Assembly (NCBI GenBank): GCA_003024175.1
Contig: MDYQ01000241.1
Location: 1-41,494, forward strand
DNA from: Planoprotostelium fungivorum
Taxonomy: Eukaryota; Evosea; Variosea; Cavosteliida; Cavosteliaceae
Direction: 5' to 3'
Length of the DNA stretch: 41,494 nucleotides
Positions 1 through 41,494 of this stretch are shown here, in pieces. Numbering within the stretch: position 1 is the first letter of the stretch; the number at the start of each line of letters is the position of its first letter. The notes beneath the pieces are model-generated. The model ran no database searches and was not told the origin of the DNA. It saw nothing but the letters and a program-made list of their open reading frames with translations. A program made the translations under genes and the position numbers.

Positions 1-127
1 GCTTTTGTCCTGACATAGAGGTGTCGTTTGATGATGGGTCGATCAAACATCACCACCGGAATCAGCATCAATGCACGATGGATGACGGTTTCACCTTCAG
101 TTCTGGTCAATAGGGCGCTGTTGAGAG
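1..127 (+). repeat. Direct repeat, copy 1 (partner at 812-937)
   Basis: This segment recurs about 811 bases downstream with roughly 90 percent identity by eye, both starting GCTTTTGTCCTGAYATAGAGG. Neither copy carries a convincing open reading frame, and the window begins inside this copy. Confidence 0.8.
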
Positions 128-186
128 TGTTATCAATAAAGATGTTGATCTGGCGTTGACTTGAAACAATGCGAACTCACTGCTGA

Positions 187-401
187 CGGAGGTTCAGAAA
201 TCAAACTCCGATCGTGCAGAAAATTCTCTGCACCGGAGGTTCAGAAATCAAACTCCGTTACGTCTCTGATTGTTGGATGAGACAGGCGGTATAGACAAAA
301 GAAAAATGTCGAGTGAGAAAATCTTCTGCATCGGAGGTTCAGAAATTAATCTCCGATAGTGAGAAAATCTTCTGCAACGGAGGTTCAAAAATTAATCTCC
401 G
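187..401 (+). repeat. Four direct copies of a 24-base CGGAG...CTCCG unit
   Basis: Copies lie at 187-210, 234-257, 332-355 and 378-401, so starts are spaced about 47, 98 and 46 bases. Each unit has the form CGGAGGTTCAGAAATYAA(A/T)CTCCG-like, with its own 5-base inverted ends (CGGAG/CTCCG). The spacers share GTGCAGAAAATTCTCTGCA-like sequence. Two copies in the opposite orientation lie at 1086-1156. Confidence 0.85.
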
Positions 402-811
402 TTGGACCTCTCTCTTCGTTTGCGGGATCAATTATTTGTACCACGAATGGTCTCGGTAAAAAAAATATCCTGGAGATCCCATTCGGAAGCTCGCAAACAA
501 CTGTGTGCAAAGAAGAGGAGCCACCCCAAACACAAATAACTAACGAATAAACAGAATAGGCCACGAAATGTGTTTGGGTGTCTGGATCAGAGGAGGGCAC
601 CGCAAGTTCATCGCACATGGCAGGTTCGTCCTTTCACCATGACGTTTCAAACTTTCATTCTCGGGCTTCGTAGCCGACAAACAACCGTTGAAGGCGTCTG
701 CTGATGTTCTAGAGAAAGGTCTAATCAGACAAGCGAGCGATGAGGGACTTAAACCATCGAGAGCGCTCTAATGGTAGAATATGGCGGCGCTTCAATCGAC
801 CTGTGGCGTTC

Positions 812-937
812 GCTTTTGTCCTGATATAGAGGTGTCGTTTGATGATGGGTCGATCAGTCATCACCACCGGAATCAGCATCAATGCACGAAGGATGACGAT
901 TTCACCTTCAGTTCTGTCAATATGGCGCTGTTGAGAC
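812..937 (+). repeat. Direct repeat, copy 2 (partner at 1-127)
   Basis: Second copy of the opening segment. It differs by scattered substitutions and one deleted base. It lies between the direct CGGAG units and their inverted counterparts. Confidence 0.8.
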
Positions 938-1085
938 TCTCTGAGTTTACAACCTCCGATCGTGAGAAGATCTTCAGCCGTCATACCACCCAGCTCTTCT
1001 CGACGTCTCTTTACTTTACGTCTCACTTTTGACTTGTTTCTTTTGTCTCTACTGCCTGTCTCATCCAACGATCAGAGACGTCCAA

Positions 1086-1156
1086 CGGAGTTTGATTTCT
1101 GAACCTCCGTTGCAGAAGATTTCCTGCACGATCGGAGTTCGATTTCTGAACTTCCG
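1086..1156 (-). repeat. Two inverted copies of the CGGAG...CTCCG unit
   Basis: Copies at 1086-1109 and 1133-1156 (47 bases apart) are reverse complements of the units at 187-401. The adjoining sequence at about 1036-1085 is also the reverse complement of about 258-305, so the similarity extends beyond the units. The arrangement looks like the arms of a fold-back element around about 700 bases. Confidence 0.8.
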
Positions 1157-1547
1157 ATGCAGAGGATTGTCTCACGCCCAACACCTCTAAAGTCACTGTG
1201 GAGATGTAAGAGACGAACATGGTCGCAAGACAATGAGATCTACCTTCTACAGAACACTGGATCAAGGTCTGGTGTGGAGCCAAGAATCTTCTTTAGATGT
1301 CCATTGGCGGCTCAGATTCGACGATGAAGCGGGAGAAGTCTATAAGGTTCCTCCTTGAGTTGAAGTTGGAGGTATATCACAGGTCAACTCCACACGGTAG
1401 ACACTGACTCAGACGTTACAGTATAAAGACTTTACAGAGAGAGTGGAGAAGAGTTTGAAGAGAATCGAAGAGGGCAGAAAATGCTTGATCGCCTTTATTG
1501 ATTACCACCGCGACATCGTCTCACACGAGAACCGTAAGAGGTCTCAT

Positions 1548-2029
1548 CGAACAGAACAGTGCCTTGGTCTAGTGGACTGTGCGTCTACCATCCTGTAGAT
1601 CAGAGTCGATGTGGATTCACCTCTCTCAATTGGATGGAGAGAAGAAGGAGAACTAAGAAACAAAGCGCCTTCGTCTGTATTCTTTTCAACCCACCTCAAT
1701 TGGATGACGGAAGGATGGTATGTGTGACTACGAGGTGAGAGGAAAGAGAGAGCCGAACAAAATGTTTGTCTTGGAATCGAAACTCAAATGTAGACGATGA
1801 ACGTTTTTGAGCGGATGCGGAAATCCACGTCTGTACAGTAGTGCTTTGTGATCTGGTTATCTACGAACACGTTAGCTGATGGATCTTATAACAATTTCAC
1901 TCACTTCTGTCTCGATAGTATCTCTCCCACCACGGCGTGTTGCAGTCTTTCACTTGGGGAATCCATATCGATACTGATTTACGTGATGGTAGACGCTCAG
2001 TCCACTAGACCGAGGCATTCTTCTGTTCG
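1548..2029. repeat. Inverted repeat pair, 1548-1592 and 1985-2029
   Basis: The two arms match over about 45 bases as reverse complements with about five mismatches, around a spacer of about 390 bases. Weaker similarity continues inward for another 30 bases or so. No gene was recognised in 1157-2229; short open frames there have no recognisable motif. Confidence 0.65.
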
Positions 2030-2229
2030 CTGATGTCGCCGATCGTTCCGCTTCGAAGAGATCGTACGGCATGCTACCTGTATAAGGATCAGTCACTATC
2101 AACCGTGAAAGACGTCTCACCGTTCATCGATGATGAACGTCCCAGTCTTCAAAAAAGGCCCAGATTGCAGTCTCGAAGGCTGATACTCATTGGAATGAAC
2201 GCCTCTAACGCGTGTTAGACTCTCATGTG

Positions 2230-2755
2230 ATGGAGAGTGGGGAAATCCTGTCGTCCCAACATCTTTGCGGCGTGGATGTCTTGGTTCGTGATCTATGACC
2301 AGGTGTTAGTCTGACGATAGGAAAGAGGTGACAACTCACCACAACTCTATTCTCCAATCCAGACCTCTGCTGTCGTCTCCGTATGGTTTCAGCCTCACTC
2401 TGTTCATAAAAAGAGCGGATGACCGACAGCAGCTCGTCCTGTGACGCCAGTGACCACTACGACGAGTGATAGATCGTGTCCATGATGTCTCGCACCGATT
2501 GCGTCGTGAGGGTGGTCTTATTCAGGTGCTCCTGCCATCCCACCATTCTCTCAGCACTCGTTGATAAGCGTGATTAAAGGTGTCGTCGCTGCAATGTAAT
2601 TGGGACTGAATGCGTGTCCGATCGGGTCCGATTATGATGCGACTGTTCTTCTCTCGCATGTGTCGTCGTATGCATATCTCAATGACATCAGTTGTCTCTG
2701 ATTCCTCGACATCACTCAGATACGATTGAAAACCCATCCGTCGTCTGATGTTCAA
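2230..2755 (-). CDS. Unrecognised minus-strand gene or gene fragment
   Basis: A 77-codon frame starts with ATG at 2755 and is rich in charged helical sequence (many Glu and Arg). Downstream on the same strand a second frame reads WQEHLNKTTLTTQSVRDIMD and a third reads LLSVIRSFYEQSEAETIRRR. These look like exons of one small helical protein, but I could not fix the splice sites with confidence. I recognise no family. It may equally be a decayed gene, since the neighbouring sequence to the left is repetitive. Confidence 0.3.
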
Positions 2756-3235
2756 TCAGTAAGGTGTCACCTCTCATATACGACCAACTCACCATATTGC
2801 TTTTTCATATCGACATTCTCTTTGTGTGTGCAGTTGCAAAATGACTTCGACGCGAGCCATGGCCTTGTTCCCGTCCCTGTCAAATCCTCTCAAGGTCTAC
2901 ATTTGGCAATTTTCTCATTTTGGCGGCGCATTGATTCGGTTTTTCCGGTTGGTAGTCAAATGGTGCATTGAGAATGGATCACTTCTCGCCCGACTACTGG
3001 AATATGCACGACAAAAAAATTAGTGATCCAAATGCATGGACACCGACCAGAAAAACCAAATCCATTGCCCAAAACGTTCTTTTATTTACATCTTCCGCTC
3101 AAGTTGAATGGAAGAGATCAGACTCTCAGTCAGAAAACGGATCCCATATTGCGAATTGAGGGAGACCGCGGTGAGCTCTTCTGCATCTGTGATTCCGCTC
3201 CCTTGTAATCAGATTTTGTCGCTCACATTGAACAG

Positions 3236-4476
3236 AAACAATACATCTCACATGGGACGTATGACGTTCTGCAGACATTACAGATGGAATGGTTGAATCA
3301 GGTTCTTGAAGAGGATGTGCAGGTGCGAGTGAGTCACCACTTGCAGATGATCTTCATTATAACATGAATAGTTGTCGGAACTCTGGGACGAAATGAATGA
3401 GAAATTTGCAAGACAGATCTCCAGTCTGGAGGAAGAGATGGAAGAGTTGGACTCCCACCTAAGAAATCGCACCTGGGCTGCCGAGAACATGCAGCCTGGA
3501 TCCTATTTTGACGAGGACGAGGACCTTGACCAAATCGTAGACATGTCTGAAGATAGGCAAGAGATGCTTGAGGAAGCATGCGTTGGGCTTGATGAATTAC
3601 GGTCAGATATCTATGCAGTAAATTGGGAGACAGGTAGCGACCTCTTTTATCACTGGCGTGTGCACGAAAATATAGCCCGTAAACTCAAACAATTCTGGGC
3701 ATCCTTAGAAGATTTCACATCTGATTGGCGGCAAGAGGTGCGCCTCTTGGCAATCGTTGTGATGATTATGACTCATCACACGCAGGATGAAGATTTCTCT
3801 GATCCGCAAGACACACTAAGCAATGCACTCACAGATCTACTTGAGGTTGACTGGAATGATGACCCTGAGGGTGATGATCCTCAATCATCAAGATCCAAAG
3901 AGAAGCTACGCGAAATTTATTCTTCAACATGGAATGAAGCCATGAAAGAAATCAAGTCGGCCAGATCCTTCAACAAGACCCAAGAGATCATACGCACATT
4001 GATCATTCCAAAGCCGGTGTCCATGTATGTTTTCACCGAGGAGCAGCAAGAGAAAGAGATAGTCATATACGTGGGCATTTCAATCGATATCTACAACAGA
4101 CACAAAGACCACAAATGGTGAGCTTTGGTCTCAAAATATACATGAAAATGACTCGTGATGAAATTGCTGACTGGAACACTGCAGTCACGACAAGATTAAA
4201 GAGGATGGTATCTCAGACCGATGCTTCGTGTACCTATGTAGCACCAATTCCGATTATCAGGATGTCAAAACTCTGGAGGCCAACCTGATTCACAAAACAC
4301 AGCCGAAATATAACACAATGTCCAAGAAGACACTCGGTAAACATCCAGATTGGAGTTGGCAGCGCATTAAGATTGAAGATGACACATTACGTGCCGCTTT
4401 CCAAGCTACCTTGAACAACTACCAAGTCAATCACGAACTAGCTGTAGACTCTTTTCAAAGAATGAAAATTGAATGA
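3236..4476 (+). CDS. GIY-YIG nuclease-domain protein with coiled-coil N-terminal region
   Basis: Two main exons join across an intron from the GT after CACAAATG (about 4119) to CTGCAG (about 4182). The first part has Glu-rich helices (ISSLEEEMEELDSH) suggesting a coiled coil. The C-terminal third fits a GIY-YIG domain: MYVF, then IYVGISIDIYNRHKDH, then LEANLIHKTQPKYNT. This supplies the two Tyr positions, the YVG turn, the Arg and His of the helix, the catalytic Glu in LEANLI and the late Asn. The domain is therefore complete for a metal-dependent single-strand nick or cut. The protein ends with a short helical tail. An upstream exon ending near 3330 (KQYISHGTYDVLQTLQ) is likely; earlier exons from about 2974 are possible but not resolved. 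Nuclear genes with this domain act in DNA repair or belong to mobile elements; nothing nearby decides between these. Confidence 0.65.
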
Positions 4477-5075
4477 ATAGCATCGTTCCAATTGTAGCAT
4501 TGTCCTTGATCCTTTGGATCACTTTTGCTTCTTCTTGTGAAATTCAAATGTACGAGAGAATGTCCATCAGCAACCTGGAACACTTTGGATCAACTGAGAT
4601 TTGCCAAATTCGGAATGATTGCCGAGAATAAATGTAAATTGAACATACGATTTATTGAACAATGTTGTGCAGTCTGCAGATGGTACGTTCTTAGAGAAGA
4701 TGGACATACGACGGTGCTGGTAGAGAAAGGGGCGTCCAGAACAACGTTGGACGCGAAGGAGGAACACAGGGCAAGAGGGAGCGATCACAGTGACCGGGTC
4801 AAACTTCTACTCGAACGTAGCTGAGATAAGAGGAGCGATGCTGGTGAGTGATAGAGAGATGAGAAGAGGAAGGCAGCTGGCATGAGATGACAGCTGATGG
4901 GAGGAGCGTTGGTGACACCGCTGATCCAGCGAAAGAGAGATACCCCACCAAATCAGACGAGATAGCCATCCCCCTCTTCGCTTCTTGATGAACAGTTGTT
5001 CACTCTCCTCTTCCTCTTTCTTCTCCTCTCTCGGTCGATTCTTCGCAGCTCACTTCTGTTGGTAGTTCTTGACCT
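4477..5075. other. Intergenic, no gene seen
   Basis: Short open frames here lack recognisable motifs. The right part (4980-5040) is pyrimidine rich. Confidence 0.5.
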
Positions 5076-6420
5076 GTGATGATACGACGCCCTTCGGCAC
5101 ATCCTCAGCTTCCACGTGAATCAATTCGCCCTCACCCTGCTTATGAGCGTGTCAGTGGGAGCCATCCTATCGATCATCACATTTACGGCATCACGGAGTG
5201 GAAACCAACAGACGGAGGTGTTGGACGGGGTGACACACTCAGCCCCACACTCTTCATCGTCCAGATCGATGTGGGCATCATCTGGATGGAGAACTCGGGC
5301 TACGGCTACACCGTTCGCCAGAGAGTCAACCTCGTGCAATCCGCCATCACCTACTACCGGATGGCACCGATCTACGCCGTCAGCCGGGCGATCAACACCC
5401 TCGTGGTCTCCATCTTCCGGTACTACATCGGCACCGCGTGGATGAAGCCCACCTTTCTCAAGGAGATGGACAACCTCCACGCTGATATCATCAGACGAGC
5501 CGAAAGACAACTATGGACCTCACCTCGAGAAGCAGCCTTCATACCCAGACACCTCGGTGGCTATGGTATCGAGCAGCTGGCAAGGGCCCTCACCATGGAC
5601 TGCTACATCACCAAGGGACTCGACGCTGCATGCCCTCAGACACGACAAGTGGTCACCTCTCACCTCTATGATCAATCGATGGAATGAGAGAGCGACACCC
5701 TCAGCCCGTACAAGAAGAACAGGAAAGCCACACAGTTGTACCGACTCTACTCCACCGCCGAGAGCTTAGGGGTCAAGCTCTCCGTACGAACAGGACCATT
5801 CAAATCTCAGCCCCGTCGAATGCACGTGAGAATCTGGGAAGAAGCTTAGCGACGGCCAGTGGAAACGGTACCGTATACAATGGTCCGCCAACAAGAAGGA
5901 ACCACACGAAGAGGACAAAATCTTACCTGAGCACCAACAGAAACTGGACGAATCGCTGATCAGCCAGGAGAAACCACGAGCACCAAGGAGAAGAGAGAAG
6001 ATGACGATCTACACAAACGGGTCACTCGACACTCAAGGAAGAGCCGGCTACGGAATCTACCACGAAGGAGATTCACCTTTCAACGCCGCCAAGAGGTCAC
6101 CGATGGGACACGTGATCTACGAAGCGGAACTGAACGGACCGATCGAAGGTGCTGGGAAGCCATCAGCATCACACAAGATCTGGAGATCATGTTAGACAAT
6201 CAATCAGCGGTCCACACGCTAACATCACCAATCGAAGAGTAGCTCTACCTTCGATCAACAACGACTTGAACCGACCGCTGGCCCTGAGGATATCCAACGA
6301 AGGGAGAAAGAGGAAGATGGCAGGATCCCAAATCACCTTCACATGGATTCGAGGCCACAGCGGAACAGAAGGAAATGAAGAAGCCGACCGGATCGTTGAG
6401 TGTTCTGGCTCGGTGTCGTA
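5076..6420 (+). mobile_element. Decayed LINE (non-LTR retrotransposon): reverse transcriptase C-terminal part plus RNase H
   Basis: The frame to 5687 contains GVGRGDTLSPTLF, the counterpart of the GvrQGDPLSPLLF block of LINE reverse transcriptases. It also has the typical post-catalytic sequence RAINTLVVSIFRYYIGTAWM and PRHLGGYGIEQLARAL. The YADD active-site block is absent, so part of the polymerase is deleted. From about 6001 RNase H motifs follow: IYTNGSLD (normally TDGS, so the first catalytic Asp is Asn), YEAEL (Glu), LDNQSAV (Asp) and TWIRGHSGTEGNEEADRI (late His/Asp). These lie in different frames with stops between them. The element is non-functional and 5'-truncated. The order RT then RNase H fits I/Tad-like LINEs. 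Confidence 0.75.
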
Positions 6421-6611
6421 GTATGTCACATGAGCCTAGCACCACAGCGTCGTTGAGCTCCTGGAGAGTCCCCACGGTGGTGGAATGGAGGTCTGTGACT
6501 GTTATTTGTGATTTCAAGGTTCCCTCGTTGTAGTATACGGAGAATTTGAAGCCGTCAAAATCCTTGATACGGTGATGAGAGTCAAAATTTCGGCGACCTC
6601 GACGTAGACAC

Positions 6612-7239
6612 ATGGACGAAATCCAAGGGATAGAACAAGATATCGACCTCATCTTCTCTGATGGAGCAATATTGTCTGCAACACCCGCTTCACTGAACGG
6701 CTATCAGAAGGAGCTTCTGGAGAGATTGGGAAAGGTATGGTCTCATTGATCAGCCCTCGGATCAGTTCTGATCATAGAAGGCCTTTCAAAAAATAGAAGA
6801 TCTATCCGATGAACAGTTCAATCAAATCGTCCACCAAGGGAAGATGAATCACGCCTTATATTTCACTACGTGGAAACCGATACCCATCAACAAGAATAAC
6901 AAAAATAAATCAGGGGTAAGAACGTCGAGACCATCGATGGACTAATCGTCGCAGTGCGACATGTCGATCACAGGCAGTTGGAAGCCTCTGAGTGACAACA
7001 TCATACGGATTGATTGTGGGGGTTCGAACGAACGCTCGGGGAGAGTCTTCGCATTGACCAAGAGCAAAAGATTCAAGTTGTGGGCCATATCGTCCGCCAG
7101 AGATTCGACCGCGCCCACGCCCACGAAGTTGATTCTTCCTGACCCTCAGCAAATCGTCGAGGGTGACAAGATCGAAATGGTCAGATATTTGGAGAAGACA
7201 GCTGACGTATCCGTCAGATTCATCAAACAAGAAGCGTAA
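6612..7239 (+). CDS. Small unrecognised protein, three exons
   Basis: Translation from ATG at 6612 (MDEIQGIEQDIDLIF) runs to GGAAAG. It continues across an intron (about 6736-6778, GTATGG...CATAG) and a second (about 6919-6957, GTAAGA...CGCAG) to TAA at 7239, all in frame. The product is about 175 residues: a helical N-terminal half, then a basic Ser/Thr/Pro-rich part and IVEGDKIEMVRYLEKTADVS near the end. No family recognised. The stop lies two bases before the ATG of the next gene on the same strand, which is very tight for a eukaryote. The GTAAG overlapping the stop could be a donor linking the two, but the join I tried does not keep frame. Confidence 0.5.
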
Positions 7240-7241
7240 GA

Positions 7242-10200
7242 ATGGTCAGACGCAGGAAACAGTGGCTGATGAAGTACCGAAACCTACAGATGGTGAGTGA
7301 ACCGAAATCCAAAAACATCAACAATTGCAAAATCGACATAATCCAGCGACGCCTGGAACGAACACATCTTTCCGGTCGATCTGATGCGTATACAGATACA
7401 ATCCTGGCAGACTCTACGAATCTCTTCATGGATCTAGAGGGGTTGGACGAATTTATGTCGAACTGGTTGGATTGTAACCCTGATTCAATACTGCCACTAC
7501 TAGAATCTCCACCGATCCCTTACGGATCAGTCGAGTTCGATACTGTTCGCTCTAAGACAGTCATCAGTGATAAATTCTATCTTACGTCGGATCCAAAGCG
7601 GAAATCCAACATCAGATCGTGGAGTCCATCACGCATCATCGAAGCGATGCTCGCGTTACCCAGAATAGGAGTGTACGATTACGAGATGGGTATGTCCTGC
7701 GAGATGGATTCAGATCTGTCCATCTGACACATGTCGATAGATGGTGTTCAGAGCACAGGTTTCATCACTACGGACGTGAAACAGGCCATGCCGTCCGCGG
7801 TCAGGTCGAGTGAAGACGGCATAGAGAGAGTGGATACGTATCAAATACAAGCGCTGACTTGGTCCAATCTGAGATGGCTGTCGTTCGTCGTCATTATGGT
7901 CGTTATAGGACTGACGTACAACTTTTATTCCGATTGGACGGACGGCCGGACGGCACCGAAAGGTGAACTTCCTCTACGATCATGACTGATGTACTGAAGC
8001 CATGCCCAAACCGTATTATTATGGAATGTATCCCCCGAATCCACTCTATACGAGTGACCAGAACGTACGTCTTCGATTCAAACCGTCTCGGTGTCAGATT
8101 GACACGTGTGACAGGGGATGAAAACGATACACGACGCGTACTTTGAGAACCGAACCGACGCCTTCGTTCAGGGCATGAAGGGAACCGGTCATTCTGAGTT
8201 CATCGGTGCCTACGTCCGACGATACCGAGATTCTTATGGAAGCATAATGATCTTCAACGCCACCACCGTATCACATTTTGACGCCGATATCGCCGCGGCA
8301 GCAGTGGAACTGAGATGTAACATATCGGTGAAAGGACGAAAAGCCGCCCGCCAACTGTATGCGTGTCTTCCAGAGATACATGCGAAACCTAATCTATTCA
8401 TATTCGAATACGGTGAGTTGTGGAGAATTACACGTCATTCTGATCGGTTCGATAGTTAATTCGTCTGAAATATCAGAGTTATTTCTGCGTAGACCGGATT
8501 CTGATGCACACGTCATCATGACCTCATCATCTGCCATGAGCAAACGTCATCGTCAGAGCTTCATCACTGTCCAGTTAAACGGGCTCAGTTGTAACGACAC
8601 TCTAGAGTTTGCGGGAAAGAGATATTCAGCAGAAGATGTCAAAAAGAACGAGTGTGGACTCCTCAGGCTGAATGATTATTTCATGGGATACCCACCTTGC
8701 ATCGAAGAAGTTCTAGATTATATCGCTTGGATAGAGAAGCCACTACAATCCGGTATATGTGACGTCATCACCGATGTGAGTTAGAATGACATGTAATGAC
8801 AGCTGACACTTGCGTAGGAGTTCGCGTTGAGACACTTCAACAAGTGTAGAGGTCATCTGGAAGATGTCATAGACGAAACGTGTAGGAATCATCCGCTCAC
8901 TTGCGAAGTCATGAAGCTATCAAGTGTCTTAGGCTCACTGCCCATACATTACCATACTCTTCTCCTGATGAATGTTTCGGGTGAGTCGATCAATCACATC
9001 ATCTTTTTTCGTGTCTGCCGGTCAATTGAATGTGTATAAGCATTTCACTCTTTGGTAAATATCGCGATAGATTGTACAATGGTGTTGGTGCTAATATATA
9101 TGCAGATACTGAGATGGGGCGAATGTTGATACCGGACGGTCCTACACCCAGATTGGAGCTGATCATGCGAGTGTTAGCTTGGGCGCGTGACAATTTCATT
9201 CTTAGAACTTTTCCCTTGGAGAAAGTGAGAACATCCTAATTGATCTTACGTTCGTTCTGATAGTACGTCTCAGGTTTTCCGCATGAATCCACTCATACAC
9301 GCGTGTATCAGATCACGGCTCAGCACTAACGAAGCCGAAATGTACAGAGATATCGCTACCTATATGATGGATGTATTGCGTCCGGAAATGATGGATCATA
9401 TATTCGAAACGAAGAGGACTTGGCATGACGTCAAGACACAGCGTAACGTACGTTACCATCTGAATTCGATTTATTGACATGATTTCAGATGAACTGCCTG
9501 ATACTGATGGAGGGAATGACATTGGCTGATGCCAATCCAGCACATGCCATATCATTACTCCAAATTACCTTGAAGAACTACACCTCTGAGACAATGTGCC
9601 CTGAATATGTAGCTGTTCTACTCAACCGTCTCGTATCTCAAGGGTAATATCATCATGATGGCTTCACTATCTCACATGATAATCAGACACGGTATCGAGC
9701 TGGCGCGTAACATATCAAAAATCATTCCACCGACACATCTCAATACGATGTACATTCACTCTGTACTGTTGAGTCGTCTGGGACAGCACGAACAAGTACT
9801 CAAAATTCTGTCTATCATCCAATCACATGTCGGAGAAGAAGATCTACTATGGAAGTTTCTTCTTCAGATTGGCTATGCTAGGGAATACTTTCTCTTAAAG
9901 AGATACGATGAGGCTATACGACACGTAGAGGAGTGTTCCAAAATCAATCTTTGCCTACTCTGGGCGGCGAAGAGTCTATATTGGATACATAACGAAAGGG
10001 GAGACGCAGATATGGCATATAATTCATATGTCAATATGTATTATCTAGAAGAATACGACAACATCCGTCAACAAGCCGAGGAGAAGATAGTGGATCTCGA
10101 CTGGATCCATCGAACTTTCAGCTATTGCAACGTCCGTATGTGTCACGAGGGTATGCAACCGCTGATGCTCCAAATCGCCTCTACCGCAAAACGATCGATC

Positions 10201-10662
10201 GATGCTGGAGAGCCCGTATTTATTGTTGGAAAAGTGTGGCAATTGGGTCATGTGACGGCAGAAGTTCTGGTTGGAGAGCACAACATCACATTATCGTACA
10301 GCCTCCACCATATCGGCGGTGTCATCCGCAGAAGTGTGACAGTCAGATTTTATTATCACGGCGGTCATCCCCCAGGTGTGACTCTGACATCTCTCATTTC
10401 ATCAATTGACACGGTTTCAGTATTCACCAGTTGGAACGGGAAATGGAAACTAGAGATGGAGGGATTATCAAAGGAACAGTCTCGGGAGCATTTTTATTAC
10501 ATTCCAACACAATCATTTCTCAACAGACCACTCCCGACGTGGAGCCACACATTCACAATCGGTGGTCTCAGTTCCGATGGCAAGGGAGTGTCCTTTCAGA
10601 ATTTCACTATGTCCTATGATTTTCCTAGCAAGTTTGATGTAGGAGTGTTAAAGAGGATTTAG
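7242..10662 (+). CDS. Membrane-anchored STAND/NB-ARC-like ATPase with TPR-like repeats (NLR-like)
   Basis: In-frame joins across introns at about 7293-7346, 7690-7740, 7963-7999, 8065-8114, 8413-8455, 8776-8817, 9230-9270, 9450-9488 and 9644-9686 give a long protein; one join near 8980-9100 is unresolved. A hydrophobic segment (LRWLSFVVIMVVIGLTYNFY, about residue 175) is a likely single membrane helix. Then comes an NB-ARC-like module. FVQGMKGTGHSEFIGAYVRR replaces the P-loop GMGGxGKT, with His where the Walker A Lys should be. PNLFIFEYVNSSE stands for Walker B (LLIFDN), HVIMTSSS for the sensor TSR motif, and LNDYFMGYPPCIEEVLDYI for the GLPLA region. A winged-helix-like part and TPR-like helices (SRLGQHEQVLKIL, YDEAIRHVEECSKI, WIHNERGDADMAYNSY) follow. 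The C-terminal 150 residues are beta-rich. Loss of the Lys suggests weak or no ATP hydrolysis. Such proteins usually act as signal scaffolds or immune-type sensors. Confidence 0.65.
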
Positions 10663-11886
10663 AGAGAAATAAACCGAGGATAATTCTGAAGGATTGAGCG
10701 CAATAGTTGATTCGTTCATCTATAAATAATCTTAGTGCGACGGTCTAACGTCATATAAAGATCAACTGTGTATCGTAGGCTGCGACACTTCAGGTGACAG
10801 ATCACTTGATTTCCAACGGCTAACGCATCGCCTGTGTCTTCACATTGCGCTATGAATATCTGTAATACTCTATATTGATCACATGTGATGATTTTTGTCG
10901 CTGTGTCTTTCTCTTAACAAAGATGATCCTGTTGAGTTAGATCATCCGGACTCAATCATCAAATCTTCCACCTCTTTCTCGGAGACTTTGGCGTGTACAA
11001 CGGTTCGCAGATATCTATCGGATAAACGGCAAATATTCACCCGGCTTGCTCTTCTCGGCACTGATGGTAGCAGTACAATGAAATTCGTTCCCTTGTAGCC
11101 AAGCGTCATGGCAACTGGTATTTGTTGTCAGATGACGAGAGTCTGGCCATTCATGGCCGTCGCGTTGTAGTTTGATTGATTTGTAAGGCTGAGTGGGTGA
11201 TCTCCTGCGGTGGGAGGAAGGCTGGAGCACCAGGCGAATCAGCTGTCTGGTTGTAGACGGCGGCATCTCCGTAGGTGATGATCAGGGTCATTAGACAGTT
11301 GTAGTGAGAGTGGGAGTAGTACAAGGTGAAGAAGGAATTAGACGCAATAGACAGCGACGCCGGAGGGAGAGGAAAGGTCTGTGGGCCAATTTGACTGGAT
11401 TGCACGTGCAGCCGCAGCCGCATGTGGGTTCGATGGTGTGATGGATTGGTGAACGATGATCCACGATTGATGACGATCGACATCAATGATGGAGGTTCGA
11501 TCAACAATGATTGATGATGATCGATCGATCGGATGAGAAGCCACCCAAACCGATGTGGGTGGTGTCCAACGATTCAACTCGGAGGAAATCGCTTTCCTAC
11601 TGTATGTTAAGAATCGTCTGAGACCGCAAGCTCACCCCATTGCTCCCGTCTATTCGCGGAGGTGGCTCTTGGGATCTTCATTCCTTTTGGCTCCAATGCT
11701 TCGTTGATCACACATCTCCTTCAATGCGAGAGGTGTGATGATGGAAACACGGAAGAGAATGGTTCGGCTTGACTCGGAGTATCCATTCTCTCAGAACCCG
11801 CAGAAGGATGGGGATGATGACCTCCGAGTCATGATGGTGAAAGTCAATTCACAGAAAGAAGAGGATTTATTTGGGAGACATGATAT
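10663..11886. other. Intergenic, no gene seen
   Basis: About 1.2 kb with no recognisable coding sequence. Short overlapping frames on the minus strand at 11015-11577 are compositionally odd and motif-free. Around 11440-11530 there is simple ATGATTGATGATGATCGATC-type sequence. Confidence 0.5.
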
Positions 11887-13164
11887 CTAGCGACCGCTAT
11901 CGCCGTGCGGAGCGGATCGGTTCCTTTTCATCGTGTGGGATGGCACTGCCTTCTGTTTTGTTGGAACCTCTTCGAATGCAGGAACGAAGAGAGAAGGCTC
12001 ATCTTCCGTCCTTGAGGGTCTGGTCTGAGACAGGCGTGAGATGTTTCGGTGTAGCGAAGGTGCGGACAGACGCTCGCCTTCGTGTCTCACCTTCTCGCTG
12101 CAGTATGGCTCTTCCTCTGCAAAGATGGCAGCTTTCTTCTTGTTTGAAATGCCAGGTGCTACCTTTTTCGCCGAGGGATGAGGCGAAGTACGATAACGCT
12201 TCTTCTCGTTCTTTTCTTCCAATGGCGAGGACGATTTCTTCCTGAGTGGTGTGATGGGTGCATGGATGACTGAGAGGGCCTCTCTGTGCGGAGTCGATTG
12301 GAAGGAAGAGGGTGTAGTTGTAGAGGCTGGTGGGTGAAGATCAGATCCTCTGGTGATTCCCTTAGAGATGGGCGTGCTGATGGCAAAGGGTATCGGTGGG
12401 TGAAAGTCAGCTACTCTGGTGGGTCTCTTAGAGATGGGCGTGTTGATAGCAAAGGGTGTCGGTGGGTGAAGATCAGATCCTCTGACGGATCCCTTAGAGA
12501 TGGGCGTGTTGATCGCAAAGGGTGTCGGTGGGTGAAGATCAGCTGCTCTGGTGGGTCCCTTAGAGATGGGCGTACTGACGATGTCTCGGACCCTCCTTTT
12601 GGCGGACTGCCCAAGTTTGCCTGGGGTCTTGCATTTCTCCCATTTAGAAGCAAACTTCTGTTGGGGTCTGCAACTCTGGAATTCCATTATCTCATCGTCA
12701 CATCGAGCAGTGACAGATGGACTTACCACTGAACCCTCAGAACGTTTCTCAATGAAACAATGGAATATCTTCCTTCCTTGAAGCCAAAGGTAGATCTCAT
12801 CTCCAACGCTGAGGCAGGTCTCTTCATGAATGATTCGTCCATTGACAGTGATGGAACCTTTGAAGTATATTGTTCCTTTGATTGAAGCGTCTTGGAAGAT
12901 GCAGCTGTCCAAGAAGATCTGATCTCCTCTCAGGAGGATGATCATGTGACGGCTGGAGTGTGAGACGTTGTTTGGGTGTATCTGAACCAGTTCTCTCGAC
13001 GAGAAACTGAATGGGATGTCGTCTGAATTGGGCACAAGATATCCAAGGGCGAAGAGAATGCAGTTGTCATCACCGTCCAGCCGTTCCAATTTGATGTTCT
13101 TGAAATAAACTGTCTCGTTATCTGGAATATTGAGAGCGAAGTCTGTTTCTGTCCAGCTCTTCAT
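11887..13164 (-). CDS. FHA-like domain protein with 22-residue repeats
   Basis: A single uninterrupted 425-codon frame. Residues about 25-130 fit a forkhead-associated fold: short beta strands, HPNNVSHSSRHMIILLRGDQ (compare the SxxHa core), then IYFKGSITVNGRIIHEETCL and SVGDEIYLW (compare NGxxI...L..GDxI.lG). FHA domains bind phosphothreonine. Next is a basic linker (KTPGKLGQSAKRRVRD), then four tandem 22-residue repeats around TPISKG(P/S)TRxxDLHPPTPF with regularly spaced Thr-Pro sites. The tail is basic and Ser/Pro-rich with several KK/RR clusters and SxK sites, so nuclear location is plausible. The repeat and linker could be substrates of proline-directed kinases. Part of this gene was copied to 28965-29232. 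The FHA call is by pattern, not certain. Confidence 0.6.
   Translation of the reverse strand: MKSWTETDFALNIPDNETVYFKNIKLERLDGDDNCILFALGYLVPNSDDIPFSFSSRELVQIHPNNVSHSSRHMIILLRGDQIFLDSCIFQDASIKGTIYFKGSITVNGRIIHEETCLSVGDEIYLWLQGRKIFHCFIEKRSEGSVVSPSVTARCDDEIMEFQSCRPQQKFASKWEKCKTPGKLGQSAKRRVRDIVSTPISKGPTRAADLHPPTPFAINTPISKGSVRGSDLHPPTPFAINTPISKRPTRVADFHPPIPFAISTPISKGITRGSDLHPPASTTTPSSFQSTPHREALSVIHAPITPLRKKSSSPLEEKNEKKRYRTSPHPSAKKVAPGISNKKKAAIFAEEEPYCSEKVRHEGERLSAPSLHRNISRLSQTRPSRTEDEPSLFVPAFEEVPTKQKAVPSHTMKRNRSAPHGDSGR
12361..12600 (-). repeat. 66-base tandem repeat inside the FHA-like gene
   Basis: The string CTTAGAGATGGGCGT (plus strand) recurs at 12361, 12427, 12493 and 12559, exactly 66 bases apart. 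It encodes the 22-residue repeat in frame. Copies differ by a few bases, mostly leaving the Thr-Pro and His-Pro-Pro positions unchanged. Confidence 0.9.
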
Positions 13165-13229
13165 GGGGATGAGAGAATTTGTCCCTGCCCCGATACAAAA
13201 AAATGGTCCGGTTCAATTTATTGTGCCCA

Positions 13230-13700
13230 TTATTCCGCCAAGCCTCCTGTGACGCTCTCGATGACCTGATTGACGGCAGCCTTTGCCAATTCGATGGCAG
13301 CCGCCTTTACGCTGTCATCTCTGGTAGAATCGTACAATGATCTATCTGAGAGAGATGAGCATCGTCCACGGAAACTTGTCGTTTGATAACGTCACGATCA
13401 TCACCTGGTAAGCAGCTCTTTTCGTCCAGGTGCTGCTGATGGATGATGTGAAGGATCGTTCGTGCATCGATGTCGTCTCGCTCTTGATCACCGCCTGGTC
13501 AGCAGGTGAGACGTCCTCATCTTCCCAGGCGACGAGTGATCGTCGGTCGATGGCCTCAAGTGGTTCTGTTCGTGGTTTCACTCTCGATCTCACTACTCTC
13601 AGTGCTGATCGAATGTCAATCGTCCATCTTAACAGCCGGTGATACTTGTCTCGATTATTACTTCGAGTCGTGGGCACTGTGAGGGGGTAGATGTCGGACT
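13230..13700 (-). CDS. Unrecognised small gene, at least two exons
   Basis: The last exon (about 13349 down to the TAA at 13230-13232) reads SLYDSTRDDSVKAAAIELAK then AAVNQVIESVTGGLAE, an alanine-rich amphipathic helix. A preceding exon reading ARTILHIIHQQHLDEKSCLP joins in phase across an intron of about 65 bases (GTGATG...CTCTCAG). The upstream part near 13500-13700 is Glu/Asp/Arg rich, with unclear splice sites. No family recognised. The gene lies just upstream of, and in the same direction as, the FHA-like gene. Confidence 0.4.
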
Positions 13701-13707
13701 CCTTCAC

Positions 13708-14192
13708 TGAAAGCGGCAGCCGCTCATATTTAGATGACCAACGATCGACGATGATGAATGATTGAGGCGATGATTCGGATTCTGCATGAATGTTTGGCTC
13801 ATTTCAAAGCATTCAACACCTCCCTGATCCTCTCTGCGTGTCTTTGTATTTTGTATCAGTGGAGGTGGTTCACCATCTCATCTCACGTGAAAGTTGAGAG
13901 GCCCAAAACCGTCAAAGGTTAAGTCGAGCTTCTCTACCCTTTGTGTCTTTTCGATCGCTGCTTTCACTGTCTTGTTGCTGATGGAGAGGAGGTTACTGAT
14001 CATCCTCCAAACTTGTAGACTCCAGTGGCAGCGCTGCTTCCATCAAAGAGCTCTGATGTGTTCCTAATTGGTTCAGATGATGGAAGACCTATTTAGACCC
14101 GTCACCTCTGAGTGTCTCGTGAACTCGGCTGCAGCTCCAGGCGTAACATATGTTATGTGTGCGTCAGATCGTGTTCTGACGAGAGAGGTAAT
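13708..14192. other. Intergenic, no gene seen
   Basis: No recognisable coding sequence or repeat. Confidence 0.4.
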
Positions 14193-14694
14193 CTAAAGTA
14201 TCAATATAGTACCATCCGACTGGAATATGTCTGTCAATACCACGACATCAACTTCATCATTTGGCCTCCTTGACTTGCTCAACTCGTTATCTGTGCCAAA
14301 CCATTTCACCAACCGTTTGCCTTTTCTCTGTCTGCCAGTGGGTCTTCTTCGGATCATTCTTTGTCTTGGTGGATTGTCCACCTTTGAATCCAACACTGTG
14401 GTTTCGTCTCTCTCGGTCTCTTCATCACACCGGAAGAACGCCACCATCTTCATTACCAACATCTACTATAATGAATACAGTCGTGTCGAAGAAACCTAGG
14501 GCAGCCACGGATCGTGGATGGTCCTCCGAAATGCTCTTTCTTTTCTTCGCATCTTGCGCCACTTGGAAGAGACATCCTTTGATTGACAACAGCAGATACA
14601 AACACGACCACAGGCACACAACGTCAAACGGTCTTTTGGTTACAGTAAAGCGGATGTAGCGACTCAGCTTTTGCATTCGTTCTGTGGTGACCAT
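14193..14694 (-). CDS. Possible small membrane protein, frame broken once
   Basis: From an ATG near 14694 the frame begins MVTTERMQKLSRYIRF. It has one strongly hydrophobic stretch (FDVVCLWSCLYLLLSIKGCL) that could span a membrane. It then continues to about 14470, where coding potential switches to the next frame (MVAFFRCDEETERDETT), which runs through a basic region (RMIRRRPTGRQRKGKR) to TAG at 14193. The switch happens without a normal-length intron, so this is either an unusual splice, a sequencing error or a recent frameshift. No family recognised. Confidence 0.35.
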
Positions 14695-15384
14695 TGCTAT
14701 TGCGACCCGTTTCCTTTTTTTTTCGACCCGCACTCCTGATTTGATCTGATGTGATGCGATGTGATGTGATCTCCACCATTTGTGGTAGGGTTACTTCTTA
14801 CCGCATCCGTTTCACCGTTAGGTTTTCGGAAAAGGCGCGGCTTTTTCTCATTACAATGACCCGGCTCGACTTTCTGTTTTTCCCTCTTTCTCTTTCAGAT
14901 CAACCCGTTTGTTTTTGTCAAGTCAGCGGAACTCTCATCCAGACAAAGACAACACTTCTGAACCTCCAGAAGGTGAGAAAGAAATGGAAATGACATCTAT
15001 GAGAGGAGAGATTGAGAGCCACAGTGTAGGGGTGGTGAAAGATCTGTACCTCCCACCAGTGGGAGAATCAGCCACAATCGCAGAGGCGGTGCAAAAGAGG
15101 GGTGTGAAGATGGTCCGATTGAACATGCCCTATACACCAACATTACAATCTGATGGGCCGAATCACTCTCACACGAGATCACGAGAGGACGCCGAGCGTC
15201 TCGTCTTCTAAGAGCAGCGCTACACCATTGTCTGTCAGAAAGGAAGTCGATCCTTCCCGTGTTATCGTGGCCCAATACATTGGAAGGCGAAGAAGAATGC
15301 CTCCCGAACTGCTCAACTCCATGACCCTCTGCTGCCCCAAGCATCCTGCCTCCCACGATCGAACCCAAATTGTCCATCGTTCTG
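14695..15384. other. Mostly non-coding, with simple sequence
   Basis: GATGTGATGCGATGTGATGTG-type simple sequence lies at about 14745-14770, with pyrimidine-rich stretches to 14900. Frames at 14909-15211 lack recognisable motifs, and the left edge of the GCN1-like fragment is not sharply defined. Confidence 0.4.
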
Positions 15385-16628
15385 ATACAGACACCCACAA
15401 CCAAGTGCAAGAGATCGTTGAAGAGGCCCTCAAGCACATCGGCCGTGTCATTCGAAACTCTGAGGTTCAGATGCACGTGCCCATCCTCCTCGAGGGCAGC
15501 ATAGACCCTGATATCTACACGGGAGAGACACCCTGGAGGCATACACTCACCAACTTTGTTCACTCAATCGACGGCTTCTTTGTCGTTGGACTCATCATCC
15601 ACAGAGGTAGCACAGATCGATCCAGAAGAAGGCAGCGCAGATCTTGGGAAACATGAGATGGCTGGCTGAGACGAAGACATGGAATTTTATCACAAGGTAA
15701 TCACGATGGAAGGTGAGAGAAATCGGCTCGAAGGCCGTTGGACCTCTCATCCAAGGAGGGGGGAGGACAGATTCTCTGGACTCATCCTGGATAACATCAA
15801 GTCCAACGTCGGTTCCGTCGAGTGCCGCTCAAAGTCCATCTCGCTGCCCTCGACATCTCCTGATTCAAAAATCTCTCCCCTGAGATGCTCAGCATCTCGA
15901 GTGACACAAAGCCTCACGTCAGAGAGGGTTCTATCTCGTATGAGACCTACTACCACCTCTCAGATGTCTTCAGACAACACACGTTTCACCTTCAAGATGC
16001 AGGGTAACACTTGGTACTCCTGGAAGGGTGAAGGTGGCCAAGAAAACAAAGACACTGGTGAGAATCCGCGTTCCACACTTCAAATCCCATCCACGTCCAT
16101 TTTTTTTACCCAAATCTTGGATAAGAAAAGGACTGACGAAAAGAACAGTCGGTTTGGATTCGACAAGAGGAATAAGATCATCGCTGTTCTCTACTTGATC
16201 CGTAACGATATGTCCTTGGTCGTAAGACAAAAGGCCTTCCTGGTCTGGAAGAAAGTCATTCAGAACGCACCCAAGGCCCTCTTCGTCAACCTCATGAGAA
16301 TCGTCATCGACTGTCTCGGTTCCACCTTATTCGATAAGCGACAGGTGATCCACCCTCCTTCACTCGATCTCACCTCCACAGGTATCCAAAAGGATGTTCA
16401 GAAATTGGGAGACAACATTCTCTTTGAGATCAATCCTCTATCTCGGAGAAGGATTTCGATTCACCCGACAAGTCACATGCGATTGTACTCCCGTACCATC
16501 CCTGCCGTGCGCTGCTCGTGACGAATCGGAGGACGTGAGAGAGGCTGCCATCCAGGTGTTCGACACGCTCTACCGTTTCGTGGGGCAGAAGGTATTCGAT
16601 GAGATCCCCCCTCCTCTCCTGGATTTTT
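15385..16628 (+). pseudogene. Degraded fragment of a GCN1-like HEAT-repeat translation regulator
   Basis: Pieces match the conserved GCN1/EF3-like HEAT region in the right order but in shifting frames: EALKHIGRVIRNSEVQMHVP, LTNFVHSIDG, then KKAAQILGNMRWLAETKTW one frame over. These are followed by VREIGSKAVGPLIQGGG, then EDRFSGLILDNIKSNVGSV in another frame, HVREG, LYLIRNDMSLVVRQKAFLVW, TGIQKDVQKLGDNIL, and finally EDVREAAIQVFDTLYRFVGQ before LLDF and a stop. GCN1 is a very large ribosome-associated activator of the GCN2 kinase; only about 400 residues' worth is here. At least three frameshifts do not coincide with splice signals, and some helices are missing, so I read it as a decayed partial copy. 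Confidence 0.7.
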
Positions 16629-17611
16629 AAAAGGAGGGATCCTTCGAGACATGAGAAGAGAATGATTTGAATGTAGATGGAATGAGAGGGTGGAATGCTG
16701 GATCAGATCTGGGTTGCAGGTGCGCCTGTAATTCACGAATGTTACAGTTGCATGTCATGCGGATGAGATGCATTACAGTAAAACCGGGCACACATCACAA
16801 CGAAGAGATCAGAGACTCCGCTCTCGAGGATGAGGAAGGAAGAAGAGGAGAGGATGCAAGGTCACAAGAGACACGGAAAGCAATGTCAAGCGGCACATCA
16901 CACGTTTGGCAAGAATTAGCCAATAAAGAGCATGCAATCTTGTTGCATTATTTTGGTCATCGACTTCATCCATCTGTTCGAGAAGTGCATCTCTCAACAC
17001 AAGGTGATGATGCATCACACGTGATCACCAACTCACGCCACCGTTGTCTCGATGATCATCGAGATCGTCGTCCTGCGGATTGATGAAGTTGACACTAATT
17101 TTCGCGTATCAAAGTACAAAGAACATACAGAGGAAAGCAAACAACAACAATTAAAACTACCAATGAAACAATGAAAAAATTGGAAGTGAACTGCATCACC
17201 CCCCCCCAATGATCATGATCGATTTATCCACGTGTTAACACATGGATACACATGGACCAACTTCGTTGTAGACGTCGGAGTTCGCTCCTTTCGACTCAGA
17301 TAGACGTAAGATACGTCAGAAGAGACTATTCGATGTACGAAACCGAAATTCGATCATGTGTGATCATGTGTTATCATCCGCACGGCATTTGCTGTAATAG
17401 ATCGTCACTCTTCTGTTGGGATCGTCCTTTAAAGCGATATCACGGGTTGCCCTCTTCGATCCACACTTGCTGATGGCAAGGAACCTTGAATGGTCATCTG
17501 ATGTGGTGCAGGGTTTTTTTGGCCTAGTTCTGTTCTTCTGTCGTGAGAGCTCACGTTTCACCAAACAGAAGTAAATGAACGACAAAAAGACGGCCACCTT
17601 CGCCGAATTCT
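16629..17611. other. Intergenic, with short palindromic A/T-rich stretches
   Basis: No recognisable gene. A run of nine C sits at about 17200. It is followed by overlapping palindromes (ATGATCATGATCGAT, CCACGTGTTAACACATGG) at 17210-17250. Confidence 0.5.
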
Positions 17612-18110
17612 AATCCCACTTTGGTCAGTGGAAGAACGGAAAGGTCCTCTTAGGCACCGCTAGTGCTTGGTTTCTCTTGGACGTCGCTTACTCCGGCATC
17701 ACGCTTAACCAATCTTACATCATCGATCAGATCGGGTTTACACAAAACGGAGACGCGTACACCCTCTTCACGTCCATCGCCAAGGGAAACACTGTGGCCG
17801 TTTGTATGGGCCTCCTGCCAGGATACTGTGTGGCTATCGCTCTCATCAACGTCGTAGGTCAGTCGAAGTCACGTGAAGCTGGTGTCTGACTTGAAGGCAG
17901 ATCGGAAGCCCATGCAGATCTTTGGTTTCGCGGGTCTCACCATCTGCTCTGGCCATCTTCTACGATCTCTTGAAGGCTCACGCACCCAAGGTCTTTGTGG
18001 CTATCTATGCCGTGCCCCTCTTCTGTTTCAACTGTGGTCCAAACACGACGACGTTCATCATCCCCGGAGAAGTCTTCCCCACTCGCTTCTGTTCTGCTGT
18101 GAGGCATCAT
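17612..18110 (+). pseudogene. Truncated Pho84-type phosphate/H+ symporter fragment
   Basis: The sequence GQWKNGKVLLGTASAWFLLD then VAYSGITLNQSYIIDQIGF, GNTVAVCMGLLPGYCVAIAL, RKPMQIFGF and finally CGPNTTTFIIPGEVFPTRF follows the order of the C-terminal half of fungal and plant-type inorganic phosphate transporters of the major facilitator family. One normal intron joins in phase (about 17860-17902). Between GLTIC and LAIFYDLLKAHAPKVFVAIY the frame shifts by one base without splice signals. The 5' half of the gene is absent, and the match ends right after the PTR motif in a His-rich run. It is a dead fragment. Confidence 0.75.
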
Positions 18111-18300
18111 CGTCATCATCATCCAATCCCCTCGACTTCGATCACATCCGAAATCTCATCTCATTTCGACATCACGAGATTGACTCCTTAGAACAGAACA
18201 GCGTGAACAAGAAAATTTGCTCATCGTCTCAGTCTTCTCCTTCTCTCCTATGGAGAAACAAACGATGTCAGAGCCACGAGAAATTGTTCAAAGTTCTGAT

Positions 18301-21300
18301 CTATTCCGAAGTCGCTGGAGAGGTGGAAATGTCGTAGCCGAGCACCTTAAACATCTTGTCTAACTCTTTGATGCTTTTTGCTATTGGAGCTGACTTGAGT
18401 GCTGTTCGGCATATGCTCTTCTCTCGGTTGGGTTCTCTCTGATAACAGAAGTCACAGATCATCCCCCACAATTCCTCCTCGTGACACCAAACGATTGGCC
18501 ATGAGTATAATCCACAACTGAGCCTATCAATCGAATATCGGAGGATGGAACCGTATGGATGAGAGGTACACACCGACTGCACTGTGAGTTCGTTTCGAGT
18601 AACGGAAAATACTCTGCATCCTTGGCTTTCAGCATCAAAGGCCTGATTCGCTTCCAGGTAGAAGAGAGCGACCTCCGTTCCGTCTTCGTTAAATCGTCCT
18701 TCTCGTTGATTTCTGCGGAGATGTCTGAGAGGCACCTGAATGCAGTCTCTATCATGTGAAAGTCTGATGACGGGTAGATTTCGGGCATCAAGCGATTGAA
18801 TTCATCCGCAGCTGTTCCAACTCAGATCGAGATGGTTGATTGGAAATGATCACCCATGCTCTTTCGAACGGACCGGTCCAGGGATCGAAGGAGACATAGA
18901 TCAGTGGCGATGGAACAAAACCATGGCTGCTGTGTCATCTCAATGATCTGATGCCTGAATGAATACTACTTACTTTTTTTTCCTTTGGGTGTTCGGAAAT
19001 GACCAGATGTGCACAATCAGCAGGAGTGTAGACAGCGCTTCTGTCCTTCTGTTCGATGACATAATGTGGAATCCTCCACTCAATGAGATCTTCTGGAGTG
19101 GGATTGGTCAGATCGGGCTTCCTTATGGGTGATCCTGTATCAGTCATCAATCGATTTTCTTTCGTCATCCATCGACAGTCGACTTTGTTTCATCATGATC
19201 AATCATCATCGGCATCCATGATAGTCCGTGATGAATTCATCTTCTCACCATGAAAAGCCTCCAAAGATGGGGTGTATTTTGTAGGTACGATGTACCATGT
19301 CTTGTGAGCATCTTTCGAACAGTACAGAACGTTCATCGACTCTGTCGAATCGGCATCCACATGAAACCATGTTACGGCTTTACCCATTGAGATGTAANAA
19401 AGCCTCCAAAGATGGGGTGTATTTTGTAGGTACGATGTACCATGTCTTGTGAGCATCTTTCGAACAGTACAAAACGTTCATCGACTCTGTCGAATCGGCA
19501 TCCACATGAAACCATGTTACGGCTTTACCCATTGAGATGTAACTATTCTGTCTTCAGATATCCACTCTCTCTTTCTACTTCCACTTTCAACTCACAGATA
19601 TATCCTCTCGATCGCATTGGAGTTGAGAGCGTCGGATTTAGTATTGAATCTGTATGGCTCCTTGAGATGACCATCGATCTCATGTACACATCCCAACAGT
19701 GAAAGAGAGCTGCAGGATATGTCGATGACATAGTGACCCTCGTTCGCATAATTCACGATCTCGTCGATCGCTTGATGTACGGGTACTTCTTTTTTAGACA
19801 ATGTGTCGCCCTTACGCAGCTGATGTTTGTCATTCAAACGACCTTTCCATCTCTGTCCTTCTCAACTCACCGAGATTGTCATCGTATCCCCTAGATCCAC
19901 TCTCTCTCCTTTTCCCAGTTTGAGGAAATCCTCCTTGGAGGAGAATGCCGATGAGGGGGGAAAGTCTGATTAGGATGAGTCGATGACTCTTATCATCCAT
20001 CTGAGTTTCTCACTCTCAACTAGGACCGGTCTCTGCTGATCTGAGATGTTCTCCACAAGCCACTCCCCACTGACTTCTTTGTAGTCCTTCTTCGCATGTT
20101 CTGTCCCAACTCAGCTTCATCTTCTCAACCACATAGACTCACCCAACATAGGAACGTCTCCTTCCTCCACTACTCGGTAGTATCCATCTCTCGCCCTCCT
20201 TAGATGTGCCACACGGAATATCTTCTTGTTAGGTTCGCCACCTCTCAAGATGGCTGTATGGTGTTCCCCTCCATACAGTTCGTGTATGATCAACGTGATT
20301 CCCAGTTCACGTGCTATTCGGTACGCCTCAAGATATTCAAGTGAATCCTCATCCTCGTGATGCTTTCGGAAATCCGCTGCAGCTTTTTCGTCGGGTTTTC
20401 TGGATGAACGGGCCTCGGTGATTTTCCTCAGTGTGCCTGCCCCTCCCCTCAACACCAATCCCAACGGTTTGAGTTCGTCGTTCATCTCCTTCACAAGAAC
20501 TTACAAGTGAGTCAATCGAATGAGAAACAGGATACAGGTTAGATCTGGACGATACATATCAACGAATATGTATATCTGGATGTGGATCTCATACTTGATA
20601 TACAACTATCCTCACCTTCCTCTTCACAGTCTTGTTCCTCTCTTCCGGACTTGGGCGTCAAAGCATCAAACATACCTGAGATGTCTCAACACGAACAGAA
20701 AAGAACGGTCTGATGCTTGGATCTCTCACGACTGTGGAACAGTTTGCCTTCTGGTTTGACCTTCCACGTATCCTCTACACGCAGCTCGGGGGAAAGATGA
20801 ATGACCTCATCTGCCTCATCCAAGGAACTGACTCTCTCCACCAAATTCTCCTCTACCTCACTTTCCATTTCTTGATCTCTCTTGGACGCTGCAGATTCTG
20901 CATATTGTTCAGTCGTACTTTCTTCTTATCACTCCATCATCATACACATATAACGCAGCTCACTCTTTATCGTTCTTCTCTTCTTTCCATCTTTTCCTGC
21001 TCCTATTTAGCTCTTTTCATCCATCTCATAATCCCTCACTCTGATGGACGCTCTTCTTATCCTTTTCTTCTTTCTCATCATCTCTCTTCCTTCTATTCTT
21101 CCTCTTCTTGTCCTCTTCTTCCCCGTCATCGTCTCTCTTCCTTCTCTTCTTCCTCTCCTTATCCTCTTCTTCTTTCTCTTCTTTTTCCTCTTCTTCCTCC
21201 TCCTCTTCTTCCTCGTCATCGTCTACTACTGCTTCCTTCTTCTTTCCCTGGTTGACTTGAGTATCCTCTATGTCGTCCTGTCATAACCTCTACATCCTTC

Positions 21301-23640
21301 ATCTCATCAAGTGATAATATCTCCGAATCCTCTGCCTCCTTTCCAACGATGCCTTCTTCTATGATCTCTTCATTCACCACTCCTTGTGAAGCCTCTTCCA
21401 AATCGAATCTTCCTGCTGAATGATCCTACTCGATGTTATTCTCTCTCCTTTGTGCTTCTCTCACGTCGACACCATCATCGTGTGTTGCTCCCTTCTCTCC
21501 GATCGCTTCCGCAGACAATTTCGATTGTTTCAAACCTTGTTGTTTGTTCCTGTGTCTTGTATCAATATTGCAAGTGAAGCTCTCGAATCAGGATGATACT
21601 ACTCACTTTTCGCCACATACGTACTTCTCAACAATCTGCGTGACGACTTCAGGCTGGCTGTAAAATCATTCAACGACTTGACTCCTGCTAACTCTTCACC
21701 TCATATCGTTCAGTTCTGACACTCTCGGCTTGATTTGTTTCCACATATCTGTCTTTTCACCCTCTATTCCTTTGCACATACTGAGATACTTGTCCATTGG
21801 TGTCTTCCATATAACGTGAATGGGGTGCACCCCCTGCTTGGACGATTTGCCTCGGAGATGAAGGATGGCTTTACAATCACACAGACATCTATCGTGCCTC
21901 AGATGTTGTCATCATCATCGATCGTCTGACTCACTTGGTCACTGCCTGACGCTCAAAAAGATGGCGTATATAACGAGGCTTATCATCGATACGACTATCT
22001 TTTGCTATGTAGCATATCACGACTGCTCTGGCAAACAACAGAGTTTGTGTCTTCTTGTCTATCACTGTGTGTATCTGATCATACGATCACTACTACCCCC
22101 CACATCCCACTCACTTGACGGAGCATATGGCCTGGCCAAGTGAAAGCAGCATCGATCTCCCCTCGCAGCTCGATATAGAATATCAAGATCATTATTGCTG
22201 TTCGTTGTTTGACGTAATCTGAGACTTGAGCCAAGGCAGATGGTTGGCAAAAGCTTTTCAGCATCTCCTCTAAGTTCTCAAGAGTAAATTGCTGATCGAC
22301 CCATCAGAATCCTTACTCCACGTCGCCTCACATTGTGACGTATTCTGTCGCGAGTGTTGTCAATACTCCCAAAGATGGTGGCAGCGGTCATGAATTCGGT
22401 CTTCTTGACATCTTCTACACCTTGCGACAAGATCTCGTCTGGTATGAGAGGTCAATCTCCTGTCATCCAATTCTCGTCATCTCCTCACCCATCCTCTCGG
22501 CAGCAATTTTCAATTCTCGAAGGCTTGGGATGTAAATCTCTTTGCTGGACAGAAACCCTCTGTCGATTTTCATCTTCTCGACGTTGTCTTTTGTCAAACA
22601 ATTGAGAACTCTGTCTCTCTCTGGCTCTACGCCCACCACTTTCTCAGCCTCTGCTCATCGTCATTTCAAAAGCTGCATCTTCCTCTTCTCGTCTCACTCT
22701 CTGCATTGGGTCCTTCCATCTCATTCACTTCTTGATCGTCTTCCTGCTTTCCTTCATTCCGCTGTTCTCTTTCCTTCAACATATCCTTCTTTCGGTCGAG
22801 ATCTTCTTCCAACTGTAATTCATGTGTCACACAAGGAATGACACCATATCCATCTCATTGTATGGAATCAAATTTCACCTTTTTGATCAAATCCTGCCGT
22901 TTGCTTTTCAAGTCTCCATTTCTCACTTCTAGATAAATCTCCTCCATCCATTTCTTCACTCCTGCTTTGTCTAGTTGTCGATCTTTCCTCGATAGCAGTA
23001 GCTCTATAAACCACATTGTGTAGATTCCACACGAGAAGTTGTCCTGCTGGATCGACTTCCGATCTTTCCAGGGGCGGATGATGTACTACATGCAAGTTGA
23101 GCATCACGTCCCATTCCATCTACTACTCGATGACTCACTTTCTCCTTTATCCCTCCTTCCATCAGACACTGCATCAAGGACGCATACCGTCCCTCTTTGG
23201 GTTCCTCTCTCTTCGAATCCAACAGATACGCCCGCGCCGGGGGGCCTGGCACGAAGACTACCAATATCCAGTGGTCATCGAAGTTGAATGGACACAACAC
23301 GAATTGGTCTTGTTTTATCCATTCACTGCATTACCTTCATCATCCATTCGAATCTATTCTCCTTTTATCTCACCGTATGCTTTCTACAGTGTGTTGATGA
23401 GAAGGCCCTACATTACCCAAAGAGTTGGCTGCTTTCAGTACTGTCCCTTGTAAATCGAGTCGTCGCAGAGCCTCCAGCCTCGAATCGATCAACAGATCGG
23501 TGATCCACCCATCTTCATCTCTTGCCCTTTTTAAACTTTTTTCTGTTGTTTGGATGTAACTCCATTCATCATCCTAGACCGGTGAGCTCAACCTCGAACT
23601 TCTTCTCCTTCCACTCACCATTGTTACGGGCTTCGACGTT
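18301..23640 (-). CDS. Ulp1/SENP protease - OTU-like (inactive?) - JmjC multidomain protein
   Basis: More than a dozen exons join in phase on the minus strand. From the N-terminus: a C48 protease with DGWITDLLIDSRLEAL, DDHWIL (His codon 23271-23273), AYLLDS (Asp 23217-23219), QQDNFSCGIY (Gln about 23047, Cys 23029-23031). An intron of about 66 bases holding an in-frame TGA follows. Then come helical exons (KMKIDRGFLSSKEIYIPSLR, EILSQGVEDVKKTEF, LKSFCQPSALAQVSDYVKQR, IHTVIDKKTQTLLFARAVVI) and an acidic/basic run near 21.04-21.23 kb. An OTU-like domain has PEGKLFHS where PDGNCLFHS is expected, and DGYYRVV where gHYdxV is expected, so catalytic Cys and His appear lost. The JmjC domain has FHVDAD (HxD, 19500-19508), KTWYIVP and the third ligand in CAHLVIS (19007-19009). 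The last exons are Cys-rich (CSR/CGLY...WCHEEE...CDFC) and end at 18301. It is probably nuclear. The first exon and one join after the JmjC core are uncertain. Confidence 0.6.
19254..19542. repeat. 144-base duplication around a single N (likely assembly artefact)
   Basis: Bases 19254-19397 and 19399-19542 are identical except for one base, with N at 19398 between them. The segment encodes the iron-binding core of the JmjC domain. The offset of 145 shifts the reading frame, so only one copy can be in the real gene. Two overlapping contigs placed end to end explain this best. Confidence 0.85.
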
Positions 23641-24418
23641 CTCCTGTCTCAAAAGATTTTGTGATGTCCCTTCCTGGGGTCAAATATTTGAGCTCGTCAG
23701 AGGAGCTTCGGCTTATTCGGACAGAAACTCCCTCCGCCCCCAGAAACTCCCTCCCTCAGCCCCATTTCTACGGTCTATTCTCTCAATCAATTATTTACAG
23801 TGAGAGTGGGAAGAGGAGACTTTGAGCGGGCATGAGAAAAACTGTCTACCTGGAGCTTAGTAGGTCTCTCACATCTTCTGCAGACATAATCATTATCCTA
23901 TCTTTAGTTTTCTTCAGACATCTTCTATTTTAGAGAATGGGGAGGAAATAAGTCTAGAGGGGTGCCCATTCTTTATCGCGAGCGTAAACGATGACGTCAC
24001 CATTCGTCAGTATCGTTAGAAACTCTTCACTGTTACCCTCTGACCATGTTGCTTGCGCTCTTGTGTGTGAGAAAAGGACTTTGAATCGTTGTAGAAATGT
24101 CTCGGGTTGTAGAACCGAAGGTGTTCTGGGGAATTGTTTGCGGGCTCAATTATTTGTACCACGAATAGTCTTGGTAGAACAAATCTTAGCATCGCCGAGA
24201 GAATGCACTAAAGATTTAAGAATTCCATACCAGGACTCTGGATGTGCAGGCAACACGTTGATATTCTCAGAGAATATCTTCAAACCGATCATTTCGTTGA
24301 CTCCGATGCAATTCTGATAGATGTCACAACAACTCTGCCGGCGGCCACATCAGCGGCAACATGACATCTTACTCAGGATGCGGCGGCACGCGGGGCACTT
24401 TTTCAGATAACCCACAAA
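23641..24418. other. Intergenic, holding a copy of a dispersed repeat (24136-24180)
   Basis: About 45 bases around ATTATTTGTACCACGAAT closely match 415-460. The rest shows no convincing gene. It separates the divergent Ulp1/JmjC gene and the GTPase-like gene, so promoters for both should lie here. Confidence 0.5.
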
Positions 24419-25560
24419 ATGCCAATCGGTAGTAAAAGAACTGCAACAGAAGATGACAATGAGCCAAAGAAGAGGCAGTCAAAGATTAGTGAAGAGGCTT
24501 TTATCAGCATCACAGAGTCCAGCACTGAGGAAGACCCTTCGAATCGATTGAATTCCTTACGTGAAATTAGACAAGATCACACTGCCGAATGATGGGCAAT
24601 TGAAGGAAGCCATCTCTCAAGCGACATCATTAGTAGAAGGTGTCCTTGAGATTGAAGGGCACCGCAAAGAATGCGAAGACGAGAATACAAGCCCTTATGA
24701 CCGCGATCACGAAACAACAAGAAGAGAAAGAGAAGATAAACAGCTCTCTTAAAGTGATCATAGTTGGCGATCCGGGTACTGGCAAGACGACCCTACTTAA
24801 TAGTCTGGCCGTATTCCGAGAGACCACACAGAAGAGATTGGGAGGAGTGCTCTGTGGGAGATCACCATTCTATTCTGATACAGGGGGTAATCATATATCA
24901 CCATCGTGTGCCAGACCATCAAATGGGCAAAGTCATTCAAAATGACCTTCCTCAACAGAGATGATGAGGAAGAATGAGTCTAGCTGGACGTCATCTGAAC
25001 CAATCTGACACTCACATATAGATTCTCTGGAATGTGGAAGAAGAAGCGAGATGCGTTGGCGAAGAAAGATGAATTATCTGTCTATTGTGCGATCTGGTGG
25101 GTTCCTCATGACATCATCGACATGGCACATCATCGTCCTCTCTACTCCATTTTGATTCATGCAGCGAGAGATTACCTACGTGAGATGAGTCTGACAATAC
25201 TGGAGCGCGTCACACAGATCATGGCAGAGGGTCCATTCGACATCCCAGAAGGAATCACGATCAACGATGTGAGCCTTCGACGACGAGACGATCAACGACC
25301 TGATACAAACAGACACCCGGCTGGGATCCTAATTTCGAAGTTGGTGAAGATTTCAAGAAGGCCATCACAGATGTGATCAGGAGCGAGATCGCTCGATCCA
25401 ACTGTGTTATCTATTCATCCCTCCGCATACCTGGAAACGATGCATTGAAGAAGCTGATCGGATGGCTACCGCCGGACATCACTGTGGCCAGAATACCCGT
25501 ATTAGTGCTGGCGTGGCACGGTGTGACACCACCGGCGAGGTCAGTCACACATGACACGCA
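24419..25560 (+). CDS. P-loop GTPase-like protein with basic N-terminus
   Basis: Translation from ATG at 24419 starts with a Lys/Arg-rich stretch (KRTATEDDNEPKKRQSK) resembling a bipartite nuclear localisation signal. Joins at about 24491-24572 and 24636-24687 keep frame and lead into a helical QQEEKEKINSS segment. A clear nucleotide-binding loop VIIVGDPGTGKTTLLNSLA follows. After further exons, ITIND joins across an intron (GTGAGC...AACAG, about 25269-25309) to TPGWDPNFEVGEDF, creating a DTPG (G3) motif. A helical part reading RIPGNDALKKLIGWLPPDIT and IPVLVLAWHG follows. Order and motifs suggest a GTPase of the AIG1/dynamin/septin-like class, but G4 is not clear. The 3' end runs into a P450 fragment near 25.58 kb, so the gene may be truncated there. 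Confidence 0.5.
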
Positions 25561-25579
25561 CGTCGATCGATGATTGAAA

Positions 25580-25938
25580 CGTATCGTAGTGGTAATGAAG
25601 TTGGCTTTGCATATCATCACCGCTGCCGCTTTTGGTATCCCATTCAAGCGTACTTCTTCTGCACCCTGGCCCATTGACTCCCTCCAGCTGATGACATCAT
25701 CTCACCTCCCATTAGATCATCAGTTGTCCTTCTACCAATCTCTCGTCACCCTCTCGGACAGACTGTTCTCCATTTCATCGATCCCAAACTTCATCTTTCA
25801 ACTCCCCATCCATTCCCTCTTTCAGAAATAACATCGTGCCTCTACGAGACAACAGCACACACTCTAATGTACACCTTCTACCTCCTCTCCATGCACCCAC
25901 AAGTACAAGAGAAGATGAAAGAGGAGGTGAAATCTCGC
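25580..25938 (+). pseudogene. Cytochrome P450 fragment
   Basis: The frame reads VVMKLALHIITAAAFGIPF, matching the P450 segment before the F-G region. After SIPNFIFQLPIHSLFQK a frame change at a CTTTCAG acceptor-like site leads to LYETTAHTLMYTFYLLSMHP then VQEKMKEEV, the typical oxygen-binding helix (ETT) and J helix. It then stops at TGA. The haem-binding Cys region and the N-terminal membrane anchor are absent. Only about a quarter of a normal 500-residue enzyme remains. Confidence 0.65.
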
Positions 25939-25980
25939 TGAGATTTCCGAGAAAATTGACAGAAAGGTCAGGCTAATCGA

Positions 25981-26421
25981 GTGTACGGAGATAGAGAGCC
26001 ACGGTACGAAGACTTGAACAGTCTCGTGTACCCAACCAGGAGGGTGGTAAATCGTCCTCCCAGGGTGGTGCCCTCTACCTCTTGGCCAGTGGAGGAACCA
26101 TCAATCTGCTCGTTAATGGTGAGCGTGGTTCGCTTTCTACCTCTCATTCGATCAGGCATGGATGTCCGAAATAACATAACCTACTCGGAAGGAGCCTTCT
26201 TCATGCAGATCCTCACCTCCAACATCACCATCACCTCCAACATCACCATCACCTCCAACATCACCATCACCTCCAACATCACCATCACCTCCAACATCAC
26301 CATCACCTCCAACATCACCATCACCTCGGGTGGTGTCTTTGATCTCGCTGGCTCCCCACAAGAGGTCCGCTTCGAGTATCTCACTGCCACAGGTGAGATA
26401 CTGCCATCTTCACACGACTAG
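25981..26421 (+). CDS. Unrecognised protein with TSNITI repeats
   Basis: An open frame of about 146 codons. Its middle consists of six in-frame copies of a hexapeptide Thr-Ser-Asn-Ile-Thr-Ile, giving a regular series of Asn-Ile-Thr N-glycosylation sites. Ends are GAFFMQIL before and GGVFDLAGSPQEVRFEYLTA after, both beta-strand-like. This could be one exon of a secreted or surface beta-solenoid protein, but no start, signal peptide or family is evident. The opposite strand reads Gly-Asp-rich repeats, which I consider a shadow. Confidence 0.3.
   Translation: MYGDREPRYEDLNSLVYPTRRVVNRPPRVVPSTSWPVEEPSICSLMVSVVRFLPLIRSGMDVRNNITYSEGAFFMQILTSNITITSNITITSNITITSNITITSNITITSNITITSGGVFDLAGSPQEVRFEYLTATGEILPSSHD
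26212..26325. repeat. 18-base tandem repeat, about six copies
   Basis: The unit CACCTCCAACATCACCAT is repeated without visible drift. That points to recent expansion or ongoing homogenisation. Confidence 0.9.
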
Positions 26422-27438
26422 CGTGGAGATGTGATGTTAGAGATACACCTCGACCCAAAATCGATGGAGGCTTTTCCAGAGAGAGTTGACAAGACCACGA
26501 TTCATGATGATTATCTCTCGATACATCGACGGTGAAGACAGCTACAATCTGATCTGAAGGAGAACCTACGTCCTCACTATCACTCACCTGTGAATCAGTG
26601 ACTGTTGAAGGTAACGAATCATACGCCACAGATAGATTTCACGTTTCTTTCTGGTGTACTCTCTTCCCTATGGTAATCAACGATGATACAAGACGGTTCG
26701 ACAACTTGCATTTTTTTAATTGATTTGAAAATGATTGCGACCCTCAACGAAGACATGATGGTGGGACGTGAAGATACGGCAGAGGACATTCAATTATACA
26801 AGAAGGTAGATTTCGATTTTAACTACCGAAGCAATCCCATCCTCTACTTGGACATCCACGAAAGCAATCTGCTGAAATGATTTCGAATGGCCATGCAGAC
26901 AGAGTTCAAGATACCCTTCCAGCTGAAGAATCTGAGGAAAGAGGCGGACGCACCCCTGCTACCACAAATACACCTACACCTGCTGCCGCCCCCTCACCGG
27001 GCTACCGCTTGTCGGTCAAGAACACCGTTATCGTCAAAACTTTGACTCCAGCCGCTGCCGCCCCAGCCCAGCAGTACCTCCAACGGCTTCAACGACAAGA
27101 CCCTCCCTATCCCCCGTGGTTGTTCTCGTTACAACACCAGCGGCCTCACTTTGTACACTGTGAGAGGTGCTGTCTATTTCAGCGGTATCAGTTGGGATAA
27201 CCAGGCCTCATTTATCGTTATCGATAATCGTTATATATGAGATACATTTGTAATCAAAGGTTGTCGGTGAGTGTAGACTCCAGAATATCTATTCAATTTA
27301 CTTCTCGTCCTCTTGCTTCCTCCTGAGATACGGTAAAGTAGCACCATAACAATAAGCAGCACCTACGACAGGATGTATATCCAGGGCAGCAGATGCAAAT
27401 TTTATCAACCAGTCGTTACCTTTATTGTATAGATGAGA
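26422..27438 (+). other. Mostly unassigned; possible exons at 26683-27200
   Basis: A frame at 26683-26880 (LKMIATLNEDMMVGRED...) and an overlapping Pro/Ala-rich stretch at 26950-27080 are open but motif-free. A third frame ends GLTLYTVRGAVYFSGISW, which looks like beta strands. Splicing cannot be settled by eye. Nothing recognisable lies in 27240-27438, the 3' flank of the AIG1 gene. Confidence 0.3.
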
Positions 27439-28532
27439 TCATAGAATACAGCATCCGCCTCCACCTGATCTCCTCTCCACTGCAGGGTGAGCTCTCATGA
27501 ACTCTTTTGTCTTGTTGTCGTAATGCTCTTCCAGATCCTTTCTGTGCTTCTTGACTTCTTTCTCGATGACCTCTCTCATCTTCGCGTTCGTCTCTGCCTT
27601 CAGACGTTCCTCAGCCTCTCTGATCTTCTTCTCGTAAGCGATGGATGCCTTCCACGCCTGAGAAGAGAATCAATTGACAGTGACCCAGAATCGACTCTTC
27701 CTCCTCCGTGTCAAAGGACGACTCCTGCCACGACCTAATGACTGAATAGATCTTCTCGGCCGAAAACATGCTCTTCCTCTGAGAAAGAAATCAGCTTTAG
27801 TGGCGATTCCGTATAGAAGTTGACTCACTCAATTGGATTCCCTGACGGATTCGTCTGACTGCTGTTGAACTGTGGATTATCTACGAAGATGCACCTGTGG
27901 TTGAGAGCATCAATGAGCGCCTTCAGCTCTGTGTTGATCGAAGCCTCTCTGATCCATTTGTCTCCAGCTGGCTTTCCGTTCTCAACGGTGTTGTTCATTT
28001 GTGCCGAAGTGGAGTTGGTGATAACGAGGACGCTGTTCTTCGCTCCTTGTGGACCCAAAATGGCCTCGACAATATACAAGATGGCATTGACGGTGTCCTC
28101 GGTCAATCTGCAAGCAGCCAGAATCATCCATGTGTGGAAAAGACATCCACCTATCCTTCTTGACGACGAACAAGAGGATGTCGATGGTTTTCAATTGCCT
28201 CATGGAGTTGACGATGTTCGAACGAACTACAACAGGGTCGTCTGCGGTGTCCAACACTCCTTGAAAATCGGTCACCTGAGTGACATTGAGACACGATTCT
28301 CTCGAGATGATCGGAATGAGATTGTGCTCACCGATATCAACCTGCCGTTCAATTGAAATGTTGCAGTAGAGCATTCCTTCGTGTGGCTGATGGGGCTGTC
28401 AGATACAGAGAATACGGGTTGAACAGATCCATCATCGGCCAACTTGTTGACGATGGTGGAGCCGATGGCGCTCTTACCACTGCCGGTGATGCCCAGGAGG
28501 GCTATTGTTATCTTGCGTTGCTCTTTGTTCAT
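27439..28532 (-). CDS. AIG1/GIMAP-type GTPase with coiled coil and C-terminal CCIL
   Basis: From ATG at 28532 the first exon gives ITIALLGITGSGKSAIGSTI, an AIG1-type G1 loop. It also gives PISHTKECSTATFQLNGRLI, where the conserved Ser/Thr-Cys region sits. Splicing (GTGAGC...CACTCAG) leads to TDFQGVLDTADD (G3, DTADD instead of DTPG) and IDILLFVVKKD. The next join completes RLTEDTVNAILYIVEAILG, the family-specific block. Then come SVLVITNS (where G4 usually lies) and HRCIFVDN (G5). Later exons give a long charged coiled coil (YEKKIREAEERLKAETNAK, VEKHR-like). The last residues are GGGGCCIL before TGA at 27439-27441. A CaaX-type end with final Leu is the usual geranylgeranylation signal, so membrane attachment is likely. 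One splice near 27.66-27.73 kb is unresolved. AIG1 GTPases oligomerise on membranes. Confidence 0.8.
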
Positions 28533-28964
28533 GTGCCGTGTGTGTAAATGTGATCCTATTCACTCGCTCAATCCATCGCCCATTTTTTTGGGCTGAACGT
28601 CAAGCCCAAAAAAAATTGCCCAAAATCATGTCTTCTTGTCGATCGATCTACAGAGGTCAATCAAAAACATCCACCCACCAATCGATTGTGACGCATACAG
28701 AAAGACTTGAACGTTATTTTGCTGACCATCCCCAAATAAATTGAAATCGCTCTCACTGTTGATAGATAGACATATTATCGCTAATCAGTTCTTATCATTC
28801 ATAAGTCTGACCATACAAACAATTAAGCTCGAAGCTCCTCCATTGAGCTGAGTGGATACATACGACTGAATCACACCAAAAGTGATCACTATCTTCCCCT
28901 TAGACGTGTATGAAGGCGAGAACTGATGTTTGGATGTTCGCGATTGAGTCATTCAATCTTCCGG
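28533..28964. other. Upstream region of the AIG1 gene with a T/A hairpin (28578-28613)
   Basis: GCCCATTTTTTTGGGCT faces AAGCCCAAAAAAAATTGCCC across a loop of about seven bases, a near-perfect inverted repeat about 50 bases upstream of the AIG1 start codon. The remainder shows no gene. Confidence 0.5.
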
Positions 28965-29232
28965 CTACAAGGAAGGAAGATATTCCATTGTTTCATTCAG
29001 AAAAATTCTGAGGGCTCAGTGGTAAGTCCATCTATCACTGCTCGATGTGACGATGAGATAATGGAATTCCAGAGTTGCAGACCCCAACAGAAGTTTGCTT
29101 CTAAATGGGAGAAATGCAAGACCCCAGGCAAGCTTGGACAGTCCGCCAAAAGGAGGGTCCGAGACGTTGTCGATACGCCCATCTCTAAGGGACCCATCAG
29201 AGGAGCTGATCTTCACCCTCCAACACCCTTAT
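28965..29232 (+). pseudogene. Displaced partial copy of the FHA-like gene
   Basis: About 270 bases repeat the segment encoding GRKIFHCFI through the first 22-residue repeat of the gene at 11887-13164, on the opposite strand about 16 kb away. Protein identity is about 90 percent by eye (for example EFQSCRPQQKFASKWEKCKT is unchanged). The reading frame is still open. It lacks the FHA part and most repeats and ends in an unrelated stop, so it is a dead or chimeric fragment of recent origin. Confidence 0.8.
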
Positions 29233-29446
29233 AATTACGCCCAACCTCATCCATCGGCTGATGTGTGGAAAGAAGAGGAGGACAGACGTACCCTGGCTCT
29301 CCTGTTTCTTCTGAGAGGACAAAGACACACTGATCATGACTGGAAGTAGGGGTCTGCGATGTTGACGGTGTTTATACGCTCAACAGCTGACATTCTAACC
29401 GGTGTTACATGAGGGCCATCGTAGGGGCAGTCTCTCCTTTAACACA

Positions 29447-29560
29447 GCGTTTCTGCAGAAAGGACACCCGGCGTTTCTGCAGAAAGGACACCTGGCGTTT
29501 CTGCAGAAAGGACACCCGGCGTTTCTGCAGAAAGGACACCCAGCGTTTCTGCAGAAACAC
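29447..29560. repeat. 24-base tandem repeat with palindromic core
   Basis: GCGTTTCTGCAGAAAGGACACC recurs at 29447, 29471, 29495, 29519 and 29543, exactly 24 bases apart. Each unit holds the 12-base perfect palindrome TTTCTGCAGAAA. The array ends about 55 bases before the ATG of the OTU gene, a position suited to a regulatory role. 29233-29446 shows no gene. Confidence 0.9.
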
Positions 29561-29613
29561 ATCCTCTATCCTTCCTGTTCAGAACAATCAAAAATCAGAT
29601 CACAGAAGTGACC

Positions 29614-32034
29614 ATGAGCGATGACGATCGGCTGAGAAAAATCATCCGAAGCCACGCAGAAGACATAGTCTCCACGTGGAGACTAGCCAGCCGCATTATC
29701 GATGATATCCCTCTCAATACATCTCTCCGCTCTCGTTTCTGCGAAATAGGGGTGAGTGCTGGGCATCAGACTCGCCACTTACAACAAACGTAGAACATCA
29801 CCTACAAAAATTTCGCCAGAGATCGTCGAACGGCATCAGCCTCCTTTAAGAATCGATGCATCGCTGCGATCAACACAATAGCTTTTCCGCCTGTCGATGA
29901 CTTTTCTGAGAGCGAGGAGGACAGCGACTCAGATGATGAAGACCAGACGGACATTGAGGTCGTCCCTCCTGAAGATTTGGACGTTAAGGGATTTGTCAGA
30001 CGTATATCAGAGGGACGTTTCAAGGCCGCCTACGATGGTTTACTTCAGTGGGTCAGGCAGCACCTCAACGAGAAGATACCAGAGGAGTTGGTCCAACTCC
30101 TATCTATTGTGGGATATCAAGGCGACAAAGCTCTGCCAAGCTGGACAAAAATCGAGATGGTATCTATTGGTCAGAGTCCTGTAGGAACGGTCCCTGGAAT
30201 TGGCCATACTATCTATCACGAGTATATGGCAGTGAAGGAGAGTGTCCTTCTCCTGGGTTCAAAGACCGCATTCATCAATGCTCTGAGTGGTCCATGCGAG
30301 AGCCTTGGTTACAAATATACACTCGCCGAACTTGATGGTATGAGGAACATAGCTCGATTATTGTTGTTCTGCTTCCCCAAGGTCAAGTTAGTCAGATTAT
30401 TAGGAAAACATGCTGCCAAGGTGGATATCATCAAAAATCATTCCAACTACATGGTTCTGAAACGATCTGCAGGTGTTCAACATGCACAAGGGGCTCTGCC
30501 GTTTCAAGTTGGAATATAAGACGCGAATCCTTTTTGGACCTGCAGTACAAGTAATGCAGTTCAAACACCCTAAATGGACTGGAAACTATACTTCCAATAG
30601 TGATTATGATACTATAGTAGCCGAATGCAAGAAAAAACTCAAGGAGAAAGTGCAGAGGTGAGATCAATAGGGGACGAGAATGACATCAACCAGCCATCAA
30701 GTGGATGTAGGGGAAGAGGTTGCCAAACTATTCGAATACCAGAAGGATTCATTCCGCAGCTTCCCAAAGATAGTAGAGACAAAAAGAGACAAAAACAAGA
30801 AGCCAGAGACTGAGAATATTCACAAAGAACGCTTGGTACACTCTCAGGCTGCTGCCAACGCTCTTCCTATCATCAAATCAAATTCCGTGGGTGTGAAGGG
30901 AGATTCATCAAACATCTTTCAGCCTCCACCCTCTGTGTTGATTAAGCAGAAGAAGTCGCCCATTGATGATGTCAAAGAGGAGGTACGTTGTCTATCGATG
31001 ATTAGTCAGTATCAATAAGTTGAGAAAGTACATCTCAATATCAATAGTTGGTGATTGCTGAGGACCCACCCGCTATTGATGGAGTTGCAGATATAGGCAA
31101 TTCTGCTCTTGGTGAGCCTTGTTGATAAGATTGATTTATACTCAACCTTATAGTTCAAGAATACTCCAAGACAGCAGTAGAGACCAATAAACCCAAGGAA
31201 TATGTACTTTACACTGCATCCCCTCCAAATCAAAGAGAAATTGCAGAGTTCTCGCATAATTATGGCATGGCATTGAGACCTGTGAGTTTACAATCTATAC
31301 TACCTTGAAAAATACAAAATAATTCTATTATGTACGTAGATAACATACTAAGGTTGGTGATATTTGGGCTCTTGTATTCACCAGTCAAGATTCAGCTGCA
31401 AAGGTTCAGCAACTTATTAACGATAAGATCCTCTCTGCGATTGATCAACTCAGCACAAGCTTGGCATATATAGACATTGGCGAATGCGGTCAACACCAAA
31501 AGAGAGCGCAAGATCCTACCCCAATTGTGGATCCTTTTGATTTGATTGACCTCCCAGCTGGTATGAGCCATCATGATTGTGGTGAGATGATACCAGACCA
31601 CATAAAAACTCGATATTGAACCATATCAGGTGGAGAGGGCGACTGCATGTTCAATGTGATTGCAGAGCAGATTGGAGAAGAATCTCTCTCTATCAGAAAT
31701 GACGTTGCAAACTTCCTTGATAGTACCAGCGGTTGTTACATAGGAAAGGACGGTGGACTAGTTAATGTAGAGGAGTTTGCAGGGCAATCATTAAAGGAAT
31801 ACACTGATGCTATCCGCCGACCAGGGACATGGTGAGATGATATTCAAATCTTTACACCAAAATATTGATGATTGTTTCAGGGGAGACCATCTGGTTTTTG
31901 AGGTTTTAGCACAACTCCATCCTGAGCTACATTTCGTCATTCACACTCTGAATGAAATCATTGAAATTGGAACTGGGGAAAAGATTATTCGCCTAGCATT
32001 TGTGCCCGAACTGCACTACAAATCAGTCAGTTAG
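29614..32034 (+). CDS. OTU-family cysteine protease (deubiquitinase) with long N-terminal region
   Basis: From ATG at 29614 (MSDDDRLRKIIRSHAEDIV) exons join in phase across introns starting near 29751, 30421, 30659, 30982, 31121, 31282, 31611 and 31833, to TAG at 32032-32034. The N-terminal part has an acidic Ser/Asp run, then a region with LLSIVGYQGDKALP, and a basic linker rich in Lys. The C-terminal domain is a clear OTU fold: GGEGDCMFNVIAEQIGEESL (catalytic Asp 31641-31643, Cys 31644-31646), LSIRNDVANFL, TWGDHLVFEVLAQLHPELHF and finally PELHYKSV (His 32014-32016). All three catalytic positions are present, so it should cleave ubiquitin or a related modifier. The domain is C-terminal and of normal length (about 140 residues). 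It lies in the same 15 kb as the minus-strand gene with an apparently inactive OTU domain. Confidence 0.8.
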
Positions 32035-32216
32035 ACAAAAAACACAATAAATCAATCTCTCTCCGGACTTTTATGGTCAAGTACATAGTTGAAAAGAGAC
32101 ACATTGGGCTCCAAGATGCAGAATACGAGAGAAGCCACATTGGTATGATGGTCTGCTCGTTCGGTCGACGTGGATATGATAGGAGCAGGATGTTGTCTTT
32201 CGGTACCTCACATCAT

Positions 32217-32522
32217 CGATGTAACTCACTAGACTGCCTTGACGAGAAGTAGACCAGGAGAATGACACCCAGCGACCAGATATCCGACTTCTGTGTGAGA
32301 ACTTCACTCGACGACATTTCGGGAGCTGCATCGTTTGATCATCAGCAGAGGACGAGAGCAGAGAGCAGAGGATGAGAGTAGAGGGCGGAGGGTGAGAGCA
32401 GAGAGCATAGGATGAGCTTCGTGCGAGCGATCGTCATGATGAATACTCACACGACCGGGGGACCCTTGATACAGTACGACTTTTTTTGACTTCACCGTCT
32501 TTATCGATTCGATCGGAGCCTG
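32217..32522 (-). pseudogene. Protein kinase fragment (activation segment to subdomain IX)
   Basis: One exon gives VVLYQGSPG. After an intron of about 120 bases (acceptor GATGCAG) the next reads PEMSSSEVLTQKSDIWSLGVI then LLVYFSSRQS. This matches the end of the activation loop, the (A)PE motif and the DxWSLGxxL block of eukaryotic kinases. The catalytic HRD and DFG parts are not visible upstream, and the frame ends soon after, so it is probably a remnant. Confidence 0.55.
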
Positions 32523-33513
32523 GAGGGTGAGACGAGTTGAAGGATTGTGTCTGTGACGAAATTTGAACGAAATAATTTCCCGTCAAAATCAATCATCAGC
32601 TGGGTTTCGATCTTTGTCAGGACAGAGGGCCGTTTCGATCTGTCCTGAGGGGTAACACTTCAGATTGACGTCACTCATTCTGTGCAGGTGCTAGATGGGG
32701 TCCTTTGAGAGAGTTCAGGGCGGTCCTGTGTTGATCTCTTCGTAGGTTTGTTGGTGGAAGGCAATCAATTGGTGAGTGGCTCCTTTCCACAGGGTGTCCT
32801 TAGATTTTCTTAGGGTGGGGGTGGGTGGCGTCGATCGGTTCGACCGTCTTGCCGCATATACGTACGCAAAATTTCTCTGGAGCTGTTGGGTTTCTCCGTT
32901 ACCGTTCCGCTTGTGTTCGGTTCAAGTGAGCCGCGTTGATGCGATGAACCCCTTTGAGGTCTCTCTGATCAGTTTACAGGTGGTTGAGCGGGTCAACTGT
33001 TGGCTCTATTCTTCTCGAGAGAATCTACCAAGGAGGTGAGTTGGTCCTGAGTGTGAGTCTGACGTTGTTCAGGGATGTTTCCCTTTGTTGGATCTCTCAT
33101 TAAGAGCTGGGGAGTGACGGGAAGGGGTTTCTCCGATGGATTTGAGCCGTCTGAGGGTGAGCGTTGACGATCCATTGAGATCACGAATTAAACAAATCGC
33201 ATTGATCACAACTGTGCATCTCCATTTGTGGAACAGAGGTACCATAGAGGATTATCCGTTCACAACATAAGAAGGCCAGCAAGGTGCTAACTACCACATC
33301 TTAATTCGAGGCGGTGATGATAAGATATAATAGCAACATCAGAATACAGAGTAACCTTCGTGCTAATACAAAGTCCCACGACACACGGGGGGTCCAACGT
33401 TCGATCCCTGCATTGAGCAAACTCTTTGCCGTCTTCAACCTCGATGGTTCACCTTTCAACACGATGAACCACAATAAGCATTATTCTTCTTTCACAAATC
33501 ACCCACTTTTATC
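32523..33513. other. Intergenic, no gene seen
   Basis: About 1 kb without recognisable coding sequence. Frames at 32776-33039 are motif-free, and GGGTGGGGGTGGGTGG occurs near 32815. Confidence 0.45.
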
Positions 33514-33903
33514 ATGATCGACACGATACGATCGATCAGCGTCATCAGTAACATCATATTCGTTCTCATCTCCCTTCACGAATGTGTGCGCAATTGGTAT
33601 CAGGATGACATTCAGCTCATAGCATCCATCAGGCAGCGAGTGACAAAAGCTACGACACGATGGATTCCCGTGCGGTCTCCCATCACAGTATTAGCATCGC
33701 CCATGATTGCTTACCTTACGAGTTCGGAATGGGATCGTGGGTTTTCAATCAGGTATGATCGTAGCTGTATGACTTTCATGATGTGTCGTATTTGTTCAAA
33801 TACTCTCAATAGATCTGTAGGAGATATCTATAGACAGCACAGAAGGACTCTGGAGTGCCGTGTTGAGGTGAGATTTGGACAAGAACGATGGACTGACTCC
33901 TAG
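33514..33903 (+). CDS. Uncertain small hydrophobic-start protein
   Basis: A 129-codon frame begins with ATG and has a hydrophobic segment near its start (SVISNIIFVLISLHECV), possibly a signal anchor. It continues with a basic, Arg/Cys-containing part. A GTATGA...CAATAG pair near 33753-33811 could be an intron, which would change the C-terminus. No family recognised. Confidence 0.2.
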   Translation: MIDTIRSISVISNIIFVLISLHECVRNWYQDDIQLIASIRQRVTKATTRWIPVRSPITVLASPMIAYLTSSEWDRGFSIRYDRSCMTFMMCRICSNTLNRSVGDIYRQHRRTLECRVEVRFGQERWTDS

Positions 33904-34318
33904 TAGAGTAAGAGCCGGTGTGCTCGATACTCTGGATCCCATCTCCACTCGTCCATCATGGTCGAGGTCCTCCCTGTTGTGGTGTGGGTTGTGAGTGCAT
34001 TTGATTAAGTGGTCTCGGCGAATTCTTTCGTTTGATGAAGTAATAGTCGTCTCGCAATTTGACTAACAATCCGTCCAGGAGATTTTGGACCGAGCTCCCC
34101 ATTGGGGGGCCTCGGGGGTGCCCTCGTATCGTGGAGAGGTCCGTTCGTCGATGCCTTGAGAGGAGGTGAGTTCTCTTGCGGTGTAGAGCTGATACCGATG
34201 TCCAGGAGTGCGTTCTCTGCGGTTTCTTCTGAACCAGTCATCGAGGGAGGGTGGATGGATGCGCACGTGATACACAGGACTCCTTCTCTGTTACCCAGAC
34301 AAGAATTATTCAAATCAT
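33904..34318. other. Intergenic, left flank of the truncated Ty3 element
   Basis: No recognisable gene. The sequence shows no reverse transcriptase motifs, so the retroelement similarity begins abruptly near 34310. Confidence 0.45.
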
Positions 34319-36964
34319 ATGTTGACAAAGTCCGTCACAGCTGATGTGTGTTGTCATTTTGACCCGTCGCTACCAATTGTGCTAGAGACGGACGCGTCGG
34401 ACTTTGCAATTTCAGGCGTTCTATCCCAGCGACACAAAGACGGCTTACATCCTGTAGGATTCATGTCGAGGAAGATGCAACCTGCAGAGTTAAATTACGA
34501 TACACACGACAAAGAGCTGTTGGCAATTATCGAATCGTTGAAAGGATGGCAACACTACACTATGGAAACTTCAACTCCATTTGAGATCATTACGGATCAC
34601 AACAATTTGAAATATTTTATGACATCGAAGAGTCTGAATAGGTGCCAAGTACGATGGTGGCAATTTCTATCAGATTTCAACTTCACGTTATCTCATCGAC
34701 CGGGGAAAGAAAACATCGTTGCAGATGCACTATCGCGTCGCGAACAGGATGAATTAGACATAGGGGACAGACAGAACCAGCAGAAATGTCTACTTCCTCC
34801 TCACTTGTTCGCGGTTATCGACGCGAACGTACAAACGGAAAGTACATTGTACATGCACATTGAGAAGATGTTAAGAGAAGCGTATCAAGATGACCAGTAT
34901 TATAACGATGTGATGCAATGGTTGAACGACTATGGTAATGAACATAGACCACGTTTTCCTGGCTCAGGAAAGATGAGATCTTACGACGGAGACCTGGACG
35001 ATAACGATCACACTGATCAAGGGTTTCACGTCACTGACGACTTACTCTTTTACGAAGAACAATTGTATGTGCCGGAGAAACTACGTCTGATCATCATGAT
35101 GATAAAGCACGACTCGCCCTTTGCGGGACATTTTGGCTCGCACAAAACTAAATAATTGGTCAGAAGAGACTACTGGTGGCCAAAGATGTATCATACCATC
35201 GAGTCATACGTCAAGTCCTGCGATACATGTCAGAGAGCGAAGCATTCTCGCAAGAAACAATCAGGACTCCTGCAACCTTTAGAGGTGCCATCAGACAGAT
35301 GGACGTCTGTGACGATCGATTTCATGGTCGAGTTACCAGAGTGTCAGGGGTTCAACGCTATAATGGTGGTAGTAGACAGATTCACAAAGATGTCACATTT
35401 CATTCCGTGTAAGAACACGATCACCAGTGAAGAAGCAGCGTGGTTGTACATCGATCGAGTGTTTCGGCTACATGGCATCCCCGAGAAGATTGTCTCAGAC
35501 AGAGGTACACAATTTACTGCTGAATTCTGGACGTCGTTCTGGAAGCAGATGGGTACAAAACACTCGATGTCAACGGCTTATCATCCACAATCGGACAGTC
35601 AGACAGAACGGGTCAATTCCGTGTTAAACCAATATCTACGAGTGTACTGCTCCTATTTACAAGACGATTGGGTCCCTTTACTGGCAACGGCGGAGTTCGC
35701 ATACAACAACTCGGTACACACGTCAACCGGAGTTACACCGTTCTTTGCAAACCAAGGGTTACACCCAAACACAGGAAGAGGATCTCGCAGTATATCTGAC
35801 GATCCTAATGTGTTGGCAGTCAAGTTAAAAGAGTACTCCGAATTCCTTCGCACAAACCTTGAAGAGGCTAGACAGGACATGAAGAGGTTTGCTGACCGAC
35901 ATCGTTCAGCAGCCCCGATCTATCAACCAGGGGACAAAGTTCTTCTATCAACGAAGAATTTTGGCACCTCACGTCCAAAGCCAAAATGGGCAGACAAATG
36001 GATCAGTCCTTATCGCATCCTAAAAGAAGCACACCCTGGATCATCCTCTTACGTATTGAGTTTACCCCCTTCCATCAAGATATACCCGGTATTTCACACC
36101 TCACTTCTCACGCCGTACGTGGAGAACACATTGGTAGGTCGAAAGAGACCAGCTCCACCTCCTGTCGTAATTGACGGTGAACAAGAGTACGAGGTTGAGG
36201 CGATCTTGGATGTACGGAAGCGATATGGGAAGACCCAATATCTCGTAAGCTGGAAAGGTTANCTGGCAACGGCGGAGTTCGCATACAACAACTCGGTACA
36301 CACGTCAACCGGAGTTACACCGTTCTTTGCAAACCAAGGGTTACACCCAAACACAGGAAGAGGATCTCGCAGTGTATCTGACGATCCTAATGTGTTGGCA
36401 GTCAAGTTGAAAGAGTACTCCGAATTCCTTCGCACAAACCTTGAAGAGGCTAGACAGGACATGAAGAGGTTTGCTGACCGACATCGTTCAGCAGCCCCGA
36501 TCTATCAACCAGGGGACAAAGTTCTTCTATCAACGAAGAATTTTGGCACCTCACGTCCAAAGCCAAAATGGGCGGACAAATGGATCGGTCCTTATTGCAT
36601 CTTAAAGGAAGCACACCCTGGATCATCCTCTTACGTATTGAGTTTACCCCCTTCCATCAAGATATACCCGGTATTTCACACCTCACTTCTCACGCCGTAC
36701 GTGGAGAACACATTGGTAGGTCGAAAGAGACCAGCTCCACCTCCTGTCGTAATTGACGGTGAACAAGAGTACGAGGTCAAGGCGATCTTGGATGTACGGA
36801 AGCGATATGGGAAGACCCAATATCTCGTAAGCTGGAAAGGTTATGGCCCAGAGGAGAATTTGTGGTTACCTGAGGACAACCTGTCTAATAGCCCGGACCT
36901 GGTGGCAGATTTCAAGGCAAGGACCGCTCGCGTCACCACATCCAAGAGGAAGCGCAAGAACTGA
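34319..36964 (+). mobile_element. 5'-truncated Ty3/gypsy (chromovirus-type) pol: RNase H, integrase, chromodomain
   Basis: The frame starts inside pol at the Ty3 RNase H (VLETDASDFAISGVLSQ, DKELLAIIESLKGWQHY, ITDHNNLKYF, ENIVADALSRR). It goes on to the integrase zinc finger (HDSPFAGHFGSHKT ... SCDTCQRAK). A TAA at 35153-35155 interrupts the same frame between the His and Cys halves of that finger. The catalytic core follows: VTIDFMVELP (Asp), IVSDRGTQF (Asp) and YHPQSDSQTERVN (Glu). After the GPY-like region a chromodomain reads YEVKAILDVRKRYGKTQYLV then SWKGYGPEENLWLPEDNL. Reverse transcriptase, protease and gag are missing. As assembled, the integrase tail to chromodomain start is present twice around an N. 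Chromodomains steer integration towards marked chromatin. Confidence 0.9.
35681..36843 (+). repeat. 581-base duplication around a single N in the Ty3 element (likely assembly artefact)
   Basis: 35681-36261 and 36263-36843 are the same sequence, differing by roughly eight substitutions, with N at 36262. The offset of 582 keeps the frame, so the merged frame looks like one 602-codon protein. The join probably links contigs from two copies of the element or two haplotypes. Confidence 0.85.
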
Positions 36965-37120
36965 TCCGCTGGATCAAGGGGACAATGTTATGATGCTACG
37001 TTGTAGAGAAGGAATATCGACGAAGAAAAGGAATTGATTTAACGGTCTACAATTGTATTGTGTAATAAAAAGGGATTGTTCAAAGCCCCTCTGCAAGTAG
37101 AGAGGTCTCGTACATCACCA
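36965..37120. other. Region after pol; possible purine tract and start of a 3' LTR
   Basis: A purine-rich AAGGGGACAA lies just after the stop codon and is followed by TGTTATGATGC, a typical LTR start. No second copy is available to define the LTR, so the call is tentative. Confidence 0.3.
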
Positions 37121-37465
37121 TCAAGTCCATGATCTGCATCCATCCTTTACCCCAACGTCAAGTGTGAGATCATCCAACCATAACAGCATCACTCCCCAGA
37201 TGACTTCTTTCACTATCACAAACGGTCCTATACGCTTATCTGACCATTTGGCTTTTGGCCTCTGAGACTTAATGTTCTCTGGGACAACATCACCTTGTCC
37301 CCCCCCCGGCTTATAGCTTGGCAACAGACAACAATGTACATCTGCGTACTTCTTCATCTCGTCACGAGCGTATTCCAGGCTCTCTGACAGGAACATCATC
37401 AAGTCCTTCATATGAGAGGCAAGCTCTCCAGAGTCATCACTTAACGTACAACAGATTCCTCCAAA
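37121..37465 (-). mobile_element. Antisense fragment of a different gypsy-type element (integrase C-terminal part)
   Basis: On the minus strand the frame reads LEYARDEMKKYADVHCCLLP then SYKPGG, SQRPKAKWSDKRIGPFVIVK. This is the conserved integrase-tail pattern (AR..M...AD..R...y..GD.V.l...RP..K..d..IGPf.I). It differs clearly from the neighbouring plus-strand element in sequence, so it belongs to another lineage. A run of nine C/G interrupts it near 37302. It abuts the DIRS-like element directly. Confidence 0.65.
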
Positions 37466-39290
37466 TTGATTGGATGGGCCGGTCTGTACAACGGGAGGAC
37501 GGCACGGGGGAATTGGAACAATGGAGAGCTGGAAGGACATATCAACTTCAAGGAGCTGGAGGCGGTGCGGAGGTCGCTGGCGGCATTCAGATCACTTCTA
37601 CGAGGGCAGAACATTCCACTTCAGACCGATTCAACGACGGCGATGGCGTATCTGCGCAACGAGGGTGGCAAGGTACCTCATCTTATGGAGATAGCGAGGA
37701 AGATATGGGAGCTGTCTTTGGAGATAGGTTGCCAGATCGTGGAAATCAAATACGTACCCTCAAAAGAGAACATGGCGGACCTGCCATCTCGAACGTGGGA
37801 CGTGCATGGCTGGAGAATCAACGACGATTGCTTCCAAAGGATAGTAGAGAAGTGGGGAACACCAACGGTGGATTTGATGGCGTCGGACGAGGGCAACAGA
37901 GCGAGTCGGTTCTACACGGAATTTTGGACACCTCTGTCTTTGGGGGTCAACGCATTGGCGCATACGTGGGAGAGGGAGGAAGACTATTGGGTGGAACCAC
38001 CGTTCGGGATCATACTGCGGATTTGGAGAAGATTGTACGCTCGGGGATCAGAGCAACGATCGTGGTTCTGGATTGGCCGTCTCAGCTTTGGCAGCCAATT
38101 CTCAGGCGCATAACGGTAGACGCTTTGGTGTTGGGTCAGTCCAAAACAGTAGTGGAAGAGGGCACTTGCAGAGGGAAGATACCGGAGCCTTGGAAGGGAG
38201 ATTGGACGATGCTGGCAGTACGGGTGGACGGGACAAAGTTCGAGCTAAAAAGATGGTGTGAACCTTCTATACTCAAGCCTTCATGCGTCTAGCACGAGCA
38301 CCAGCCACAGTTCAGAGGGCAGAGCGGATGGAGCAGTACCTAGAAAGTTACCAAGGGCTTCACGGGGTGGAAGTACGGACGAAAGCAGCAGTTACGCGGA
38401 TGCTGCTGTGGCTGGAGGACAATAGTTTCGTTTCACGGGCACGGGGAATGCTGACGACTCTATCGGAGAGGCTGCAACGCGATTGTATGGAAGATATAAC
38501 AAAAGACTTGGGCATCCGCCGGCTATGCAGAGGCATTCAGGCAGCTCGGTCCACTACAGAGATGGAGGAACGGTTGTCGCTACCAGTACAAGTCGTTCGA
38601 CACTATTTCGTGAACAAACCGCATGGGATGGCGGAGCGTACGTGGGCAAGGAACCGAGTTATACTGGTGCTGGGATTTGCCTTCATGAGACGACCAGGAG
38701 AAGGGCAGCAAGTTTGCCAAAAGCACGTACGGTTCGACCAGATGGGATGGATGTACATTCGGCTTCGCCGGACCAAGACGCTAGCCTCGGGGAGAGAAAT
38801 TGTGATAGAGACAACCGGATCGTTCTTCTGCCCAGTAGCTGCGGTACGAGGCTACTTGCAACGATGGCCCGGAGAACCTGAAGATCCACTGTTCCCTGCA
38901 CTTGGCCGTCACAGTGGACAACAAGGGATCTCCTGAGATGCAGTCAGCCAAATTGTGAAGGAGGCACGGTTGGCAGGGATACAAGGACGATTTACCGGTG
39001 GAGCCGGAGAGGAGCTACGATGGGACTTGCTGGGAAGAAATAACAAGGGAGAACCTGCCGTAGACTTACCGGTTGAGCCGGAGAGGAGCTGCGACGGGAC
39101 TCGTCCACAAATCGCACAGAGCAGGAGGGGAGAAACGATAGTCCCAATGGCGGAACGTGGGGTGCATAGACGAGGAAAAATTATACGGGCCTGGTTTTCC
39201 TACGTACCGTCGCGTAGGTTTTTCACCAAGGCCGTAGACACCCCCAAAAATAACGAAACACAAATTGTTGGCAGGATGTAGATAAACGAC
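37466..39290 (+). mobile_element. Decayed DIRS/Ngaro-like element: RNase H plus tyrosine recombinase
   Basis: The first frame carries a DIRS-type RNase H: GHINFKELEAVRRSLAAF, LQTDSTTAMAYL, VEIKYVPSKENMADLPSR, then WRINDDCFQRIVEKWGTPTVD and LMASDEGNRASRF. Near 38.05-38.11 kb the coding frame shifts (PSQLWQPILRRITVDALVLG). From 38283 a tyrosine recombinase follows: helical N-terminal domain, then VILVLGFAFMRRPGEG with the first catalytic Arg, and LRRTKTLASGREIVIE. A TGA at about 38935 interrupts it before DAVSQIVKEARLAGIQGRF. The HxLRR box is damaged and present twice in a 74-base tandem duplication. The reverse transcriptase that normally precedes RNase H is missing. A final block GLVHKSHRAGG...IIRAWFSYVP may hold the nucleophilic Tyr. 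Confidence 0.8.
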
Positions 39291-39709
39291 CTCATACCTC
39301 ATCATCAATAGTCGTTTTTCAATATATATTGTAGCCGGTTCAATAAAAATGGCGAGACGAGACCAAGACAAGACAAGCAATTTTTTGTCGAGACGGATCC
39401 AAAAAGTGCAAGACAAGACAGAGACACAAATTTTTATGTCTCTGCAGGTCCTTACAGCAATTTCCACCCAGTCTATATAAATCATGCTCTGGGCACACAA
39501 AAGCTTACTGTTTCTAAAGAATTTCCAAACTGATCACAGGAAGCGAGCATTCAGTGTGGACGAGAGCTGTTATGAAAAATGAGATAGACGATGACGTAAA
39601 GAGAGGCGATTTGGTCTAGCATCTACCTGTGCGTGGCCGGAAGCCCTGATGATGGATTTTATTCTTTTATTCAGTATTTTGTGCCTGCTGAGGTCAGTAT
39701 CATCTGATC
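39291..39709. other. Intergenic, with short inverted repeats
   Basis: AGAGACACAAATTTTTATGTCTCT at about 39419-39442 folds on itself. Repeated AGACAAGACA-type motifs occur at 39355-39420. Just before this region, 39187-39234 forms an imperfect hairpin (GGCCTGG...CCTACG / CGTAGG...CCAAGGCC). These could be remains of the terminal repeats of the DIRS-like element. The promoter of the next gene should lie at the right end. Confidence 0.4.
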
Positions 39710-41494
39710 ATGGTGAGTATATCTCCAGAGAAGAAGGCTTTAGATGATTTGAAGAAATACATCACACCTCTATCCACTATCGGTAGACAACCCAATCACG
39801 AGACTTCATCTTGCAATCCCAACGATGTCAAGGTGCGAGGAGAAGCGAGATGCCTAATTGAGTCTCTATCGTAGGAGTATCGTAAGAGAGTTTCCACCTT
39901 CAAGACGTTTCAGTGGTTCGCAAAGCCACCATCTCTGAGTTTCACCGAATGCGCCAGACATGGTTGGATCAACACATCTCCAGATTCTCTCCAATGTGTC
40001 ACCTGCAAGGCCATGTTGGTCTACCACCTCTCTCCCATCTTGAAGAACGATCAGAAATTCGGTGCGGAACGTGGAGAAGGAGAACGAAGGAGTGCTGATC
40101 TTGAATAGTCAAGAAGTATGTTTCAGAATTCCATGATCGATTGCAAGCAGGCCACAGAGAGTTCTGTCCTTGGAGATCGACGTCTTGCCCGGTTAGCTTC
40201 GGACAAGTTCCTCTCAACTATTCTTATACCGAAGGTGACTCTGAAGATGCCTCCACACTCAGCATCAAGTTGGACTTTCTCGGTCGTTTGGAATCCCTCT
40301 TCACCTGCGCCAACCTCCCTGACATACACCCATCCTTTCGAATCCAAGCGGTGAGAGATTCTCTTCTTCTCCCTCTCTGATGCAGCATGATCTCTGAAAC
40401 TGAATGATTAGAGAGCCAACATCACGAAAGAAGGAAATATTGCAGAGAACCTTCCTCTACATCATCTGAGGTCCATCGCCGGAAATTCGAACGAAGGAGT
40501 CGATCTACAACCCGACACTTTGAAAGGTGGGGCGTACTTGAGCGCCATCTACCTCGCCCTATGTGGTTGGAAGTCGAGCACATCGCATCATCTCATCTGT
40601 GTGGACTGTCAACGTCTCGTCCCCATCAATTCTTATTCTCTCGCCGAGGTTCGTCTTCCATTTTTCCAAGTCCATCATCGATTTCATGATCGTGATGGAA
40701 TGGAGAGTGATGAAAGAACAGGTGGATGAAGATACGGACGAGATAGAGATTCCCTTCGTGGAGGAAGAGATCGATGTACCGGACTCGAACGAGCAAGGTC
40801 AACACCCACCGGAAGAGAGCAGAGATGAAAACGGAGAGCCCACAGTGGAGGGAGAAGAGAGGGGAGAGGACGAAGAGATCGAAGTGGAACTGTCAGACGA
40901 AGAGATACCCTTTGAAGAGAACAGACTGGAAGAGGGAGAGAGATCTGAAGACAGGTCCGAAGAGGGAGCGGAAGACAGAGAAGGAAGAGAAGAGATGGAA
41001 GGAAAAGGAAGAGAAGAGATGGAAGGAGAAGGAAGAGAAGAGATGGAAGGAGAAGAGAGAGAAAGGGATAGCAGCCGAGAAGAAGGGAGCAGGGAGGATA
41101 CATCTTCCAGTCAATCTTCCGAAGAAGAGGGAAGAGAAGAGAGCAGAGATGAAGAGGGAAGAGAAGAGAGCAGAGATGAAGAGGGAAGAGAAGAGAGCAG
41201 AGATGAAGAGGGCAGACAAGTCCACTCTGACAGCAATCCGGTGCAGAGTGACAGCCACGAAGAGATGGAAGAGAGCAAGTACGCAGAGGAAGAGAAGGAA
41301 GAAGAAGAGGAAGAGAGAGAAGAAGAGGAAGAGAGAGAAGAAGAGGAAGAGAGAGAAGAAGAGGAAGAGGAGGAAGATGAGGCGGAGGAAGAAGAGCTGC
41401 GTGAAAAATTGCTGGGATTTGCAAACCAGAGGAGAGTGGGAGGGACGAGTGATCCGATCGTTCTGGACAGCAGCTCCGATGAGGATGAGGGAGG
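39710..41494 (+). CDS. ZC3HC1/NIPA-like (C3HC and Rsm1-type zinc finger) protein with acidic tail
   Basis: From ATG at 39710 exons join in phase across introns at about 39833-39874, 40057-40108, 40351-40411 and probably 40650-40721. The first zinc domain reads YRKRVSTFKTFQWFAKPPSL then ECARHGWINTSPDSLQCVTC, the C3HC pattern of NIPA. The next exon gives FHDRLQAGHREFCPWRSTSC, the following His/Cys pair. The second unit reads LALCGWKSSTSHHLICVDC. Family members sit at the nuclear basket or act in ubiquitin ligase complexes. The C-terminal 240 or so residues are extremely Glu-rich, with three copies of a 9-residue unit (GREESRDEE) and long Glu runs. The frame ends at the window edge in DPIVLDSSSDEDEG, a typical acidic SUMO-interaction-like motif (IVLDSSSDEDE). 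The stop codon is outside the window. Confidence 0.75.

Follow-up and report, generated by a model that had tools for sequence, protein, structure and literature searches.

The minus-strand gene between positions 18301 and 23621 of the window (the whole stretch of 41,494 nt that was analyzed) encodes an N-terminal Ulp1-type protease and, close to the C terminus, a JmjC oxygenase. That these two parts belong to one gene is well supported, and a single transcript presumably covers the whole frame. From 23621 down to 18301, 26 exons and 25 introns join in phase, from ATG to stop, into one frame of 1289 aa, confirming the continuous, phase-compatible joins described in the earlier note. GT...AG borders are present in all 25 introns, 22 of which start with GTGA, and the intron lengths range from 37 to 116 nt. 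The gene corresponds to PROFUN_13889, the single 1400-aa protein that the public annotation of this Planoprotostelium fungivorum contig has at this place; the public protein P0003 is 97% identical to the spliced model over 99% of the latter. The start of the gene is uncertain, because the spliced model has nothing but the ATG in its exon 1 and the public one begins further upstream, with extra exons and without the first residues of the spliced model.

The Ulp1/Peptidase_C48 domain is encoded by exons 2 to 4 (22879 to 23573, minus strand) and matches Pfam PF02902 at 3.7e-9. The spliced pieces score 37.2 bits against a Pfam cut-off of 20.7, and the public protein scores 31.6 bits. The catalytic set is complete, as previously claimed, and is read in the order His (FDDHW), Asp (YLLDS), Gln (SIQQD) and Cys (FSCG); the four residues are also present in the C239L and C101 copies of the gene. 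The domain shares with the Ulp1/SENP proteases (MEROPS C48) both the profile and the catalytic residues, but it is far from the solved members, the best PDB match being XopD at E 0.19, and it differs from them by its fusion to JmjC. Members of the C48 family also process ubiquitin-like proteins other than SUMO, so that "SUMO protease" is here a family label only. It is followed by a coiled/helical region (exons 5 to 12, 21465 to 22812, minus strand), which has a counterpart in C101, and by an acidic, Glu/Lys-rich region of low complexity (exons 13 to 15, 20964 to 21425, minus strand), the length of which varies among the copies. The earlier note likewise read helical and acidic regions at this point.

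The JmjC domain is encoded by exons 21 to 24 (18974 to 19819, minus strand; Pfam PF02373, 1.4e-11). It reaches 45.3 bits in the spliced pieces, against a cut-off of 24, and 30.7 bits in the public protein. By reading, the active site consists of HVD (in FHVD), an Asn, the 2OG-binding Lys of KTWY and the His of CAHLV, in agreement with the HxD...H motif reported earlier; the iron ligands and the Lys are conserved in C101. Among the JmjC oxygenases, a kind of enzyme known for taking methyl groups off histones, the nearest solved one by sequence is KDM4D: the HxD...H triad is common to both, and the Asn and Lys align, but the sequence match is weak (E 0.046), and the window domain is fused to a protease. 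No PHD or Tudor domain was reported by Pfam in P0003. At 19398, a single N separates two copies of a 144-nt stretch (19254-19397 and 19399-19542, 99% identical). This duplicate (19254 to 19542, minus strand), probably an assembly artefact, makes part of JmjC appear twice in the public protein.

The Cys-rich tail mentioned in the earlier note reads as a four-Cys zinc finger (18445 to 18581, minus strand). Its spacing is CX2C-X18-CX2C in C101 and, provided that splicing uses a CAG acceptor located 6 nt further downstream than the modelled one, CX2C-X19-CX2C in the window. Fingers of the GATA type have the spacing CX2C-X17-20-CX2C, which both of these spacings fit. No Pfam family was found above cut-off for the finger, and a GATA identity is not supported by Pfam, with no GATA match at E<=10; against the PDB, ribosomal S29 (8.9e-4) ranks above GATA-1 (E 0.99) for the C101 finger.

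The domain preceding JmjC (exons 16 to 18, 20143 to 20924, minus strand) is family-specific. It had been called OTU-like, a designation that the analysis does not support: at best, it would be a degenerate, catalytically dead OTU-like domain. By reading, the catalytic residues are absent, as PEGKLFHS replaces the GDGNC Cys box and a Tyr stands for the OTU His in RDGYYRVV. Pfam returned no family at E<=10 for the spliced stretch of 187 aa, and its C101 counterpart has DUF6034 as its sole Pfam match (E 0.1). A genome-wide PF02338 search gave five places, the middle domain not among them. In hhalign comparisons with five OTUs of the same genome, the probability was 16%, with a similarity over 39 columns; under different settings, the local and global modes yielded 2.6% and 0.06%, respectively, and a comparison with one OTU yielded 0.6%. 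The local score was reached by none of 60 shuffles, whereas the global score was no better than that of shuffles. The similarity to the OTU deubiquitinases is, hence, a weak one at the profile level. A sequence-profile search of the PDB yielded interleukin-10 and one channel and no OTU, and a PHROGs search, five families (best E 0.013), none of them over more than one of four members. The AlphaFold models, with a pLDDT of 50 for the exon and of 31 for P0006, were of unusable quality. The domain occurs at four genome places, each inside a copy of the window gene family. A canonical OTU is present in another gene of the window, near 31.6-32.0 kb.

As the OTU part is at best dead, the idea of three activities on one chain loses its middle member and keeps the other two, Ulp1 and JmjC, which both exceed their Pfam cut-offs. 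Of the three domains proposed, the profile searches recovered Peptidase_C48 and JmjC and missed OTU.

The window gene is one of a family with six or more loci in the P. fungivorum genome. Its C101 paralog, with the same domain order, aligns over 1186 residues, 418 of them identical (35%), with a score of 1256, compared to 55-75 for three shuffled proteins and 41 for the other strand. Fifteen of 21 C101 introns match the window in place and phase, while random placement gave a mean of 1.0 match and a maximum of 5 (2000 trials). The common introns flank the Ulp1-JmjC joint on both sides, which argues against two adjacent genes on the same strand, one for an Ulp1 protease and one for a JmjC-zinc finger protein, merged only by the gene models. 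Such an arrangement is suggested by the public annotation of C101, where the Ulp1 part (PROFUN_12120) and the rest (P0006) are two models, but the split point is crossed by an open 712-nt exon with introns of 44 and 51 nt. The Glu/Lys-rich joint is of low complexity, so that any frame can look coding there; against this, the region is crossed by the public models in C193, C239L and C239R. Moreover, no intron between 22.9 and 20.1 kb exceeds 116 nt, so that an intergenic region would hardly fit there. Also in line with two genes, C32 (1-18000) contains the Ulp1 and Glu/Lys part only, and in C341 (1-19000), the OTU-JmjC part is not above noise: remnants had been noticed by eye, but the C101 spliced alignments of 56 and 42 are at the level that shuffled proteins reach elsewhere (55-75), and this candidate was rejected. 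C341 does contain Ulp1, and no JmjC match was obtained for the 1520-aa protein in its public annotation. Taken as a whole, two merged genes are quite improbable. P0003 is the only public protein with both Pfam domains; P0004 ends at the contig end, before JmjC, and C239R has lost the Ulp1 core.

No relatives outside P. fungivorum were found in word-based protein searches (7999 and 8000 candidates scored in two of them), which detect only proteins sharing short exact words. A viral origin was considered and rejected: short exact patterns of one JmjC sequence, by which only close relatives are detectable, matched seven viral-contig stretches, none encoding a relative. No earlier report of an Ulp1-JmjC fusion was found among the matching papers listed. 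The genes appear to form a small, fast-changing family, so far seen only in P. fungivorum.

In copies that are 9-12% diverged, the frame stays open even though amino acid replacement proceeds at close to the neutral rate. The window and C239L differ by 220 substitutions in 798 codons outside the Glu/Lys-rich region, without a single stop, whereas a neutral simulation gave a mean of 8.6 stops and zero stops in none of 400 runs; the sole exon indel is 3 nt long. C239R has no stops in 635 codons against 7.7 expected by neutral simulation, and both stop counts are to be read with the nearly identical tract shared by C239L and C239R. These open frames speak against a multi-copy family in decay that no longer has a function and in which the frame is a relic, as do the intact catalytic residues of both enzymes in the window copy and a dN/dS of ~0.3 versus C101 (dS saturated). 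The loss of the Ulp1 core in C239R, a deletion of 5 nt close to the C-terminal end of the C273 copy and a dN/dS of ~1 between recent copies, which could also come from relaxed constraint, are what such decay predicts; we nevertheless consider it rather unlikely. With its protected frame and near-neutral or faster amino acid change, the family is a candidate for an arms race.

An open frame with changing amino acids would also fit an anti-silencing gene of a mobile element, by which the element escapes SUMO- and methyl-lysine-dependent silencing. The window contig is repeat-rich and the gene multi-copy, with at least six loci; a comparison of C193, C239, C273 and C101 revealed other repeats common to these contigs. 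A 30-nt repeat motif in the 5' flank of the gene (24137 to 24166, plus strand) has 16 genome places at <=2 mismatches. It adjoins the gene in C193, C239L and C273, has a second, equally oriented copy in the window (419-448) and, on C430, lies within inverted repeats of 1.29 kb that are 22.8 kb apart. However, the listed places of the family do not include this inverted-repeat element of C430, the motif was seen as inverted ends at no gene copy (the copies being cut by contig ends), and C101 (1-18000) has no motif within 3 mismatches. No gene copies bounded by inverted terminal repeats were found, and no transposase other than Ty3/gypsy ones among the 20 window ORFs scanned; target-site duplications were inspected by eye at two borders. 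The motif as a terminal inverted repeat was dropped, because on C430 and C239 it is also inside longer repeats. It is possible that the gene is cargo of a mobile element; that it serves such an element against silencing seems unlikely. A selfish element whose dual eraser takes SUMO and methyl marks off the chromatin around the element in an arms race with host silencing, with the catalytically dead OTU-like part possibly attaching to chains of ubiquitin or SUMO, is distinctly unlikely.

Mobile elements that encode an enzyme or another factor counteracting silencing marks are known, as excerpts of the respective papers indicate. TET/JBP proteins are chromatin erasers in fungal DNA transposons (PMC12730594), and VANC proteins are anti-silencing proteins encoded by plant transposons (PMC5735166; PMC10398659). 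These are different proteins from that of the window, whose mobility is hypothetical, and a term search of PMC12730594 gave no mention of JmjC, Ulp1, protease or OTU. Some Wolbachia CifB proteins combine Ulp1/SMT4 and OTU domains (excerpt of PMC11342252). As in the window protein, a single chain here contains domains of the Ubl-protease type, and the genes form a recombining family for which an arms race is assumed. CifB, likened here by description and not by sequence, is bacterial and has nuclease-fold cores, and JmjC is mentioned nowhere in the text of that paper.

The explanation preferred here, to which we give even weight for and against, is a one-gene, zinc-finger-tethered chromatin protein that would strip a ubiquitin-like tag and oxidize methyl groups. 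The predicted chain of ~1290 residues would comprise the Ulp1 protease, a coiled/helical and acidic linker, the family-specific domain, which may be an OTU fold without activity, JmjC as a putative Fe(II)/2-oxoglutarate oxygenase whose active site is complete, and the four-Cys zinc finger. In the nucleus, the presumed location, the finger and the acidic region may hold the protein on chromatin, where the Ulp1 domain would take SUMO or another ubiquitin-like tag off chromatin proteins, its presumed substrates, and the JmjC domain would oxidize nearby methyl-lysine. Acting jointly, the two enzymes would erase two silencing-associated marks.

SUMO- and H3K9-methylation-based silencing are coupled, and we know of little work on this coupling in this branch of the eukaryotes. 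As excerpts of two papers state, silent chromatin is promoted by SUMO in yeast, plants and animals (PMC8131101), and retroelements are silenced by H3K9 methylation (PMC7354471). One protein with erasers for both SUMO and methyl marks would give a direct handle on their coupling.

Planoprotostelium fungivorum is an amoeba (Amoebozoa, Variosea). Read exon by exon, the gene runs over 26 exons on the minus strand, from 23621 to 18301, with all joins in phase. The continuous GT...AG joins claimed in the earlier note were borne out: 25/25 introns are GT-AG, 37-116 nt long, and keep the frame throughout, and 22 of the 25 start with GTGA. A single N at 19398 splits one exon and so brings the exon table to 27 rows. 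This N sits between two copies of one 144-nt stretch, which is read as an assembly join, and the JmjC domain is partly duplicated at this site in the public protein (PROFUN_13889). A second N, at 36262, also joins near-identical stretches (581 nt), and both look like unmerged assembly overlaps. In a protein search, the public model and ours show 97% identity over 99% of the latter; the main difference lies at the N terminus, where the public model has extra upstream exons and is without our first residues. The gene start is uncertain, because exon 1 of our model is the ATG alone. That this is one gene encoding one chain is very probable.

Two of the three claimed domains are recovered above the Pfam cut-offs, both from spliced pieces of the model (Peptidase_C48, E 3.7e-9; JmjC, E 1.4e-11) and from the public protein (1.9e-7 and 4.7e-7), while for the OTU-like middle domain (exons 16-18) the spliced sequence yields nothing in Pfam, even with E allowed up to 10. 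The Ulp1/SENP catalytic set is complete: His in FDDHW, Asp in YLLDS, Gln in SIQQD and Cys in FSCG. The HxD...H of the oxygenase was likewise found, as HVD and the His in CAHLV, which, together with an Asn and a Lys, are presumably the metal and cofactor residues. The Asn and the Lys pair with KDM4D residues in a weak alignment (E 0.046). The Cys-rich tail contains a four-Cys finger, but Pfam gives no family above cut-off there. Its spacing is CX2C-X19-CX2C if a CAG acceptor 6 bases downstream of the modelled one is used; in the paralog on contig C101, it is CX2C-X18-CX2C. The best PDB match of the C101 finger is ribosomal protein S29 (E 8.9e-4), with GATA-1 at E 0.99.

For the middle domain, the OTU likeness held only in part: a weak local similarity over 39 columns was found, but PEGKLFHS stands at the place of the OTU Cys box and RDGYYRVV at that of the HY motif. 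A profile of four middle-domain sequences, set by hhalign against five OTU domains from the same genome, gave E 0.0016 and a probability of 16%. Run again under different settings, hhalign returned a local score of 19.7 (probability 2.6%), which 0/60 column shuffles attain (maximum 15.0) and which exceeds the 13.4 of the reversed profile; by global score, the match does not stand out from shuffles (35/60 score at least as high). The C101 counterpart matches DUF6034 alone in Pfam (E 0.1), and AlphaFold models have a pLDDT of 50 for the middle-domain exon and 31 for P0006, the public model covering this part of the C101 paralog. The middle domain is possibly a dead OTU. It is listed at four genome places, each within a copy of the Ulp1-JmjC family. 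A separate canonical OTU gene lies at 31344-32034 on the plus strand, perhaps from ~29614, as two exons over a 49-nt intron, with a GDCMF Cys box and an LHY motif by reading (Pfam OTU E 2.4e-4; 22.1 bits, just below the 23.3 cut-off). An upstream ORF (29794-30516), with one genome place listed, may be part of it.

The genome searched for copies measures 36.9 Mb in 471 contigs, and its match lists hold the best candidates, so the family has at least the loci that follow. Among the matches listed, the N-terminal part is found on C193 (the window), C239 (twice), C341, C101 and C32, and the JmjC part on C193, C273, C101, C251 and C239. The C251 match is 29% identical and is taken as a separate JmjC gene outside the family. 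The left C239 copy is 87% identical to the window across 4.35 kb. The right one is devoid of the Ulp1 core and retains the remainder up to the contig end; it may continue on C273, which begins inside the JmjC domain. A further partial family protein, PROFUN_16540, on a 5,664-nt contig, is absent from the genome matches listed. C101 carries a full-length paralog (418/1186 aligned residues identical), 15 of whose 21 introns are common to the window in place and phase. In the Glu/Lys-rich part, the alignment relied on three introns that are doubtful; a plainer reading of this part has one open 712-nt exon. The public annotation divides this paralog into PROFUN_12120 and P0006. C32 (1-18000) has the Ulp1 and Glu/Lys parts alone.

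C341 has a single public model (P0008, 1520 aa, with C48). It was dropped as a second distant fusion, because the OTU-JmjC part of C101 aligns with its positions 1-19000 at noise level (56 and 42) and Pfam gives no JmjC in its protein; our confidence in one chain was lowered slightly for this reason. By eye, OTU-like and JmjC-like remnants are seen. Residues ~330-480 of P0008 may form another cysteine-protease-like domain, in tandem with Ulp1 (GHW...DPQG...Q...NCG by reading), with SidE_DUB alone in Pfam (E 0.068).

Window codons were projected onto the copies, excluding the Glu/Lys-rich 21040-21425. Across 798 codons, the left C239 copy has 220 substitutions (152 codons differ nonsynonymously and 38 synonymously), 0 stops vs. 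a mean of 8.6 in neutral simulation (0/400 runs stop-free) and one exon indel, of 3 nt. The right copy (635 codons, 236 substitutions; 155 and 34) has 0 stops vs. 7.7 expected (0/400) and exon indels of 12 and 3 nt. These tests are not independent, because both copies have a nearly identical tract in common. On C273 (225 codons, 108 substitutions; 70 and 11; 8 codons gapped), no stop is projected other than the final codon of the gene itself, vs. 4.4 expected; the indels measure 3, 3, 5 and 3 nt, and the one of 5 nt, at 18349, throws the final residues out of frame. For the left copy, the nonsynonymous share is 0.80 vs. 0.75 expected (6% of simulated runs as high); it is 0.82 vs. 0.754 for the right (1%) and 0.864 vs. 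0.782 for C273 (2.5%). Nei-Gojobori dN/dS without the Glu/Lys-rich part is 1.01 for the left copy and 0.83 for C273; it is 0.95 for the right copy, with 21 poorly aligned codons included, and 0.31 against C101, where dS is near-saturated. Exons (220/2397 sites) and introns (69/906) of the window and the left copy diverge about equally. A frame that stays protected while amino acids change at a near-neutral or faster rate is consistent with diversifying selection, short of proof.

The gene may be mobile; an anti-silencing role for a mobile element is given a low probability. The window contains Ty3/gypsy chromodomain retrotransposon ORFs (34271-36964, plus strand; RNase H, integrase, Tf2-1-like SH3 and chromodomain). 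A 30-nt motif at the gene's 5' flank (24137-24166), with 16 genome places, adjoins the gene in the window, the left C239 copy and C273. It recurs in the window at 419, on the other side of the gene and likewise oriented; if the right C239 copy and C273 are one, the motif flanks both sides there too (C239 26201, C273 1777), in the same orientation. As inverted ends, it is seen at none of the gene copies. On contig C430, it lies inside 1.29-kb inverted repeats (22471-23750 and 46570-47832; 95% identical, 22.8 kb apart) that may belong to a large element; ten of the ORFs in it have no Pfam family above cut-off. The window also carries a 5S rRNA gene (33647-33766, minus strand; Rfam 101.7 bits), a GIY-YIG-like endonuclease gene (3372-4476, plus strand; intron-split by reading, the unspliced ORF a weak Pfam match, E 0.067) and an ORF resembling the Dam DNA adenine methyltransferase family (37445-38113, plus strand; E 2.1e-4, 21.5 bits, below the 28.1 cut-off).

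Searches of a 5.8-billion-protein set gave 2 proteins at E up to 0.001, 3 at 0.01 and 4 at 0.1; all 9 of the 9 returned proteins, among those sharing words with the query, are from P. fungivorum. No relative of one JmjC sequence was found in viral contigs. In the literature surveyed, including PMC3493535, PMC11342252, PMC12062965 and PMC12730594 in the parts seen and with many subscription papers outside its scope, no Ulp1-JmjC fusion is reported, also with OTU, transposon or Amoebozoa. The Ulp1-JmjC-zinc finger fusion is real, is from one species so far and has a family-specific middle domain. Structure and mechanism taken jointly, our best explanation has about an even chance of being right; the mechanism itself, a two-mark chromatin eraser, is put forward tentatively.
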